Below, piece by piece: positions 1-64,000 of a DNA stretch of 64,000 nt (the first letter of the stretch is position 1; each line of letters opens with the position of its first letter). The notes beneath the pieces were generated by a model. That model searched no databases and was not told the origin of the DNA. It saw only the letters and a list, made by a program, of their open reading frames with translations. This DNA is from an uncultured Lachnospiraceae bacterium. GTDB taxonomy: Bacteria; Bacillota; Clostridia; Lachnospirales; Lachnospiraceae. The stretch is taken from NCBI GenBank assembly GCA_947652735.1, contig CANTEG010000001.1:1-64000 (forward strand). Direction: 5' to 3'. The position numbers and the translations under genes were made by a program.

Positions 1-1094
1 GTTTCTATATCTTTTTTGTCTTCAACCTCATCACTTTCAATCTCAGTCTGTTCGGTCTCTGACTTCTCGGCTTCTATATTTTCTTTATGTTCAACATCAG
101 CTTTTGCAGTCTCGGCATTTTCAACCTCTTGCTTTTCCGCTTCCGTATTTTTCTCTGTTTCAGTATCCGGCTCAGCTTTCTTGTTCTTTTTGAACAGCTT
201 TTTGAACAGCCCTTTTTCCTGCTCCTTTGCAGGTTCATCTGCTACTTCCTGTTCCCCATTTTCTTCCGTCTGCTTTGCCTTTTCTTCTGCTTCCTTTGCC
301 TCTTTTTCTTGTTCTTTCATAAGCTTCTTCAGCTTACGTTTTGATAATTCCTCCGTGCCGTCTCCCATTTCTTCAAACATAATGGTAATCTCGGCCTCCT
401 TAGGATGAATTCTAAGCTCATCTGCCTCAAGAAGCTTTTCTTCCTCAACCCGTAATTCCTGTTCATCCTCCGCATCATCCTCTATCCATTGTTTGGCATA
501 AACATAGATGCGTTCCTCCGTACTGCCGCCATCATTTTCAATGTTCTCAATAATATCAGCAAATTCCGTATTTTTATATGTTGGTAAATATATATCCGCC
601 AATGCCTTTGCATCATTGTCACGGTTAACTGCCTTTAAAAGCAGATATGTCTTGTAGCTCCACTCATAATCCATATTATGATGGAACGCTGCCTCCAAAT
701 AAGATAAGAGCCAAGCAGGTTCTTTTCTGTGTGCATTATCATATGCATACTTAACCTGCTTAGTCTCTATCGTATTTTCATCGGCATCAAACATATAAAT
801 GTCGTAATATTTCTGTGCCAGTTCCTTATATCCTACGCTCAAATAAAGTTCAACCATTGATGCTATAATACGCTTGGATTCCGGTGCCAGCCTGTGTGCC
901 ATCAATAAAACTTTTCTTGCATCCTTATATCTTTTTGCGTGAGAAAATATGTCTCCACACAATCTGAGAAATTGTGGATTAAGAGACTTCGACAAATCCT
1001 GACTGTCAACGATTTCTAATGCCAAGCTGTATTCTCTTTGATTTGCCAACTCTTTAATCTTGTTAACACTAGCCATTGAAAGACCTGTGCTCAT
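1..1094 (-). CDS. TPR-like cytoplasmic protein with Glu/Lys-rich tail (partial)
   Basis: This reading frame stays open to the left edge, so the C-terminus is missing. The start is the ATG at 1094, with GAGGTGAG four bases upstream. The first ~215 residues are helical and resemble tetratricopeptide-type repeats: Leu/Ala-rich helices, with phrases such as DAKALADIYLP and RKVLLMAHRLAPES. There is no signal peptide or membrane segment. From about residue 245 the chain is almost entirely Glu, Lys and Ala, broken only by a basic GLFKKLFKKNKK stretch near residue 285, and it is probably disordered. This layout suggests a scaffold or protein-interaction role, but I do not recognise a named family. 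The gene runs the same way as the YbjQ-like gene upstream, with a 64-base gap and no clear terminator, so co-transcription is possible. Confidence 0.75.
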   Translation of the reverse strand, partial: MSTGLSMASVNKIKELANQREYSLALEIVDSQDLSKSLNPQFLRLCGDIFSHAKRYKDARKVLLMAHRLAPESKRIIASMVELYLSVGYKELAQKYYDIYMFDADENTIETKQVKYAYDNAHRKEPAWLLSYLEAAFHHNMDYEWSYKTYLLLKAVNRDNDAKALADIYLPTYKNTEFADIIENIENDGGSTEERIYVYAKQWIEDDAEDEQELRVEEEKLLEADELRIHPKEAEITIMFEEMGDGTEELSKRKLKKLMKEQEKEAKEAEEKAKQTEENGEQEVADEPAKEQEKGLFKKLFKKNKKAEPDTETEKNTEAEKQEVENAETAKADVEHKENIEAEKSETEQTEIESDEVEDKKDIE

Positions 1095-1158
1095 ACTTCT
1101 CACCTCAAACAAAAGTCATTATTTTAAGTTTATCACACAGTATTGTCATTTACAACAA

Positions 1159-2256
1159 TTAATGTCCCTCAAAAACTTTCTCAACCTTTTCAATCACTGT
1201 GTCTTTCATGTTGCCTCTTGTCTTCTCATACTGAAGACCAGACTCCATAATCTCAAGAAGCTCCATTCTGTACTGTGTATCAATATCCTTGATATACTCC
1301 ATAAGTACATCCTTGATTTCCATAACAAATTCCTTCGTCTGCATCTTTGCAATCATCTCATCAGGATTAAATGTAGATGTACTCTTCATATCCTCCTGCT
1401 TACGTGCACAGACTACACACTCCTCGGAACCTGCTTCATTGACGTAACCACAGTTACATGTCCATGTCATTCCATCTGTCTTATATTTCTCAACTGCATC
1501 AATACCTCTCTTATCCTTAAGAGCTGAAAGTCTATGTAACGGCATTGATACATTAATAGGCACATCATTACATGCAAATACACCTCTGCTTGTAACATAT
1601 TTGGAAATAGTAACCTTTGAATCCTTTATAAGAAGAATGTCTTTTGCCGGAAGCTTACACTCAATTTCATTTGCGGTAATTAGGGTAACATTTCCTTTTT
1701 CAAACACGAAATCCAAATTCTTAAGAAGAAGCTTCTCCTCGTAAAGATTTGTAAGCTCAATATCCGCACGGATTGCCTTTATGTCGTCCATGTTATAATT
1801 GAAAAATTGTGTGCAGATAGTAACTTCCTTGCTGTCTCCAGAAAGAATGACCTTGACTGGTCTTGGAACTAATCTGTTGTAGTAGTTGCTTACATATAAT
1901 TCCTTGCTAATCCTGTGCTCAGTTTCTGCTCTCTTTTTCAATGTAACCGCAGTACCTGACGCAATCGTTCCAACTGAATAATTTGCGAACTGGGTATAGT
2001 TAAGCTCCATACCGATAATTGCATCTGCCTTTCTACTCTCCGCAAGCTTAATCAGCTTATTCATGGCAACCTCATTCGCCTGTTCAAGCTTACTTGTAAG
2101 CTTTTCACTCTCGGCATCCGACATTTCCGTAACGCCCGCTGCAATACCCTTAAAGAAGTTTGACCCAAGTACGGTTTGTCCTGAAACAAAGCCCAAATAC
2201 TGGTCAATTTCATAGCCCTCGAATCCGGAGCTTGAAGTAATCATAATTTCACCCAT
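1159..2256 (-). CDS. YbjQ/UPF0145-like protein with C-terminal zinc ribbon
   Basis: The first ~110 residues match the YbjQ (UPF0145, putative heavy-metal-binding) fold: an early MITSSSGFEGYEI strand, GFVSGQTVLG, then the helix and strand ESRKADAIIGMELNY. YbjQ proteins are usually ~105 residues, so this 365-residue protein carries a long extension. The middle is all-beta in character. Near residue 275 there is a CxCx(9)CxxC cluster (WTCNCGYVN...CVVC), which looks like a short RanBP2-type or double-zinc-ribbon knuckle. The rest is amphipathic helix. The ATG at 2256 is chosen over an in-frame start 17 codons upstream because GGAGGG lies eight bases before it. The protein is probably cytoplasmic and its function is unknown; metal binding is inferred from the cysteines and the family name only. 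Confidence 0.75.
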   Translation of the reverse strand: MGEIMITSSSGFEGYEIDQYLGFVSGQTVLGSNFFKGIAAGVTEMSDAESEKLTSKLEQANEVAMNKLIKLAESRKADAIIGMELNYTQFANYSVGTIASGTAVTLKKRAETEHRISKELYVSNYYNRLVPRPVKVILSGDSKEVTICTQFFNYNMDDIKAIRADIELTNLYEEKLLLKNLDFVFEKGNVTLITANEIECKLPAKDILLIKDSKVTISKYVTSRGVFACNDVPINVSMPLHRLSALKDKRGIDAVEKYKTDGMTWTCNCGYVNEAGSEECVVCARKQEDMKSTSTFNPDEMIAKMQTKEFVMEIKDVLMEYIKDIDTQYRMELLEIMESGLQYEKTRGNMKDTVIEKVEKVFEGH

Positions 2257-2433
2257 TTTAAAATCCCTCCAACTTAAAATATATTCACGCAAATAGGTTA
2301 TGGACATCCCTATTAAATGAGAAAATTATATCATATTTTGAACACGTTTAAAAGAGTTTTTGTATATTTTATTTAATTTAATGATAATGTTTTGTGCATT
2401 TATAACATTACAAGCAATAAATACGCTTTCATG

Positions 2434-2943
2434 TTAAGACGGCAACTCCATTGGTGTCATATTTTCATACTTGTAATAATAAAATTCAAGGCTGAAATAG
2501 GTATGTTCCTCACTGTCTGCTATCACCTTCCAGTTTTCCAGCTTGTCCAGATTTGGAAAATAGGTATCAGCCTCATAGGCATAATCTATTTTCGTAACAT
2601 GCGCATATTTGCAATACGGCAGAAGCATCTCATATATAGTTCCCCCGCCTATCACAAAAATATCCCTGTCCTTATAATCCTTTAGCGTCTCGAAAAGCTG
2701 CTCTTTTGAATTAACAACAACAGCACCTTTTACATTATAGTCTGCATTTGTCGATAAAATAATATTGTCCCGTCCTGCAAGCGGCAAACCGTTTGGAAAA
2801 CCTGCAAGCGTCTTTCTGCCAAGCACCACTACGTTACCCATTGTAGTCTGCCTGAAAAACTTATGGTCCTCAGGAATTGATACAAGTAAATTCCCCTTAT
2901 TTCCAATAGCCCAGTTATTATCTACAGCAACAATCAAATCCAT
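2434..2943 (-). CDS. folA: Dihydrofolate reductase
   Basis: This enzyme reduces dihydrofolate to tetrahydrofolate with NADPH, recycling the cofactor that thymidylate synthase oxidises. At 169 residues it has the usual family length. The N-terminal strand MDLIVAVDNNWAIG, the substrate loop SIPEDHKFF (D26 in the position of the catalytic acid), the cofactor segment VVVLGRKTLAGFP and the FVIGGGTIYE strand near the C-terminus are all in order. The MPW segment of the E. coli enzyme is replaced by LLVS, which I recall as common in clostridial enzymes. The gene starts 21 bases after the stop of thyA, so the two form a classic thyA-folA operon. Cytoplasmic. Confidence 0.95.
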   Translation of the reverse strand: MDLIVAVDNNWAIGNKGNLLVSIPEDHKFFRQTTMGNVVVLGRKTLAGFPNGLPLAGRDNIILSTNADYNVKGAVVVNSKEQLFETLKDYKDRDIFVIGGGTIYEMLLPYCKYAHVTKIDYAYEADTYFPNLDKLENWKVIADSEEHTYFSLEFYYYKYENMTPMELPS

Positions 2944-2964
2944 TTTTTTGCTCTCCTGTCATTT

Positions 2965-3795
2965 TTATATTGCAACAGGTATATTCTGCACCTGTGGTCC
3001 CGTAACATAATCCTCTATGATAAAATCATCCGTTGTAAACTCGTAGAAGTCCTTTATGTCAGGATTCATGGAAAATTTTGGTGCAGGATATGTAGGTCTT
3101 GATATAAGTTCCTTAACTATCGGTATATGCCTGTCATATATATGTGCATCTGCAATAACGTGCACCAGCTCGCCCGGCTCATATCCCGTAACCTGTGCCA
3201 GCATGTGTACAAGCACGGCATATTGAACTACATTCCAGTTGTTTGCCGTAAGCACATCCTGAGACCTTTGGTTTAAAATTGCATTTAACTTATTTCCTGT
3301 TATATTAAATGTCATACTATATGCACATGGATACAAATTCATCTCACTTAAATCCTGATGCACATAAGTATTTGTTATAATCCTTCTGCTGTACGGATTA
3401 TTTTTTAAATCGTATATAACCCTGTCAACCTGATCCATCATGCCTTCTTTATATTTATGCTTTACACCGAGCTGATATCCATAAGCCTTACCTATGGAAC
3501 CATCCTCATCTGCCCACGCATCCCAAATATGGCTTTTTAAATCCTTTGTGTTATTGGACTTCTTCTGCCAAATCCACAAGAGTTCATCAATAGCAGACTT
3601 AATATATGTCCTTCGAAGTGTAATTGCAGGGAACTCCTTGGACAAATCGTATCGGTTAACAACACCAAATCGTTTTAGCGTATATGCGTAGCTCCCATCC
3701 TCCCACTTCGGGCGTACTTTCTCACCCTCTGTACTATATCCATGATTAATTATATCATTACACATGTCAATAAACATGTTATCCGCCTTACTCAT
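2965..3795 (-). CDS. thyA: Thymidylate synthase (ThyA type)
   Basis: Converts dUMP and methylene-tetrahydrofolate to dTMP and dihydrofolate. The 276-residue protein has the ThyA signature: an arginine-containing NPYSRR phosphate-binding segment (133-138), the active-site cysteine C157 in LYPCAYSM, QRSQD (dUMP binding) and the NNWNVVQYA / HMLAQ helix. The ATG at 3795 is preferred over one nine codons upstream because AGGAGGG lies just before it. folA follows 21 bases later and would reduce the dihydrofolate produced here. The leader contains two inverted repeats, annotated separately. Having folate-dependent ThyA together with FolA is the expected pairing; no ThyX is seen. Confidence 0.96.
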   Translation of the reverse strand: MSKADNMFIDMCNDIINHGYSTEGEKVRPKWEDGSYAYTLKRFGVVNRYDLSKEFPAITLRRTYIKSAIDELLWIWQKKSNNTKDLKSHIWDAWADEDGSIGKAYGYQLGVKHKYKEGMMDQVDRVIYDLKNNPYSRRIITNTYVHQDLSEMNLYPCAYSMTFNITGNKLNAILNQRSQDVLTANNWNVVQYAVLVHMLAQVTGYEPGELVHVIADAHIYDRHIPIVKELISRPTYPAPKFSMNPDIKDFYEFTTDDFIIEDYVTGPQVQNIPVAI

Positions 3796-3817
3796 TATGT
3801 CCCTCCTATTTTGTGTC

Positions 3818-3892
3818 GGCACGCACAGCTAAAGCTGTACCTGCCATGTCGGTCGTCACATACAACTTCATAAAACTTTGTTTTATGAAGTT
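3818..3892 (-). promoter_or_regulatory. Two inverted repeats in the thyA leader
   Basis: Upstream of thyA lie two hairpins. The outer one (3864-3892) has perfect 13-base arms around a three-base loop. The inner one (3818-3845) has a perfect six-base ACAGCT/AGCTGT core extended by GGCA/TGCC with small internal mismatches. Neither is followed by a T-run in the direction of thyA, so they do not look like plain terminators. They could be RNA structures in the thyA leader or, for the outer repeat, a protein-binding site. The role is inferred; the symmetry is directly visible. Confidence 0.5.
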
Positions 3893-3911
3893 CCTCCCTG
3901 TTTTGCCGAAA

Positions 3912-3973
3912 AAATTCAATAAACTATATACAAATTCAATAAATATGGTATAATGTCTTTCAAATTCGGTAAA
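3912..3973 (+). promoter_or_regulatory. Promoter with three repeated operator-like boxes for the XRE gene
   Basis: An extended -10 element (TGGTATAAT, 3946-3954) lies about 90 bases before the regulator start, with no good -35 box. Around it the 12-base box AAATTCAATAAA occurs at 3912-3923 and again, identically, at 3932-3943. A variant, AAATTCGGTAAA, lies at 3962-3973. Spacings of 20 and 30 bases put the boxes on nearly the same face of the helix and place them upstream of the -10, in the -35 region and near the start site. That is the usual arrangement for an autoregulated HTH gene. Binding is an inference. Confidence 0.55.
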
Positions 3974-4045
3974 TTATTCCTATTACTTTGCCATCATTCA
4001 TGGCGTTTTCAACTATTAACTTAAATACAGAAAGAGAGGTTGTTT

Positions 4046-4426
4046 ATGCAAAAAAATTCATTTGCAGAAATTTTAAAAGAAAAAAGAGAGGAGTTTGGAT
4101 ACAGGCAATGCGACGTGGCTGAAAAGCTTTACATATCCAACTCAACCTACAGTCACTACGAGTCTGGAACCCGAATGCCTACTATAGAAAACCTAATTAA
4201 AATATCCGCCTTATATAATATGAATCCGATGGAGCTGTTATTTGTATTTGCACCTGATGAAGTAAGTCAAAATTATACATACTTCAATTTTATGAAACAC
4301 GGCAAATATGCCTTATCAACAAAGGAACTTCGTCTTGTCTCTGACTTTAACATGCTACAGTCAGATGAACAGAACGCTGTTCTTCACATGGTGCGGCTTC
4401 TGAAAAAGAACAATTATATACAATAA
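4046..4426 (+). CDS. XRE-family transcriptional regulator
   Basis: Residues 5-62 form a Cro/CI-type helix-turn-helix (EILKEKREEFGYRQ, then VAEKLYISNSTYSHYESG and PTIENLIKISALY). The C-terminal half (to residue 126) is a short helical region ending DEQNAVLHMVRLLKK, of the kind used for dimerisation. The ATG at 4046 is chosen because AGAGAGG sits six bases upstream; a TTG two codons earlier would overlap that site. It is one of only three plus-strand genes and diverges from thyA-folA across ~250 bases that contain repeated boxes likely to be its own operators. Targets are unknown. It converges on the HExxH gene with only three bases between the stop codons. Confidence 0.85.
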   Translation: MQKNSFAEILKEKREEFGYRQCDVAEKLYISNSTYSHYESGTRMPTIENLIKISALYNMNPMELLFVFAPDEVSQNYTYFNFMKHGKYALSTKELRLVSDFNMLQSDEQNAVLHMVRLLKKNNYIQ

Positions 4427-4429
4427 TAA

Positions 4430-4897
4430 TTATACTCTTTCGTCAATGTTATTTCCAATAAGCATATTTCCAAATGCTTCATCTGCATTTTTATCGTAAG
4501 GATTTGATGTTGAATAGCTTATCGTCGTAGTCGTGGTACCTCCTGCCACATATGTCCTTCCACACTCAGGACACACAGACATTTTAAGTGCAACTGACGC
4601 ACTTATAAGCTTAGCTCCCGGCTTACTTCCCTTCGCTATGGCATTTGACACATGCTGACGCTCGTGGGCACTAACCTTTGCATATGCCTCCTCAGGCTTT
4701 ATAACCCCTGGTGTCTTAAACGAAACATCCGCCTCATTTGAACCGTCAACATACTTTCTATTCTCGCATGTTTTGCACTCGGTAGCCGGTTTAACCTTCG
4801 ACGCACTGTCAATCGTGTTATCTGTGTTAATTGGCGTTACCCTGTCAACATTACTTACAGGAATTGTATAATTGTAACTGATGCCACCTATGTACAT
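4430..4897 (-). CDS. Small HExxH putative metalloprotease (SprA-related-like)
   Basis: A 155-residue protein without a signal peptide. The key features are H78-E79-R80-Q81-H82, a zincin HExxH motif in the phrase KVSAHERQHVSNA, a CxxC pair at C41/C44 before it and a second at C108/C111 after it (VCPECGRTY). The two pairs could form a structural zinc knuckle flanking the catalytic helix. The N-terminus is Tyr/Asn/Thr-rich and unstructured in appearance. The combination recalls the SprA-related (CJM1_0395-like) putative metalloprotease family, from memory and unchecked. A third zinc ligand is not obvious; E71 upstream or a downstream acidic residue (DEAF, ~138) are candidates. Substrate unknown. 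Confidence 0.65.
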   Translation of the reverse strand: MYIGGISYNYTIPVSNVDRVTPINTDNTIDSASKVKPATECKTCENRKYVDGSNEADVSFKTPGVIKPEEAYAKVSAHERQHVSNAIAKGSKPGAKLISASVALKMSVCPECGRTYVAGGTTTTTISYSTSNPYDKNADEAFGNMLIGNNIDERV

Positions 4898-4969
4898 AAC
4901 AACTGCCTCCCTTCAGTAACCTTACATCTCTCTGAATATATGTTACATTTTACTACAGACAGTACATAT

Positions 4970-5554
4970 CTACAAGTTTTTTTTTCGTTCTTCTGCCTGT
5001 TTTTTACTAAAGATACAGCCACAATAATCTTGCCTGTAGAGTCCATATTCCTTGGATAATTGAATTGATCTTAAGTAGCCGTTCTGTTTCTTAAAATCGC
5101 TGTACATGTAATCTATGCCAAGTTCATCCGAGAGGGCTTTTCCTATCTCATTAATCCATGCAGCATTTTTATGGGGACTTATTGAAAGGGTTGTTGTAAA
5201 TATATCATATCCATTTTCCAGTGCATACTGTGCTGTTTTTCTCATGCGAAGCTCATAGCATTTGTAGCATCTTGCTCCTCGTTCCGGCTCCGCCTCAAGT
5301 CCTGCTGACATTTCCCAAAATCTTTCCGGCTCATAGTCACCCTCGCAAATTGTCACACTTTTAGCAAAGTCCGCCTCCGCAGTAAAGCGTTTTAACTCAT
5401 TTATTCTTTTATTATATTCTTCTTCCTCTGTAATGTTCGGATTATAAAAAAAAGCGGTTATATTATATTGTGAGTAAAGATACTCAAGCACATGCGAGCT
5501 ACACGGAGCACAGCAGACATGCAGCAGTAATCGTTGATTATTTTGGGTACTCAT
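4970..5554 (-). CDS. queH: Epoxyqueuosine reductase QueH
   Basis: Catalyses the last step of queuosine tRNA modification, reducing epoxyqueuosine to queuosine; QueH is the cobalamin-independent alternative to QueG. The 194-residue protein shows the full cysteine set: the adjacent pair C14-C15 with C18 in LHVCCAPCSSH, C96/C99 in RCYKCYELR, and C178/C180 in YCGCIFS near the C-terminus. These are the ligands expected for the [4Fe-4S] cluster and metal site. TTTTLSISPHKN is also typical of the family. No other queuosine gene is in the window. The gene is divergent from the 77-residue orphan gene and is soluble. Confidence 0.93.
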   Translation of the reverse strand: MSTQNNQRLLLHVCCAPCSSHVLEYLYSQYNITAFFYNPNITEEEEYNKRINELKRFTAEADFAKSVTICEGDYEPERFWEMSAGLEAEPERGARCYKCYELRMRKTAQYALENGYDIFTTTLSISPHKNAAWINEIGKALSDELGIDYMYSDFKKQNGYLRSIQLSKEYGLYRQDYCGCIFSKKQAEERKKNL

Positions 5555-5644
5555 ACGACTAAACTTCCCTTTCTATTGCAATTTGTACAATATTAAATAC
5601 CAAAAACAACATGTTTGAAAACACATTTTAGTAACTTTTGACAA

Positions 5645-5673
5645 TTGACTTTGGCAATAATATACAATATACT
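5645..5673 (+). promoter_or_regulatory. Sigma-A-type promoter for the 77-residue orphan gene
   Basis: TTGACT (5645-5650), a 17-base spacer and TATACT (5668-5673) give a near-consensus vegetative promoter. Transcription would start around 5680, leaving an ~88-base leader before the gene at 5768. A second overlapping TTGACA starts at 5638 but has a less favourable spacing. Confidence 0.6.
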
Positions 5674-5767
5674 ATTTTTAGATAAACATTTATAATAATT
5701 ATAATGATTTACTTATCCTTTATCAAGTAGATTTATTTATTGTGTAATGTAAGAGGAGGGAATTACA

Positions 5768-6001
5768 ATGACAGTAGACCAGGCCGTTAAAAAGTTCAAA
5801 CTTGAACCCCTTAATGTATACACTGCAAAGGCTAAAGCAAAAGAGCTTAATGTAGACGAGGTGCTTTACATGAACGTTCAAAAAAATAAGTATGCATATG
5901 TTGTTCGGGACGGTGCTCGCGGTTTAATGCTCTATCAGGATGAAAAGAGCTTGTATACCAAAATGTACAAAGGTCTTAAAATGACTCCTTTGGAACCATA
6001 G
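5768..6001 (+). CDS. Small basic protein of unknown function (77 aa)
   Basis: A monocistronic gene with its own near-consensus promoter, a strong AGAGGAGGG ribosome binding site and a strong terminator, so it is almost certainly expressed. The product is small, soluble and basic (many Lys, few acidic clusters). It starts MTVDQAVKKFKLEPLN, which looks like a helix followed by a strand, and then KYAYVVRDGARGLMLYQDE, which looks like a beta-hairpin. There are no cysteines and no membrane segment. I do not recognise the family. It lies between queH (divergent) and a membrane protein gene (convergent), and neither suggests a role. A nucleic-acid-binding or regulatory small protein is possible from size and charge only. 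Confidence 0.8.
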   Translation: MTVDQAVKKFKLEPLNVYTAKAKAKELNVDEVLYMNVQKNKYAYVVRDGARGLMLYQDEKSLYTKMYKGLKMTPLEP

Positions 6002-6011
6002 AATATTTTCA

Positions 6012-6075
6012 GGGGTTGCCCAATAAGAAGACTATCTTATAATCTTCTTGTGTGGCAACCCCTTTTGTTTTTTTT
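6012..6075 (+). terminator. Rho-independent terminator of the 77-residue gene
   Basis: GGGGTTGCC and GGCAACCCC form a perfect nine-base outer stem, with an AAGAAGA/TCTTCTT inner stem inside it. The run TTTTGTTTTTTTTT follows at once. It begins about ten bases after the stop codon. Confidence 0.9.
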
Positions 6076-6120
6076 GAAAGAAAAAATTTGTTTCCTGTCT
6101 TCACTTTTCATGCCGCCTGC

Positions 6121-6546
6121 TTACAAAATAAATCTGTCAATCATATCAGTGATATAAACACATACCAGCCCTAAAACCCCCCACAAAAAAGTATATGGCA
6201 GACAGACCTGCCCCATAATGTTCCCCTTTACTCCTGAATAATCCCAAACGCCAAGCTGGAATATTTTATTTACTATTATTCCCGTAAAAAATTCCAAAGT
6301 TGTTATAACCAATGAGGCAAGTGCCATTATTTTTAATATATAAAACGGCTGACCACTGTATAAAATATCTGTCCCTATCTCACCCACAAGAAGAAAGCAA
6401 AACCCACCGCATATAATCATGGAATAATGAGAAAATCCACGAAACATGATTTCAATATAAAAATATGCAATTCCGCCTGTTATCCACAAAACAAAATGTC
6501 TGATAAATTTTTTTATAAAAGGATTTTCTTCTATGTTGTTTTCCAT
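6121..6546 (-). CDS. Membrane protein, putative ABC-transporter type IV (CmpB-like)
   Basis: A 141-residue integral membrane protein with four predicted hydrophobic spans: roughly residues 15-33, 40-60, 70-92 and 112-135. The sequence HYSMIICGGFCFLLVGEIG followed by LEFFTGIIVNKIFQLGVWDYSG is characteristic of the small putative ABC transporter permease family (ABC_trans_CmpB), common in Lachnospiraceae. The conserved phrase is the EFFTG...VWDYS segment. No ATPase partner is adjacent, so transport is uncertain and substrate unknown. It lies downstream of another small membrane protein gene on the same strand, but a terminator separates them. GGAGAGGGCGGATA precedes the ATG. Confidence 0.7.
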   Translation of the reverse strand: MENNIEENPFIKKFIRHFVLWITGGIAYFYIEIMFRGFSHYSMIICGGFCFLLVGEIGTDILYSGQPFYILKIMALASLVITTLEFFTGIIVNKIFQLGVWDYSGVKGNIMGQVCLPYTFLWGVLGLVCVYITDMIDRFIL

Positions 6547-6596
6547 ATATCCGCCCTCTCCTTGAACACACGAAAAAATGATACACTTATTTTAAC

Positions 6597-6629
6597 TAAA
6601 AAGTGCCAGCTTTATTCAAAAGCCGGCAC
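6597..6629 (-). terminator. Rho-independent terminator after the 171-aa membrane protein gene
   Basis: Read on the minus strand, GTGCCGGCTTT and AAAGCTGGCAC pair as an 11-base stem with one G-U-type mismatch and a five-base loop. TTTTTAG follows. It lies seven bases beyond the stop at 6637. Confidence 0.85.
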
Positions 6630-6636
6630 GAATCAA

Positions 6637-7152
6637 TCACATTTCCAATTTATTTTTGTAGGAAAGCTTAACACTCTCTAAACTCTTTTCGGATAACTCA
6701 AGAATAACTGCTGTCGTCCCCTTGGAACTGCTGTTATTAATCATAAACGCATACCACGAATCCTGTTTGCTTTTATCCTCTGATGTTATATTTTTCACAG
6801 TAAGCTCAGCGTTAACCGAAAGCTCATTTTGAAATTTTTCTGATGTGTACGGAAGTATTCTTAAAACATTACTCTCGTCAAATGAATAATAATCCTTTCG
6901 CGATGACATGTTGTATATAACCGCAACATCAAAATCCCCATTTGTAAAAATATACTCATATTCTGCATTCATCCGCTGTTTTATCACATACGTCAAAAAG
7001 GCTCCAATAGCAATTGCTGCAATGCCTATACTCATACTGACACATAGTATAAATAAAATTCCTAGCAATATGACAACAATAGAACCTGCCATTGCCGCAA
7101 TTTGGGATTTCTGTGGTTTCCTTTTTAAAATTTGTTCGACATAGACATCCAT
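6637..7152 (-). CDS. Two-helix membrane protein of unknown function (DUF6106-like)
   Basis: A 171-residue protein. It starts with a short cytoplasmic segment (MDVYVEQILKRKPQKS), then two close hydrophobic helices (about residues 18-40 and 43-57), then a ~110-residue soluble domain. That domain has a mixed alpha/beta look: YEYIFTNGDFDVAVIYN, a strand pair, and the C-terminal TTAVILELSEKSLESVKLSYK. The architecture and the N-terminal phrase are like proteins labelled DUF6106 in Lachnospiraceae, from memory and unverified. No catalytic motif is seen. It is downstream of nfnB, with a 50-base gap, on the same strand and ends at its own terminator, so it may share the nfnAB transcript. Confidence 0.6.
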   Translation of the reverse strand: MDVYVEQILKRKPQKSQIAAMAGSIVVILLGILFILCVSMSIGIAAIAIGAFLTYVIKQRMNAEYEYIFTNGDFDVAVIYNMSSRKDYYSFDESNVLRILPYTSEKFQNELSVNAELTVKNITSEDKSKQDSWYAFMINNSSSKGTTAVILELSEKSLESVKLSYKNKLEM

Positions 7153-7202
7153 ATGAGCTTCTCCTTATTCAAAAGAATTTATTTTACTTGGGAGTTAATC
7201 TT

Positions 7203-8588
7203 CTACTCCTCAAATGATGCATCTATAGCTTTTGCAGCTTTCTTTCCTGCTCCCATGGCAAGTATAACCGTTGCTGCACCTGTAACAACGTCACCACCTG
7301 CATATACATTCTTTCTTGTACTTTCGTTTGTTTCCTCATTTACAATGATTCCACCCCACTTTTGAGTCTCTAAGCCCTCTGTCGTCTGTCTGATAAGTGG
7401 GTTCGGTGACTGTCCGATTGCAATGACAACAGTCTCCACATCTATAATATTGTTTGAACCCTCAATCGGCTCAGGTCTTCTTCTTCCTGAAGCATCAGGC
7501 TCGCCAAGCTTTTGGGCAACAACCTCAATACCCTTAACCCATCCGTCTTCACCGTGGATTTTGACAGGGTTATTTAAGAGCTTAAATATAACACCCTCCT
7601 CCTTAGCGTGTTCCACTTCCTCTTTTCTTGCAGGTACTTCTTCTTCGCCTCTTCTGTATACTATGTATACCTCCTCGGCTCCAAGTCTCTTGGCAGTTCT
7701 TGCCGCATCCATAGCAACATTTCCTGCACCTACAACAGCAACTCTCCTGCCCACCTTAACAGGTGTTGGAGACTCTCCCTTCTTATATCCCTTCATAAGA
7801 TTGACTCTTGTAAGGAACTCATTTGCAGAATAAACACCCAAAAGATTTTCTCCCGGTATTCTAAGGAAGTTTGGAAGTCCTGCTCCTGTTCCCAAAAATA
7901 CAGCATCATATCCTTTTGCAAATAAATCATCAACCGTAACGGAACGTCCGACAACTACATTAGTCTCTATCTTAACGCCTAAATCAGTAATGTTTTCAAG
8001 CTCCTTTGCAACAAGTGACTTAGGAAGTCTGAATTCAGGAATACCGTAGCTAAGTACTCCTCCTGCCTTATGAAGTGCCTCAAATATAGTTACCTCGTAG
8101 CCTTTCTTTGCAAGCTCACCAGCACATGTAATACCTGCCGGACCTGAACCTACAACAGCAACCTTTCTTCCATTTTTCTTGATATCATACTGCGTCTTTT
8201 TACCATTTTGCATATGGTAGTCAGCAACAAACCGCTCAAGTCTTCCTATGGAAACAGCCTCTCCCTTGATTCCTCTTACACACTTACCCTCACACTGGTT
8301 TTCCTGAGGGCAGACACGTCCGCAGATTGCAGGAAGTGCATTTTCACTTGTGATAATCTCATAAGCCTCCTCAAAATTACCTGCTGCTACCTGCTCAATA
8401 AAGCCTGGGATAGGTACATTTACAGGACAGCCTGTCATACAAGGCTTGTTTTTACAATTGATACATCTGGTTGCCTCCTCGATAGCCATTTCGGCAGTAT
8501 ATCCTGTGGCAACTTCCTCAAAATTTTTATTTCTCACATCCGGCTCCTGCTGTGGCATAGGAACCTTTGTCAAACTCATATTTGGCAT
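7203..8588 (-). CDS. nfnB: NfnB / glutamate synthase small-subunit-like flavoprotein
   Basis: The large subunit of the NADH-dependent reduced ferredoxin:NADP+ oxidoreductase, which bifurcates electrons between ferredoxin, NAD(H) and NADP(H). The 461-residue protein begins with cysteines C42, C45, C50 and C54 (CINCKNKPC...GCPVNV) and CGRVCPQENQCEGKC, the ligands of two [4Fe-4S] clusters. An FAD site follows (VVGSGPAGITCAGEL) and then an NADP(H) site (VVGAGNVAMDAARTA with RRGEEEVPARKEE). Sequence alone cannot distinguish it from the GltD subunit of glutamate synthase, but the partner immediately upstream is an NfnA-type subunit and no GltB is present, which argues strongly for NfnAB. Cytoplasmic; central to redox balancing in fermenters. 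Confidence 0.88.
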   Translation of the reverse strand: MPNMSLTKVPMPQQEPDVRNKNFEEVATGYTAEMAIEEATRCINCKNKPCMTGCPVNVPIPGFIEQVAAGNFEEAYEIITSENALPAICGRVCPQENQCEGKCVRGIKGEAVSIGRLERFVADYHMQNGKKTQYDIKKNGRKVAVVGSGPAGITCAGELAKKGYEVTIFEALHKAGGVLSYGIPEFRLPKSLVAKELENITDLGVKIETNVVVGRSVTVDDLFAKGYDAVFLGTGAGLPNFLRIPGENLLGVYSANEFLTRVNLMKGYKKGESPTPVKVGRRVAVVGAGNVAMDAARTAKRLGAEEVYIVYRRGEEEVPARKEEVEHAKEEGVIFKLLNNPVKIHGEDGWVKGIEVVAQKLGEPDASGRRRPEPIEGSNNIIDVETVVIAIGQSPNPLIRQTTEGLETQKWGGIIVNEETNESTRKNVYAGGDVVTGAATVILAMGAGKKAAKAIDASFEE

Positions 8589-8612
8589 AGTTTTAATCTC
8601 CTCTTCCTTTAA

Positions 8613-9437
8613 TTATGATAACCTCATCATGCACTCATGTTCCTCTTCCTTGAAGAATGACTGTCTGTGCATACACTCATCAAAATCCACAAGGAATCCG
8701 TCAAAATCCGGACCATCTACACAGGCAAACTTTGTTTCGCCTCCAACAGTAACACGGCAGCCACCGCACATTCCTGTTCCGTCAATCATAATAGGGTTTA
8801 ATGAAACTGCTGTATGCAGGTCATACTTTTTCGTAACCGCAACAACATTTTTCATCATAATAAGCGGTCCTATTGCTATTGCATGGTCGTACTTTTCACC
8901 TGATTCAATAAGCTCCTGAAGCTTGTTGGTAACAAAGCCTTTTCCTCCAAGACTTCCGTCATCTGTCATAATGTATACGTTTTTGCAGAACTGCTCAAAC
9001 TTCTCAGCCAAAATAACAAACTCTGCGGAACGACCGCCGATAATAACGCTTACCTCAACACCTTCCTCCGAAAGCTTTTTAAGCTGCGGATAAAGAGGTG
9101 CTGCTCCAACACCACCTGCGATACCGATAACTCTGTTCCACTTGTCAAGTTCAAATGGTGCAGGCTGTCCCAAAGGTCCTACAAAATCGCAGAAGCTGTC
9201 GCCTGCCTCAAGACCTGCCATAAGCTTTGTGGAATATCCCACTACCTGAAATATAATGGTAACGCTGTTTTTCTCTCTGTCAAAATCAGCGATTGTAAGA
9301 GGTATTCTCTCACCCTCATCATCTACTCTTACTATAACAAACTGTCCTGCCTCACAACGTGCCGACACATACGGTGCCTCAACATCCATCAAGATAACAG
9401 CCTGGTTAAGAACTTCTTTTTTTAAAATCTTATACAC
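8613..9437 (-). CDS. nfnA: NfnA: FAD/NAD-binding ferredoxin reductase subunit
   Basis: The small subunit partner of NfnB, of the dihydroorotate dehydrogenase electron-transfer (PyrK)/sulfide dehydrogenase type. The 274-residue protein has an FAD-binding beta-barrel first (CEAGQFVIVRV, then RIPLTIADFDRE). The NAD-binding segment follows (GIAGGVGAAPLYPQLK, VIIGGRSAEF). It ends in a cysteine cluster, GMCGGCRVTV...FACVDGPDFDG, for the [2Fe-2S] cluster. The start codon is GTG at 9437, preceded by GGGGGATAAATCTC; no better ATG lies in frame. nfnB follows after 24 bases, so the two are co-transcribed. pyrD is not nearby, which also disfavours a PyrK role. Confidence 0.88.
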   Translation of the reverse strand: MYKILKKEVLNQAVILMDVEAPYVSARCEAGQFVIVRVDDEGERIPLTIADFDREKNSVTIIFQVVGYSTKLMAGLEAGDSFCDFVGPLGQPAPFELDKWNRVIGIAGGVGAAPLYPQLKKLSEEGVEVSVIIGGRSAEFVILAEKFEQFCKNVYIMTDDGSLGGKGFVTNKLQELIESGEKYDHAIAIGPLIMMKNVVAVTKKYDLHTAVSLNPIMIDGTGMCGGCRVTVGGETKFACVDGPDFDGFLVDFDECMHRQSFFKEEEHECMMRLS

Positions 9438-9566
9438 GAGATTTATCCCCCATTCAAAAATTTAAATAAATGCATACGCAAAATCTTTGTCATTTTAACA
9501 TATTTAAAACAAAATTTAAAGTGCTTTGGAAAATTATCATCATAATTTTACATTTTTATCTTCATT

Positions 9567-10559
9567 TCAAACAATTTCGTCAAAAAAACATTTTCCCAAA
9601 AACCTGCCTGCACTGATATCTGCGTTTATTTCCTCATCTCCGAGAGCCTTGACCATAATACCGTAGCCGTCTATTACTTCCTCCACCAGATTATTTTTTT
9701 CAAGAAGCCCTTTAGCCTCACTTTTATTATCATTAAACAAAAGCCTGTAGGAATGTTCAGGCAGCATAATATTGCAACGCTCACATCCGCATTCACTGCC
9801 TATGGAAAATATAATTTCCAAAAAAATATCAAAGCTGTCGTCAAAAAGCTCATACCTGTCTATGTAAATTGTACTTCCGTAAATATCATAGGAGCACACT
9901 CCTTTGATTGTCACATCCTCTCCCGACCTGTCATAAAGCACACATACATCTCCGCCCTGACATTTATGTTCCAGATACATCTGCTCTAAATACGCTGCAT
10001 TTCTCCTGCAATATACTTTATATTTTTCTCCCAGTGCTTTATTGATTCCAGACGCGAGCGTCTCAAAAAAATCCTTTTCACAATTTCCAAGCAGGCATAT
10101 GTTATATGAAATAACATGTCTGTTATCGTATTCCCTTGAAAGCTTGAGCCGTATGTTTTTTGTTTCATATACTGGTTGAAAACCAAGCCCCATATAATAT
10201 CTTTTGTCCTTAGGCATCAAAAATCCGAACTTTGCACCTTTTTTTTGGGCATGGGAAAGAGCAAAGTTCATCATGTTTTTCATAATTCCCTTTCTTCTAT
10301 ACTTCTGAATTACCGCAACACCGACAACGTATACTGCCTTTACTTCTTTACCGTAATAAATAACGTTGTAATAATTAAGATGTATCATACCTACTATTTT
10401 CTTATTTGACGCCGCAACCACAATATCATTTACCTTACAGATATTATCAAAATAGTAGTCCGTAAATGACGGGGCATCCTGAAATGTCTCATCCCAAAGC
10501 TTTTTTATTTCCTTTATATCACCGTTAAATATTGAAAATTGTATGGGTTCAATATCCAT
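9567..10559 (-). CDS. GNAT acetyltransferase (Eis-like layout)
   Basis: A 330-residue protein with a complete GNAT fold in the first ~150 residues: VYVVGVAVIQKYRRKGIMKNMM is the acetyl-CoA pyrophosphate loop (R/Q-x-x-G-x-G/A type), and KFGFLMPKDKRYYMGLGFQPVYE matches the C-terminal part of the fold. The remaining ~180 residues look like a second GNAT-like or SCP2-like domain, as in Eis-family enzymes, but I see no diagnostic motif. The ATG at 10559 (MDIEP) is chosen because AGAGAGG lies nine bases upstream; two earlier in-frame starts lack this. It follows ispF after 31 bases, probably in the same transcript. Substrate unknown. Confidence 0.75.
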   Translation of the reverse strand: MDIEPIQFSIFNGDIKEIKKLWDETFQDAPSFTDYYFDNICKVNDIVVAASNKKIVGMIHLNYYNVIYYGKEVKAVYVVGVAVIQKYRRKGIMKNMMNFALSHAQKKGAKFGFLMPKDKRYYMGLGFQPVYETKNIRLKLSREYDNRHVISYNICLLGNCEKDFFETLASGINKALGEKYKVYCRRNAAYLEQMYLEHKCQGGDVCVLYDRSGEDVTIKGVCSYDIYGSTIYIDRYELFDDSFDIFLEIIFSIGSECGCERCNIMLPEHSYRLLFNDNKSEAKGLLEKNNLVEEVIDGYGIMVKALGDEEINADISAGRFLGKCFFDEIV

Positions 10560-10590
10560 GTGCCGTATCCTCTCTTTTTCCACTAACATA

Positions 10591-11145
10591 TTATTTTGAC
10601 GCAGGACAACCTGTGCAGCCCTCACAGGCCGACATTTCAGTCATATCACGGCTTATCCTATAATCAAAATTATCCACTGTATCAAGAAGACATATTGCAT
10701 TTGCACTTATGCCTTTACCATCACCTGTAAATCCAAGCCCTTCTTCCGTTGTTGCCTTTATATTGATTTGTCCTATGTCTATACCAAGTGCTGCTGCTAT
10801 ATTTTCCCTCATCTGCTGAATATAAGGGGCAAGCTTCGGTCTTTGTGCAATAACCGTGGCATCAATATTACCGATAAGCATATTTTCCCCATCTATCAGC
10901 CCCCCTACTTTTTTTAAGAGTTCAATACTGTCCGCATCCTTAAAGCTGCTGTCTGTATCAGGAAAATGTTTCCCTATATCTCCAAGTGCCGCTGCTCCAA
11001 GCAGTGCATCCATAATTGCATGTACAAGTACATCTGCATCCGAGTGTCCCAAAAGACCTTTTTCATACGGTATAGTTACCCCGCCTAAAATAAGCTTCCT
11101 GCCGTCGACCAATTTATGAACATCATATCCCATTCCTATCCGCAT
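10591..11145 (-). CDS. ispF: 2-C-methyl-D-erythritol 2,4-cyclodiphosphate synthase with Cys-rich tail
   Basis: Cyclises CDP-methylerythritol 2-phosphate in the MEP isoprenoid pathway, as a cytoplasmic homotrimer. The metal ligands D8 and H10 (GMGYDVHKL), the [11 protein letters not shown] segment with the third ligand His, and [12 protein letters not shown] are all present. The normal fold ends around residue 156. This protein continues another ~28 residues to CEGCTGC near the end (C174, C177, C180), a CxxCxxC tail not part of the classical enzyme. The start is the ATG at 11145, with GGAGG eight bases upstream; an upstream in-frame ATG at 11160 overlaps that site. The GNAT gene follows. No ispD is seen nearby. 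Confidence 0.93.
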
Positions 11146-11515
11146 CAATGTATCCTCCATCTTTTTATATATTCAGCCATGGGCAAAATCTATTTTTGCA
11201 GCTACATATCAAAATAAATAAACTTTGTCCATCTTCCTATGACAACCTGTAATGTTTTTCAACCACATAGTATCATATTTCAACCGCCAATATCAACTCT
11301 TGGATGAATGTGCCATATCGTTACATTCCGTCAATGCAACACGAATATCGCTATAGTAGGAAAATAAATATTTACTGATTTACATTTTCATTGTAAAATA
11401 AAATAAGTTTTATGTGTATAACATGAAGCTGCATAGTTTTATTTAATAGAAAACTTTGTTCTGCTTAACATATTTTTGATAAGCAACGTCAGTTATTAAA
11501 AGGAGGATTTAAAAT
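11146..11515. other. Divergent intergenic region between ispF and the Gly/His-rich gene
   Basis: A 370-base A+T-rich gap carrying the start signals of two divergent genes. Visible structure is a six-base inverted repeat TTTACA/TGTAAA (11379-11397), one copy of a 25-base motif found at two other intergenic sites (11438-11462), a small GCTTA/TAAGC hairpin just after it, and a strong AGGAGG before the plus-strand gene. I could not choose a convincing -35/-10 pair on either strand and see no reading frame with a ribosome binding site. Confidence 0.5.
11438..11462. repeat. 25-base intergenic motif, copy 1
   Basis: The central core reads TAGAAAACTTTGTTCT. It aligns without gaps to the copies at 27699-27723 and 53484-53508. 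It lies ~55 bases before the Gly/His-rich membrane protein gene, in the same orientation, and is roughly palindromic (AGAA...TTCT). Confidence 0.5.
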
Positions 11516-12541
11516 ATGGGAAGATCAGGCGGTGGTGGCGGAGGCCATATCGGCAGCGGTCACAGTGGCGGCGGTCACCACGGAAGTAGTCATCACAGTG
11601 GAGGTGGCTCATCATTTGGAGGTTCATCATTTGGAGGCTCAAGTTTCCACGGCGGTGGTGGCGGAGGTCACAGTGGCGGCCCAAGACGTCCGCCAGAATG
11701 GGAACGCAGACCAAGATACAATGATTATGGTCCAAGACACCGCAGCTATGGACCAAGGTATAGGGAGTACGGACCGGGTATGCCGCCACCCCCACCACCA
11801 AGACGCCGTTATTATGGAGGCTCGTCGAGTGGTTGCGGTCTCTTTGTTGTTATTTTTATTGTGTTCATTATTATGGGATGCATGTCACTATTTTCAGGAG
11901 GAAGTGGAACCGTAACAGATACGGACCTGTCCGAGTATGCAGAACAGCAATACCAGAAGATTTTTAATGGTCGTGAGGACTGTCTGCTGATTGTGCTGGA
12001 CGATAAGGATAACGGACAAATTAAATACGGTGCAAAAACCAATTCCATACTTGACTACTATAACAACACACTGTGGGATACATATGACAGACACTACGAT
12101 AATGATTTGGGCATCCAGTTAAAAGGTATGTTTATGGATACCGCTGACAAGATCGTTGCTGACGGTGTAGAACCACTTAAGCCTGACAAGGGATTTGACA
12201 GCCACTGCTACCGTGACGAAATAAACTGGGTTGACACAAAAGGAAATCTTCAGGATGGTGCAAAGTACTTCTACGAAAAAACAGGTATTCAAGCCTATGT
12301 ACTTCTTGTAAAATCAAAAACCATAGCAAAGGCAACAAACAAGTCTTCCGGTGTTTTAAAGGTTCTTATTATTGCAATTGCTGCTATTGTTGTATTACTG
12401 ATTGCATTTATATGGTGGAAAAAGAGAACTGCACAAAAGAATAAGGAACAGGAGGATTTAGAACGTACGTTAAATACGCCTCTGGAAACGTTTGGAAGCG
12501 AAACATCAGACCTTGAAAAGAAATATGATGACAACCCGTAA
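11516..12541 (+). CDS. Gly/His/Ser-rich two-helix membrane protein
   Basis: 341 residues in clear blocks. Residues 2-60 are almost only Gly, Ser and His, with repeats such as GGSSFGGSSF. Residues 61-105 are Arg/Tyr/Pro/Gly-rich and include a run of six prolines. A first hydrophobic span lies at ~108-128 (CGLFVVIFIVFIIMGCMSLF). A ~150-residue acidic soluble domain follows, with the phrases CLLIVLDDKDNGQIKYG and YFYEKTGIQAYVLLVK. A second span lies at ~283-303, and a charged tail ends the protein. The soluble domain is the kind of alpha/beta fold seen in TPM-like proteins, but I cannot confirm that. The His-rich N-terminus could bind metal. Monocistronic, with AAAGGAGGA upstream and a terminator downstream. 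Confidence 0.8.
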   Translation: MGRSGGGGGGHIGSGHSGGGHHGSSHHSGGGSSFGGSSFGGSSFHGGGGGGHSGGPRRPPEWERRPRYNDYGPRHRSYGPRYREYGPGMPPPPPPRRRYYGGSSSGCGLFVVIFIVFIIMGCMSLFSGGSGTVTDTDLSEYAEQQYQKIFNGREDCLLIVLDDKDNGQIKYGAKTNSILDYYNNTLWDTYDRHYDNDLGIQLKGMFMDTADKIVADGVEPLKPDKGFDSHCYRDEINWVDTKGNLQDGAKYFYEKTGIQAYVLLVKSKTIAKATNKSSGVLKVLIIAIAAIVVLLIAFIWWKKRTAQKNKEQEDLERTLNTPLETFGSETSDLEKKYDDNP

Positions 12542-12637
12542 AAATGACCCATAGAACCAAGGGATACTCTATATTGCATATTCCTGCAAGTTTCACAGGC
12601 ATGTCCAATAGGAAAATTTCTCCCTTAATAAATAAGA

Positions 12638-12690
12638 AGCTGTCGCTTCACGAATTTTCATTCGTTAAAGCGACAGCTCTTTTTTAGTGG
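12638..12690. terminator. Bidirectional terminator containing a dispersed 31-base element
   Basis: Between two convergent genes. AGCTGTCGCTT pairs with AAGCGACAGCT (11 bases), with an inner ACGAA/TTCGT stem and a six-base loop. CTTTTTTA follows on the plus strand, and a T-rich stretch follows on the minus strand. Bases 12649-12679 are identical to 36178-36208. The stop codon of the lipase-like gene lies in the T-run. Confidence 0.8.
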
Positions 12691-14717
12691 AAAAGCTCAT
12701 TTTTAATTTTATTCAGCAGGTCAATTAAATTATTATAGCCTGCATCCACAGAATCTCCTATCCCCACATCTCCCTGATATCCGTCAAACAACGTATCATC
12801 CTCATAATCAATACTGTACCCATCAAATGTTTTATTGTACTGTTTACCGCATAATATTTGTCCGTCATCCTCTATTTTTCCGACTGCCATGTCAATGGAT
12901 CCGTCACTTGTGATAACCGGTGTAAGCTTATCTGTCATAAGAATAAGCAGGCTTTCAGAGCCTTTCTTACCACATATATATACCCTGTACTCCTTATCAC
13001 TAGCTGCAAAACTTCGGTTATCAATCGTTATGTCCGTATTGACAGTTCCATCGTCATTCAAAAGGCTGACCGAAGCTTTGCCGTCCAGCATAAGTATCTG
13101 GCTGTACTCCGTACTGTCCGTTTCCTTATCTGTAAAATCTGAAAGTTCTCCCAAATAACAAAATTCTTCGTTGTCAAATCCATACAGACTCACGGCATCC
13201 CCTGTCTGGTTCATGTCAAGCCGTACCATCTGTCCATTTGGAAATTTAAAACAATTCCCAAAGTACTTAAGCTTAGAACTGTCTGTAATTCCCATATTTC
13301 GGAATACAATATTTGACTTCTCTCCGCCCGCATCGTAAATTGTCGTCTGCGAACCTGCGTATGAATCAATGATATAAGTGTCATTTCCCAATCCGCCATC
13401 CAAAACATTAATTCCACCGCCAGCTATCAAGACATCATCTGCAACGTAGCCGTATAGTTTGTCATTTCCCATACCACCGTACATAACAGTTGAAACTGCA
13501 AAGGAAGAATTAACACCGATACCATCATATGCCCGAAGTATACCTCCATGCTTTGAGGCAAGCACTACCCTGCCATCCTTAATGGCGCCTAGGGAAACAG
13601 CGGCAAGCATATCCGTATCAATGTTTTCTATGCCCTCATGTATGCTGAATGTTCCCATGCTCTCCATACCTGCTTCCACAATATTTTTCGTAATGTCGAG
13701 CGTCTTATTTCCAGTTGGTGTATAGGTGTATGCCGCTTCCCCTTTAACGCATTTATCAAGCAGATATATTTTATTTCCGTCATGTCCCACTGTTGACCAT
13801 GCAATATGTGAGCCTGCCGTTGACAGCTTTGGAATCAGGGTGTTCTCAACAAGCTTGTCAAGATTTGTTTTCCTATCAAGCTGGTACATGTATTCTGCGT
13901 TTGTGTGCTGAATGATGTCTGCTGCCACATATCCCGTATCATCTGTATAATTACAAAATGTGCTGTCCTCCACTCCCGTAAAACCATCAATATCCATGTA
14001 ATTATAAAAATATACCAAATCTATGACATGTCCGCACGCACCGTCAAAGGAATATCCCCTTTCACCCGTCACGGCAGATGCATAACAGACAAGGGCTCCT
14101 CCTAGGGAATGTCCCGCAAATGTAATACGGACATTCTTATCTTGCAGACTCTTCCTTAAATCGTCATATGCTGCCTTTGCATCAGGAAACTGTCCCGACA
14201 GCTTATTTAACAGTGCAAACTTAAAGTCCGTTCCAATCCAGTCATTGCTCTCATCAAGGGCAAACTCGTCGGTAAACATTTCGCTTCCCCGAAACACAAG
14301 CACAGCCTCATCATCACTTAAAAAAGCAGCAGCATAAAAGCCTGTTACCTTATTGTTATTGTATAATTTAAATATTTCATAATCTCCTATAAACTTTCCG
14401 TACAAGCTCTCATACGTAATCCCTGAATCCCTCCAAATTTCACCTGCATATAAATCAGGATTATCACGCACATATTCCCTTACTGTTTTGCCCTCATAGC
14501 CATCCAAATAATCGTATATAAGCTTTGAAAGCAACAGATGGTTAAACTCATCCAAATCAGCGTCATCTCCGTCAAACCAAAGCTCCTCCTCAGAAAAAAG
14601 AGCCTCAGACACTGTAGTTCGAGTCTTAGCTGGTTCCGCTGCAACACAAGTCCGGGAATACGGGACAACAAGCATAAATGCAATAATACAACTAATTGTG
14701 ATTTTCAAACTTCTCAT
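12684..14717 (-). CDS. Secreted lipase-like alpha/beta hydrolase with RTX-type repeats
   Basis: An exported protein of 677 residues. A signal peptide occupies about residues 1-27 (MRSLKITISCIIAFMLVVP, with VAA before the likely cleavage). The hydrolase part has VLVFRGSE, as in class 3 lipases, and the nucleophile elbow GHSLGG with S204. Around residues 420-460 two GGxGNDxL-type units (GGMGNDKLYG and GGLGNDTYII) match the RTX calcium-binding nonapeptide, here preceded by a plain beta region. The rest is beta-rich and unassigned. AAGGAG lies nine bases before the ATG at 14717. It is the third gene of an MBOAT-DHHW-lipase operon (20-base gap), so it may act on an acylated surface glycan or its lipid carrier. 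Esterase activity is inferred. Confidence 0.75.
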   Translation of the reverse strand: MRSLKITISCIIAFMLVVPYSRTCVAAEPAKTRTTVSEALFSEEELWFDGDDADLDEFNHLLLSKLIYDYLDGYEGKTVREYVRDNPDLYAGEIWRDSGITYESLYGKFIGDYEIFKLYNNNKVTGFYAAAFLSDDEAVLVFRGSEMFTDEFALDESNDWIGTDFKFALLNKLSGQFPDAKAAYDDLRKSLQDKNVRITFAGHSLGGALVCYASAVTGERGYSFDGACGHVIDLVYFYNYMDIDGFTGVEDSTFCNYTDDTGYVAADIIQHTNAEYMYQLDRKTNLDKLVENTLIPKLSTAGSHIAWSTVGHDGNKIYLLDKCVKGEAAYTYTPTGNKTLDITKNIVEAGMESMGTFSIHEGIENIDTDMLAAVSLGAIKDGRVVLASKHGGILRAYDGIGVNSSFAVSTVMYGGMGNDKLYGYVADDVLIAGGGINVLDGGLGNDTYIIDSYAGSQTTIYDAGGEKSNIVFRNMGITDSSKLKYFGNCFKFPNGQMVRLDMNQTGDAVSLYGFDNEEFCYLGELSDFTDKETDSTEYSQILMLDGKASVSLLNDDGTVNTDITIDNRSFAASDKEYRVYICGKKGSESLLILMTDKLTPVITSDGSIDMAVGKIEDDGQILCGKQYNKTFDGYSIDYEDDTLFDGYQGDVGIGDSVDAGYNNLIDLLNKIKNELFH

Positions 14718-14737
14718 TTCATCAATCTCCTTTCTGG

Positions 14738-15862
14738 CTACTGTAACCATAAAAAATTATTATCTGTGCTCAAAAATTCAATGTTATTGATAAAAACAAT
14801 CTCCGAAATATCATTTTCTCTTGCCAAGTCACTGACATTTTGGTGATAATACCGCAAATCCACCACATGTATTTCACTAAAATTGTCTGCAAGAAGCGGC
14901 AACAGACAATGTGCATAGGAATCCTTGACAACAAGAAGCTTTTCCTTGTTTTTGCTGTTACTTGTTATTTTTATATAGGAATGGTTTCCGTCAAGATACA
15001 CCGTATATTTATCCTTTTCATTCAGGTTATCGTAGCTGTATAAGCTGTCCTCCCAATTCTTGTCAACTGACCTGTCAGCATATTCCACCCTATATTCTCC
15101 ATCAGGGTTTTTATACAAAAAAATGCTGTCAGGCTTTTGGGTAAATGTAGGTGCATTTGAGTAAAGGGTTCCGTAAAATTCATCGCTTGCCATAGTTATA
15201 TCATATGTGATTTCCGGTGTTGCGTCAATACCAAGCTCGTCACATAAAACACTATATCCAATATACGCGCCCTTCGCTGTCCAGTGATGGTCCGTATTAT
15301 AATAAATATAATCATTTTTTGATTTCATAAGCGCAGGGGCACAATCTGCAATTTTAATCTTATCGGATGCATTACCGACAATATATGCCAGAACCTCCTG
15401 CTGGTCATAGCAACTTCCGTAAGCAGGCAGCCTGTCCTCATAAATATAACAGGCATTTGGTGCTATCAGCCACGTAATCTCAAAATCAGGATTTGCATCT
15501 GCAAACTCATTAATATATTTAATGTTTGTTGAAAGCTGGTTATATGGATTGACATAGTTTTTGATAAGCATGTCACCCTCACCGAAATACACGTCGGAAA
15601 CAAGTGTCTGTCCCAGCATACGGTTTGATGACACCTTAAGCTTCATGAGAAAATCCTTAAATACAATCTGGTCACTCATGTATTTCTCAAATTTTTCAGA
15701 ATATTCTCCTGAAATGATATTGCCCACTGAAGCTTCGGGAAGCTGTTCCAGTTCCCTGTTTTCCATATCCGAAAATGCCCTGTCTTTCACAATAATTCCG
15801 CCTATGGCAAATATTAAAATGTATGCGACAAAAACTACTGTCAATGTTTTATTTTTCACCAT
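14738..15862 (-). CDS. DHHW-family protein (AlgX/AlgJ-like O-acyltransferase partner)
   Basis: 374 residues with one N-terminal membrane anchor (residues 5-24) and an extracellular SGNH-like domain. The hallmark DHHW occurs in the phrase NTDHHWTAKG, and VVKDSYAHC with a later SEIHVVDLRYYH provides the Ser and other residues expected of the AlgX/AlgJ-related fold. In the alginate system such proteins transfer acetyl groups that an MBOAT protein brings across the membrane. Here the MBOAT gene lies directly upstream (15-base gap), which supports this role. The acceptor polymer is not defined by the window. The downstream gene encodes the secreted lipase-like protein. Confidence 0.87.
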   Translation of the reverse strand: MVKNKTLTVVFVAYILIFAIGGIIVKDRAFSDMENRELEQLPEASVGNIISGEYSEKFEKYMSDQIVFKDFLMKLKVSSNRMLGQTLVSDVYFGEGDMLIKNYVNPYNQLSTNIKYINEFADANPDFEITWLIAPNACYIYEDRLPAYGSCYDQQEVLAYIVGNASDKIKIADCAPALMKSKNDYIYYNTDHHWTAKGAYIGYSVLCDELGIDATPEITYDITMASDEFYGTLYSNAPTFTQKPDSIFLYKNPDGEYRVEYADRSVDKNWEDSLYSYDNLNEKDKYTVYLDGNHSYIKITSNSKNKEKLLVVKDSYAHCLLPLLADNFSEIHVVDLRYYHQNVSDLARENDISEIVFINNIEFLSTDNNFLWLQ

Positions 15863-15877
15863 GCCACCTCCAAACCA

Positions 15878-17293
15878 TTAAAATCTAAAATACAAAAATG
15901 GATTAAATGCCTCACTTGCCAAAAACGCAGTGGACAAAATAAGGATTGTCAAAATAAATATACTGCTACAAACTGTGCAAACTCCCTCTTTTTTGTTCTC
16001 CATAAACCTTCCTGCTATCTTCTTCGGCAGCGGTGTTGCAGCAATAAAAGCTATTACAAAAAACAATCCGTAAGAAATCACATAGTATATTGTAAGATTG
16101 TTGCAAAGCTTCAGTCCCGAACCTCCAAACATGTTTAACACAGCCCGCTTAAGTGCAGGGAATTTGTCATATGCAAAAATCACCCAGCCTAGATTAATAA
16201 AAAACAGGGAATATAATCTTGACAAAAACCCAGGTACCTTTTCCAGTTTGTCCAGTAAAAACAGCTTTTCCACCATTAACAGCACAAAATAATATAAGCC
16301 CCAAATAATAAAATTCCACTCTGCTCCGTGCCAAAATCCTGTCAAAAACCAAACAAGAAACAAATTGAGTATTGTCCTTGCTTTTCCTTTCCTGTTTCCG
16401 CCAAGGGGAATATAAACATAATCCTTAAACCATGTGCTTAAAGATATATGCCATCTTCTCCAAAACTCCGTGATACTCTTTGATATATACGGATAGTTAA
16501 AGTTTTCCAAAAATTCAAACCCAAGCATTTTTCCAAGACCGATTGCCATGTCGGAATACCCCGAAAAATCAAAGTATATCTGCAGTGAATACGCGATTGC
16601 ACAAATCCACGCAAGACATACCGTGTTTTCATCGGCAGAAAGCTTGGAAAGATTACTAAAAATTTCTCCGCAGCAATTTGCAATGAGAACCTTTTTACCA
16701 AGACCGACAACAAATCTGCTGACACCTCCGCCAAACTGATCCACTGTTTCTTTTCGGTTGTCAAGCTGCTCTGCAACTGTCTCATATCGCACAATCGGTC
16801 CCGCGATAAGTTGTGGAAACAACGTTATATATGCGGCAAGATTAATAATATTTTTTTGCAGCTTTGCCTTTCCCATGTAAACATCCACAGAATAAGAAAG
16901 TATCTGGAATGTATAAAATGAAATACCAAGGGGAAGTGACGGCTTTATGATATTCAAATCCAATCCAAACAGGCTGTTAATATTTTCCGTAAAAAAGCCT
17001 ATATACTTAAAATAAAATAAAATTCCAAGATTGATTACGACCGACAACACCATTGTAAGTTTCGCAATGGATAGTTTGTCCTTTTTTTTATAGTAATCCG
17101 TAAGCAGTCCCATCACATATCCGACCAAAATAGAAATAATCATAACGATAATGTACTTCGGCTCCCCCCATGCATAAAAGAGCATGGAGAAAATCATCAA
17201 TATGAAATTTCTAATTTTTCTTGGACTGATATAATATATCAATAAAACGAGCGGTAAAAATCCAAATAAAAATGTAATACTTGAAAATAGCAT
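15878..17293 (-). CDS. MBOAT-family O-acyltransferase (AlgI/DltB type)
   Basis: A 471-residue polytopic membrane protein with about ten or more hydrophobic spans. It contains the MBOAT hallmarks: FFDFSGYSDMAIG-like residues (YFDFSGYSDMAIGLG), EFWRRWHISLSTWF, YIPLGGNRKG and the catalytic-histidine segment LTGFWHGAEWNF. Proteins of this type move an acyl group, usually acetyl, from a cytoplasmic donor to the outside for transfer to a polysaccharide or teichoic acid. The next gene is a DHHW protein, the usual partner, so this is a two-component O-acylation module. Length and start (ATG at 17293, preceded by AGAGGAAAG) fit the family. It is not DltB itself as no dltA, dltC or dltD is nearby. Confidence 0.92.
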   Translation of the reverse strand: MLFSSITFLFGFLPLVLLIYYISPRKIRNFILMIFSMLFYAWGEPKYIIVMIISILVGYVMGLLTDYYKKKDKLSIAKLTMVLSVVINLGILFYFKYIGFFTENINSLFGLDLNIIKPSLPLGISFYTFQILSYSVDVYMGKAKLQKNIINLAAYITLFPQLIAGPIVRYETVAEQLDNRKETVDQFGGGVSRFVVGLGKKVLIANCCGEIFSNLSKLSADENTVCLAWICAIAYSLQIYFDFSGYSDMAIGLGKMLGFEFLENFNYPYISKSITEFWRRWHISLSTWFKDYVYIPLGGNRKGKARTILNLFLVWFLTGFWHGAEWNFIIWGLYYFVLLMVEKLFLLDKLEKVPGFLSRLYSLFFINLGWVIFAYDKFPALKRAVLNMFGGSGLKLCNNLTIYYVISYGLFFVIAFIAATPLPKKIAGRFMENKKEGVCTVCSSIFILTILILSTAFLASEAFNPFLYFRF

Positions 17294-17384
17294 GCTTGTC
17301 TTTCCTCTTTGTATAATAAACTGTCGCAGTTATAAGATATTCTAACCATAATTTACCATTGTTGCAATATCAAAGTAAATAAAA

Positions 17385-19217
17385 TTACATTTTAAATACA
17401 CCAAGCCTCTTTGCAAATCTGCTCACAGACTGCTGCTTGGAGCCTCTCATGTGGGGTACATACATATAAAGCTCATGCTTTGCCCTTGTCATTGCCACAT
17501 ACATCATACGTCTCTCCTCCTCAATCTCGGATTTGGTTTTTGATTTTTTGTATGGAATGACACCCTCAACAACATCCATAATATACACACTCTCAAATTC
17601 AAGTCCCTTGGAGCCATGCATGGTAAGCAGCCTGATGCCCTTATCTGCCTGCTTTTTATAGTGCTGCTTGTTTATCATGTCACCGTATTCCTGAATAAAC
17701 TCAAACAGCTCACCATAGCTTTCTATATCCGCTATCATGTTGGCAAACTCGTCCATGATTTCCTCAAACTCATCCTTATCAAGCTGCTTTTGCTCACTGT
17801 ACCATTTGACATAGTCATCAAAACCAACCCCCTTGCGTATAAAGTTACATGCCGCATACGGTCTCATCTTTTTTAGCAGCTTGATGTCAGCCTCCAGCTT
17901 GTCAAGCTTTTCAACTGCGTAGGGCTTACTCCTAAGCTGCCATCTGATATCGTTAAAATCAACCGTTTCCGTAGCAAGTGCCTCACGGTTTATGTATCGT
18001 CCCGGTTTATTGATTATCCTTAAAAATGTAGCCCTGCTCCTGTCTCCCATGGCAATTCTCATATAGTCCAGAATTCCTTTTGGAGCAAAATGCTCAAAAA
18101 TATTTGGCAGGCTGTCATTCATCACATACGGTATGCCCAGTCTGTTTAACTTCATGGCAAGCACTCTTGGCTGCATATTTGTCCTGTATATAACAGCCTG
18201 CTGTTCCAACGGAATTCCTGCCTTGACATGTTTATCAATGTTGTCCATAATGAGATTGTACTCGTCTTTTTCATCCTTAGTATAAATGATTTTTACAATT
18301 CCATCCTCATTTCCCGCGGATTTTAATTTCTTTGAAAATCTTTTCTGATTCTCCTGAATTACAAGAACTGATGCCTCGGTTATTTTTTGGTCACACCTGT
18401 AATTGATATTCAGCTTCACGATTTTTGTATTGGGATAATCCTTTGTAAACTGCTGCATTATTTCAGGTCTTGCACCCCGAAAGCCATAAACTGACTGGTC
18501 ATCGTCTCCCACAACAAACGCATTTTGCCGTTCTCCCACAAGCAGCCTGAATATTTCATATTGAAGTCTGTTGCTGTCCTGAAATTCATCCACCATAATA
18601 TATTTAAAAATATTCTGACAATGTGCCAGTATGTCTGCTCTAGAAGTAAGCAGTTCATAACACATAACCATCATATCATCAAAATCTATTTTTCCGTTTC
18701 GTTTTAATTCCGCATTCATCCGTCTGTATATTTCCCTGAAAATCGTTTCCGGCATATCATTGCTGTAATAGCTTTCAATATCCAGCATGTCACACTTAAC
18801 AAGGCTTATCTGCGAAATAATACTGCTCATAATGTCATCCTTATTTTCATAATTAAGGGACATCTGTTTCATAATTCCCTCAACAATATTTCTTTTTTCA
18901 CTTTCTGATATTACACTGGAATTGCTAAGATGATAGGCAGTTTTTACGATCCAGAAAAAAATAGAGTGAAATGTGCCAAACCTGACATGATATCCACTGC
19001 CCTTTGTTATACTTTTAAATCTGTTTTCCATCTCGCCTGCTGCCGCTTTTGTAAATGTTATAACCAGAATATCTGCGGGGGAAACCCCCGCAGATTCTAT
19101 AAGATACTTGATTCTTCTGGCAATTACCGTTGTTTTTCCGCTTCCCGGTCCCGCAACAACAAGCATAGGTCCGTCAACATGCATAATAGCATCTGACTGT
19201 TCCTTGCCAAATTTCAT
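17385..19217 (-). CDS. UvrD/PcrA-like superfamily 1 DNA helicase
   Basis: A 610-residue ATP-dependent 3'-5' helicase. Motifs run in order: Walker A GPGSGKTT, DILVITFTKAAAGEM (Ia), MVDEFQDSN (II), VVGDDDQSVYGFRGA (III), LNINYRCDQKI (IV), LLTMHGSKGLEFESV (V) and EEERRMMYVAMTRAK (VI). It is shorter than typical PcrA/UvrD (~720-750), lacking a long C-terminal extension. The ATG at 19217 is preferred because the alternative start 20 codons upstream would overlap the previous gene; GTGGAG lies ~11 bases before it. It begins one base after the stop of the SEC-C gene, so the two are tightly coupled. Likely role: DNA repair or replication-fork processing. Confidence 0.9.
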   Translation of the reverse strand: MKFGKEQSDAIMHVDGPMLVVAGPGSGKTTVIARRIKYLIESAGVSPADILVITFTKAAAGEMENRFKSITKGSGYHVRFGTFHSIFFWIVKTAYHLSNSSVISESEKRNIVEGIMKQMSLNYENKDDIMSSIISQISLVKCDMLDIESYYSNDMPETIFREIYRRMNAELKRNGKIDFDDMMVMCYELLTSRADILAHCQNIFKYIMVDEFQDSNRLQYEIFRLLVGERQNAFVVGDDDQSVYGFRGARPEIMQQFTKDYPNTKIVKLNINYRCDQKITEASVLVIQENQKRFSKKLKSAGNEDGIVKIIYTKDEKDEYNLIMDNIDKHVKAGIPLEQQAVIYRTNMQPRVLAMKLNRLGIPYVMNDSLPNIFEHFAPKGILDYMRIAMGDRSRATFLRIINKPGRYINREALATETVDFNDIRWQLRSKPYAVEKLDKLEADIKLLKKMRPYAACNFIRKGVGFDDYVKWYSEQKQLDKDEFEEIMDEFANMIADIESYGELFEFIQEYGDMINKQHYKKQADKGIRLLTMHGSKGLEFESVYIMDVVEGVIPYKKSKTKSEIEEERRMMYVAMTRAKHELYMYVPHMRGSKQQSVSRFAKRLGVFKM

Positions 19218-19218
19218 A

Positions 19219-19722
19219 TTAATTTGCTCCACAACATTTCTTGTACTTCTTGCCACTTCCGCAAGGACACGGATCATTACGTCCTACCTTTGGCGGTTTA
19301 ATCACTGTCTTTGATGTTTTTTCTATCTTATAAAGCTCTTTTCTCCTCTCCTCAGTGAGAATCTTATCCCACTGCGGCAAGGTATACAGCCACTCTGCAT
19401 TGCAGCCAACCATATTCATGTAAAGCTTTTCCACATCATATGCTAAGGAAACCTCCGTATCCTCCTCAATGTCATCCACATTGTTCGGTGTGATAAGGCT
19501 GTCCTCGATACCGTCCAAAAATCCTACCATATACTCAAGTGATAAATGAAATAACTCAGCAAGTTCCTTTACGGTTCCCTTATATACACTCTTCGGATCA
19601 TCAAGTATTTTTTCGTAAACTGTTTTTTCATGTTGAAAGTAATCAACCCAAAAATCTTTTCCCTCAGGTGTTCTGTCATCCAGACCATATGCATGGTCAC
19701 GCCAATCCTTTAATAAACTCAT
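19219..19722 (-). CDS. SEC-C zinc-motif protein
   Basis: A 167-residue soluble protein ending with a SEC-C motif, [18 protein letters not shown], the zinc-binding tail also found on SecA and on many unrelated proteins. The preceding ~140 residues are helical and acidic ([23 protein letters not shown]) with no recognised catalytic motif. The ATG at 19722 has TAGGAGA upstream; a longer in-frame start at 19761 lacks a site. It is immediately upstream of, and translationally coupled to, the UvrD-like helicase gene, which suggests the two are made together, though no functional link can be read from sequence. Proteins of this layout are common in Lachnospiraceae. Confidence 0.75.
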
Positions 19723-19807
19723 TTTTAAATCTCCTATCAATTCATCGTGGGTATTCACCAAAACACTCTGTAAAGTATATCAGAACATATGATGTTTTTC
19801 AATCATT

Positions 19808-20161
19808 TTATTTTGAATAAAACACTTTTCCAACCCACAGGAAAACATACATCAGCAGAGGCACAATGATGCACATAAACAGACAGCCCGAAAAATACTT
19901 ACTTCCGGTAACTCCTGTGATAAAGGTTGCAACTACTAAAACCCCTATAATCACAAGCGAGACCCATGCAATTATCCTTGCAAACTTCTTTTTTGACAAC
20001 ATGGAAAGGTACTCCTTACGTCCCTGTCCCTCGTCTGTTTCACTGGTTATCTCATTTTCCATATCCTGTTTTTTTTCATCTATTGCATCTTGTGTCATAT
20101 CACATTCCTCACAGCCCTGCATCATTTTTGTGGTTGTCCCCGGCTTATACTTCATTCCCAC
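19808..20161 (-). CDS. Two-helix membrane protein of unknown function
   Basis: A 117-residue protein with a hydrophilic, acidic N-terminal half containing a CEEC pair (GCEECDMTQ) and a C-terminal half of two membrane helices (about residues 61-83 and 91-112). The start is GTG at 20161 or ATG at 20155; neither has a strong ribosome binding site, and translation may be coupled to the upstream ABC permease, whose stop is two bases before the GTG. It is therefore the last gene of the MacB-type exporter operon. I do not recognise the family. An accessory or assembly role for the exporter is a guess from position only. Confidence 0.6.
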   Translation of the reverse strand: MGMKYKPGTTTKMMQGCEECDMTQDAIDEKKQDMENEITSETDEGQGRKEYLSMLSKKKFARIIAWVSLVIIGVLVVATFITGVTGSKYFSGCLFMCIIVPLLMYVFLWVGKVFYSK

Positions 20162-20163
20162 TT

Positions 20164-21432
20164 TTACTCATATCTCAGCGCGTCAATCGGGTTAAGATTT
20201 GCTGCCTTGACGGATGGTATCAGACCAAACACAACACCGATTACCATAGAAAATGCAACTGATATAACAATCGCCGCACCACTGATTGCAACCGGTACCT
20301 CTGCAATGCCCGATATCAGATAGGCAAGTCCGATTCCTACACCTACACCGATTAATCCACCTAAGCTTGTAAGCACCGCTGCCTCGGTCAGGAATTGGGC
20401 AAGAATAACATTTCTTCTTGCACCAAGTGCTTTCTTCAGTCCAATCTCTCTCGTTCGCTCTGTTACAGATACAAGCATAATGTTCATTACACCAATACCA
20501 CCTACGAGAAGCGATATACTTGCAATCCAAATAAGCTGCTGGCTGGTTGATGCACTAATATCCTGAAGTGCCTTAGCTTTCTCAAGCAAATCCTCACTCT
20601 TGTATGTGTAGTTTGACTGCTCCTGTCCCTCAGGAACGGTTATATAGCCATTTAATATATCCGCTGTCTTCTTTCCTGCCTGTGTCATAGCCTCTGTATT
20701 AGACGCTTTTACCACAACATTAAACGGCTCATCAAAGGAATACAGCATAGGCCATACATTTTCAGGAACAAAAATCTTTCCCGCAGATTCATTTCCATAA
20801 TACGTATACCAGTCCTCCAGGGTATCCACCTTTGGCAAAGAGTTGTTTGACAACTCAACAATACCTACAACAACATAGGCATCGCCCTTTAATTCCATGG
20901 TCTGACCGATAGGGTATTCACCACTGAACAAACTGTCACATGCTTTTTGATCCAAAATAATTTCCTTTTTAAACTTTTCCTTATCAGACTTAACAAAAAA
21001 TCTTCCCTTATTCAGCCTATATCCCATCAGGGAAAGGTAATTGTCATCAACACCTAAGACACTGGCACCTTCTAAGCTCGCACTCTTATAATTGATACCC
21101 TCATACATGATACCGCTTCTGTAAGCAGCGACATCACTTACTTCATCAATTTGAAGTATTTCATCCTTAATAGCGTCATCAACAATCGGCACTCCCTCAG
21201 GGGTTGAGGAATCACCCGAATAGTAATTCCACTCACTCTGATAAAGCTCAACCTTTACAACATTGTCTCCCGAACCGACCAGATTGTCCTTAATCTGTTC
21301 ACTCGTACCCTTTATAGTTGAAACGATTGCAATAATTGCGGCAATTCCTATGATAATACCCAGCATCGTGAGAAAGGAACGCATTTTATGAGCCCATATA
21401 CCCTGAAAAGATAATCTTATATTTTCTAACAT
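20164..21432 (-). CDS. MacB-type ABC transporter permease
   Basis: 422 residues in the MacB/FtsX layout: an N-terminal helix (IWAHKMRSFLTMLGIIIGIAAIIAIVS), a ~240-residue extracellular periplasmic-core-like domain, then three C-terminal membrane helices. The LVGGIGVMNIMLVSVTERTREIGLKKALGA segment (LVGGIG...ERTREIGLRKA type) is diagnostic of MacB/LolC-like permeases that work by mechanotransmission rather than carrying substrate through the membrane. The gene lies directly after the second adaptor gene (14-base gap with GGAGGAGA) and belongs to the four-gene exporter with two adaptors and one ATPase. Substrate is unknown; peptides or lipoproteins are usual for the class. Confidence 0.92.
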   Translation of the reverse strand: MLENIRLSFQGIWAHKMRSFLTMLGIIIGIAAIIAIVSTIKGTSEQIKDNLVGSGDNVVKVELYQSEWNYYSGDSSTPEGVPIVDDAIKDEILQIDEVSDVAAYRSGIMYEGINYKSASLEGASVLGVDDNYLSLMGYRLNKGRFFVKSDKEKFKKEIILDQKACDSLFSGEYPIGQTMELKGDAYVVVGIVELSNNSLPKVDTLEDWYTYYGNESAGKIFVPENVWPMLYSFDEPFNVVVKASNTEAMTQAGKKTADILNGYITVPEGQEQSNYTYKSEDLLEKAKALQDISASTSQQLIWIASISLLVGGIGVMNIMLVSVTERTREIGLKKALGARRNVILAQFLTEAAVLTSLGGLIGVGVGIGLAYLISGIAEVPVAISGAAIVISVAFSMVIGVVFGLIPSVKAANLNPIDALRYE

Positions 21433-21446
21433 GACTCTCCTCCTTC

Positions 21447-22967
21447 CTAATACATATCATATCTGGATTTCTCAACTGTTCTTGTTCCTTCCACGGCATT
21501 GGTCAGATATGGGAAGGCAAGCTTGTCATCCATGGTAACACCGCCCTTTATTTCAATCTGACTTCCCCACATGATTTTACCTGTTTTTACATAACATTTT
21601 TCAAGCTTTCCGTCCACGTCTTTCATCACATAATAGTTGCCATTCTCACTCATAACAAACGGCATCTCAATGTATAAAGAATCAGACGAGTTACTTTTGT
21701 TTGCATTCATGGATACCTCAAGCCATGAGTTTTGCGAAAGCCCCTCTGTGTTATCCACGGAAATTGTAATCGGATAATATGTCTGTGGCGGATAGCCGTA
21801 GCTCCTGTAATCCTCCGCTGGCATATCGGATATCTCAGTTATTTTTCCCGTATATTCCATACCATTTTCATAATTCATCATCGTAACTGAATCACCAATG
21901 CTGAAATCCTGTAATTTAAGCTCAGAAATATATGATCTTACCGTGTACCCGCCGTCACCGCCGATAACTATATAAGGCTCATTGTTTACAATACACTCGT
22001 CAGGGTCTCCAACCGATTTTACTACACCGTCAAAATTAGAAAGAACCTCTCCATTTTCCGTCCGGAATTTGGCAATCTCATACTCTACCTCCTGAAGCTG
22101 ATAATCAATCTGAAGACTTTTTATTTCTGCTTCCTTCTCAGCAATCGCCTTAGCGAGTTCTTCCTTTGTATATGTCGGCTGTAAAAAATCATCACCAGAA
22201 CCGTCATCAATGTCATCCGGTTCTTCCGTTGTCGCCTCTTCCGTGGCAGGCTTTTCCGTTGTTGGTGCCTCAGTGGTCGGCTTTTTCTTGTCTGGTTTAT
22301 CTTTTTTATCCGTTTTATCCTTCTTATCTGAGGTCTCCGTACTATCCCCTGAATCTTCCGTTGTTGGCTCATCCTCTGTAGTCGGTTTTTCCGTTGCAGT
22401 ATCCTCTGTGGTCGGCTTCTCAGTTGTCGGCTTCTCGGTTGTCGGCTTCTCAGTTGTCGGTTCCTCAGTGGTTGGTTTTTCCGTCGTCGGTTTTTCCGTA
22501 GTTGGCTTCTCGGTTGTCGGCTCCTCTGTGGTCGGACTTTGTGTTGTCGGTTCAACAGGCGTTGTTGCCTTTAGCTTTGCTAACTCATTTTGTGCAGCAA
22601 TAACTGCAACTCTTGCAAGTTCCACCTCAGATGCCATAATATCAAGCTGTATTTTCTGGGATGTCATGTCGTACCGAAGCAAAACATCTCCTGCCTTAAC
22701 CGTATCCCCTTCCTTAACTAAAACCTCGTCAACTTTCTGTTCCGGATACAAATATACCTTCTGTTCCTTATCAATCATTACATTGCCGCTTACCGTCGAA
22801 CTATCATAAAAATAATCACCGCTGTTTCCTATCTCTGAAACAGGATAGACATCAACCGTTTTTTTGCTTCTATTTTTTTTCTTTAACCCAATCAAAAGTC
22901 CCGTAATCAATCCAATAACCACAACTGTAACTACAAGTGATATCATGATTTTTTTCTTCGTACTCAT
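21447..22967 (-). CDS. Membrane-fusion-type adaptor with a Thr-Thr-Glu-Pro repeat insert
   Basis: 506 residues of the HlyD/MacA-like (efflux adaptor) family. There is one N-terminal membrane helix (8-27), a lipoyl-type half (KVDEVLVKEGDTVKAGDVLLRYD), one coiled-coil helix (~102-135), a repeat insert (~134-250), the return helix (~267-302), then the other lipoyl half (SNFDGVVKSVG) and beta-barrel domains. The insert is built from units of the type TTEKP or TTEEP, plus a Lys/Asp-rich block, placed exactly at the tip of the helical hairpin. In a Gram-positive the tip would project into the cell wall. The ATG overlaps the stop of the ATPase gene by four bases. Confidence 0.88.
   Translation of the reverse strand: MSTKKKIMISLVVTVVVIGLITGLLIGLKKKNRSKKTVDVYPVSEIGNSGDYFYDSSTVSGNVMIDKEQKVYLYPEQKVDEVLVKEGDTVKAGDVLLRYDMTSQKIQLDIMASEVELARVAVIAAQNELAKLKATTPVEPTTQSPTTEEPTTEKPTTEKPTTEKPTTEEPTTEKPTTEKPTTEKPTTEDTATEKPTTEDEPTTEDSGDSTETSDKKDKTDKKDKPDKKKPTTEAPTTEKPATEEATTEEPDDIDDGSGDDFLQPTYTKEELAKAIAEKEAEIKSLQIDYQLQEVEYEIAKFRTENGEVLSNFDGVVKSVGDPDECIVNNEPYIVIGGDGGYTVRSYISELKLQDFSIGDSVTMMNYENGMEYTGKITEISDMPAEDYRSYGYPPQTYYPITISVDNTEGLSQNSWLEVSMNANKSNSSDSLYIEMPFVMSENGNYYVMKDVDGKLEKCYVKTGKIMWGSQIEIKGGVTMDDKLAFPYLTNAVEGTRTVEKSRYDMY
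22217..22565 (-). repeat. In-gene tandem repeat coding Thr-Thr-Glu-Pro units
   Basis: About 116 codons within the adaptor gene, most of them five-residue units of TTE(K/E)P. The underlying 15-base units vary at third positions, so the array is not a recent exact expansion. A Lys/Asp-rich block interrupts it near the middle. Confidence 0.9.
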
Positions 22968-23701
22968 TCTACCACCTCCCTGTCTTGGGCATATTCCATT
23001 CCGTCATCCTCATGGGAAGCTTCTTTTCTTGGTGAACCGTCAAGAAGCTCTCCATCTATAATTCTTATCACTCTGTCTGCATAACCTGCAATTTCATCTG
23101 AGTGCGTAATCATAATAATAGTAGCACCATCCTTATGAAGCTGATCAAACAGCTCCATAACCTGTTCGCCTGACTTTGAGTCAAGTGCTCCCGTAGGCTC
23201 ATCCGCAAGCAAAATCATAGGCTCGTTCACAAGGGCTCTTGCAATTGCCACTCTCTGCTTCTGTCCTCCTGAAAGCTGTGTCGGCTTGAAGTTTACTCTG
23301 TCTGCAAGTCCAACCTTCTCCAGTGCGTCCACACAAAGCTGTCTTCTCTGCCTCTTTGGAACCTTTGCATACTGGAGTGGAAGTCCTACATTATCAAGGG
23401 CAGACTGTCTTGGTAAAAGATTGAAAGTCTGAAATACAAACCCTATACTTTTATTTCTGACATAGGAAAGCTCCTTATCCTTATAATCACCGATATCCTC
23501 ACCTGCAAGAAGATAGGTTCCTGATGTTGGCTTATCCAAACAACCGATGATATTCATTAAAGTTGTTTTACCCGAACCTGATGGTCCCATAATGGCAACA
23601 TACTCACCTTCCTCCACAGACAAATTGATATCCTTGAGAACAGGAACTTCCATACTGCCTTGAATATACGTTTTATATATATTCTTAAGCTCTAGTATCA
23701 T
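22964..23701 (-). CDS. MacB/LolD-type ABC transporter ATPase
   Basis: 245 residues with the complete ATPase motif set: Walker A GPSGSGKTT, Q-loop in FVFQTFNLLPRQSA, signature LSGGQKQRVAIARAL, Walker B ILLADEPTGALD and the H-loop IIMITHSDEIA. The FQ.FNLLP and EPTGALDS wording is typical of the LolD/MacB group. A short acidic tail (~20 residues, ending DREVVE) extends beyond the usual end. It overlaps the upstream adaptor gene by one base (TAATG) and the downstream adaptor gene by four, so the operon is translationally coupled. It powers the adjacent MacB-type permease. Confidence 0.95.
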   Translation of the reverse strand: MILELKNIYKTYIQGSMEVPVLKDINLSVEEGEYVAIMGPSGSGKTTLMNIIGCLDKPTSGTYLLAGEDIGDYKDKELSYVRNKSIGFVFQTFNLLPRQSALDNVGLPLQYAKVPKRQRRQLCVDALEKVGLADRVNFKPTQLSGGQKQRVAIARALVNEPMILLADEPTGALDSKSGEQVMELFDQLHKDGATIIMITHSDEIAGYADRVIRIIDGELLDGSPRKEASHEDDGMEYAQDREVVE

Positions 23702-25185
23702 TATTCTTCCCCCTCATTTGGCTCTTGCTCAACATCTTCCGATTCTCCTTCAAAATCATCCGGGTCAATTTCATTTCCGTCAGGTATAATCTCCATCATG
23801 TTGCCGTTCATTCCACTACCATCACCACCCGAACCGTCAAGGTCAATATCACCGCTGCCATCATAATCTATCTCGTTATTGTCACCACCAAAATTCACAT
23901 CACCGTCATAGTCCATGTCACCGTCAAAATCCATGTCACCGTCATAGTCTGTATCGCCATCAAAGTCTACGTCGCCACCCTGCTGTTGATCCATTACCTC
24001 TTCATAATTTTCCGTTACAGCCATGCCTTCTTTTATATAATCAGCAGGGAATGCAATTCTGTCATCCGTAGTAATTCCTGATAATATCTCATACTGCATG
24101 GTCGATTCATCATACTCACCAAGCGTAACCTTACGCTTTTCTATTTTATTGTCACTGTCTGCTGCCCACACGTATGGGTCACCATCATTTAAGATAAGAT
24201 AAAATTCATCCAGCCAGAGTCCTTCCTTTACCTCGCCCTGTCCGTAATCCATTTCCACATAAACGTGCTGTCCCAGCATAAGACCATCTACAGTCTCAAG
24301 AGCTATATAAAACGGATATTTGGTTGCCTGTGTTCCGCTGTCTCCATAATAATAATTGTCATTGTTGCTTTCAGGATGTTCCAAATCAATACTCGAAATC
24401 GTACCATTCCATACCGTATCGTCAATTCTTGAACGCACGATAACATTGTCACCCTCACTGAAGCTTCTTATATTTAACTCACTTCCCGTTGCCTTAATCC
24501 GATAGTCGCCCTTTGCCATAATGGAAATAAAGCCCTTTTCCTGTGAACTGTTGCTTCCTCCATAATAATCTTCCTCATCACCGTTTCCGCCCTGTGAATC
24601 GTTGTCAATTGATTTGATAACTCCGTCCATAGGGGAATACACAATTGAATTTTGCATAGATGCCTTTTGTCTGTCAATTTCAAGCTGCTTTGAGCTGGCA
24701 TCATAATTATACTGGTTAATCTGAGCCTGAAGATTTTGGATTTGGCTTGTATACTGAATCCGCTCCTCAGGAGGAACCTGTTCCTTTTCCTGATTTAACG
24801 TAGCTATCTGTTGATTTGCAGTGGAAATGCTGTTGTTTATACTGGTAAGCTCAAGTTCAAGCTGCTTCAGTTTAAGCTCCATCTCATCGGTATCATACTC
24901 AAAAAGCTTATCTCCCTCTTTTACAGTATCCTCTACCTCAACAAATATAGTTTTTACAGTTTTATCTGAATCCTTTTGGACCGCCTTGGTCTCCTGTGAT
25001 TCCACAACACCCATGTAGCGGTTTTCACCAAAATACCCTGTCTGGGTAATCTGTGCAACCGACTCAACATATACCTTTGTGTCATCAGAATCCGCCTTTT
25101 TCCTTACATTAATAACAACTGCAACAATTGCTGCCGCAATGATAAGTACAATGATTATTGGTATAACAACCTTTCTTTTTTTCAC
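23701..25185 (-). CDS. First efflux adaptor with acidic Asp-Gly repeat tail
   Basis: 494 residues of the HlyD/MacA-like family, first gene of the exporter operon. There is a membrane helix at 6-25 (VIPIIIVLIIAAAIVAVVIN), a lipoyl half (VEVEDTVKEGDKLFEYD), a Gln/Glu-rich coiled coil (~110-190), the second lipoyl half (SPMDGVIKSI), then barrel domains. The last ~95 residues are almost entirely Asp, Gly, Phe/Tyr and Met in units of the form D(M/Y)DFDGD, followed by an Asn/Glu tail. The tail is strongly acidic and may bind divalent cations or repel wall polymers. Only one permease-ATPase pair is present, so the two adaptors must share it or form a mixed ring. AGGGAAAACGTG precedes the start. Confidence 0.85.
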   Translation of the reverse strand: MKKRKVVIPIIIVLIIAAAIVAVVINVRKKADSDDTKVYVESVAQITQTGYFGENRYMGVVESQETKAVQKDSDKTVKTIFVEVEDTVKEGDKLFEYDTDEMELKLKQLELELTSINNSISTANQQIATLNQEKEQVPPEERIQYTSQIQNLQAQINQYNYDASSKQLEIDRQKASMQNSIVYSPMDGVIKSIDNDSQGGNGDEEDYYGGSNSSQEKGFISIMAKGDYRIKATGSELNIRSFSEGDNVIVRSRIDDTVWNGTISSIDLEHPESNNDNYYYGDSGTQATKYPFYIALETVDGLMLGQHVYVEMDYGQGEVKEGLWLDEFYLILNDGDPYVWAADSDNKIEKRKVTLGEYDESTMQYEILSGITTDDRIAFPADYIKEGMAVTENYEEVMDQQQGGDVDFDGDTDYDGDMDFDGDMDYDGDVNFGGDNNEIDYDGSGDIDLDGSGGDGSGMNGNMMEIIPDGNEIDPDDFEGESEDVEQEPNEGEE

Positions 25186-25287
25186 GTTTTCCCTCCGTTT
25201 CCCGCTTTTATAAGCGACCTATATACACATCCCCACAATTTTATAATATAAATGTGTACATTTTGTATCTAAATTTTTAAGAACTCC

Positions 25288-26607
25288 TTAAGAATCCCTT
25301 ATAAATTCCAACCATTCCTTTATCTGCTTCTCATAACCGATATCGCCTGGCTCGTAAAAGCTCTGCCCAACCAGCTTGTCAGGCAGGTACTGTTGTTTGA
25401 CATAATGATTCGGAAAATCATGGGCATATTTGTATCCCACATGATTCAGTTCCTTTGCGCCCGAATAATGGGCATCCCTTAAATGCGGTGGAACCTGACA
25501 GTCACTCACATTTTTTACCGCGTCCATAGCACTTGCAATCGCATTTACAACCGCGTTGCTTTTAGGTGCACATGCAACATACGTCGCTGCATGGGTAAGG
25601 ATAATCTGTGCCTCCGGCATTCCAATCCGCTCCACTGCCTGTGCACATGCCGTTGCCACAACGATTGCCTGTGGGTCTGCATTTCCCACATCCTCACTGG
25701 CGCATATCATAATTCGCCTTGCAATAAATGTCACACTCTCCCCTGCATAAAGCATTTTGGCAAGGTAGTACGTTGCCGCATCCGGGTCAGAGCCTCTCAT
25801 ACTTTTAATAAATGCCGATATTGTGTCATAATGATTATCTCCATCTTTCTCATAACGCATACAACGCCTCTGAATACACTCGGCAGCCACATTGACGTCT
25901 ATTATAATTTTCCCCGTCTTCTCATCCCGCTCCGTGGACAATACTCCAAGCTCAACTGCATTTAACGCACGTCTGGCGTCGCCCTCGGAAATCTGTGCAA
26001 GATAGCTCACCGCCTCATCGGTTATATCCGCATTATATGCACCCATTCCCTTCTCATTATCATAAACTGCACGTTTTATGAGCACTTCAATATTCTCTTT
26101 TGACAATGTGGTAAGTTGAAATACTGTAGAACGCGATATGAGTGCACTATTTACCTCAAAAAAAGGATTTTCCGTCGTTGCACCTATAAGAATAACCGTG
26201 CCATCCTCAACAAAGGGAAGAAGATAATCCTGCTGTGCCTTGTTAAACCTGTGTATCTCGTCAACAAACAATATAGTCTTTTTCCCATACATGCCAAGAC
26301 TATCCTTTGCAGAGCTTACAACTGTTTCAATGTCCTTTTTTCCCGAAGTCGTTGCATTCAGTTCTTTGAAATTTGCACTTGTAGAATTTGCTATCACCAT
26401 AGCAAGTGTTGTTTTTCCCGTACCGGGCGGTCCGTATAAGATAATGGACCTTAATTTATCTGCCTTTATCAGGCGGTACAAGAGCTTGTCCTCACCTAAA
26501 ATATGCTCCTGTCCGACAATATCTTCCAGTCTTTCCGGTCTCAGCCTCTTTGCAAGAGGGGACTCTCCTTTCATATTGTCTTCTCTCATATATTCAAACA
26601 AATCCAT
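25288..26607 (-). CDS. rarA: Replication-associated recombination protein A (RarA/MgsA)
   Basis: A AAA+ ATPase related to clamp-loader subunits and RuvB, which acts at stalled replication forks. The 439-residue protein has the family opening [21 protein letters not shown], Walker [10 protein letters not shown], Walker [17 protein letters not shown] and sensor [15 protein letters not shown]. Further on come the tetramerisation-domain phrases [16 protein letters not shown] and [13 protein letters not shown] and the C-terminal [19 protein letters not shown]. All are textbook RarA. A lone receiver-domain gene lies upstream with a nine-base gap, and the exporter operon lies downstream. Length is normal. 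Confidence 0.95.
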
Positions 26608-26616
26608 CTCTGTTTC

Positions 26617-27006
26617 CTACGCTAATCCAAGCTTTTTGACAAGACTATCAAATTTGATGATGTCTATAGGCTTGCATATATACTCCTCATAATCATCACT
26701 TGCATATCCTGCATCAAATCCCTCATCCAGGGCACTTATCATAATGACTTTACATCTTGAATCCCTTGCAAGACCAAGCTTTCTTTCTGCATCCCGAATT
26801 GATGCCAATGCCTTATACCCGTCTATCTTCGGCATCATAATATCCATGCAGACAAGGTCAAACTTTTCTCCGTTGTTAACTGCCTTGACAAACTCATCTA
26901 CAGCAGCTATCCCATCTCTTGCAACAATAACCTCTCCATACTTTGAAAGAAGCTTTTCCATAAACTTTCCGCTTGCCAAATCGTCCTCAGCTACTAATAC
27001 TTTCAT
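26617..27006 (-). CDS. Single-domain response regulator (CheY-like receiver)
   Basis: 129 residues, consisting of a receiver domain only. The acidic pair follows the first strand (VLVAEDDLAS), the phospho-acceptor Asp is in LVCMDIMMPKIDG, the conserved Ser/Thr switch is in VIMISALDEGF and the Lys is in YICKPID. There is no DNA-binding output domain. No histidine kinase is in the window, so its partner is elsewhere. It sits between the TetR-type gene (12-base gap) and rarA (nine-base gap) and is probably co-transcribed with both. Its role as a phospho-relay or protein-binding regulator is inferred from the domain alone. Confidence 0.88.
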   Translation of the reverse strand: MKVLVAEDDLASGKFMEKLLSKYGEVIVARDGIAAVDEFVKAVNNGEKFDLVCMDIMMPKIDGYKALASIRDAERKLGLARDSRCKVIMISALDEGFDAGYASDDYEEYICKPIDIIKFDSLVKKLGLA

Positions 27007-27018
27007 CTATTTCCCCTC

Positions 27019-27618
27019 CTAATCCGAAACAACCATAAGCGACATCCACTTACTAAAGTTATTCATAATCTCATTTTTAAAAGACCTATTGTTATATATA
27101 ATACGCCGATTCAAAATATGTGCCATAAGTAAACCGGTCATATTGTTTGCAAGTTCCTCAGGTGTAAGCGTATCAATAATCTCGCCTCCCTGAATTGCCC
27201 CCATAAAAAGCTTTTCCAAAAACTGAATCCTGTCTGTTACATATTTGGAAACCTTTTCCCTTGTGTATATGTTGTGCAGCAACTCCTCATACTGGAGCAT
27301 AAGCGTTGACAATGCATAATAATTATCATAGTAGGTTACATATGCTTCAAGATAATCATACAGCTTTTGTGTATACTTCTCGTCTTTGGAATCAATTGTC
27401 TGCCTTAAGCTGTCATCAAATCTGAAATAATAGTCCACAACCTCAACCAGCACTTCATCAATACCTGCAAAATACTTATACAAGAGACCGTCTGACATAT
27501 TTTCCTTTATGGCGAGATTATGTGTTGTAAGAGCAGATAATCCCGACTCACTGATTATTTCAATTGCTGAGGCAATAATTCGGTCTTTTCTGGATACAAA
27601 ACTTTCAACCACGCACAT
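27019..27618 (-). CDS. TetR-family transcriptional regulator
   Basis: About 199 residues. The N-terminal HTH has the TetR pattern: RKDRIIASAIEIISESGLSALTTHNLAIKENMSDGLLYKYFAG, with YKYF at the end of the recognition helix. The remaining ~145 residues are all-helical, consistent with the ligand-binding and dimerisation domain. The exact start is uncertain: the ATG at 27618 is only four bases after GAGAGG, and a GTG two codons later would have better spacing. The promoter upstream is near consensus and a perfect palindrome covers its -10, suggesting autoregulation. The gene probably leads a transcript with the receiver-domain gene and rarA. Ligand and targets are unknown. Confidence 0.85.
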   Translation of the reverse strand: MCVVESFVSRKDRIIASAIEIISESGLSALTTHNLAIKENMSDGLLYKYFAGIDEVLVEVVDYYFRFDDSLRQTIDSKDEKYTQKLYDYLEAYVTYYDNYYALSTLMLQYEELLHNIYTREKVSKYVTDRIQFLEKLFMGAIQGGEIIDTLTPEELANNMTGLLMAHILNRRIIYNNRSFKNEIMNNFSKWMSLMVVSD

Positions 27619-27649
27619 CACACCTCTCATATTGAACGCATTAAATTAT

Positions 27650-27685
27650 TAGAATAATTCTATGCCATTTGCCTTATTTTGTCAA
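27650..27685 (-). promoter_or_regulatory. TetR-gene promoter with a palindrome over the -10
   Basis: On the minus strand TTGACA (27685-27680), a 17-base spacer and TAGAAT (27662-27657) make a near-perfect promoter. The -10 is embedded in the perfect 13-base palindrome TAGAATAATTCTA (27650-27662). A palindrome there is the usual position for a TetR-type autoregulatory operator, though such sites are often longer. Confidence 0.65.
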
Positions 27686-27698
27686 GAATGACACACTT

Positions 27699-27723
27699 TT
27701 TATTTAATAGGAAACTTCGTTCT
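27699..27723. repeat. 25-base intergenic motif, copy 2
   Basis: The core reads TAGGAAACTTCGTTCT. It differs from copy 1 (11438-11462) at two positions over 25 bases. It lies 13 bases upstream of the -35 box of the TetR-gene promoter, between that promoter and the cold-shock gene terminator. Confidence 0.5.
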
Positions 27724-27737
27724 ATACTTTAATACAG

Positions 27738-27772
27738 AAAAAAATGGCTGCCATATCCACATGACAGCCAAT
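27738..27772 (-). terminator. Rho-independent terminator of the cold-shock gene
   Basis: On the minus strand, TTGGCTGTCAT pairs with ATGGCAGCCA around a GTGGAT loop, followed by TTTTTTT. It begins about 13 bases after the stop at 27785. Confidence 0.9.
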
Positions 27773-27784
27773 CATTAACAACCT

Positions 27785-27985
27785 TTATAAAACTGAGACG
27801 TTAACTGCCTGCGGTCCCTTCGAACCATCAGACACATCAAACTCTACAGATTGATTTTCCTCAAGAGTTTTAAATCCCTCCATGTTAAGACCTGTGAAAT
27901 GTACAAAAACATCATTTCCTGTCTCATCCGTTATGAAACCAAAACCCTTTTGGCTGTTAAACCATTTTACTGTACCCTTCGTCAT
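27785..27985 (-). CDS. Cold-shock domain protein
   Basis: A 66-residue nucleic-acid-binding OB-fold protein of the Csp family, thought to melt RNA secondary structure. It has the opening [18 protein letters not shown] (RNP1 KGFGFI), RNP2 VFVHF and the closing GPQAVNVSV. Length is exactly that of the family. The ATG at 27985 is preceded by GGAGGACATGAT; a longer in-frame start 25 codons upstream lies in the leader and lacks a site. The gene is monocistronic, with a clear promoter and terminator. The ~40-base leader is short for a cold-induced csp mRNA, so it may be constitutive. Confidence 0.96.
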
Positions 27986-28031
27986 ATCATGTCCTCCATC
28001 TTTTAAAACTCGTGTTTTTTCACACTTTTTT

Positions 28032-28060
28032 AAAATATCACAGTAACTTATATTCGTCAA
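28032..28060 (-). promoter_or_regulatory. Cold-shock gene promoter
   Basis: On the minus strand TTGACG (28060-28055), a 17-base spacer and TATTTT (28037-28032). Transcription would start near 28025, ~40 bases before the cold-shock protein start. It lies between the cold-shock gene and the stop of the DUF5688-like gene. Confidence 0.65.
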
Positions 28061-28077
28061 GTTTAACTTACAAGTTA

Positions 28078-28980
28078 TTACAGTTCTATTTTGCCCTTAT
28101 CAAAATCATAGTAATATACCGTATCGGATAGGTAATCCATATCCGACACAACATACTTGTTTATATCCCTGACCATCTCCTCAAGCTCTCCTCTTATCTC
28201 TGATTTGCAGGCAGGCAAAAGTAATGTTTCATGTATACTTGATGGAAGAATATAAAAGCTCCCATGCTGTTCTCCAAACTTCTTTAGGATATCTTGAAAT
28301 ACAATGCATGTAGCTCCATTTATGCCGTCTGCGTTAGTCAGTACATATAAATTATTGTTTTTTGGAAGCTCTTTCGCATCACTAAGTTTTTCTTCAATAA
28401 CTGTATCAAGTTTTTTTACAACAGGCGGAAACATCCGAAGTGTATTTTTATATGCAATGTCATAAAGCTCATCTATATCAAGCTGCCATCGTTCCATATC
28501 CCTGTACTTTAACACAGCCGATGCCATCCCTTTTTTGTCCCTTTGCACCATAACCCTAAATGTAATTGCCAAATCCATGAATTGAATATACGGGCAATCT
28601 GATATGTTGCTCCTGTTTTTTTCTAAATTCACAAGCTTAAGAAATATATTACTTTTCACCATACACGCGTCGTCATCCATCAGCAAAAGCCCCAATTTGT
28701 CTATCCCCGCACTTGCCTCTTTATACTCATCAGCAATCAGTTTTAAAACATGGTCCATATCATGCTCCTGACAGTACAGCATGTAATAATACTCCATATA
28801 AATGTTGGGTGCCACCTGCTCTCCCCTTAAAACAACCGCCATTCCCGTACATGTCTTTCCATTGTTTTTGGAGACGGGCGAAATATTAATACTCTCTATA
28901 TCATACTGCATCAGATAATCAGGAAGCTTATCTCTTACTTCATTTAAAAAATCATTAAATTCCATTGAATTGTTATTCAA
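28078..28980 (-). CDS. DUF5688-like protein of unknown function
   Basis: About 300 residues, cytoplasmic, mixed alpha/beta, without signal peptide or membrane helices. The layout resembles the DUF5688 family common in Lachnospiraceae: an N-terminal ~35 residues ([12 protein letters not shown]), then the phrase [28 protein letters not shown], a middle [17 protein letters not shown], and a C-terminal part with [15 protein letters not shown]. The family name is from memory. The start is uncertain: a TTG at 28980 has GAGAGGA at good spacing, while the ATG at 28965 is too far from it. The gene stands alone between the csp promoter and a bidirectional terminator. No function can be assigned. Confidence 0.7.
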
Positions 28981-29097
28981 AAAAACACATCCTCTCAAAC
29001 TAAATAAAACCAGAATACCATTAAGCGGAACCGCTCATGGAGCTGAATACAATTTAAATTATAAGCAGGTAGTTGTGTATACTTCAATAATAAAAAA

Positions 29098-29132
29098 GAA
29101 AAACCGGTATACAATTTGTACACCGGTTTTTC
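29098..29132. terminator. Bidirectional terminator upstream of the hisC stop
   Basis: AAAACCGGT/ACCGGTTTT arms around a short loop, with A- and T-runs on the two sides. It serves hisC on the minus strand (stop at 29151). Confidence 0.85.
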
Positions 29133-29150
29133 CTGTAAAATCATGATTTC

Positions 29151-30197
29151 TCAGACTAAGTTCTTCAAAAAATCTATAAAAATATCCATTTGTTCATCTG
29201 TACCTATCGTAATGCGAAGATAATTTTCGATACGTGGCTTATTAAAGTGTCTCACATATATCTTGTTCTTTTTCGCTTCCTCAAATATGTACTTCGCCTT
29301 CAGTCTTTCGTGTGTAGCAAATACAAAGTTAGCCTTTGATGGCAGGCATGTAAAACCAAGTTTTTCTATCTCTTTTATAAAACGCTCTCTTGTGGAAATT
29401 ACCTTTGCAATACTTTCCCTAAAATATCCCTCATCCTCAATGCTCATTACACCTAATTCAATGGACGGCATATTCATTGTATATGAGTTAAATGAATACT
29501 TAACGTCATTCAGATACTGAATCAGCTTTTCGTTACCCATAGCATAGCCGATTCTTATTCCTGCCATTGAACGTGATTTTGAAAATGTTCTGACAACTAA
29601 AAGATTATCGTACTTATCTATGAGAGAAACTGCACTCTCACCGCCAAAATCCACATATGCTTCATCCACAATAACAATAACATCTTTATTTGCACTTACG
29701 ATATCCTCCACGAAGCTTACAGGCTCCGCAATTCCGGTAGGTGCATTTGGATTTGGAAATATAATTCCACCGTTCGGACATTTGTAATCCTCCGACAATA
29801 TCTTAAACTTGTCGTCAACTGCCACTGTCCTATACGGTATTTTAAGCATATCAGCCCACACATCATAAAATGAATACGTAACATCTGGAAACAGTATTTC
29901 TTTTTCCGAATTAAAAAATGTCAGAAACGACATTGCAATAACATCATCCGAGCCAACACCCACAAAGACATTTTCCGTCTTTAACCCGTGATAATCTGCA
30001 ATCGCCTTCACAAGCTGCGACGCACACGGGTCAGGATAAAGCCGCAGCTTTTCCAGCTCAAGCTGCTTACCTTTGACACGGGGAGACGGTCCATACGGAT
30101 TTTCGTTTGTATTTAATTTTATTACATCTTCTTCCTTCGGTTGTTCTCCCGGAACATACGGCACAACCTTTCGTATATTTTTTTCCCAACCAGACAT
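29151..30197 (-). CDS. hisC: Histidinol-phosphate aminotransferase
   Basis: A PLP-dependent class II aminotransferase that converts imidazole-acetol phosphate to histidinol phosphate in histidine synthesis. The 348-residue protein shows NTNENPYGPSP at the N-terminus, FPNPNAPTG (149-155), IVDEAYVDFGG with the PLP-binding Asp (D178) and VRTFSKSRSMAGIRIG with the Schiff-base lysine K207, all typical of HisC. No other his gene is nearby. It is followed by a strong terminator, so it is a single-gene unit. HisC-like proteins can also act in Tyr/Phe synthesis, so the precise substrate preference is inferred. Confidence 0.92.
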   Translation of the reverse strand: MSGWEKNIRKVVPYVPGEQPKEEDVIKLNTNENPYGPSPRVKGKQLELEKLRLYPDPCASQLVKAIADYHGLKTENVFVGVGSDDVIAMSFLTFFNSEKEILFPDVTYSFYDVWADMLKIPYRTVAVDDKFKILSEDYKCPNGGIIFPNPNAPTGIAEPVSFVEDIVSANKDVIVIVDEAYVDFGGESAVSLIDKYDNLLVVRTFSKSRSMAGIRIGYAMGNEKLIQYLNDVKYSFNSYTMNMPSIELGVMSIEDEGYFRESIAKVISTRERFIKEIEKLGFTCLPSKANFVFATHERLKAKYIFEEAKKNKIYVRHFNKPRIENYLRITIGTDEQMDIFIDFLKNLV

Positions 30198-30362
30198 AGC
30201 TTCCTCCCGTAATACAGTCCTGCATTCTATTATATATTGCAGGCTTTATACTTGTATTTTTTATTTCTATATATTGCATATCTACATCTCACTATTTATG
30301 TTTCATAACTTATATTTCATCTCACATTGTAGAATTTGCTTTACTCTATTCACATTTATTTG

Positions 30363-31865
30363 CTATTTGGCACTCAATGCTTCAAGAACCTTAAGGGTAT
30401 ATTCCCACGTTCTTGCAACACTGTCAATATACAGTTTTTCCTCACTTGTATGAATGTCCTTTATATCAGGTCCATAGGAAACACAGTCAAGCCCTGCAAG
30501 CTTTCCTGCAAAAATTCCACACTCAAGTCCTGCATGTATAGCTAAAAGCTGCGGTTTCTCTTTGTAAAGCTCGTTGTAACAGTCACACATAACCTCCCTG
30601 AGCCTTGAGTCCTTATTATATTCCCACGCAGGATATTCCCCGCTTACGGAAATAGTTCCTCCCAATATCCGTGAAAGACACTCCAACCTGTCAATCAGCT
30701 CATTTTTTTCTGTACTTACACTGCTTCTCACAGAAAAGCTAAATGACACCGTTCCTTTTTCCCCCTCTTTTTCGGTTGACATAATACCCAAGTTGAGTGA
30801 TGTCTGCACCAAATTTTCTATGTCCTGGCTATACTTAATTACGCCGTTTGGAACATTGACAAGTGCAGCAACCACTTTATTTGATGACTCTGTTGTCATG
30901 GGATACATTTCCTCTTTTGGAAGCCTCCCCGCAGCCTCAATTGCTTCCCTATCTCCCGCAGCTAGTACGGATATGGTAAGCTCACTGTCCGTATGGGCAA
31001 ATTCCGCCTTTAAAATGTTTTCTAATTGATTGACTTCTTTCTTTAAGCTATCGTAAGCACAATCCGTATATACATAGGCATGTGCCCCTCTTGGAATTAC
31101 ATTATCCTTACCACCGCCCCACATACCGCCAAGTCTTAAATTATATTTCCTCCCAAGTGCATAAAGCACCCGTCCCAGCAGCTTAATACCGTTTGCACCC
31201 TGTTTTGCAATTTCAACGCCTGAATGGCCGCCCGCTGCATGGTCAACCTGAATAATAAATGCGTCATTACATGCATGGTCTTTCTCATACACTATGGGAA
31301 TACTACACGTAACGGTCGCTCCGCCTGCACAACTCACTAAAAGCTGTCCCTCCACCTCAGAGTCAATATTGAGCATAAGCCTGCCTGTAAGACCACTACA
31401 ATCAAGTGCCGTTGCCCCTAGTAAACCTATTTCCTCGTCGGATGTAAACACACATTCAAGGGGTGGATGCTTGATATCATCAGAGTCTAAAATTGCAAGC
31501 ATATAAGCGACTGCAATACCATCATCACCGCCAAGGGTCGTTCCGTCAGCATATATGGCATTTCCATCCCTTTTAAGCCTTAGACCCTCCACCTCAAAAT
31601 TTATATTTCTTCCCTTCTTTTGCTCACACACCATATCAATATGTCCCTGAATAATGACTGTCGGGGCCTGCTCACAACCATTTGAGGCATCCTTATATAT
31701 TATTACATTATCACTTTCATCCTGTGTAAACCTTAAGCCCCTGTCCTTTGCAAATGAAACAATATAATTACTCAGCCTCCTTGTATTTCCAGAGCCATGG
31801 GGTATCCCGCATATTTCTTCAAAATAATAAAATACCTTTTCAGGTGAAAGCCCACTTAGAACCAT
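30363..31865 (-). CDS. pepD: Aminoacyl-histidine dipeptidase (PepD, M20 family)
   Basis: A 500-residue di-zinc dipeptidase that cleaves Xaa-His dipeptides such as carnosine. The zinc-binding set is visible: GHIDMVCE (His and Asp), GDDGIAVAY, the catalytic SDEEIGLLGA glutamates and GHSG. A long lid insertion (GMWGGGKDNVIPR) and the C-terminal IHAGLECGIF match PepD rather than PepT. Length is slightly longer than E. coli PepD (~485). The gene stands between hisC and the GH3 gene, with ~165 bases and ~46 bases of gap. Cytoplasmic. Confidence 0.93.
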   Translation of the reverse strand: MVLSGLSPEKVFYYFEEICGIPHGSGNTRRLSNYIVSFAKDRGLRFTQDESDNVIIYKDASNGCEQAPTVIIQGHIDMVCEQKKGRNINFEVEGLRLKRDGNAIYADGTTLGGDDGIAVAYMLAILDSDDIKHPPLECVFTSDEEIGLLGATALDCSGLTGRLMLNIDSEVEGQLLVSCAGGATVTCSIPIVYEKDHACNDAFIIQVDHAAGGHSGVEIAKQGANGIKLLGRVLYALGRKYNLRLGGMWGGGKDNVIPRGAHAYVYTDCAYDSLKKEVNQLENILKAEFAHTDSELTISVLAAGDREAIEAAGRLPKEEMYPMTTESSNKVVAALVNVPNGVIKYSQDIENLVQTSLNLGIMSTEKEGEKGTVSFSFSVRSSVSTEKNELIDRLECLSRILGGTISVSGEYPAWEYNKDSRLREVMCDCYNELYKEKPQLLAIHAGLECGIFAGKLAGLDCVSYGPDIKDIHTSEEKLYIDSVARTWEYTLKVLEALSAK

Positions 31866-31911
31866 AGAAACCTCCTAATTATATAATAAAATACCATATT
31901 CCATAACAATT

Positions 31912-34392
31912 TTATGGTTTCTTCACAACTTTTACTCTCTCCGTAAACCTGTCAGAAATCTTATTTCTAAGCTCCTTATCCATATCAGATATAATTTCCT
32001 CTATGGTTTTACTTGAAGTATACTGGTAATTTGAATTCAATATACCCTCATCAAGTGCAAGCTCTCTCCATATTTCATACAATATGGATTTTAATTCCTT
32101 ATTTTCACAGACAGTCTTTATTGTTGACGTCATCCCATAGCTGTAAGGTGACTCTACGTCCAAATATATACGCTCATGTCCAAATATATCCTCATTTCTT
32201 GAAGATGTTGCTGCATAAATATCATAGTACCCCTCCTCTAACGTCCAACTGTCCAAACACACATCAAAGCTTGACAGGGCATCATAATGTATTTCCAGAC
32301 AAAAATCTTTCTCCTCATTTGAATTAAGCTTCACCTTTTGAAATGCCTTAAGCTCCTTTATTGGCTTGGCAAGTGTAGAACAAGTGTCCCCAACATATAT
32401 CTGAATAACCTCACTGCCCGTCATACTGCCTGTATTTTTCACCGTAACGCATATACTTATTAAATCATCTTCCATCGTTACCTTTTTTAGTTTACATAAA
32501 AATGTTGTATAACTTAACCCATAACCAAAAGGATACAGCGGTTCAAGCCTCTTTTTATCATAATACCGATAACCTACAAATATTCCTTCGCCATATTCTG
32601 TATAATATCCGTCCCCTGGGAAATTAATAAAAGTTGGCGTGTCCGCATATTTTTTCGGAAATGTAAGTGGAAGCTTTCCTGACGGGGATATTTCACCAAA
32701 TAATATATCAGCCAGTGCATCACATCCACCCATACCAGGCAGAAACACTGCAATAACAGCCGAAATTCCACTTTCGTCAATTCCTGTAAGTTCAACTGGT
32801 CCTGATGTATTTAAAACAAGTATCAGTCTTCTCTTATTTTGCTTACATCTGTTTTCCTCTATTAATTTATTAATGGCACTTATGTCGTCATCAGCTATAA
32901 GAAGATTCTTCCTGTCGTTACCCTCCATACCACCTATTCTGACAACATATAATATGGTATCCACATTTTCATCATCACACTTCAAAATACTTCCGCAATA
33001 TGCCGAAAGACTTTTACTTAAGCTTCCAACCCTGTCAGTGTTGATTCCTGCACTTCCGTTACCACATTCAACAAGCAAATCATCTGATTTTTTCTGTCCG
33101 CAGTTGTCCGTGAAAACGCTTCCTAGAACAGCAATCTTAGAATTCACTGCAAGCGGCAATGTTCCATCATTTTCAAGAAGAACAATACCCTCTGCCGCCG
33201 CCATATATGCCACATCATCTGTAAAATCCCTTGCAAGGTTAAACACTCCGTTTTGCGGTATGGAAAGGGAATCCTTACCTGACTTATCAATCAGTCTTTT
33301 TACAATATCCTCATGGTCTGACTTATTTGTCACAAGCCAGTTAATTACACTGAGTATCCTTTCTACTGCATCGTCAAGGTCTGTTTCTTCAAGCTCTCCA
33401 TTTTCAACGCCGTCAAAAACAGGTTTGTAGTCTACTGGTCCTGGCATGGCAAGATTATTTCCTGCCTTTATGGCATGAACAGGATTATAAACCGCACCCC
33501 AATCAGATAAAACCATGCCCGAAAATCCCCACTCATTCCTTAGCTTTTCTCTCAAAAGCCACTCATTTTCAGTACATGCCACTCCGTTTATTTTGTTATA
33601 GGCACTCATTACCGTCTGAACACCAACCGAAACACATGCCTGAAAACCAGGAAAATAGATTTCTTCAAGAGCCCGTCTTGATATATGCTCATCAATTCCT
33701 ATCCTGTATGTCTCCTGATTATTTGCCGCAAAATGTTTTACATTGGCTGCAACTCCATAGCTCTGGACCCCTTTCACCAACCGTGGTGCAAGATGGGAAA
33801 CAAGATATGGGTCCTCAGAATACCCCTCAAATAATCTTCCATTTAACGGGTCTCTGTGAATATTTACATTTGGGCTTCCCAAGAGAATATCCACACCAAA
33901 CATGCAGGAGTCAATTCCAAGTGCCTCACCCACTAGCTCCACAACCTCAGGATTCCATGTTGCACCAAGCAAAATCCCAGGCGGATAACATCCTGGTGAA
34001 TAGGCAAGGGCATCCTCCTTATTTTTCTTATCATTTTCTGACTTCGGATTTACTCTCTCAAGAAGCAGCCTTTTTATCTTAGTATAAAGAAACAAATCTT
34101 CATCAAAGAGCCTTTCAGGCTCAAAAAAATACTCGATAACACGTACAAGGCTCTCACTTCCGACCATACCATTTGTATGTTCCAACTCATCACCATCAAG
34201 CATATCTCCAAAAAGCTGTTCAAAATTTATTCCTGTTCCCCCATCCAAAAGCTGAACTCTGTTTATACCCAGCCTTTCAATGGCTGCCATACCAAAAAAT
34301 GTAGCTCCGCCTACCAATCTTGACTTTTCTTCAAGCGTCATTTCCTTTATGACAGCTTCAATATCCAACACCTGTTCAACGAAATCCCCCAA
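31912..34392 (-). CDS. Glycoside hydrolase family 3 beta-glucosidase
   Basis: 826 residues without a signal peptide, so cytoplasmic. The GH3 (beta/alpha)8 domain carries GVDILLGSPNVNIHRDPLNGR and NVKHFAANNQE (the KHF substrate loop). The nucleophile Asp is in FSGMVLSDWG. The second domain has LPLAVNSKIAVLGS, and YPFGYGLSYTTF precedes a C-terminal fibronectin-type III-like domain with IQIYVGDT-like strands. This order is that of bacterial beta-glucosidases and related enzymes. The substrate cannot be fixed by sequence; beta-glucosides or beta-xylosides are usual. The start codon is TTG at 34392, with GGAGAGG six bases upstream. Confidence 0.93.
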   Translation of the reverse strand: MGDFVEQVLDIEAVIKEMTLEEKSRLVGGATFFGMAAIERLGINRVQLLDGGTGINFEQLFGDMLDGDELEHTNGMVGSESLVRVIEYFFEPERLFDEDLFLYTKIKRLLLERVNPKSENDKKNKEDALAYSPGCYPPGILLGATWNPEVVELVGEALGIDSCMFGVDILLGSPNVNIHRDPLNGRLFEGYSEDPYLVSHLAPRLVKGVQSYGVAANVKHFAANNQETYRIGIDEHISRRALEEIYFPGFQACVSVGVQTVMSAYNKINGVACTENEWLLREKLRNEWGFSGMVLSDWGAVYNPVHAIKAGNNLAMPGPVDYKPVFDGVENGELEETDLDDAVERILSVINWLVTNKSDHEDIVKRLIDKSGKDSLSIPQNGVFNLARDFTDDVAYMAAAEGIVLLENDGTLPLAVNSKIAVLGSVFTDNCGQKKSDDLLVECGNGSAGINTDRVGSLSKSLSAYCGSILKCDDENVDTILYVVRIGGMEGNDRKNLLIADDDISAINKLIEENRCKQNKRRLILVLNTSGPVELTGIDESGISAVIAVFLPGMGGCDALADILFGEISPSGKLPLTFPKKYADTPTFINFPGDGYYTEYGEGIFVGYRYYDKKRLEPLYPFGYGLSYTTFLCKLKKVTMEDDLISICVTVKNTGSMTGSEVIQIYVGDTCSTLAKPIKELKAFQKVKLNSNEEKDFCLEIHYDALSSFDVCLDSWTLEEGYYDIYAATSSRNEDIFGHERIYLDVESPYSYGMTSTIKTVCENKELKSILYEIWRELALDEGILNSNYQYTSSKTIEEIISDMDKELRNKISDRFTERVKVVKKP

Positions 34393-34489
34393 TGTACACC
34401 TCTCCTCTCTTAGCAGGCTGACCGCTCCAATTTATATTCGCCAAATGGACTGTGCCATACGCAGGCTTTCCCAAATCCATGGCAAATAG

Positions 34490-35329
34490 TTACGCTATTG
34501 CAAAATAAAACAGCACAATGATTCCAAGGGCAATTCTGTACCATCCGAAAACTTTGAAATCATGTTTCTTTATATATGACATCAAAAACTTTATCACAAA
34601 AATGGATACCAAAAATGCAACAACTACTCCCACAAGGAGTATAACAAGCTCCGCACCTGAAAATGCAAAACCAAACTTCACAAGCTTAATAAAGCTTAGG
34701 CCAAACATAACAGGTACAGCAAGGAAAAATGTAAATTCTGCCGCTGCAACTCTTGACACTCCAATTATAAGGGCACCTATAATGGTTGCACCTGACCTTG
34801 ATGTTCCTGGTATAATTGATAAAACCTGAAACAATCCGATAATAAATGCCGTTTTATACGTTATATCTGACAACGTCAAAATTTTAGCCGTTTTATTTTT
34901 ATTCCAATTTTCTATCAATATGAAAACGATACCGTAAAAAATAAGTGCAATTGCAATAACTGTGGATGTATGTAAATGAGCCTCAATATAATCATCAAAA
35001 AGCAAGGTCACAACTGCCCCTGGAATACATGCAACAACAACCTTAAACCATATTGAAAAAATATCTTTTTTTATGATACCAGTTTCTCCATCGCTCTTTT
35101 TAAAGTTAAATGGCCACATTTTATTCCAAAAAAGAACAACGACAGCAAGGATTGCACCAAGCTGTATGACCACAAAAAACATTTCCTTAAACTTTTCACT
35201 TCCGCTTAAGCTGATAAATTCGTCTACCAGAAGCATGTGTCCTGTACTGCTTATAGGAAGCCATTCCGTAATTCCCTCAACAATTCCCAAAAACAATACC
35301 TTTAATAATTCAATAATACTAAGCTGCAT
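34490..35329 (-). CDS. uppP: Undecaprenyl-diphosphatase (UppP/BacA)
   Basis: A membrane enzyme that dephosphorylates undecaprenyl diphosphate to recycle the lipid carrier for cell-wall and surface-polymer synthesis; it also confers some bacitracin resistance. The 279-residue protein has about eight hydrophobic helices and the two family motifs: [14 protein letters not shown] (Glu-rich active-site motif) and [10 protein letters not shown] (Ser/Arg motif). The ATG at 35329 is preferred because AAGGAGG lies six bases upstream; a longer in-frame start is 14 codons earlier. It stands between the GH3 gene and the VanZ gene, with no operon link evident. Confidence 0.94.
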
Positions 35330-35444
35330 TTTTTCCTCCTTGAATTTAAATATCATTCCATAATTAAGCAAGTTTCTTTAAAAATCCGCTTATAAAAACA
35401 TGCTTTCCTATAAGCTCAACTTTGCTTTTAATGGGGTGATACTT

Positions 35445-35924
35445 TTATTTTCTATATTTTTTTACTATCAAAATCGCAAGCAGGATTCCAGTCATGGCTC
35501 CCGCACTGTCTATCAGTACATCTGACATTCTACCGCTTCTACCCTCCACAAACAATTGATGAAATTCATCCGTCATGGCATAACATGCAGACAATCCCAA
35601 GCTGATTCCGCCATACATAAATATATTATGCTTCTCATCAACCAAACAGCCCAAAATAAGTATTCCAAGAATAAGATACTCCATTCCATGTGCAAGCTTT
35701 CTTATGGGTAACTCTAACTTTGAAACAAACATACTCTTTTCTTCTGCTGTATATTCCTCATAGTCCTGAATCACAATCGTTCCTATTGCATCAATGACAG
35801 CGTTGCTGTCCTCCGTAGATTGTTCCGCCACTCTTGCAGAAAATAAAAAAATAATTGTCATCCAAATAAATGTTCCTATAAGAAAAAGCTTTTTTCTTAA
35901 GGAGAGTTCAAACAATTTCTTCAA
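35445..35924 (-). CDS. VanZ-family membrane protein
   Basis: 159 residues. The N-terminal helix (LFLIGTFIWMTIIFLFSARV), a central pair of helices (LPIRKLAHGMEYLILGILILG and IFMYGGISLGLSACYAMT) and the family motif DEFHQLFVEGRSGRMSDVLIDSAG are all present. The last phrase, with its Asp/Glu-His and Arg, is the diagnostic VanZ signature. The protein has about four helices. VanZ proteins of this kind are widespread, and only one is linked to teicoplanin resistance, so a resistance role should not be assumed. No other van genes are near. It stands alone ahead of a spacer that contains terminators for the pilus-locus transcript. Confidence 0.85.
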   Translation of the reverse strand: MKKLFELSLRKKLFLIGTFIWMTIIFLFSARVAEQSTEDSNAVIDAIGTIVIQDYEEYTAEEKSMFVSKLELPIRKLAHGMEYLILGILILGCLVDEKHNIFMYGGISLGLSACYAMTDEFHQLFVEGRSGRMSDVLIDSAGAMTGILLAILIVKKYRK

Positions 35925-36106
35925 AATAAAATAACCTTTCTAGTATAGCTTTTATAGTTATACACGAAACACTACTTTCGTAGGTTTGGTTTGTACAATA
36001 TAATGCATCTTTACATAAAACATTAGCATTGTAACATTCACTTGGTAATAATTCAAGTTTAACCTATAGGAACCTCTTTTATTTATCATTTTATTACTCT
36101 ACAAAA

Positions 36107-36152
36107 ATAAAAAGGTGCTGTCGCACTAAGCAATAGTGTTCAGCTCCTTTTT
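36107..36152. terminator. Imperfect hairpin with T-runs on both strands
   Basis: GTGCTG and GCACTA on the left pair with TAGTG and CAGC on the right, with a few mismatches, and T-runs on both sides (CCTTTTTT and CTTTTTAT). It shares the GCTGTCGC element with the hairpin 15 bases further on. It lies between the VanZ gene and the end of the giant exported-protein gene. Confidence 0.6.
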
Positions 36153-36164
36153 TGCAAAAAATAA

Positions 36165-36212
36165 GGGGCTGCCGCCTCACGAATTTTCATTCGTTAAAGC
36201 GACAGCTCCTTC
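36165..36212. terminator. Hairpin carrying the second copy of the 31-base element
   Basis: GGGCTGCCGC...GCGACAGCTCC with an inner ACGAA/TTCGT stem. Bases 36178-36208 are identical to 12649-12679. The outer stem is weaker than in copy 1 (GCCGC against GCGAC). Positioned to end the long pilus transcript on the minus strand. Confidence 0.6.
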
Positions 36213-36292
36213 ACTTTTACTTCATTTTTGTTTACTTAAGTATCATTTTTACTTGTACGTTGGACCTCAGTGCTTACAACACCTTATTCCTT

Positions 36293-39200
36293 TTACGTTA
36301 AGTTGAACAATACATCCTTAAGCATTACCTTAATTCTCTGGTAAACCTTATTACCACCTGAATCTGTAGCCTCAATTACAATGTAAGTGTACTCCCCGTT
36401 ATATGGGTCGAAGTACTCAGGCTTAAGCTTCAGTGCAGATGCAATGTTACTTGAACCATCTGCGTTAGTAGAGTCAATTACAGGATTACCATTTTGGTCA
36501 ACTAATGTCTTAAGAGTAGGATCATACCTGTATACATTCTTTCTTACTCCTGCTGTTACACTATTTGCATTCCAGTCAGCCACAAGAACATGCTCATCGT
36601 TATCCACAAATGCATTGCTCCTGTTCTCATCCGAGTAATCAAGGTCATAGTATATCCTGATTCTTTCAAGCGTTGACTCGCTGTCCGTCGTAGCCTTAAA
36701 GCTGAACTCTGGATACTCATCCGTATCATCTACCTTTGTATAGTAGCTTCCATCCTTACGCTTAATCTTCTCACCATAAGTATCTTTATCATAATCATAT
36801 ATATAGATACTTGGCATAGCAGCACTCTTTCTTACAGCATTACAGATGATATTGATGTAAAGCTTTCTCTCATCATTGTTCATCTTACCTACACCGGTAA
36901 CATTGGAATGTCCTGCACCACAGTAATATACATTTTTGTATGAGTATATAAAGTAGTTATCCTGACCATCCCTTGGAGATGCCGCAAACATGGAGGAGCC
37001 CTTTTGGTCATTGTAACCACCTGCAAGTGAATACCATACTGTACACTTATCATCCTCAAGGTCAAGTGCATATGCTTGTGGATGTGTACCTGCTATGTAG
37101 ATGTCATCACTCAGCGTATACGGATACAGTGTAATAAGTCCGTCATTGTTCTTAGAGCCTCTGTTTGTACCATACTGGTTATTTTCTCTAGCGTCAGCAC
37201 TAGCAGCATTCTGCCAGTGTGCCGAATAAGCCCATGAAAGATGCGCATACTTATAAGCAACTGCATACTGTGAAGATGCATGGTTAGCACTATATATACC
37301 ATCTGTATAAGCAATTGATGTTAATAAGTTCGTACCTTTACCATTACTGCTTCCCTGATAAGCATTCAAATCATTAATCCAATTCGGATATTTTTCATCA
37401 CCTGTCTTATAAGATAAATTTGTCATAAAATACTTATGTTCATCATAACCATCAGCAACTTTGTACTTAACATATTGGTTACTTGTATCCTCTGCTACCA
37501 TGTGATTTTTATCCTGACCTGCATATGGTCTTAAAGCAGTTGTAAGATTAACTGAACCTGCATCACCAAATCTCGTAAAGGTATCATGGAACAAAAGAAC
37601 ATTTCCATCACTCTTTACATAGTTAGTTAAATCTTTTAGACCATTACTTCCTGCCGTAAAATCATCACCTGCAAAATCCTCTGAAGGTCCTATAAGTACC
37701 GTTGAATAACATCCCTCTATCCAATTGTTGGCATGTGCTTCTCTGTCATACTTCTTGTATAACTCTTTGTATTCAAGCTCCGTATTCTTTGCCTTTACAT
37801 AGTCTGTAAATGCTGTACACAACTTGTTTATATCTTCTGCTGACAAATAATACTGGAAACCACCATACCTAAACGCAAAGTTACCATTATATGATGCATT
37901 GAACAAATCATAATACCGTTCTGTTCTTATGATATACTGAACCTCTTCCACAAGCTCAGTCCTTCCCTTTGCCTCAAGGCTTGTAATAAGCTTCTCAAGC
38001 ATTTCATTCAGGTCTGTCTTGGCATCTAGCGTTGTCTGTGTTATCTCAATACTTGCACCTGTAATCGGGTCAGTGAACGTTTTGTTCTGCTCACCGGAAC
38101 CACCGTTGCCTGCATTACCCGCATCAGGATTAGCAGGGTTCGCGTCAGGGTCATTAACATCCTCAAAGGAATCTGCAACTGCTTTTTCGTCTCTCATATA
38201 AGTATAAAGATTCCAATACTCGGAAGCGTACACCTCACTATTATACTGGGTGATATAAGTCAGCTTCTCATCAACATCATCTTCTCCGTACTCAGCGTAA
38301 TCTTCAAATTCTTTATCCTCTAAATCAACATTATCTTCAAACTTCTTGATTACAGCAAGCTTCTCAGCATCGCTCATCTTAGAAAAGTCATATGCTGCTC
38401 TCACATTATCTGATATTTCTTCCACTTCACCTCTTGTAAGAATGTCAATATCAAAATCAAATCTGTCAGAAAGATCATCTGCAAGATTTATATGCCAGTC
38501 ATCAGCACCATACTTCGTACCATTGTTAGTGAACTGCAAGTTTGCATCATAATATGGTATACCAAACACATGTTCATGTGTTCCTACATCTTTTATAGTT
38601 ACACTTGGATATGGCCAAGGCAACTGAATTTCAGCAGATGTCGAATATTCCGTATAGTAATTTCCAGAATAATGTATCTGGAACCAGCTTGCATTGTTCG
38701 CCAATGGATTCTTTTCCAGTCTTTCACATGCCTGCTGACAAACTACACAGAAATACAGAGAATTCGAACCTTCAGCTCCCTCACCCAACACTTTGGATGA
38801 CCCTTGCGTTTTTCCTCCAGGCATAATCTGAAGCACTCTTACATTCTGCTTATCTTCTACTCTCTTTGGTGCCACATAGGAAATTCCTGTTATACCTGTT
38901 GTGATTCCTGTTACTGTATCCTTTGCTTCCAGCTTCCATGAAATAGGTCCGTAGAAGCTGTCTGCCATCTCTACCCGTAAGCTTGTATCTGTGCCATCAT
39001 ACGATAAATCAGTTGCATCACCATATCTACCGTTTCCGTCATCATCAATCCAAAGCTTAACCTCACACTTTGAGCTACCTTTGATTGTATACTCAAACTC
39101 AAGCACTGACTTGCCATCTACAATATCCACCGTTGAGTCTGCCTTTGTATCATCGTATCTCTTAGGTGTTTTGGTCACTTCCAAAATTGGACGCTTATAT

Positions 39201-41737
39201 GAAACATTGTAAACATCTGCAATTTTCTCTTTTTGACCTGTTACTGTTGTTCCATCGTCTATGTTGTCTGACCCAAACTCTGATGCAAACACTTCAACAT
39301 AACCCACATTTGTCGTTCCAAGAGCTCCACCTGCATTGTCTACATGACAGGTTCCATCCTTGTCAAATCCCCAAAGCACATTTTGGCTCTTCTTAGTATA
39401 CTGATTATAACATTCCGCCAAAACCTTTGCCATATTACAATCTGGGTCAATGGAATTTTGCAAATACGGATTACCATCCTTGTCTTCTGCATCGACCAAT
39501 GCCTGATATCCCTCTGCTGCATCATCACTTACTATGACAGGCATTCCTGATGCTACATAAGCAACCAACTTCTGTCCTTGTTTGTATGTTATATCATTAC
39601 CATTTAAGGTTGTAAGTGGATCTCTGCCATCTAAGCTAGCAAATGCCTGACCACCTTGAACAACACCACCAGACTCACCTGCTGTATTTACATTTACAAT
39701 TGTTAAATCGCCATTATGCGTATACATAGTGAATATTGGCAAATATTTTATTTTATTAATATCACGTAACCCATCACCTGAGCCTATCGGACTAGAATTA
39801 TTTGTTCCATCCACACCTTTCCATTGGGTAGCTTCCTTGAGAGCACTTCTATTTCCCCCAATGTATACCAAATCATAGGTTCCTAAAATATCCGTTGTGC
39901 TTGCTGCCATCTCCTCCGACGACATATGCACAACCTGAACATTGTTGATATCCATGCCAAGAGCATCCGCTATCTTTGCTTCAGAAAGCTCCCATGCATA
40001 ATACTCCGGTGTCGTTATCGTTCCATCTGCATTAACCGTTGAAATCTGTTCTTTCGGTGCATTTAACACCTCCGCAGGCACAGTATAATAATTTCCTTTA
40101 ATACCAGCAGTCTTCAAATAACCAGACAGTACATCTGCTGTACTATTAGATGGTGTCGGATTACTTTCTGCAACCTCCAAATCTATCGGATAACATGGCT
40201 GCAACTCCAAAACCGTAAACTTGGTCGAAGAAGAATTTGCTCCGCCATATTCCCTGAATGCGGATGCATTAATAAGGTCTGCAATCTTCTTACAGGTTGC
40301 TGCACTGTTGCTCTGTGCAATTACGCCAAAGTCCTCTGCATTTGTTACCATTACATTCGGCTTCTTTGATACACCTGATGTAGATGCCACTGTAGCATAA
40401 AGCATATTATATTTTGATGCTGTAGCATCGAAATCATCATTTCCTGTATTTGCACTGCCACTCTTCATACCTGAATTGTATATTATCGTAACATTTGCAA
40501 GCATTGCTGCACTAAACTTTCTGTACAAATCAGTAGAAATAGATGTACTTGTCAAGCCTGACTCCATAATAATCATATCGTACTTATCAAAGTCATAGCT
40601 ATCCAAGTTTGCATCAAGGTCTGTTAATGTACATTCCTCTACAGTTACAACATCCGGCTTACTTGTATATCTTGAGTTGTATGCACTGCTGTAGAACAAT
40701 GTATCTACTCTCTCACCATCAACCGTATTGTAAAGTCTGTACACATCATATTCAGTACCTGTGGCATCCTTTACAGTCTCAGCAGCACCAAATCCTGTAA
40801 ATAACGCATTTGCATGTGGATTGTTTGTATAATCGCTATCTGCTGTTGGAGCTATAATAAGCACCTTTGCCATGTTAAGCGATGTTGCTGCATCACCCGG
40901 AGTTGCATCTCCTGCCACTACCTGTGTCCAGTTAGAAACCTTGTTATTTCCGTTAATACCAAGGTAAAGGGAGCCATTCTTATGGGAAAGGAAATTCTCC
41001 GTTCCAGCCGCATCTAAAGCATTTTTTGATGTATCCCATGCAAATGTATAATATCTGCTTCCTTTTGCTTCAAATACATCCTTACCCAGCTTACCCATCG
41101 TTGGTCTTTGCTGTGTACCATTTATTTTCTCTGTCTCTATCGGATTATCAATAATCATAGGACGCTGCTTATTATTTACATATGTATGAAGAAGCGCACT
41201 ATATAAATCCTCACTCAGGTCATTGGTACCTGCCGCAAACATGTTGTTTGGATCATTGCTTACATAGATAAGGTCAGCTTCCGCTATCGTCTCAATATCA
41301 GCAGCCGTAACACTTGTTACATGATAGTACTTATAGTCTATTCTGCCTTCTTTCATAAGCTGCTCAATTGTCTTATTACCGTCAATGACATAATTCTTGA
41401 AAGCACTCACACCATCTGCATCCATGTATGCAAGATACTCAAGATATGATTTCTTTGAACCATCCGGCAATGTAGCCATACTAGGTGAAGCAGATGAACC
41501 AATCTCTACAATGTGATAATACGGGTCATTGGCATCTTCATCAAGATTAGAATTCTCAATGATTCTGTCCACCATAGTCATATTTGTATCATCGGCAGCG
41601 TCCGCCATGAGAGTTGTATCCTGCATTTCGGGCTCATTCTGCCTACTTGCAAGGGAGAAGGACACGATAGTTACAGCCAGAACCATCACAAGCATTACAG
41701 ATAAAGCTGATACCAATATCTTTGTTTTACGTTTCAT
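36293..41737 (-). CDS. Giant exported protein at the end of the pilus locus (DUF5057-like)
   Basis: 1814 residues, the largest gene of the window. An N-terminal signal peptide or anchor covers residues 1-31 (KILVSALSVMLVMVLAVTIVSFSLAS). There is no LPxTG and no C-terminal membrane helix. Segments of the form EADLIYVSNDP...RPMIIDN and TVLIGPSEDF...NVLLFHDTF suggest Rossmann-like or glutamine-amidotransferase-like units. A CxxCxxxC motif (CVVCQQACE) lies near residue 1000, a helical region at ~1110-1300 is split by a Gly/Asn/Pro linker, and a beta-sandwich-like end starts at ~1640. The layout recalls proteins labelled DUF5057 in Lachnospiraceae, from memory. It follows the last pseudopilin gene by 18 bases, so it is co-expressed with the pilus; an adhesin or pilus-tip role is inferred. 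Confidence 0.7.
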   Translation of the reverse strand: MKRKTKILVSALSVMLVMVLAVTIVSFSLASRQNEPEMQDTTLMADAADDTNMTMVDRIIENSNLDEDANDPYYHIVEIGSSASPSMATLPDGSKKSYLEYLAYMDADGVSAFKNYVIDGNKTIEQLMKEGRIDYKYYHVTSVTAADIETIAEADLIYVSNDPNNMFAAGTNDLSEDLYSALLHTYVNNKQRPMIIDNPIETEKINGTQQRPTMGKLGKDVFEAKGSRYYTFAWDTSKNALDAAGTENFLSHKNGSLYLGINGNNKVSNWTQVVAGDATPGDAATSLNMAKVLIIAPTADSDYTNNPHANALFTGFGAAETVKDATGTEYDVYRLYNTVDGERVDTLFYSSAYNSRYTSKPDVVTVEECTLTDLDANLDSYDFDKYDMIIMESGLTSTSISTDLYRKFSAAMLANVTIIYNSGMKSGSANTGNDDFDATASKYNMLYATVASTSGVSKKPNVMVTNAEDFGVIAQSNSAATCKKIADLINASAFREYGGANSSSTKFTVLELQPCYPIDLEVAESNPTPSNSTADVLSGYLKTAGIKGNYYTVPAEVLNAPKEQISTVNADGTITTPEYYAWELSEAKIADALGMDINNVQVVHMSSEEMAASTTDILGTYDLVYIGGNRSALKEATQWKGVDGTNNSSPIGSGDGLRDINKIKYLPIFTMYTHNGDLTIVNVNTAGESGGVVQGGQAFASLDGRDPLTTLNGNDITYKQGQKLVAYVASGMPVIVSDDAAEGYQALVDAEDKDGNPYLQNSIDPDCNMAKVLAECYNQYTKKSQNVLWGFDKDGTCHVDNAGGALGTTNVGYVEVFASEFGSDNIDDGTTVTGQKEKIADVYNVSYKRPILEVTKTPKRYDDTKADSTVDIVDGKSVLEFEYTIKGSSKCEVKLWIDDDGNGRYGDATDLSYDGTDTSLRVEMADSFYGPISWKLEAKDTVTGITTGITGISYVAPKRVEDKQNVRVLQIMPGGKTQGSSKVLGEGAEGSNSLYFCVVCQQACERLEKNPLANNASWFQIHYSGNYYTEYSTSAEIQLPWPYPSVTIKDVGTHEHVFGIPYYDANLQFTNNGTKYGADDWHINLADDLSDRFDFDIDILTRGEVEEISDNVRAAYDFSKMSDAEKLAVIKKFEDNVDLEDKEFEDYAEYGEDDVDEKLTYITQYNSEVYASEYWNLYTYMRDEKAVADSFEDVNDPDANPANPDAGNAGNGGSGEQNKTFTDPITGASIEITQTTLDAKTDLNEMLEKLITSLEAKGRTELVEEVQYIIRTERYYDLFNASYNGNFAFRYGGFQYYLSAEDINKLCTAFTDYVKAKNTELEYKELYKKYDREAHANNWIEGCYSTVLIGPSEDFAGDDFTAGSNGLKDLTNYVKSDGNVLLFHDTFTRFGDAGSVNLTTALRPYAGQDKNHMVAEDTSNQYVKYKVADGYDEHKYFMTNLSYKTGDEKYPNWINDLNAYQGSSNGKGTNLLTSIAYTDGIYSANHASSQYAVAYKYAHLSWAYSAHWQNAASADARENNQYGTNRGSKNNDGLITLYPYTLSDDIYIAGTHPQAYALDLEDDKCTVWYSLAGGYNDQKGSSMFAASPRDGQDNYFIYSYKNVYYCGAGHSNVTGVGKMNNDERKLYINIICNAVRKSAAMPSIYIYDYDKDTYGEKIKRKDGSYYTKVDDTDEYPEFSFKATTDSESTLERIRIYYDLDYSDENRSNAFVDNDEHVLVADWNANSVTAGVRKNVYRYDPTLKTLVDQNGNPVIDSTNADGSSNIASALKLKPEYFDPYNGEYTYIVIEATDSGGNKVYQRIKVMLKDVLFNLT

Positions 41738-41755
41738 TATGCTTTTACCTCCTTC

Positions 41756-42721
41756 CTAATTCTTTGCTTTCAGTATGTAAGAATTTCTTACATTTACCAT
41801 TCCCAGTGACGTATAGGTCATGTTCTTTTTGTTAAAGAAAAGATCAAAGCCTATGGCACCATTGTTGTAATCAATCTTTGCGACACATCCTGATATCGTG
41901 TCCCCGTCAGTGGTGTTATATCCGATTGAATCGGAATATAAGCAATTTTTGAGTTCATCCGCATCACTCCAGTCTGAAATATAATCGTTTAAATCCGTCA
42001 TATATGCAAACCGCTGTTCCAGATAAAGCTTATCTTCATCAAAGGTAAACACCGTCATCATCGTATCGTAATCGGAATAAACCATGTCACCCGTTACAGA
42101 AGTATTCTTTTTGATTGTATCAAGGACACCGCCTTTCAGATTGTTATTTATCTTCAAATCTGTGGCTGATGATGTAAATGTATTTGATGATGCATCCGCT
42201 AAATTAATCGGCATTGCTGACAATACTATAAGCTTTTGTACGTAGAGCTCATCCGTTGGAGCAAGCTCACTGAAAAACTTGATATTCGCAGGCGACACAC
42301 TTGTGTATCCGAGATTATGAAGCTCTAATACAATAGCGGTCTTGTTAGCGTCAATTGTTTTTGCCTCATCGTAGGCTCCTGTGGAATCCGTTTTATAATA
42401 TGTCCGCTTATCAAACACTGCATAAATCTTCAAATCCGGATTTCCCGTTGCTGCCTCTCCACTTTTAGAAAAGTTTGGTGTTCCACTAAAGGTATAGCCA
42501 AACACATAAACTTTCTTTGCCTGCATGACTGTGTCTGTAATTTTGTTGTATACATCCTGTGCAGACGTCTGTACCGTAAGGTCATTCTGTGCTTTCTTAT
42601 TGGCAAATACACTGGAGCCCATTAGGGAACTTATGGCAGTCATTAGAAAAGCAAGAACCGCTATGGCTATTATCAACTCTATAAGAGTGAAGCCACTATT
42701 GTTTTTTTGTTTTGTTTCCAA
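41756..42721 (-). CDS. Minor pilin / pseudopilin (PulJ/PilW-like)
   Basis: 321 residues with a class III signal: a short basic leader, then SGFTLIELIIAIAVLAFLM, in which the peptidase cuts after Gly and Glu at +5 is conserved. After the helix, the body is a mixed domain with ISSLMGSSVFANKKAQ and later beta strands. Its length (well above a major pilin) suits a minor pilin of the priming complex (PulJ/PilW-like). It follows the 200-residue pilin-like gene and precedes the 1814-residue exported protein. Assignment to J/W is inferred from length and order only. Confidence 0.8.
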   Translation of the reverse strand: METKQKNNSGFTLIELIIAIAVLAFLMTAISSLMGSSVFANKKAQNDLTVQTSAQDVYNKITDTVMQAKKVYVFGYTFSGTPNFSKSGEAATGNPDLKIYAVFDKRTYYKTDSTGAYDEAKTIDANKTAIVLELHNLGYTSVSPANIKFFSELAPTDELYVQKLIVLSAMPINLADASSNTFTSSATDLKINNNLKGGVLDTIKKNTSVTGDMVYSDYDTMMTVFTFDEDKLYLEQRFAYMTDLNDYISDWSDADELKNCLYSDSIGYNTTDGDTISGCVAKIDYNNGAIGFDLFFNKKNMTYTSLGMVNVRNSYILKAKN

Positions 42722-42738
42722 TATTCATCACTCCTATT

Positions 42739-43332
42739 CTACTTTATTTGATAACTACCGTTTTGATTAATTGTAACCGTCACCAAAGTTCCGCCATTTT
42801 TTTTCTTAAACCTGTATGTTCCGGCGCCTCTGATACATCTTCCTCGCCTGTTGAAGGATACCATAAACGGGTTTGAGGCATCCATGCTGATATCATTGAC
42901 CACCGTATATCCATCCGCTGATGTATAATCAATTGTTGTGTAAGGGCTTAAATTGATCCCCTTGCCATCATTTGCGTTGTCAAGATAATCATCATAAGTC
43001 TTGGAACCATCACTTGCCCACACACCCCGTTTCACAAACAGTTTGTCGCCATCCTTGTAGATTGCAAGGAAATAACATGCTCCTTTATCAATCTCCGCTG
43101 TATCCATCTTGCCATTACTATTTGCATCATGATATGCCTGCTGGCTTTTTGCCTTGGCATACATGGCATTTACCTCAGCATAAAATGTAGTTGCTGCATC
43201 CCGCACCTTTGCAGTATGTAAAACCGACAATGTAATAAATGCTGCCGATGACAGGATTACAATAATAGCAATTACGATTATCATTTCCACTAAGGTGTAG
43301 CCTTTATCATTTAATTTCTTAATCTTCTTCAT
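42739..43332 (-). CDS. Minor pilin / pseudopilin (PulG/H-like)
   Basis: About 197 residues. The leader MKKIKKLNDKG and the helix YTLVEMIIVIAIIVILSSAAFITLS form a type III signal; the cleavage is Gly-Tyr (unusual but accepted at +1) with Glu at +5. The remaining ~150 residues are beta-rich, with a Gly/Asp-rich middle (YHDANSNGKMDTAEIDKG, a possible Ca2+-binding loop of EF-hand-like type). The ATG at 43332 is chosen because AGAGG lies eight bases upstream; the earlier start is TTG three codons before. A minor-pilin role is inferred. Confidence 0.8.
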   Translation of the reverse strand: MKKIKKLNDKGYTLVEMIIVIAIIVILSSAAFITLSVLHTAKVRDAATTFYAEVNAMYAKAKSQQAYHDANSNGKMDTAEIDKGACYFLAIYKDGDKLFVKRGVWASDGSKTYDDYLDNANDGKGINLSPYTTIDYTSADGYTVVNDISMDASNPFMVSFNRRGRCIRGAGTYRFKKKNGGTLVTVTINQNGSYQIK

Positions 43333-43343
43333 AGGCAACACCT

Positions 43344-46300
43344 CTATTCTACATTCTTCATCCAGTTGTCAAAGCTTACAACATCTGAATAATCAATAGT
43401 ATCAATTGTCTTTGCAGAAGTGTCTGTCGGCTCAAGTGTTACAACTGAGGAATCCTCATATGCCTTGAAAAGATCAAGTACATACTTGCACTTATCCTCG
43501 CTGGAAAGCTGACACTCTCTTATAATTGCCCTACATATCTCAGGACTGGCAGTGAATGACTGAAGCTGTTCATTTATGTATACCTTTCCACCTGCCACGA
43601 TAAGTCCCTCAAAAGACTTCACGGAAGCATCAAAGTACACATCACCCTTTGTAATAACAATACCCTTTACCACTCCGTTGCTTCCTGCTTCTACTGTAAC
43701 ATATGCCGAGTCATTGGCACTTGAACTTACTCCATCATTAACATATACGCTGTAGCCGGAAGCAAGCTTCAGTACAGTTGCTTCGTTTCCTGTCTCAGCA
43801 CCCTTTGCAGGTCTTAAATCACCACAAGCAGGGTATTTTGAATTTGCACCTATCAGCCTGATATTAATGTACTTATTGATAGGAGTGATAGACGCTTCCC
43901 CAAAATCAGAGTTAGCCAAAAGTGACTGGATATACTGTCTTTCTCCTGACTCCAGTGTTTTATTCAAATGACCAAGATTCCATTTTACAAAATTATACTC
44001 AAGGTCAAGGTCATTTGAAAGGCTGAACGCTGGTATCTTGTCACCATCAAATCCTGTAATAAATTGATTTCCTCCTGAAATAGCATTGTAATCAGTAACC
44101 TGCGGTGTACTTAACAATGCCGCAATATCATCAAGATCATTCTGTGTAATCATTTCAAATGTATTACCATTTTTTGAGGTAATGGCACCGCTTGAGTAAA
44201 CAACTGCAGATGTCGCATCCATACTGTCATTCATGGTAGGAAGCAATATATCTCCTGCCTCAAAATCCTCATAATTTGTAATATCAACAAGGTACTGTGA
44301 AATATTACTGTTAGGATCCTTAAGCTCCTTCACATAATCCTCAATAAACGCTGCTGCGTATTCACGATCTGAACTAAATTGATTGGCAACAGCCTGATCT
44401 GCTAATATCATATTATAGCAGGTAGTAAAATCATAGTAATAATACTTCTTTCCTGATACCTCCTGCATGATACATGGTATATAAATATCTCTTGTACCAT
44501 CAACTACCTTTCCAAAGGTAGACGTTGGGAAATACTTTTCGAAGAACACACTTCCCTTTAAAGCTGTATGAAGCTTTGCCTCATAATATAAAGCACGCGT
44601 TGCCGTGCTGTTTAAAACAGGAGTCGGCATTCCTGTGTACATCACAGGTACATATGCTTTCTGGTTACTCTTAACCGAGATACTTTCACCAGTTCTGTAA
44701 TCCCTTAAATATATTGTATCTGTAGGATCCGGTGTATCTATATTGGATGTCGTTGGCATAAACTGATATGTCTGTTTTACAACATCCTGACTTGTAGAGC
44801 CTGCTGTTCCATCTCCTACTGCCACATTAAGCTCTGTCTCGTTTATCTGCTTGGAAAGCTCAATATAGGAACGTCCGGCAAGGAAAATAGCCTCTGTTTC
44901 CTGAAGATCCAACGTTGCCTTTTCACCATTTACAATGATGGCACTACTGTTGTAATGACCTCTGTTATATTTTGTACCATCTGCTTCTTCTATCTGGAAA
45001 TTTTCAGGGTCAACAGTAGGGATAAACTCTCTGACATCCTTTGATGTACTGTCGCCATATCCAAAATAGCTTCCCTTTAACTGGAAATACGCACCTGTCG
45101 CATTTATTTCTGTATCATCCTTTACATATACATCTGCCCTTATCAGTGCAGTAGAACCATTGTACTTTATAATCTCATCCTTTGTTGTCGTGTTCTGCGT
45201 GATTGTCTTTGTGCTGTAGCCTCCAAGTACGATGTTGTCAGCCCACACTTCAGACTCGCTGGTAGCCTTACCTGTCTTTCCATAAAGGGTAAGGTCTCCT
45301 GAATTCATAACTGCGAGCGTACCTGGTACAATCACGGTATCCGCAAGAATTGACACACTTGAACCGTTAATATACAGTCCTGAATACATACTTCTCTGGT
45401 TCACACCATTGTAGTAATCTCTCTCCCCTGCAATTTCAGGGTCATTTATGGAAGAATACTCATTATAATATGTATTGACCGGACTTGCGCCATCAACATA
45501 CTTCTTAGAAGTTACACTTCCATGCGTATACTCAAATTTTTCTGTACCAATAGTCATATTAAGACTTTTAGACGCATCAAGCACCCCAGCAGTATAGGTT
45601 GACTCATTATACTTTTTGTTATAATAGTCAGCCGCAGCATAAATATTACCTGATATTGTAAGCGGGTTACCTGCTGGTTGGTTTATCTCAACACCCATGT
45701 CTGCAACCATTGAGAAATCAAACAGCTTCGGGTATTCTGACCCAGTAGAATTAAACCTTACTGTAAAATCCGGTTCTCCAATTACGATATCAGTCGAAAT
45801 ACTCTGTGTATAATATCCGTTTGCCTGTGAACGATTGTACTCCTGTGTTCTTGTCAGGGTTATGTTTCTAATTGTGATAGATTTTAAGTTTCCATTCACA
45901 TCCCTGTCCGTATCATCCACAAACACTTTTGACATATCAAGCTTAACTGAACTGTTTGTAATATACTTACTAAGCTCCGTAGCTATATTTGCACTGTCAA
46001 AAAATGTGTTTTGATCCAGATTGTACATGAACTGCTTCTTGAACATGTCATTTGCAGCCTGATCTCCAATCGTTACATAACTGTTGGATGTAAGGTCATA
46101 TCTGACCATGTTCTCAACCGTATAAATATATGCTTCCTGCATGTCTTCCACTGTCTTGGAACCAACACCAGCATAAATCTCCTGCATCGCCTGCTCAACA
46201 TAATAAAAGTTATCTCTGGCATTTAAATCCTGAAGCTTTTGCTTGTATGCGTACCCTGCAAACATAAGCAGTGCACCCACAATAATTCCGATAAAGCCAA

Positions 46301-46373
46301 GTGCCACCACTACCATCACCAGACTAGAGCCGCGATTATTTAGTTTCTTAATGAGTTTCTTAATCTTTTTCAA
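43344..46373 (-). CDS. Very large PilX-like pilin protein (1009 aa)
   Basis: An exceptionally large pilin-type protein. The N-terminus is NNRGSSLVMVVVALGFIGIIVGALLMF, a pilin-like helix that follows a basic leader and lacks the +5 Glu of ordinary pilins, as in PilX-type minor pilins (which have Ser at +1 and no +5 Glu). The ~950-residue outer part is beta-strand rich, with Gly/Asn/Thr/Ser-rich phrases such as ILADTVIVPGTLAVMNSGDLTLYGK that suggest a repeated beta-helix or bactofilin-like stack. The start codon is TTG at 46373 with GGGGGAAAA before it; it abuts the previous stop with no gap. A tip-adhesin role is inferred. Confidence 0.75.
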   Translation of the reverse strand: MKKIKKLIKKLNNRGSSLVMVVVALGFIGIIVGALLMFAGYAYKQKLQDLNARDNFYYVEQAMQEIYAGVGSKTVEDMQEAYIYTVENMVRYDLTSNSYVTIGDQAANDMFKKQFMYNLDQNTFFDSANIATELSKYITNSSVKLDMSKVFVDDTDRDVNGNLKSITIRNITLTRTQEYNRSQANGYYTQSISTDIVIGEPDFTVRFNSTGSEYPKLFDFSMVADMGVEINQPAGNPLTISGNIYAAADYYNKKYNESTYTAGVLDASKSLNMTIGTEKFEYTHGSVTSKKYVDGASPVNTYYNEYSSINDPEIAGERDYYNGVNQRSMYSGLYINGSSVSILADTVIVPGTLAVMNSGDLTLYGKTGKATSESEVWADNIVLGGYSTKTITQNTTTKDEIIKYNGSTALIRADVYVKDDTEINATGAYFQLKGSYFGYGDSTSKDVREFIPTVDPENFQIEEADGTKYNRGHYNSSAIIVNGEKATLDLQETEAIFLAGRSYIELSKQINETELNVAVGDGTAGSTSQDVVKQTYQFMPTTSNIDTPDPTDTIYLRDYRTGESISVKSNQKAYVPVMYTGMPTPVLNSTATRALYYEAKLHTALKGSVFFEKYFPTSTFGKVVDGTRDIYIPCIMQEVSGKKYYYYDFTTCYNMILADQAVANQFSSDREYAAAFIEDYVKELKDPNSNISQYLVDITNYEDFEAGDILLPTMNDSMDATSAVVYSSGAITSKNGNTFEMITQNDLDDIAALLSTPQVTDYNAISGGNQFITGFDGDKIPAFSLSNDLDLEYNFVKWNLGHLNKTLESGERQYIQSLLANSDFGEASITPINKYINIRLIGANSKYPACGDLRPAKGAETGNEATVLKLASGYSVYVNDGVSSSANDSAYVTVEAGSNGVVKGIVITKGDVYFDASVKSFEGLIVAGGKVYINEQLQSFTASPEICRAIIRECQLSSEDKCKYVLDLFKAYEDSSVVTLEPTDTSAKTIDTIDYSDVVSFDNWMKNVE

Positions 46374-47924
46374 CTAATTTTCCCCCTTTGCTCCAGTTAA
46401 TGTAATCCTGCTGACACTCTTTGACTCAGGTGTAAGTCTTACTGTGACCGTCATCAGCCTGTTATCTGTTCTTTTATCCTCCGCAAGCGGTTCTATATAA
46501 CCACGATCATAATCTGCTCTCGCACCTGTATAAATAGGCGAATCCGTCACAACCGTAGGTATAACAGTTTGTGCTGTCACACCAAACTGACCGTTGCTGT
46601 TCTCAGTGACATCAAGGTTTGTATATATATGTGCATATTCTGCGGAGCCATTTGATCTGAATATATTAATTCTAACCTTTTTTCCACTGGTATTTGTTGT
46701 ATAGTATGCATTTCCGTTGGTTGTAGTTCCATAAGCCACATTGTTCTGGTCATTTGTCGGCTTGTAAAGATAAATCTTTGCATCCGGAACAAAGTTGTCA
46801 ACCATAATGTAATCATTTGATGCATACGTAACTTTGTTTATACTTGCATTATATGCATAGTCTGCTGTGTACGGCTGATACTCAAAATAAATGTCAGGAC
46901 ATTTGTCTGTATAAAACTTTTGTGAAAATACATTGTAGTCAATGACATCTGTTGCACTTACTGTCTGATTACCCGTAATCTTAAAGCTGTAATCATTTAA
47001 ATAATAAACATCCGCCTTTATGATATAATAATCATCCGTCGTATCAGAAGTACCGCAATCATCAAAATCAATATAAATCTTTGTCATCTTACTTGTAGAA
47101 TCTACGTAAGCGATTGTGTTCAGCACACTATCGTTTGACTCATGGAGCATTGCCTGCTGGTATGAGTCCGGATCCGTCTGCTTCAGCTTCTCCATGGTTT
47201 TAGAGAAGAACAATGATTCCGCCTGCGCATCAAAGTTTGATGCCGTTCCATTTATAATAGCCACCTTTGTCGCATCTAAATCCTGCATATTACCAAGGTT
47301 TGTTTCATTTGGATTACTTACAAGATCCGCTTCCCTGCACGCTATTGCTTCAATATATCCTTCACTGTTATATTTTACAATGCTGCCTTCGTTTGTCAGC
47401 TCAAAGCCTGCTGGAAATTTGCTCAAATCCGCCTGTGTCATGTCATAGGCAATCTTGTATCCATTTCCACTTGCAGCCGATTTTGCTCCCAACTGCACGG
47501 CAAGGTCATCGAGCACAACATTTCTATGATATACTGTATTTCTGGCACCCAGCTTAACGTCGTTTATTTTGTACTCATAAACATTATACCTGACATAAGC
47601 ACCAGATGCTCCAATAGCATGACCACTTGCACTGTCATATAAGCTGCACATTTGCGTCTTCACATTTGCAGGAGCAGAGAGCTTTAACTCATCTGCCCCA
47701 TCCGTTGCATCAGACCCTGATGCAAGCTTGGCTAAGTCATTTCTCTGGGAATATTCCAACAGATATGCAGCCGCTTCATTGGCATACTGCATTTCCTTCG
47801 CTCGTCTGCTTGTATCAAGTGTCTGTGAAAACTGTCTCATAATCGGTACAAGAAGCAGTGTCAATATGGCAATGGCTATCATGACTTCAATCAAAGTAAA
47901 GCCTTTGTTTTTGTTTTTTGCCAT
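46374..47924 (-). CDS. Minor pilin (PulI/PilV-like) with long C-terminal domain
   Basis: 516 residues. The leader MAKNKNKG and FTLIEVMIAIAILTLLLVPIM form a classic class III signal (Gly-Phe cut, Glu at +5). The opening resembles PulI/PilV minor pilins, but these are normally 120-200 residues, so ~350 residues of extra outer domain are present. The outer domain is beta-rich with Asn/Tyr/Asp-rich sequences (YNASINKVTYASNDYI). The ATG at 47924 is preferred: GAGAGG lies nine bases upstream and the earlier ATG would overlap it. It follows pilO after 15 bases and abuts the PilX-like gene. Confidence 0.8.
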   Translation of the reverse strand: MAKNKNKGFTLIEVMIAIAILTLLLVPIMRQFSQTLDTSRRAKEMQYANEAAAYLLEYSQRNDLAKLASGSDATDGADELKLSAPANVKTQMCSLYDSASGHAIGASGAYVRYNVYEYKINDVKLGARNTVYHRNVVLDDLAVQLGAKSAASGNGYKIAYDMTQADLSKFPAGFELTNEGSIVKYNSEGYIEAIACREADLVSNPNETNLGNMQDLDATKVAIINGTASNFDAQAESLFFSKTMEKLKQTDPDSYQQAMLHESNDSVLNTIAYVDSTSKMTKIYIDFDDCGTSDTTDDYYIIKADVYYLNDYSFKITGNQTVSATDVIDYNVFSQKFYTDKCPDIYFEYQPYTADYAYNASINKVTYASNDYIMVDNFVPDAKIYLYKPTNDQNNVAYGTTTNGNAYYTTNTSGKKVRINIFRSNGSAEYAHIYTNLDVTENSNGQFGVTAQTVIPTVVTDSPIYTGARADYDRGYIEPLAEDKRTDNRLMTVTVRLTPESKSVSRITLTGAKGEN

Positions 47925-47939
47925 AAATCCCATCCTCTC

Positions 47940-49061
47940 TTAATATACCTTTACGGTACCACTCTTGCTTCCTACGCTAAATCTTGGCGATGTACTGTCA
48001 TCACCGCTCACCTTAAAGAATACTGGAACACTCGTCTTGTTATCAACTGTCACCTTTACTCCGTTTGTATCAGAAGAATCTACTCTTGCAGATGATTCTA
48101 CATAAATCTTAAGGTCAGCTGATGTGATTTCTTTCTTGTATGACTTATCTCCGATTGCATATGTTACGAAGTTCTTTCCGTCCTCTTCTGCAATTGTTAT
48201 GGTAAGTGTTTCAACACTGTTTTCACCGCTTGTTACATATGTATCGGAACCGCCTGATGATACAATGATACCATCTGTATTATCATTGTTTGCATTGTTA
48301 AGCACAATCTTAATGTCATTGTTTGAAGCAAGTGATGCTCCATTGTCTGAGTCATATGCATATGTTGCAGGTGATGCTGCACCATCTCCTCCGAGGAAGA
48401 TATTAGCTACACCATTCTTCACGTCTACAGCAATCTTATCTGCCTCTCTGTCTGCACCTGCCACACAGTAAGCGTTCATGGATAAGGAACCTGTATATAC
48501 ATCCAACTCTGAATCATATGTAATGTTAAGACTGTCTATGTTCATTCTGTACTTATAATTCATCACATAGTCAACATACTCCTTGATACCTTCATAGGAA
48601 CCTGAATAAGTAATTGGAAATGCTGCCTTATATGCAGTGTAGGTTGCCGTTGCTGCCGCCTCAGCAGCCGCATCTGCCGTTCCATCCACTGGTGCAGCAG
48701 CGCCAAGTGCATAAAACTGCTCTGGTCTTCCAAGACCGACTGACTGAACCACAAACTGTCTGTCGCCTTCATCCTTATTAATTCCCTTTACAAACATAAC
48801 TGAAATTTCCTGATCAAGCGTTGCAGGAAAAACTGTTAACTGTTTCTGAAAGGCATCTTTAAATTCCTTTGTCTCGTCTATATACTTTTGCTTATCCTGC
48901 GACTTCGCATAAAGTTCGTCATATCTTGCCTGAAGTGTATCAACTTCAGCCTGAATAGTGTCCACTTCCTCCATATTCGGCTTATATACATATAAGTATA
49001 CCCCGCCTACTATCACTACGGCCAGTAAGACTAAAAGTATGATTGTATTTCCCTTTGACAT
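47940..49061 (-). CDS. pilO: Type IV pilus alignment protein PilO-like
   Basis: 373 residues. A single membrane helix (IILLVLLAVVIVGGVYLYV, 7-25) is followed by a coiled coil (VDTIQAEVDTLQARYDELYAKSQDKQKYI, ~33-65), then a ferredoxin-like fold region (VFPATLDQEISVMF...YSGSYEGIKEYVDYVMNYKYRMNIDSLNIT), typical of PilO. The last ~150 residues are a Ser/Asp/Asn-rich beta domain not found in classical PilO (~200 residues). With PilM-PilN upstream, it completes the inner-membrane alignment complex. In a Gram-positive there is no PilP, which fits its absence here. Confidence 0.85.
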   Translation of the reverse strand: MSKGNTIILLVLLAVVIVGGVYLYVYKPNMEEVDTIQAEVDTLQARYDELYAKSQDKQKYIDETKEFKDAFQKQLTVFPATLDQEISVMFVKGINKDEGDRQFVVQSVGLGRPEQFYALGAAAPVDGTADAAAEAAATATYTAYKAAFPITYSGSYEGIKEYVDYVMNYKYRMNIDSLNITYDSELDVYTGSLSMNAYCVAGADREADKIAVDVKNGVANIFLGGDGAASPATYAYDSDNGASLASNNDIKIVLNNANNDNTDGIIVSSGGSDTYVTSGENSVETLTITIAEEDGKNFVTYAIGDKSYKKEITSADLKIYVESSARVDSSDTNGVKVTVDNKTSVPVFFKVSGDDSTSPRFSVGSKSGTVKVY

Positions 49062-49079
49062 ATATATATCCCTCCTTTT

Positions 49080-50729
49080 TTACTCTGCCGATTCTGTCGT
49101 TTCTTCTGTTGCACCTGCTTCTGCTGCTGCAGCTTCTTCTTCCATCTGTTGCAAGAGCAAAGCATACGGATTTGTATAAACACAGGTTACAGTAAACTCA
49201 TATGTTACGGTTTCCGTACCCTCACTTACTCTTTTTGCAATACTTGCAACATAAGCATCTTCTATACATTCCATCGTCTTAAGCTGCACAATAAAATCTG
49301 CTATAGAGTCATAATCTGTTGACACACATGGCATAGACACACCTTCATTTGCTGAGCTGAAACCTGACACAATAACCGTAGTCGGTATCTTGTTTTCAAG
49401 CTGTGTAATAAACTCTCTCATGTTTTCATTCAACTGATACGTTGCCATATACATAGCTGTGATATCAATGAGTTCTGCCTGTGCCTGATCATGTTCCTTA
49501 ATTATCTGCTCAATGTCCGCAATACTTGCAATCTTGCTGTTAAGGTTATCTCTCTCTGCCTCCTTGTCGGACTTTGTCTTGATAGAGTAAAATGCAAGTC
49601 CTGCCGCACCGATTGCCGCAATAACAACCAGTGCAATAAATGGTGCCAGACTGATTTCTCCACTGGAGCCCTTTGCCGCAGCTTCAATTGTCTCAAATCC
49701 CATTGGTGCAAAAGCGGCACCAATAGGAGCTACCAGATATACAGGGTTATATACCTTAAGGTCAATACTTGGGTCAAACTTAATGTTGTAAAGACTATCC
49801 ATGATACGTACATTTACATTCAACTGTATTTTGAACAGTCCGTCTATACCTTTTATGAGTGCTCCATCACCTGTAAGGAACACATCATCGATTGGCTTAT
49901 CAGGGTTCTTTGATGCATAGTAGTCCATAACACGTCCTATGTTGTTGATAAGATACCTGAAAGCACCTGTAGCCTCATTGTCATCAAAATCTACAGTAAT
50001 AAGTCTGTCATTCTGAAGTAATGTCATGGCAGTCGTTGCATCTACGCCCTTGTCGTCCATGACAACATTTACAACAGAGTTTGTACCGTATGGTACAGTT
50101 CTCTGAAGAAGAAGATTGTCGCCCTGAACTATATTCAGTACAGTTGACTCACTTCCTAACTGGATTACCATTGTGGTAGTATTTGCCGCAGTCTGTGTCT
50201 TGATAAGCTGAAGCATTGAATTTCCGATGTAATCAAGTGCTACAACATTAAGCCCTGCCATAGATGCCAAATCATAATAGGACTTTACTATCTGTGCCGG
50301 TGCTGCTACTGCAAGAACTCTTAACTGCTTGTTGTTCTCCTCGTCTGTTACCGTTTCAAGAACAGAGTGAGAAACCACATAATCCTCTATATTTACAGGG
50401 AAATACTCCTGGGAGTTTGCATTTATGATTCCTCTGATTTTGTTCTCCTTTACGAAAGGTATAATAACCTCTCTGTTTACTATCTTCGTAGAAGAAAGAA
50501 CGAATACTGCATTCTTGTTTGAAATCCCCCTACTGGACAGTTGGTCGCGAATAGCTGCTGCTATTCTGTCAGGCTCCTTGATGATACCATCCTCATAGGC
50601 ATCTTCAGGAGTTTCAAATATAATTACATTGTGAATGTTCGTCTGCTTTTTCTGAGAAGCAGTCAACTCAATAATTGTAATACTTTCATTGGTGATATCA
50701 ATGGATAACACTTTATTGATTTTTGCCAT
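49080..50729 (-). CDS. pilM: PilM-PilN fusion protein
   Basis: 549 residues. The first ~340 are an actin-like PilM domain: VLSIDITNESITIIEL, VIIPFVKENKIRGIINANSQEYFP, MVIQLGSESTVLNIVQG and VFLTGDGALIKGIDG are the phosphate and adenosine motifs. A linker ends in a membrane helix (361-382, LAPFIALVVIAAIGAAGLAF). A coiled coil (~390-420) and a ferredoxin-like domain (IPTTVIVSGFSSANEG ... DFIVQLKTME) follow, as in PilN. PilM and PilN are usually separate proteins held by the INLLP motif of PilN; here ISLAPF before the helix is a possible remnant. The tail is Glu/Ala-rich. pilO follows after 18 bases. Confidence 0.88.
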   Translation of the reverse strand: MAKINKVLSIDITNESITIIELTASQKKQTNIHNVIIFETPEDAYEDGIIKEPDRIAAAIRDQLSSRGISNKNAVFVLSSTKIVNREVIIPFVKENKIRGIINANSQEYFPVNIEDYVVSHSVLETVTDEENNKQLRVLAVAAPAQIVKSYYDLASMAGLNVVALDYIGNSMLQLIKTQTAANTTTMVIQLGSESTVLNIVQGDNLLLQRTVPYGTNSVVNVVMDDKGVDATTAMTLLQNDRLITVDFDDNEATGAFRYLINNIGRVMDYYASKNPDKPIDDVFLTGDGALIKGIDGLFKIQLNVNVRIMDSLYNIKFDPSIDLKVYNPVYLVAPIGAAFAPMGFETIEAAAKGSSGEISLAPFIALVVIAAIGAAGLAFYSIKTKSDKEAERDNLNSKIASIADIEQIIKEHDQAQAELIDITAMYMATYQLNENMREFITQLENKIPTTVIVSGFSSANEGVSMPCVSTDYDSIADFIVQLKTMECIEDAYVASIAKRVSEGTETVTYEFTVTCVYTNPYALLLQQMEEEAAAAEAGATEETTESAE

Positions 50730-50776
50730 TCCTTATAGCCTCCCTCGCTAATCAGTGATTTAAAATAATTGGTGGA

Positions 50777-51538
50777 TTATAAAAATGTCCACATACTCAG
50801 GTACCAGCTTACAAGCTGCTCACCCCATATCATTGCTATATATACGCCCATAGATAAATATGGACCAAAAGCCAACACCCGGTCAGCTTTCTTAACAGCC
50901 ATCAATGTCAGATGTATAACTGAACCGAGCACACATCCTGACAAAAATGCTATAATATTAAGCTGCCAGCCCAATAGTAAGCCGGTTGCTGCCATAAGCT
51001 TTATGTCACCACCACCCATCGCTCTTCCCCGCGAAACAAGAAGCAGCAATAATAAAAAACCGCTGACCGCAAATAAACCGATTACATACTGACTCCAGTT
51101 ACCGATATCAGTAACAAGTCTAATCAGACCTAAAAGAAAAATAAATATGTTAAATCCCGGTGGGATTTCTTTTGTACGCCAGTCTATAAAGCTAAGCGCA
51201 ATCAAGGCAGAAGTACACAGGCAGTAAAGCATCGTATTTATCGAAAGTCCGCATGCGAGGTACAAGACGGTGTACAGTAATCCATTCAGTCCTTCGACAA
51301 TCGGATACTGACACGATATATGTACTTTACAATACCTGCACTTTCCACCTAAAAACAAATAACTGAATAATGGAAAAAGATCATACCATGCAAGGGTATG
51401 TCCGCATTCCATACAGTGAGACCTCTCTCTCGCCAGACTCTCCTTTAACGGAGTACGTAGTATCACAACATTCAGGAAGCTTCCGATTACGATTCCATAT
51501 ATAAAAAATATAACAGAAAAAATCAGTATTTCCATCAT
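50777..51538 (-). CDS. pilD: Prepilin peptidase/N-methylase (A24 family)
   Basis: 253 residues. It cuts the class III leader of the pilins in this locus and methylates the new N-terminal residue. About seven hydrophobic helices are visible. The N-terminal cytoplasmic zinc loop has the two CxxC pairs (HCMECGHT and CRYCKVH) that mark the bifunctional enzyme. The catalytic aspartates are in SFIDWRTKEIP and in GGGDIKLMAA (the GxGD motif). The start is one of two adjacent ATG codons. The gene lies between pilA and the pilM-N gene. Confidence 0.93.
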   Translation of the reverse strand: MMEILIFSVIFFIYGIVIGSFLNVVILRTPLKESLARERSHCMECGHTLAWYDLFPLFSYLFLGGKCRYCKVHISCQYPIVEGLNGLLYTVLYLACGLSINTMLYCLCTSALIALSFIDWRTKEIPPGFNIFIFLLGLIRLVTDIGNWSQYVIGLFAVSGFLLLLLLVSRGRAMGGGDIKLMAATGLLLGWQLNIIAFLSGCVLGSVIHLTLMAVKKADRVLAFGPYLSMGVYIAMIWGEQLVSWYLSMWTFL

Positions 51539-51570
51539 GTTTCAAGGTCCCTTCTTAAGATTTTAAATAC

Positions 51571-51608
51571 AGTTAAATTCCACCTGGCGAATCAGGTGGA
51601 ACTTAACT
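51571..51608. terminator. Strong hairpin between pilA and pilD
   Basis: Sixteen-base arms (AGTTAAATTCCACCTG and its complement with one G-U-type mismatch) around a six-base loop, 15 bases after the pilA stop. The downstream T-content is modest, so read-through to pilD is likely. The hairpin could both stabilise the abundant pilA mRNA end and reduce downstream expression. Confidence 0.7.
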
Positions 51609-51622
51609 ATACTATAATTAGC

Positions 51623-52171
51623 TTACTGATAATTCTTGTTAATTTCAGGAACAAGCTCATAACCACCTGATATTGCTCCAGTAGAAGCGTTAACTGTAGG
51701 CTCAGCATTAGTACCAAGTATAACCTTAACCTGACCAGTTCCTGAACATACAACATACCATGTAGTTGGTGCACCAATTGTTGAATCAGCAGCTTTCTTA
51801 TACTTAATCTTCGGAACACTCTCACTGAGGTTCTTGAAGATTTCGTCTACAGCCTCTGCCTGTGTCGTTGTTGCGTTAGAAGGCCATGTAACATTAGTAA
51901 CTGCAACACCTGAAGCAGAAGTTGCACCAGGAGTAAGCTTAAGAACCGGCTTAGCTGTCACGCTTGTCAAAGCTGCATAAGTATCCTCATTTGACATAGC
52001 TGTCTCAACAGCAGTCTTGATTGTCTTAGCAGCTGAAAGGTCATTTGACTTTCTTGACTTATCAATGTATCTGATAAGTGCCGGTGCAATTGCTCCTGCA
52101 AGGATAGCCATAATAGCTATAACAATGATAAGCTCTACGAGTGAGAAACCTTTGTTGTTTGTTTTCTTCAT
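51623..52171 (-). CDS. pilA: Major type IV pilin
   Basis: 182 residues with a short leader MKKTNNKG, cut before FSLVELIIVIAIMAILAGAIAPALIRY; the Gly at -1, Phe at +1 and Glu at +5 are all canonical. The N-terminal helix is followed by the region SRKSNDLSAAKTIKTAVETAMS and then a beta-rich head with Thr/Ala/Gly-rich loops. No cysteine pair is evident: a single Cys lies in YVVCSG. The ATG at 52171 is chosen because GGAGAG lies eight bases upstream; an in-frame start 14 codons earlier has no site. It is the only ordinary-sized pilin in the locus and sits just after pilC, so it is the likely main subunit. Confidence 0.92.
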   Translation of the reverse strand: MKKTNNKGFSLVELIIVIAIMAILAGAIAPALIRYIDKSRKSNDLSAAKTIKTAVETAMSNEDTYAALTSVTAKPVLKLTPGATSASGVAVTNVTWPSNATTTQAEAVDEIFKNLSESVPKIKYKKAADSTIGAPTTWYVVCSGTGQVKVILGTNAEPTVNASTGAISGGYELVPEINKNYQ

Positions 52172-52261
52172 AAATAAATCTCTCCTTTTCTTTTTATTTT
52201 GACAAAATGTCATATATATGATATCAACCCACCGTCCTCGCCCAGTGGGAGAAATCCGTTT

Positions 52262-53464
52262 TTAATAGTTATCGATAGCGTCGTACATACTAAGCATCGG
52301 TGAGTAAATTGCAAGTACAATACTACCAACAGTAACACCCATGACAACTATGATAATAGGCTCCATCATGGCTGTCAGTGCATCGGTTGCATTGTTTACT
52401 TCCATTTCATAATAGTCAGCAACCTTATCCATCATATCTTCGATGTTACCAGTTTCCTCTCCTATCTTCGTCATCTGTGACAACATAGGTGGAAAAATCT
52501 CCATATCCCTGATAGGTTTAGAAAGAGGCACACCCTTTGCAACCTGAACCTTGGCATCAAGCAGACCCTCTCTGATTATCTTGTTGTTCTGCATCTTTGC
52601 AACCTGCTCTATGGCATCCATCAGCGGAACACCGGAACCCATCAATGTACTTAAGGTTCTTGCAAATGTTGCTGCTGCAGACTTAATGGTAAGATTTCCA
52701 AACAACGGTGCCTTAATTGCTATGGAGGAGTAAAGCTGTGCCCCTGTGTTTGTCTTGCCATACTGCACAAGAGCAAATACAATCGCTGCTATGACAAGGG
52801 CAAGCACAATACCATGATGTTGCAAAAAGCTACTGAAGTTAACCAGCATCTGTGTCGGCTTCGGAAGCTCCGAACCCAAGTCCTCAAACATATCTGCAAA
52901 TGTAGGAACAACTCCTACAAGAAGTACAACTACTACCGCAATAACAACCACAAGTATAACGATAGGATACGTCATGGCACCTTTGACTTTCGACTTTAAC
53001 TTGTTTGAATTCTCAAAGTGGGTAGTCAGTCTGTCAAAGGATGTCTCCAAACTACCTGAAATCTCACCTGCCGCAACCATGTTGATAAATATCGGTGGGA
53101 ACACCTTAGGATTCAGCCTGAAAGCGTCTGCCAGAGTACCACCCTTTTGAACATATCCCTGCGCCTCCCTGATTGCTCTTTGAAGCGTCTTGTTATCAAG
53201 CTGTTCACTCATCATCTCAAGTGCCTGTATAATCGTAACACCTGCGTTTAACACGGCACCAAACTGCTTACAGAAAACCGCAAGATCCTGATCCTTAACC
53301 TTCTTGCCGCCGCCTTTCTTGCCGCTACCCTGTTCTTTAATTTCCTGAACAATGAAACCTTCGGACTTCAGCTTTTCTCTTGCCTTGTCCTCGCTTACGG
53401 CCTCAACGGTACCCTTTTTAGGTTTGCCGTTTTTGTCCATAACCTTGTAATTATATTGTGCCAT
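52262..53464 (-). CDS. pilC: Type IV pilus inner-membrane platform protein PilC
   Basis: 400 residues, the GspF/PilC platform protein, with three conserved membrane helices (about residues 172-192, 220-240 and 372-392). The first cytoplasmic domain has the family opening MAQYNYKVMDKNGKPKKGTVEA and LAVFCKQFGAVLNAGVTIIQAL. The repeat of the two domains is visible: the second (FARTLSTLMGSGVPLMDAIEQV) mirrors the first. The C-terminal VMGVTVGSIVLAIYSPMLSMY also fits. The start ATG has GGAGG upstream. A near-consensus promoter lies 117 bases upstream, so pilC can head its own transcript with pilA and the downstream genes. Confidence 0.94.
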   Translation of the reverse strand: MAQYNYKVMDKNGKPKKGTVEAVSEDKAREKLKSEGFIVQEIKEQGSGKKGGGKKVKDQDLAVFCKQFGAVLNAGVTIIQALEMMSEQLDNKTLQRAIREAQGYVQKGGTLADAFRLNPKVFPPIFINMVAAGEISGSLETSFDRLTTHFENSNKLKSKVKGAMTYPIVILVVVIAVVVVLLVGVVPTFADMFEDLGSELPKPTQMLVNFSSFLQHHGIVLALVIAAIVFALVQYGKTNTGAQLYSSIAIKAPLFGNLTIKSAAATFARTLSTLMGSGVPLMDAIEQVAKMQNNKIIREGLLDAKVQVAKGVPLSKPIRDMEIFPPMLSQMTKIGEETGNIEDMMDKVADYYEMEVNNATDALTAMMEPIIIVVMGVTVGSIVLAIYSPMLSMYDAIDNY

Positions 53465-53483
53465 TTCAATTCCTCCGACCCGA

Positions 53484-53508
53484 TTTTTTTAACAGAAAAT
53501 TTTGTTCT
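53484..53508. repeat. 25-base intergenic motif, copy 3, in the pilC leader
   Basis: The core reads CAGAAAATTTTGTTCT. It aligns without gaps to copies at 11438-11462 and 27699-27723. Here it is inside the predicted pilC leader RNA, 20 bases before the start codon, and in the opposite orientation to the gene. Confidence 0.5.
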
Positions 53509-53510
53509 CT

Positions 53511-53609
53511 ATGGCACGTTTCTTACGAAACCTGCCATATTTAAAAATGAACAAAATGTTAACAATATGTATCTAAACTAATAATACAACATTTCTTAAA
53601 ATAATGCAA
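53511..53609 (-). promoter_or_regulatory. pilC promoter and leader hairpin
   Basis: On the minus strand TTGCAT (53609-53604), a 17-base spacer and TATTAT (53586-53581) form a near-consensus promoter; transcription would begin near 53574. The leader then contains a hairpin at 53511-53538, with ATGGCA/TGCCAT and GTTTC/GAAAC stems. The ~110-base leader and structure could allow post-transcriptional control; I see no c-di-GMP riboswitch consensus in it. Confidence 0.65.
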
Positions 53610-53737
53610 TAAAAACAAATATTTTAAATATATTTTGGTCAATATTACCAAAATACCAAACATTTGCCCGATACAAATGATATCTATTGCGTTAATTTTA
53701 TACATTTTATTTGTATATTTCTACCTTTGCACCAATC

Positions 53738-54790
53738 TTACATCTGTTTCTTCATGGCAGCCTGATCTTGAGCATATATGAGTGCATTATCTCTTGTAAT
53801 GGAACCATTTCTGTAAAGCTCCATAATGAAGTCATCCATGGTAACCATTCCCTGTGCCCTGCTTGTCTGTATGGAGGACTGAATCTGGTGCGTCTTTGCC
53901 TCACGGATAAGACTTCGTATTGCCGAGCTTGCAAGCATAACCTCGAAAGCCGCAACTCGTCCATTTCCGTCAGCAGTCGGTATCAGCGACTGTGATATAA
54001 CACCCTCAAGAACCATGGAGAGCTGTATACGTGTCTGTTGCTGCTGATGCGGTGGGAATACGTCAACAATACGGTCGATTGTTGATGCTGCACCAATTGT
54101 ATGCAGTGTGGAGAAAACCAAGTGACCTGTCTCAGCAGCGGTTATGGCTGTGGAGATAGTCTCCAAGTCTCTCATCTCTCCTACAAGTATGATATCAGGG
54201 TCCTCACGGAGTGCAGCTCTAAGTGCGTTAGCATAGGAAAGTGTATCCATACCGATTTCTCTTTGGTTTACAACTGACTTTTTGTGCTTGTGTACATACT
54301 CGATAGGATCCTCAAGTGTTATAATATGGTCTGTAAGATTCTCGTTTGCCTTATTTATAATAGAAGCAAGTGTTGTCGACTTACCAGAACCTGTAGGACC
54401 TGTTACAAGAACCAGACCCCTTTTCTTTTTGTAAAGCTGTACAACCGAATCCGGTATACCAAGCATATCCGGTCTCGGAATCTGTGTATCTACCTTTCTG
54501 TATGCAGCAGCCATGTTACCCCTGTCCATAAAAACGTTTACACGGAAACGTCCTGTCTCTGCTGATGCATATGAGAAGTCGACCTCGCCCCTTTCCTTCA
54601 GAATTGCCTTATGCCTCTCATGCATGGTTGAACCTATTGCTTCAGCAACATCCGCCGGTGCAAGAGGCGGAACTTCAACCTCTGTAAGCTTTCCATGTAT
54701 ACGAAGCTTTGGCGGTATACCACAAGCTATATGTACATCGGATGCATTCTGCTCTACCGCAAATGCCAGTAACTCCTTCATATCTAACAT
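53738..54790 (-). CDS. pilT: Type IV pilus retraction ATPase PilT
   Basis: 350 residues; a hexameric AAA-like ATPase that depolymerises the pilus and drives twitching or DNA uptake. Walker A GPTGSGKSTT, the Asp box IITLEDPIE, Walker B ILVGEMRDLET, the His box STLHTIGAAST and the retraction signature AIRSLIRE near the C-terminus (canonical AIRNLIRE) are all present. The C-terminal length is normal and the N-terminal PAS-like domain (SDVHIACG) is complete. It is the second gene of the locus, after pilB, with an 82-base gap, and precedes the pilC promoter region. Its presence predicts dynamic, retractable pili. Confidence 0.95.
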   Translation of the reverse strand: MLDMKELLAFAVEQNASDVHIACGIPPKLRIHGKLTEVEVPPLAPADVAEAIGSTMHERHKAILKERGEVDFSYASAETGRFRVNVFMDRGNMAAAYRKVDTQIPRPDMLGIPDSVVQLYKKKRGLVLVTGPTGSGKSTTLASIINKANENLTDHIITLEDPIEYVHKHKKSVVNQREIGMDTLSYANALRAALREDPDIILVGEMRDLETISTAITAAETGHLVFSTLHTIGAASTIDRIVDVFPPHQQQQTRIQLSMVLEGVISQSLIPTADGNGRVAAFEVMLASSAIRSLIREAKTHQIQSSIQTSRAQGMVTMDDFIMELYRNGSITRDNALIYAQDQAAMKKQM

Positions 54791-54872
54791 TATATATACA
54801 TCTCCTTTTCGTGAATTTTTCTTTTATATTTGTTTGTGTGAATATTATTTCAGGTTGTAATCACCTATTATA

Positions 54873-56594
54873 TTAATATTCGTCTCCTGTCTCGTATGTT
54901 ATCTTTTTCATCTCTGAAAGTGATGTAATACCGTTCAAAACGTGTTTTGCCGCACCCATCTTAAGTGTAAGCATACCTTCTGAAAGCGCCTGTTTTTCAA
55001 TAACATCCGCAGTCGACCCCTTTGCGATAACCGCTTGAAGTGATTTTGATACAGGCATCATCTCATACACACCGATACGTCCTGAATATCCTGTCTCACC
55101 GCAAAGTGTACATCCCGCTGGTTCGTATACAATAACATCCTCGTCCATATCCTTCACACCGAGTATAACCTTCTCGTCATCATCCGCAAGTCTCGCCTGT
55201 TTACAGGAACCACAAAGTCTTCTCACAAGTCTTTGTGCGATAACTCCCACAAGTGCATCTCCTGCAACGTACGGCTCAATTCCCATATCTATAATACGGG
55301 TAACCGTAGATGCAGCCGAGTTTGTATGGAGTGTTGAAACAACCAAGTGACCTGTGATAGCGGCCTGAACAGCAATACTTGCAGTCTCACCATCACGAAT
55401 CTCTCCTATCATAATGATATCAGGGTCCTGACGAAGTATGGAACGAAGTGCCGCCGCAAATGTCATATCAGCCTTGACATTAACCTGTACCTGATTGATA
55501 CCATCAATATTTGCCTCCACAGGGTCCTCAACCGTGATTATGTTAACATCCTCAGTATTGAGCTCACTCAATGATGTATAAAGCGTTGTTGACTTACCGG
55601 AACCTGTAGGACCCGTAACAAGAATAATTCCATGGGGGTTACTGAGTATACCATCAAATACCTTAAGCTCTTCCGGTCCGAATCCAAGGGCACTCTTAGG
55701 TTTTGTAAGACCATCCTTGGAAGTAAGTCTCATAACCGTCTTTTCGCCGTATACCGTTGGGAGCATGGAAACACGGACATCATACTCTCGTCTGTCAACC
55801 ATTATGGTAATACGACCGTCCTGCGGTTTTCTCTTCTCAGCGATATCCATACCACCTATGATTTTGATACGGGCACTGATTGCAGACAGGAGACTGTAAT
55901 CATATGTCATAACCTGCTTCAATGCACCATCTATTCTGTACCTTACACGAACACTCATCTCCAACGGTTCAATATGTATATCAGATGCTCTTTGTCTTAC
56001 TCCACCTTCTATAATCTGCTTTACAAGAAGAACAATAGGAGAATTTTCTATGTCCTCATTTAATGCTTCTTCTTCGGTCTCGGTTATGCCATCGGCCTCA
56101 CGCTCTTTTCTGTACTGCTCCGCAGCCTCCATAGCCTGGGCATTACCGTAGTATTTTCCGATTGCCTCATTCAGGTCATCCTCCATGGCAAGGAGTGGTT
56201 CAACCTGCGTGTTGGTTGCGATACCAATGTCATCCACTGCGTTAAGATCCATCGGATCAGCCATTGCAACCCGAAGCACGTTAGGATTCATTTCATCATA
56301 TCCAATCGGTATTGCCTTGTACTTGTTGACAAGGTTCTCCGGAACAAGCTTCAGTATATCATCATCCAGCTTACATGCCTTAAGCTCTATGAAATCAATA
56401 CCCATCTGAGTTGTAAGAACCGTAACAAGGAGATCCTGACTGATAAGACCAAGCTGCATTATGACATTACCAATCCGTCCGCCATTTTCTTTTTGGTAGG
56501 CAAGTGCTTCCTGAAGCTCATCTTCCGTTATTGCTCCTGCTTCTACAAGCAAATCACCTACACGAATTTTCTTTCTTCCACTAGTAATTCGCAT
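54873..56594 (-). CDS. pilB: Type IV pilus extension ATPase PilB with MshEN domain
   Basis: 573 residues; the cytoplasmic hexameric ATPase that powers pilus assembly. The N-terminal MshEN domain has two matching 24-residue motifs, at 11-34 and 40-63, separated by five residues. Each starts RxG, has a Gly at position 10 and ends L(x)xQ, exactly the tandem pattern known to bind c-di-GMP in MshE-type ATPases. The ATPase core has Walker A GPTGSGKSTT, IITVEDPVE, Walker B IIMIGEIRDGET and the His box STLHTNSA. A zinc tetracysteine motif is visible in CGSCKQ and CTLCGETG. The ATG at 56594 is chosen because GAGAGGG lies nine bases upstream. First gene of the locus. Confidence 0.95.
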   Translation of the reverse strand: MRITSGRKKIRVGDLLVEAGAITEDELQEALAYQKENGGRIGNVIMQLGLISQDLLVTVLTTQMGIDFIELKACKLDDDILKLVPENLVNKYKAIPIGYDEMNPNVLRVAMADPMDLNAVDDIGIATNTQVEPLLAMEDDLNEAIGKYYGNAQAMEAAEQYRKEREADGITETEEEALNEDIENSPIVLLVKQIIEGGVRQRASDIHIEPLEMSVRVRYRIDGALKQVMTYDYSLLSAISARIKIIGGMDIAEKRKPQDGRITIMVDRREYDVRVSMLPTVYGEKTVMRLTSKDGLTKPKSALGFGPEELKVFDGILSNPHGIILVTGPTGSGKSTTLYTSLSELNTEDVNIITVEDPVEANIDGINQVQVNVKADMTFAAALRSILRQDPDIIMIGEIRDGETASIAVQAAITGHLVVSTLHTNSAASTVTRIIDMGIEPYVAGDALVGVIAQRLVRRLCGSCKQARLADDDEKVILGVKDMDEDVIVYEPAGCTLCGETGYSGRIGVYEMMPVSKSLQAVIAKGSTADVIEKQALSEGMLTLKMGAAKHVLNGITSLSEMKKITYETGDEY

Positions 56595-56709
56595 ACACAC
56601 ATTCCCTCTCATCATAATATAGTTAGTTGTTTATAGTATACCACAAGACATGCTGTATGGGAAGAAAAAATATAAATTGTTTTAGGGAATCTGAATCGTA
56701 CGAAGGCTT

Positions 56710-58140
56710 TTACACAATCTCCAAATCGTCCCTGTCACGGAGCATATATTTCTTTAAAGGCGTTATGCTTGCAATCAGGTAAAGCAGTCCTCCAAAAATT
56801 GCGGTAAATCCGCTCCCTGTCGTAAACAGGAATATATCGCTGTGTATTATGCCTGTCATCGGATTGTATACAAATAGCATGGATACCACAAATGCAATGA
56901 TAAGACAACCGATACCCACAAAATTAAATCCGCCCGTAAACTTATACGCGTCATGTCCATCCAATCCGTATGCCGATTTCAGTGACAGCTTTCTCTTTTT
57001 TACAATCAGATAATCCACCAGTGTCATACCGATGATAGGTCCCTGTATGTATGCGGCAAGTGATATAAATGCACCAAAGTGATCATTTACACCACCCCAT
57101 ATTGTAAGTCCGCTGACATACACCATCGCAATGATAACCAACAACTTATAGCTGACCTTCGGCATACCACTCTTTACAATCATACAGTTTACATACGAGC
57201 CGGTTCCCTGAGTACCTACATTTGCAAAAGCAACCATCAGTAAGCTTAAAAGGGCAAAGCCCGAACCACAAAGCGTAGACAGCATTGCCGTTGGGTCACT
57301 TTCATATATTCCTGTCTTAACATACATAGCAAACGCCATGACGCCGCCTGCTGCCACAAAGAAAGGAGCAACGATACCATAGGAAATAGCCGTACCCCAA
57401 AAACCACTTCTCTCTGACCTTGCAAGCCTCGGCATTACAAGTGCCTGTGTTGACCACGAGAATGCAAAGGCTACATTTCCCTCTGCCGACAGCATAAAAT
57501 TAACAAGGGAAGAATTGCCATTATCAACAACCGGCTTCACCGCTGCAATATCTGATAAAGGCACTGCCGTAAAGCAAAGTCCCACTACAATGGCTCCCAC
57601 AATCAACAGTGCTGTTACCAAAAACCGGTTTGTCCACTTTATTACATCAGGTCCGCCTAAGGCAATCAGCGTTCCAAGAACAACACAAAGCGTCCCCAGT
57701 ACCGGGTTCCAAATATCCGGATTTAGGTGCAGTCCAAAATTACCTGCAAGATTAATCATGGATGATGAAAATAGATTTGCTGCAACTGCATACCAGCCGA
57801 AATTAGCAAGACTGATTATCGTTGCAATTACTGCAACTCCCTTTGCTCCAAGCACGGAACGCAGCCATATCCACAAATCAATTCCGTACCTTACGGCAAA
57901 CAATACCGGAATACACTCAATAATTATCCAAACGATATTAAAACAGAAAATGTTGATAAGCAGCTGCTTGAAGGTCAAAAACTGTGCCCCGTATGCTCCC
58001 TGTGTGTAGCACCATGTTGCAATGGCAAAGCCGCTTGTTGAAAGAAGCAAATCAATAAAAGTATACTGTCTGTCCTTTTTCAGCATCGGCACAACGCCCG
58101 TAACTGTTTCCTGTCTTATGTAATCTGCATTTTTTCCCAT
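56710..58140 (-). CDS. NCS1-family permease (cytosine/purine/choline-type)
   Basis: 476 residues with about 12 membrane helices. It has the NCS1 layout: an N-terminal RQETVTGVVPML, LSTSGFAIATWCYTQGA in the first helix pair, then LGTLIALGGPDVIKWTNRFL and a central substrate helix with EGNVAFAFSWSTQALVMPRLARSE. The family carries cytosine, purines, hydantoins, thiamine and related molecules. The ATG at 58140 overlaps the stop of the 64-residue gene (TAATG), and the 64-residue gene overlaps the LicC-LicA fusion gene. Coupling to a choline kinase gene suggests that this permease imports choline or a related quaternary amine, which would be a new substrate for NCS1; that is inferred, and the usual choline permease LicB is absent here. 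Confidence 0.75.
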   Translation of the reverse strand: MGKNADYIRQETVTGVVPMLKKDRQYTFIDLLLSTSGFAIATWCYTQGAYGAQFLTFKQLLINIFCFNIVWIIIECIPVLFAVRYGIDLWIWLRSVLGAKGVAVIATIISLANFGWYAVAANLFSSSMINLAGNFGLHLNPDIWNPVLGTLCVVLGTLIALGGPDVIKWTNRFLVTALLIVGAIVVGLCFTAVPLSDIAAVKPVVDNGNSSLVNFMLSAEGNVAFAFSWSTQALVMPRLARSERSGFWGTAISYGIVAPFFVAAGGVMAFAMYVKTGIYESDPTAMLSTLCGSGFALLSLLMVAFANVGTQGTGSYVNCMIVKSGMPKVSYKLLVIIAMVYVSGLTIWGGVNDHFGAFISLAAYIQGPIIGMTLVDYLIVKKRKLSLKSAYGLDGHDAYKFTGGFNFVGIGCLIIAFVVSMLFVYNPMTGIIHSDIFLFTTGSGFTAIFGGLLYLIASITPLKKYMLRDRDDLEIV

Positions 58141-58334
58141 TACTGTATCACCCCTGTCATGCAAAGTGCAATCAGTACCGCACTTACTATAAATCCCGCA
58201 ATCATAACGATTACATCCACCTTGCCAATTCTTTTTGGAAATTCATAATCAGGCTGTTCCATTTCATTCAACCGTTTTTCCGTCTCTGATGAAATAAGCT
58301 CCTCAAGAGACAGTTCCTTTTCTTCCTTACTCAT
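58140..58334 (-). CDS. 64-residue single-helix membrane protein
   Basis: A small protein with an acidic, Glu-rich cytoplasmic N-terminus (SKEEKELSLEELISSETEKRL), a short basic segment (EFPKRIGK) and one membrane helix near the C-terminus (VDVIVMIAGFIVSAVLIALCM). The ATG at 58334 has GAAGGAGAGAGC upstream and lies eight bases inside the end of the LicC-LicA gene; the permease start overlaps its stop by one base. So it is translated between kinase and permease. Such a protein is too small for a transporter, but its position suggests an accessory or regulatory subunit of the permease. Family not recognised. Confidence 0.7.
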   Translation of the reverse strand: MSKEEKELSLEELISSETEKRLNEMEQPDYEFPKRIGKVDVIVMIAGFIVSAVLIALCMTGVIQ

Positions 58335-60120
58335 AGCTCTCTCCTTCGTTATTATCAAAATATTTTTTCGCTTCCCTACTGTATGTCTTTGTGTATTTAT
58401 ACCAAATATACAGATACTCACCGACATCATTTCCAACACTGTTTTGATAAATCGCCCACAAAAACCAATAATATGCCGCTGCCGCTATATAGGTATAAAA
58501 ATACCTTCTTTCCTTTGTGTCAGCCTCATACCCCAAATACAGTTTGATTATCCCGTCGGCTTCCTCTTTCGTATAATCCGAGCAGGCAATAAACGTACCA
58601 ATATCACCGCCCCTATAAGCCATTCCTGAATACTCCCAGTCAATGAGATACATTTTCCCCGAAGCATCAACGAGAAAATTGGGGTCATAGCTGTCACAGT
58701 GGCAAAGACATTTTTCGTTATCCTCCTGAAGGATAAGATTACGGAGCTTTTCCATTGTATCATGCAGCTCCTGCATATCCTCAAACTGATTATTCCCCCG
58801 TTCCTCAAGACGCTCCTCAAACTTACGGATTTCCTCCCAGATATCAAATATAAAATCGGTCTTTAAATTGCATGTATGGAGTCTTCTCACCATGCTTATG
58901 GCTTCCTCTACCTGTTCCTTGTCATGATAATCAAGAGTTTGGGCATTCTCTATATAATGGGAAATCTTCCATCCGTCTTTTTCGTCCATACAGATAAATG
59001 TATCATCAAGCCCCAGCCTTTTTGCAATTTCCAGTGATTTCTTTTCACTCATCCGATTTATGAAATTGGAGGTACCTACCCCTGGATGTCTGTACACATA
59101 TTCCTTTCCATTTACGGTAAAGCGGAAAGAAAAATTGGTAAGTCCCTTTTTAATCGGAACAATATTTGTTATATTTTCCTCTTTTACATTTAATGCTGTA
59201 CATATATTGGTAAATATTTTGGAATTTGCATTTTTTAAATACTTATCATCAAAGCCCCTAAGCTCCTCCAAGGAATCAAACTCCTTGATTTTATCAGCGT
59301 CATATTTTCTGATGTATAAATCAAGCTCCTTAATATGACGTATATAAAAGTCTTCCCAAAGCTGCTGCTTCGTCAGGGGGTCGTCATATTCATTTCTTAA
59401 AATCCTGACAAAGCTTTTGCTAAACTCCCTGTCAAAATACACGTGCCCCAGCATATACCATGAAGCCTGTCCGCCTATGGTCACCTTTGTTATCCGCCCC
59501 TTATTATTAAAAGATAAACAATATTCATCTGTTTTAGCCGCCTCATATACAGCGGCATAGTAAGCTCTATACACATAAGGCTCAAAGGGATTTTCAGTAA
59601 AATAGTTGTCTGATGAGCATATATATGTGTTGTCCAGCCTATTGGCCACACGAATTAATGTAGAAGTATTATTATATCTGTAATAATCATCATTAATGAC
59701 AATATTTACATTATATTTATCTTCTAAATAAAAGAGCTGCTCCTTCAAGTAGCCCACAACAACCGTTATATCAGTTATGCCTGCCTCCTGAAGCTGCTTA
59801 ATTTCCCTTTCAATGAGTATCTCTCCCTTTACCTTAAGCAACGCCTTTGGCTTTTCATATGAAAGAGGAACGAATCTGCTGCTCATACCTGCCGCCATAA
59901 TAACTGCATTTTTAACCTTGTATGATTCCATAGCTTCATATCCTACAGAAGAAATCTGCATATCATTGTTTAAAAGTCCTGCTTCCGCAAGTTCCTTTAC
60001 AGCCTCATTAATCTTACCTAAGGAATATCCCGTTTCCCCTGCAAGCTCTCTCTGCGTAAATTTATAACCCTGCTTTTGAATAACCGTATAAAGTATTTTA
60101 AATTGTGTTTCTGTCAACAT
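58327..60120 (-). CDS. HTH-cytidylyltransferase-choline kinase fusion (LicC-LicA type)
   Basis: 597 residues in three parts. Residues 1-65 are a winged-helix HTH (TQRELAGETGYSLGKINEAVKEL). Residues 70-290 are a nucleotidyltransferase with AAGMSSRFVPLSYEKPKALLKVKGE, NDDYYRYNNTSTLIRV and SDNYFTENPF, as in LicC CTP:phosphocholine cytidylyltransferase. Residues 310-590 are an aminoglycoside/choline-kinase fold with HCDSYDPNFLVDASG, IDWEYSGMAYRGGDIGTF and a Lys/Glu-rich end, as in LicA. In pneumococcus LicA and LicC are separate and activate choline for teichoic acid decoration. Here both are fused with a DNA-binding-like domain. GGGAG precedes the ATG. The gene leads a coupled operon with the small protein and the permease. 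Confidence 0.85.
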   Translation of the reverse strand: MLTETQFKILYTVIQKQGYKFTQRELAGETGYSLGKINEAVKELAEAGLLNNDMQISSVGYEAMESYKVKNAVIMAAGMSSRFVPLSYEKPKALLKVKGEILIEREIKQLQEAGITDITVVVGYLKEQLFYLEDKYNVNIVINDDYYRYNNTSTLIRVANRLDNTYICSSDNYFTENPFEPYVYRAYYAAVYEAAKTDEYCLSFNNKGRITKVTIGGQASWYMLGHVYFDREFSKSFVRILRNEYDDPLTKQQLWEDFYIRHIKELDLYIRKYDADKIKEFDSLEELRGFDDKYLKNANSKIFTNICTALNVKEENITNIVPIKKGLTNFSFRFTVNGKEYVYRHPGVGTSNFINRMSEKKSLEIAKRLGLDDTFICMDEKDGWKISHYIENAQTLDYHDKEQVEEAISMVRRLHTCNLKTDFIFDIWEEIRKFEERLEERGNNQFEDMQELHDTMEKLRNLILQEDNEKCLCHCDSYDPNFLVDASGKMYLIDWEYSGMAYRGGDIGTFIACSDYTKEEADGIIKLYLGYEADTKERRYFYTYIAAAAYYWFLWAIYQNSVGNDVGEYLYIWYKYTKTYSREAKKYFDNNEGESYE

Positions 60121-60248
60121 ATGTTTCTCCCATGTGTATCATATTTCAATCAGATTATATGTTCATATTTTAATTAATTATACAGAAAAATGAACGCTTA
60201 AATAATACTTCCTATTATCCATTTTGTCAATACCTAAGAACAAGGCAC

Positions 60249-60299
60249 AAAAGAAGCTGTTGCCATACGAAGAATCGTGCGACAGCAGCTTCCTTTTTT
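60249..60299. terminator. Bidirectional hairpin between the LicCA and YidC-fusion genes
   Basis: GAAGCTG pairs with CAGCTTC, with an inner ACGA/TCGT stem and mismatches between. CCTTTTTTG follows on the plus strand. Read on the minus strand it ends the YidC-fusion transcript (stop at 60303). It shares a GCGACAGC element with the hairpins at 12638 and 36165. Confidence 0.7.
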
Positions 60300-60302
60300 G
60301 TT

Positions 60303-63134
60303 TTATCTTGTTGCGTCTGACGGAAATACATACTCATCAAGCACGATTTCCTCATCGTAAAATTCCCAGTTTGCCCGGTTCCACAAATCCGCCTTTACCC
60401 TCGCCCATCTTGCAGGGAGAAAAGTGTTCCCATTATTAATATGGGTATTTGATTCCTCCGACAAGATGATGTACTGTTCATGTGCCATTTTTTCGGAATT
60501 GGTAATTACCTTTCCCGTAAATGGATTTGTAGGATTTTCAATCAAATCATCCGTTGCAAGTACTGGCACATCCGCATTTGTCATAAACTCCTCCGACACA
60601 AGAAATTCCGTGCTACCAAAATCCTTCACAAGCAACAGCGGATAATATTTTTCCGCATCAACAGGATTGCCCTTTTGATTATCAAAAATCAACTCATCAA
60701 AATGATAAAGATTACTTCCATGGTCGGAGACGATAATTATTTTCGTATTATCATATACACCATTTTCCCTCAGAAAATCAAACCATTCCCCAAGCTTCAT
60801 CAGTGCTGCCATATTCGAATGATAATGTTCCATCTGTCTGCTGTTTTCCATGCTTAAGGTTTTTTCGTCCACCGTAAACCGCCATGTGTTTTCGGCATCA
60901 TATTCCGTGTTGTCTATAGTCTGTGCAGGAATATACGCAGGTTCCAAAAGCAGCGTAGGCTCATGGGTTATGTTATTTGTCATGTATAAAAATGTGTTTA
61001 CATTCTCCTCTGTCACAGTTGTCATTAAAGACATATTATCAAGTACATTATACGAGTCCATAAATACTGTACTTAATCCTTCCGCCTTTGACATGCCATC
61101 GGCAATCTGCACATTATGCATAATCCCGACTTTGTTATACGAACCGTCAGCATATATGGTTGACTGTGCAAAAAGCGGCATTGTTTTCATAATACTAAAA
61201 CAGAAAAAATTGCGTCGGTTATTATTTATATTCTGCCGCTTTACCTGCGGTGATGTAAAATGTCCCTCCGTAGTATATGCATTGATATCCGGATACGTAT
61301 CAAAAATTGATACATCAGTAGTCCATTCATAGTTTACATATACCGGGTCACATACCGTCACCTCATATCCATTGTCCGCAAATAAAACCGGCATTACCTT
61401 GATTGCTTCATTGTGCTTGTCAGCCAAGGCCTCGTCCGCCCTTTTATTCATCTCTACAGGAGTATACTCATATCCACCCAAGATTCCCGGCAGGCCAAAA
61501 TTCGTACTCCCGCCAAGGGATATTGTGTTGGAATACCAGGTAAAGCCTGCAAACTGCTCCAAAAGCTCCGGCTTTTCATTCATGATATATGGTATATATG
61601 CACCCATCCCTCTGTCAAGCATAATTACGACTACATTTTTTCCCTCCGTGCTAAGGGAAAAAAACTGTTCTTTCTCCTGCAGTGTTTCAAATGAAACCTT
61701 ATCAACCGATGTTTTAATATTAAAAATATTAATTGAAGACATAACTACCAGTGCAATTGATGCGGTGACCGTAAGCCAGAAGCTGATTCGGTACCATTTA
61801 CACACAATAAAATACATCGCTCCTGCAACCAAAATCAATACAAGCACATTGAACATTCGTTCCTTTATCGAAAAATACATGCCATTATCGTACTGCAGCA
61901 TTGCAGATATATTACCCAGTTTCGTTCCAAAAAACATATAATTTACAAGGGTAAGTCCGCAGAAAATCCATGCAAGCCTTTCAAATATAACCTTGCCCCT
62001 TGGACTTGCAAGCCAGTAAAACACCTTCATCCATACCAAAAATGTACCCACCGCCATTATGGCAGAAACTGCAATATATCGAATTGGATGATAAAAAACA
62101 ACAAGGTCAATATATTCTTGTGGGGAAGCGGAAATAAACACTGACGGAATAAATATTCCAATCAAAACTGTCAAAAAAACCATACATATATTAAATATTT
62201 TACTGTTCGGGTTTGAGGTTTTGGTTCTCATTTTCTCCCATTTGAGTTGGCGATGCTCCGAATTTTGACCATTACCGCTTCTCTTTTTTATTTGAATAAT
62301 AACCAAAAAACCTAACAGGAGTTCCACCAATACTGCCATGCATATCATAAAATACTTCTGACTCAGCAACGGCGGATGATAAAATTTGATGATATACGTA
62401 ATAAGTGCTATGTTTGCAGCTAATGCACACATTACAATTGCAAGCGGAGTTATTAAATACCTTTTTACCTTAGAAAACATCTGTTTAAACAGGGAGAACA
62501 AATTATTAAGCGTCCAGTAAAATACAAGACCGGATGGTGAGCCATATAAAAATACAAGAAAAAACAGTGCCATTCCATAAAGCTGTATCTTCGTCTTTAC
62601 GGGAGAGCCTTTTGAATAAAGAACGCTTGCTATTATATTGATGGCAGTCATAAGAATAGGCAGAAGATTTATGGTGATGCCGCCAATCACAAGCATTCCG
62701 TCCGGTCTGCTCAAATCTGCAATGGGACCTAAGGATACACCATCCAGAATTTCTAAGTGCGAAAGAAATTGGTATGCCGCAATAAAAAACGGAATTTGAA
62801 GCAGCAACGGCACGGAGCCTTTCAACGCATCTGCCGGCTTATAATGATTTTGCCTGTAGTATGTCTGGAGTACCATCATTTTCTCATCACCGGAAAATGT
62901 TTTTTTAATATGTGCTACCCCGTCACGAAGCTTTGCATCAATATTCTCCGCCTGCTTCTGCATGGCATCCGCACGTCTGTAAAGCGGCAGTACCAGTATA
63001 TTTATAACGAGGCTTAAAAAAAAGATTGCCAAACCCGGATTATAAAAATATCGGTAGAAAATCCCATATACAATCTCAAAAAGCAGCTCCAGCGGTCCGA
63101 TGAATACCATATAAATCAGTTCAAAGAAAATCAT
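60303..63134 (-). CDS. YidC/Oxa1 insertase fused to an alkaline-phosphatase/LtaS-superfamily domain
   Basis: 943 residues, apparently a fusion of two membrane-linked activities. Residues 1-~225 are a YidC/Oxa1 insertase: NPGLAIFFLSLVINILVLPLYRRADAMQ, then MVLQTYYRQNHYKPADALKG and the family signature VPLLLQIPFFIAAYQFLS. Further hydrophobic helices lie between ~225 and 470. Residues ~497-943 are an extracellular alkaline-phosphatase-superfamily domain: metal ligand D507 in VVIMLDRGM, a Thr in GGSTNFGLPG (T544, candidate nucleophile) and D804/H805 in IIVSDHGSN. LtaS and phosphoethanolamine transferases have this fold. The combination could move or modify a lipid-linked polymer. A close paralogue lies just upstream. 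Not a standard YidC, as no signal-like N-terminus or KRAK-type tail is present. Confidence 0.8.
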   Translation of the reverse strand: MIFFELIYMVFIGPLELLFEIVYGIFYRYFYNPGLAIFFLSLVINILVLPLYRRADAMQKQAENIDAKLRDGVAHIKKTFSGDEKMMVLQTYYRQNHYKPADALKGSVPLLLQIPFFIAAYQFLSHLEILDGVSLGPIADLSRPDGMLVIGGITINLLPILMTAINIIASVLYSKGSPVKTKIQLYGMALFFLVFLYGSPSGLVFYWTLNNLFSLFKQMFSKVKRYLITPLAIVMCALAANIALITYIIKFYHPPLLSQKYFMICMAVLVELLLGFLVIIQIKKRSGNGQNSEHRQLKWEKMRTKTSNPNSKIFNICMVFLTVLIGIFIPSVFISASPQEYIDLVVFYHPIRYIAVSAIMAVGTFLVWMKVFYWLASPRGKVIFERLAWIFCGLTLVNYMFFGTKLGNISAMLQYDNGMYFSIKERMFNVLVLILVAGAMYFIVCKWYRISFWLTVTASIALVVMSSINIFNIKTSVDKVSFETLQEKEQFFSLSTEGKNVVVIMLDRGMGAYIPYIMNEKPELLEQFAGFTWYSNTISLGGSTNFGLPGILGGYEYTPVEMNKRADEALADKHNEAIKVMPVLFADNGYEVTVCDPVYVNYEWTTDVSIFDTYPDINAYTTEGHFTSPQVKRQNINNNRRNFFCFSIMKTMPLFAQSTIYADGSYNKVGIMHNVQIADGMSKAEGLSTVFMDSYNVLDNMSLMTTVTEENVNTFLYMTNNITHEPTLLLEPAYIPAQTIDNTEYDAENTWRFTVDEKTLSMENSRQMEHYHSNMAALMKLGEWFDFLRENGVYDNTKIIIVSDHGSNLYHFDELIFDNQKGNPVDAEKYYPLLLVKDFGSTEFLVSEEFMTNADVPVLATDDLIENPTNPFTGKVITNSEKMAHEQYIILSEESNTHINNGNTFLPARWARVKADLWNRANWEFYDEEIVLDEYVFPSDATR

Positions 63135-63146
63135 TTATTTGCCCTC

Positions 63147-64000
63147 CTAATTTATATTCGGGAATGCATACTCATCAAGCACGATTTCCTCATTATAAAA
63201 TTCCCAGTTTTCCCTATTTCGCAAATCATCCTTTACCCTCGCCCATCTTGCAGGCAGGAAGGTGTTGCCGTTATTAAAAGCAGTATTCGCTTCCTCCGAC
63301 ACAATAATGTACTGTTCATGTGCCGTTTTCTCGGAATTGGTAATCGCCTTTCCCGTAAATGGATTTGTGGGATTTTCAATCAAATCATTTGTTGCAAGTA
63401 CAGGCACATCCGCATTCGTCATAAACTCTTCCGACACGGAAAACTCCGTGCTGTCAAAATCCTTCACAAGCAACAGCGGATAATATAGCTCTACATCATC
63501 AGGAATACCATTATCTTCATTAAATACCAAATCGTCAAAATGATAAAGATTTCTTCCGTGATCTGATACGATTATTATTTTCATATTATCATATACACCA
63601 TTTTCCCGTAGAAAATCAAACCATTCCCCAAGCTTCATCAGTGCCGCCATATTTGAATGATAATGTATCATCTGGTTGCTGTTTTCCATACTTAAGGTTT
63701 TTCCGTCCACCGTAAATCTCCATGTGTTTTCGGTGTCGTATTTCGTATTGTCTATGGTCTGTGCAGGAATATACGCAGGCTCCGACAGCAGCATCGGGTC
63801 ATGGGTTGTGTCATTTACTAAGATAGTAAATGTATTTACTGCGTCACCTGTCACCCTTGTCATACCATTCAGATTGCAAAGTACCTCATAGGATTCCATA
63901 AATATAGAAGATAAGCCCTCTGATTTAGACATAGTATCTATTGTCTGTGTATAGCTCCTGTCACCTATGGCATCCGAGCAGTTGTAAAGTCCCTTGTCAT
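63147..64000 (-). CDS. Paralogue of the YidC-fusion phosphatase domain (partial)
   Basis: The reading frame stays open to the right edge, so the N-terminus is missing. The visible ~280 residues align along their whole length with residues ~660-943 of the neighbour, with most residues the same, including AYIPAQTIDNT, HYHSNMAALMKLGEWF, IIIVSDHGRNLYHF and the C-terminal EIVLDEYAFP. The D/H metal ligands in SDHG are kept, so the copy is probably active. The DNA is also strongly similar. The stop lies 12 bases before the neighbour's start, so the genes form an operon. Whether it also carries a YidC domain cannot be seen. The tandem pair suggests a recent duplication, or gene conversion. Confidence 0.85.
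   Translation of the reverse strand, partial: DKGLYNCSDAIGDRSYTQTIDTMSKSEGLSSIFMESYEVLCNLNGMTRVTGDAVNTFTILVNDTTHDPMLLSEPAYIPAQTIDNTKYDTENTWRFTVDGKTLSMENSNQMIHYHSNMAALMKLGEWFDFLRENGVYDNMKIIIVSDHGRNLYHFDDLVFNEDNGIPDDVELYYPLLLVKDFDSTEFSVSEEFMTNADVPVLATNDLIENPTNPFTGKAITNSEKTAHEQYIIVSEEANTAFNNGNTFLPARWARVKDDLRNRENWEFYNEEIVLDEYAFPNIN

Follow-up and report, generated by a model that had tools for sequence, protein, structure and literature searches.

The window, that is the whole stretch of 64,000 nucleotides that was analysed, carries near its end a gene on the minus strand (60303-63134) that is read as a single uninterrupted frame, 943 codons long, which opens with ATG and closes with a stop. The layout of the gene was derived from Pfam and NCBIfam matches, together with an AlphaFold2 model of the fused chain (pLDDT 88.4, pTM 0.76). 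The features of the locus are as follows.

56710..58164, minus strand: NCS1-type permease beside the LicC-LicA gene, a candidate for uptake of the head-group alcohol (PF02133, 56.3 bits)
58327..60120, minus strand: winged helix, LicC-type nucleotidyltransferase and LicA-type choline kinase in one chain of 597 aa (PF13412, PF12804 and PF01633 over cut-off)
60303..63134, minus strand: fused gene of 943 aa, with a YidC/Oxa1 domain, a transmembrane (TM) block and an extracytoplasmic alkaline-phosphatase-superfamily domain
62451..63134, minus strand: YidC/Oxa1 domain, residues 1-228, with five TM helices and a cytoplasmic hairpin
63000..63002, minus strand: codon of N45, the groove residue paired with E. 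coli R366 (by HMM alignment with chain 4utq_A)
62205..62450, minus strand: poorly conserved connector, residues 229-310, with two further TM helices (model and conservation)
61695..62204, minus strand: five-TM block, residues 311-480, of the kind found in membrane-anchored phosphotransferases (model and fold comparison)
60306..61646, minus strand: extracytoplasmic alkaline-phosphatase-superfamily domain, residues 497-943
61614..61616, minus strand: codon of D507, predicted to bind metal (Asp kept in all 90 fused frames from 78 loci)
61503..61505, minus strand: codon of T544, the predicted nucleophile (Thr kept in all 90 fused frames from 78 loci)
60963..60965, minus strand: codon of H724 in a THxP motif, predicted to touch substrate or metal (His in all 89 frames with the letter)
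60720..60725, minus strand: codons of D804 and H805, both predicted to bind metal (unchanged in 89 of 89 frames with the letter)
63147..64000, minus strand: second fused gene of 930 aa, 65% identical and in tandem, cut by the window end and continuing to C1:65939, followed by the Glyphos_transf partner gene

In the model, the connector helices span residues 230-250 and 257-286, and those of the five-TM block span residues 311-336, 351-375, 378-401, 423-446 and 448-478, respectively. Conservation was lowest in the connector and highest in the YidC part (mean consensus fraction 0.78 vs 0.65 for the outer domain). The presence of both halves in one chain, as proposed in the sequence-only reading, is confirmed, and a sequencing error that joined two genes is excluded by the tandem copy directly upstream, by the fused frames found intact in nine of the ten other carriers among 61 related genomes (the tenth, G021, has it broken into two pieces) and by a scan for the outer half, from which 78 loci were kept, all of them with the YidC half in the same frame (78/78). 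The fusion is carried by 11 of the 61 relatives, and a class-wide comparison with 391 genomes gave 12 with a match, the open frames of 853-943 aa being long enough for both halves. Butyrivibrio sp. XPD2002 and Schwartzia succinivorans DSM 10502 are among the carriers. Twenty plasmid records were matched, none of them covering 80% of the query, and the ten matches listed fall on the YidC part only. The tandem copy and the Glyphos_transf gene upstream of it had escaped the first reading because the window ends there. A literature search of titles and abstract openings found no description of a fusion between YidC and an outer transferase. Such genes may, as we infer, be misnamed "membrane protein insertase YidC" in databases, since the YidC part alone clears the NCBI cut-off for that name.

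Profile searches, which had been proposed with that reading, gave matches for both halves. The YidC half matched PF02096 with 91 bits (cut-off 35, E 1e-25, residues 34-221) and NCBIfam TIGR03592 with 91 bits (cut-off 84.3), and all 68 members of the YidC-part alignment, window included, matched PF02096 at E 0.001. A chance hydrophobic similarity to YidC was ruled out by the PF02096 match and the HMM alignment to 4utq_A; the fused chain has the YidC fold, including its five core TM helices and the cytoplasmic hairpin. In a tree of the YidC part, for which 30 of the 68 fused rows were used, the fusions form one group apart from 19 housekeeping YidCs with a support of 100/100, and it is by this separate group, as well as by the attached outside enzyme, that they differ from YidC/Oxa1/Alb3 insertases.

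They differ also in the groove. The alignment to 4utq_A pairs profile position 24 with residue 345 and runs gapless to position 45, where the positive groove-centre residue of the insertases is expected. In the residue recount, which took in 108 fused frames of 90 overlapping loci, position 45 was Asn in all 87 of the frames from the 78 loci that have a letter there. Four frames, which belong to divergent same-genus copies, have Gln or Gly, and none of the fused frames with the letter has Arg or Lys, whereas the housekeeping YidCs have Arg or Lys at the equivalent position in 18 of the 18 that can be read there. The fusions carry T163, Q184, T208 and N210 at sites where residues of the 19 housekeeping YidCs are apolar or small, Met, Ala/Ile/Leu/Met or Gly/Ser, and position 113 is Glu in 51 of 68 fusions vs Gln in 18 of 19 housekeeping YidCs. 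On these alignments the YidC groove is conserved yet re-tuned, with the positive charge lost and uncharged polar residues gained. The earlier suggestion that the YidC part may have been recruited as a membrane scaffold is weakened, because no other part of the chain is as well conserved and the YidC groove has become more polar rather than decayed.

One alternative, which we consider improbable, is that the YidC part is still an insertase for a single client, for instance the N-terminal hydrophobic segment of the partner protein or else the TM block attached to it, which would let enzyme and client be co-assembled. In PMC8920935, the residue at the R366 position is described as strictly conserved and positive across YidC homologues, and none of the fused frames that can be read at this position has a charged residue, which argues against this alternative; the same source reports that in E. 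coli the charge at R366 is dispensable if residue 517 is hydrophilic or aromatic, and the residue pairing with 517 is the aromatic W207, so the loss of the charge is compatible with insertase activity. Against the alternative there are also the housekeeping YidC gene that the host already has and the modelled course of the YidC domain, which runs into the fused transmembrane part with no cytoplasmic tail. A lipid-related role would have a precedent in the scrambling of lipids by YidC in vitro, as reported in PMC10491306.

The outer half matched PF00884 with 24.6 bits on the whole chain, just below the cut-off of 25, and with 26.0 bits on the half alone; 20 of the 22 members of the outer-half alignment, window included, matched at E 0.001. 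Its profile and fold are of the Sulfatase/Phosphodiest type of the alkaline-phosphatase superfamily, and on the model the outer domain is placed outside the cell. The positions previously named for the active site (D507, T544, D804/H805) are right and unchanged across the fused frames; their roles as nucleophile and metal ligands are those that we take them to have by analogy with the superfamily. Formylglycine sulfatases carry the Cys or Ser of a C/S-x-P-x-R motif at the nucleophile. The fusion has Thr544 (GGSTNFGLPG) at the predicted nucleophile place in all frames and neither Cys nor Ser, which does not fit a formylglycine-type sulfatase.

The same half had been read as an LtaS-like phosphotransferase, of which the phosphotransferase part stands. 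Membership of the LtaS family is unsupported, since the catalytic core was not aligned and other families score as well or better: an hhalign comparison with the host's own LtaS aligned only 84 TM columns (68% probability), one with the second LtaS-like protein aligned 31 columns (0.2% probability), the LtaS side being a single sequence in both cases, and in the fold comparison phosphonate monoester hydrolase, choline sulfatase, PbgA/YejM, LtaP and EptC scored at least as high as LtaS. Hydrolases also ranked high in that comparison, and when the outer half was searched as a profile against solved structures, six matches came up, all short and weak, to sulfatases and to a phosphonate hydrolase. 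A missing fold match was in no case taken as grounds to dismiss a family. In common with EptA/MCR, PptA, PbgA/YejM and LtaS, the fusion has TM helices followed by an outside domain of the same superfamily, and five such helices precede that domain as in LtaS, but here the YidC domain and two connector helices come before them, and the extra N-terminal YidC domain is lacking in those proteins. The 6xlp and 9nww matches start in or just before the TM block, and the PbgA and MCR-1 matches at residues 300-308, with a large overall rmsd (VIA-align). LtaS gave no clear sequence-family match with the fusion, and by eye the host LtaS has Glu (IIIQLES) where the fusion has Asp (VVIMLDR). PptA is counted among these membrane-anchored proteins after PMC4010543, and is set beside the fusion by description.

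The steadiest partner of the fusion is a Glyphos_transf gene, which lies directly upstream in 69 of the 78 loci and, among the 61 related genomes, is present in all 11 carriers and in none of the 50 non-carriers. In the window's contig it sits upstream of the second fused copy, beyond the window end. The partner matched PF04464 with 44.5 bits (cut-off 22.1) over residues 183-344 only, and its profile found the TagF-like chain Cps3D at E 1e-4; by these profiles it is distantly TagF-like. The LicC-LicA protein (E 1e-60) was found in 8 of the 11 carriers and in 6 of the 50 non-carriers. LicC-LicA is thus not universal among the carriers, the steady partner being the Glyphos_transf gene. Of the earlier suggestion of a system that builds or decorates a surface polymer, the building is a possibility only.

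A polymer synthase is conceivable, if unlikely: with phosphatidylglycerol as its source, the outer domain would build a chain of the phosphoglycerol type, which the TagF-like partner would prime or extend inside; the YidC part would do no more than anchor or arrange the enzyme, and LicC-LicA would decorate the product separately. The TagF-like matches of the partner favour it, as do the likeness of the outer domain and TM block to LtaP/LtaS and PbgA/MCR-1 and the absence of LicC-LicA from three of the 11 carriers. Against it, no profile matched the host LtaS core; two further PF00884 genes, which by eye look LtaS-like, and six further PF04464 genes are present in the host; looking over the neighbourhoods of part of the loci brought no glycerol-activation gene to notice; and a passive anchor leaves the place of the YidC groove in the best conserved part unexplained.

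The previously noticed link with choline-activation genes recurs. Head-group genes (CTP activation of amino-alcohols) were found in 48 of the 78 loci, with a LicA-type choline kinase in 38 and 2-aminoethylphosphonate synthesis in one; the ten of the 48 without a choline kinase mostly show only a nucleotidyltransferase of uncertain substrate, and 30 loci, many of them truncated, have no visible head-group gene. In 34 hand-picked carrier genomes, 21 of 27 choline kinase genes were verified to lie inside the fusion locus vs 0.21 expected. LicB/EamA, BCCT or NCS1 transporters were found in 30 of the 78 loci (one BCCT neighbour with 408 bits) and NCS1 permease relatives in five. That the choline genes are a mere trait of the window's genus was rejected as the sole cause, because a choline kinase adjoins the fusion in loci titled Oscillospiraceae (L064, L066, L067), Clostridia (L065, L069), Erysipelotrichaceae (L110) and Lachnospiraceae (L120, L130); it was seen in none of the four loci titled Ruminococcus (L070, L091, L092, L095). 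At the Schwartzia fusion locus the matches to PEP mutase, phosphonopyruvate decarboxylase and AEP aminotransferase exceed their cut-offs and a nucleotidyltransferase is present too, a set likewise seen in pathways of the PntC type; PMC6697681 describes this kind of CDP-2-aminoethylphosphonate activation and has 0 occurrences of YidC in its main text. The gene neighbours suggest CDP-choline or a similar compound as the candidate substrate of the partner.

Salvage, in which an outer phosphodiesterase would relieve host or dietary lipids of choline or phosphocholine that the adjacent transporters take up and LicA/LicC use, is quite improbable on this evidence, since the steady partner belongs to a transferase family rather than being a transporter, Schwartzia couples the fusion with phosphonate synthesis, and the fused YidC domain would have no evident role.

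The reading that we prefer, with confidence falling slightly short of even, is that the protein is an outward-facing phospho-head-group transferase with its own membrane passage. At the inner face of the membrane, the partner would transfer phosphocholine from a CDP carrier to a lipid or lipid-linked acceptor, with 2-aminoethylphosphonate or a decarboxylated amino-acid phosphate taking its place in other species; the YidC fold, with its more polar groove lacking the positive charge, would let the polar head cross to the outer leaflet; and the outer domain would take the phospho-head-group via Thr544 and pass it to a surface acceptor, for instance a teichoic acid, a glycan or a pilus protein, the tandem copies perhaps serving different acceptors. 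The wider proposal, which is possible and more tentative, is that an insertase fold has been diverted from peptides to lipid-borne head groups within a LicD-independent pathway of the fusion and its TagF-like partner that would lead from CDP carrier through lipid-linked donor to the surface, membrane crossing and transfer being done by one polypeptide and the donors being phosphocholine, phosphoethanolamine-like groups or aminoethylphosphonate. The fusion, the partner and the choline genes together suggest an undescribed route of cell-surface decoration.

Among known systems, the lic genes (LicA, LicB and LicC with LicD) share with the fusion module choline uptake, kinase and cytidylyltransferase genes; with a LicD query, relatives were found in only two of the 78 fusion loci, and the transferring step would here fall to the TagF-like partner and the fusion. 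In the type A flagellin system of C. difficile (CD0241-CD0244), CD0242 presumably resembles a nucleotidyltransferase-CobD fusion. Close to the module, or directly beside it, some relatives carry a nucleotidyltransferase-CobD-like fusion. For that flagellin system, transfer of phosphothreonine to the flagellin sugar is predicted, CD0244 is given some similarity to glycerophosphotransferases, and a YidC-fused transferase is unmentioned in the available part of PMC4441256. Gonococcal pilin phosphocholine requires an EptB-related phosphotransferase, whose donor is called "perplexing" and yet to be resolved in PMC4010543; if the preferred reading is true, the fusion would give a genetic handle on that donor question for extracellular phosphocholine transfer. 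It would also be a natural case of a YidC fold serving lipid or head-group transport instead of protein insertion, and would test whether the in vitro lipid scrambling of insertases is put to use in nature. Phosphocholine on gut bacteria would bear on host recognition.

Several observations weigh against the head-group reading: the 30 loci with no visible head-group gene and the ten others that lack a choline kinase, the aromatic W207 that leaves room for insertase activity, the possible promoter of LicC-LicA itself, the distribution of LicC-LicA (absent in three of 11 carriers, present in six of 50 non-carriers), the host's LicD and other PF00884 and PF04464 genes, the Gln or Gly at position 45 in the four divergent frames, and the high rank of hydrolases in the fold comparison. 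The two LicD genes lie elsewhere in the host genome and could use CDP-choline. The LicC-LicA gene perhaps has its own promoter and transcript, a promoter-like TTGACA-17-TATTAT standing before it at 60230-60202 (consensus match only). Type IV pili or flagella as the general acceptor were set aside and stay a lead, because, of 90 loci in the ORF set, three from two genomes have PilB/PilT-like genes close to the fusion, as the window does, and four from two genomes have flagellin there.

The fused gene (60303-63134, reverse strand; 943 aa), which encodes a YidC/Oxa1 domain, a connector, a five-TM block and an outer alkaline-phosphatase-superfamily domain, is neither an artefact nor a one-off, since it has a tandem copy, carriers among relatives and counterparts at 78 loci. 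The second copy (930 aa, 65% identity) lies directly upstream of the first and is interrupted by the window end. Among 61 genomes (the own genome, 36 of the genus and 24 of the order), relatives of the outer half were detected in 11, with a maximum of three consecutive fused frames; the fused frame was split into two pieces in G021, and fused copies were truncated by contig ends in G002 and G031. A profile scan of the genome_contigs collection for the outer half yielded 378 stretches encoding relatives, and the 78 loci were derived from the best 80 of these. Both parts were present in at least one single frame at 78 of 78 loci (90 such frames altogether), including L085, where the contig covers no more than the C-terminal 41 residues of the YidC part. 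A class-wide scan with the outer half matched 12 of 391 genomes at E 1e-30, all as open frames of 853-943 aa, a length that was judged sufficient for both halves. As all 78 loci were fused and the 12 class-wide frames were long enough, these searches revealed no outer-half relatives lacking a YidC part, barring L049 and L134 (cut by contig ends) and the split frame of G021. The relative at L058 (JAMPBO010000014.1) shares about 85% identity with the window's protein, and its record title, Bacteroides sp., looks wrong. The tandem copies (window 60303-64000; L004:304-5940) form a mosaic in 50-column blocks, with 32-62% identity in the connector and TM block and 84-92% in four outer-domain blocks, as if parts were exchanged through gene conversion.

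Ahead of the tandem copies lies a gene of 413 aa whose product contains a Glyphos_transf domain (PF04464, 44.5 bits) and is distantly related to TagF-like Cps3D by profile search. At E 1e-60 this partner was found in 11 of 11 fusion carriers and 0 of 50 others among the 61 genomes (Fisher 2e-12, kinship ignored). It was located directly upstream of the fusion at 69 of the 78 loci; for the remaining nine, the contig starts at or just before the fused frames and leaves no room at four (L085, L093, L131 and L132), the partner lies about 1.2 kb upstream at L060 and downstream at L097, and it was missing from the stretch examined at L096, L102 and L122.

The component parts are of known kinds, and no description of the joined protein and its operon was found among the titles and abstract openings that the literature searches returned. 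The outer part is a member of the alkaline-phosphatase superfamily, but a sequence-profile test did not support membership of the LtaS family. Sequence and fold place the N-terminal part in the Oxa1 superfamily; it is not classed as an insertase, because the fusion lacks a positive groove residue that has been called strictly conserved among YidC homologues. It is the best conserved stretch of the fused protein, with a mean consensus fraction of 0.78 that drops to 0.65 in the outer domain, 0.59 in the TM block and 0.43 in the connector, which argues that it is in use and not decayed. A tree was built from the window's fused domain, 29 others sampled randomly from the remaining 67 rows, and 19 housekeeping YidCs; a single branch, supported at 100/100, set all 30 fused domains apart from the housekeeping proteins.

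Aligned by profile with 4utq, positions 45 and 207 of the fused protein correspond to Arg366 and Tyr517 of E. coli YidC, respectively. Among the fused frames of the 78 loci, all 87 with a letter at position 45 had Asn; four frames from divergent same-genus copies had Gln (three) or Gly (one), and all 18 housekeeping YidCs with a letter there had Arg or Lys. L047, L048 and L050 are divergent same-genus copies with Gly or Gln, not Asn, at this position. The fusions carry Thr163, Gln184, Thr208 and Asn210 in the groove (14 fused rows compared), at sites that are apolar or small in the 19 housekeeping YidCs, 210 being Gly or Ser; Thr163, Thr208 and Asn210 were invariant over 68 fused rows. At position 113, Glu occurred in 51 of 68 fusions; the window's protein has Gln there, as do 18 of 19 housekeeping YidCs. 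Judged from these residues, the groove of the fusion is polar and lacks its positive charge. This does not prove that insertion was lost, because the charge is dispensable in E. coli YidC if residue 517 is hydrophilic or aromatic (excerpt of PMC8920935) and its counterpart Trp207 is aromatic.

The genes near the fused genes include the following.

Features in the window and at other loci
Window 41756-56615: type IV pilus cluster (two T2SSE ATPases, T2SSF, prepilin peptidase, PilM and a protein with an N-terminal methylation motif)
Window 58327-60120: winged helix, LicC-type nucleotidyltransferase and LicA-type choline kinase in one chain (domain matches)
Window, after that chain: NCS1 permease (domain match)
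L049:3712-5553, L050:9923-11737 and L133:4008-5855: nucleotidyltransferase and CobD-like decarboxylase in one chain, adjoining the partner-fusion module
L044:10649-13178: the same arrangement, near or beside the module

A promoter-like site at 60230-60202 suggests that the winged helix-LicC-LicA chain has its own transcript, and the winged helix fused before LicC-LicA suggests a choline-activation protein that may regulate itself. By BLAST to single references, an activation gene was found at 48, a choline kinase at 38 and a transporter of LicB/EamA, BCCT or NCS1 type at 30 of the 78 loci, and no head-group gene was found at 30. At several distant loci (e.g. L065, L066 and L069), LicC, LicA, LicB, the partner and the fusion follow one another amid unrelated genes. 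Among 34 carrier genomes picked by us, which correspond to 34 of the 78 loci, 27 PF01633 genes exceeded the cut-off, 21 of them being choline kinase frames within the fusion locus (expected 0.21). LicC-LicA was present in 8 of 11 carriers versus 6 of 50 others among the 61 relatives.

Other loci carry other supplies. At L097 (Schwartzia succinivorans), PEP mutase, phosphonopyruvate decarboxylase and aminoethylphosphonate aminotransferase genes, all over their cut-offs, adjoin the fusion; the nucleotidyltransferase-CobD-like protein would yield an ethanolamine- or propanolamine-type head group, the L044 relative scoring 171 bits for CobD, below that model's cut-off of 290. From these two kinds of loci, the head group seems exchangeable. 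The nucleotidyltransferase-CobD-like genes recall the type A flagellin modification genes of C. difficile, and this nucleotidyltransferase-CobD-like protein presumably resembles CD0242 of that species. In addition to the 2-aminoethylphosphonate set of L097 (2898-16797), a LicD-like gene adjoins the fusion and a DltB-like gene is near; a methyltransferase-like gene was noted by eye at L044.

The steady parts are the TagF-like transferase and the fusion, and the variable part is the supply of CDP-activated amino-alcohol phosphate. We tentatively propose, at slightly less than an even chance, that the partner loads the head group inside, the YidC fold passes it and the outer domain transfers it onward. 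The TagF-like enzyme would attach the phospho-head-group to a lipid or lipid-linked acceptor at the inner side, the YidC fold would allow the polar head group to cross, and the outer domain would pass it on by way of Thr544, the predicted nucleophile. Lipid scrambling by YidC in liposomes is described in an excerpt of PMC10491306, and gonococcal PptA, related to EptB, is a precedent for phosphocholine transfer outside, its phosphocholine donor being given as unknown in the excerpt of PMC4010543. Against the proposal stand the LicD and the other PF00884 and PF04464 genes that the host carries elsewhere, and the 30 of 78 loci without a visible head-group gene.

The type IV pilus cluster adjoins the LicC-LicA and permease genes in the window, and phosphocholine might be transferred to the pilus; L087 also has a PilB-like gene near the fusion. 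At L043, L045, L060 and L062 (four overlapping loci of two close relatives), a flagellin gene, not pilus genes, lies a few kb from the module. Adjoining the pilin-like genes, window 36293-41737 encodes a very long protein (1814 aa) that looks secreted.
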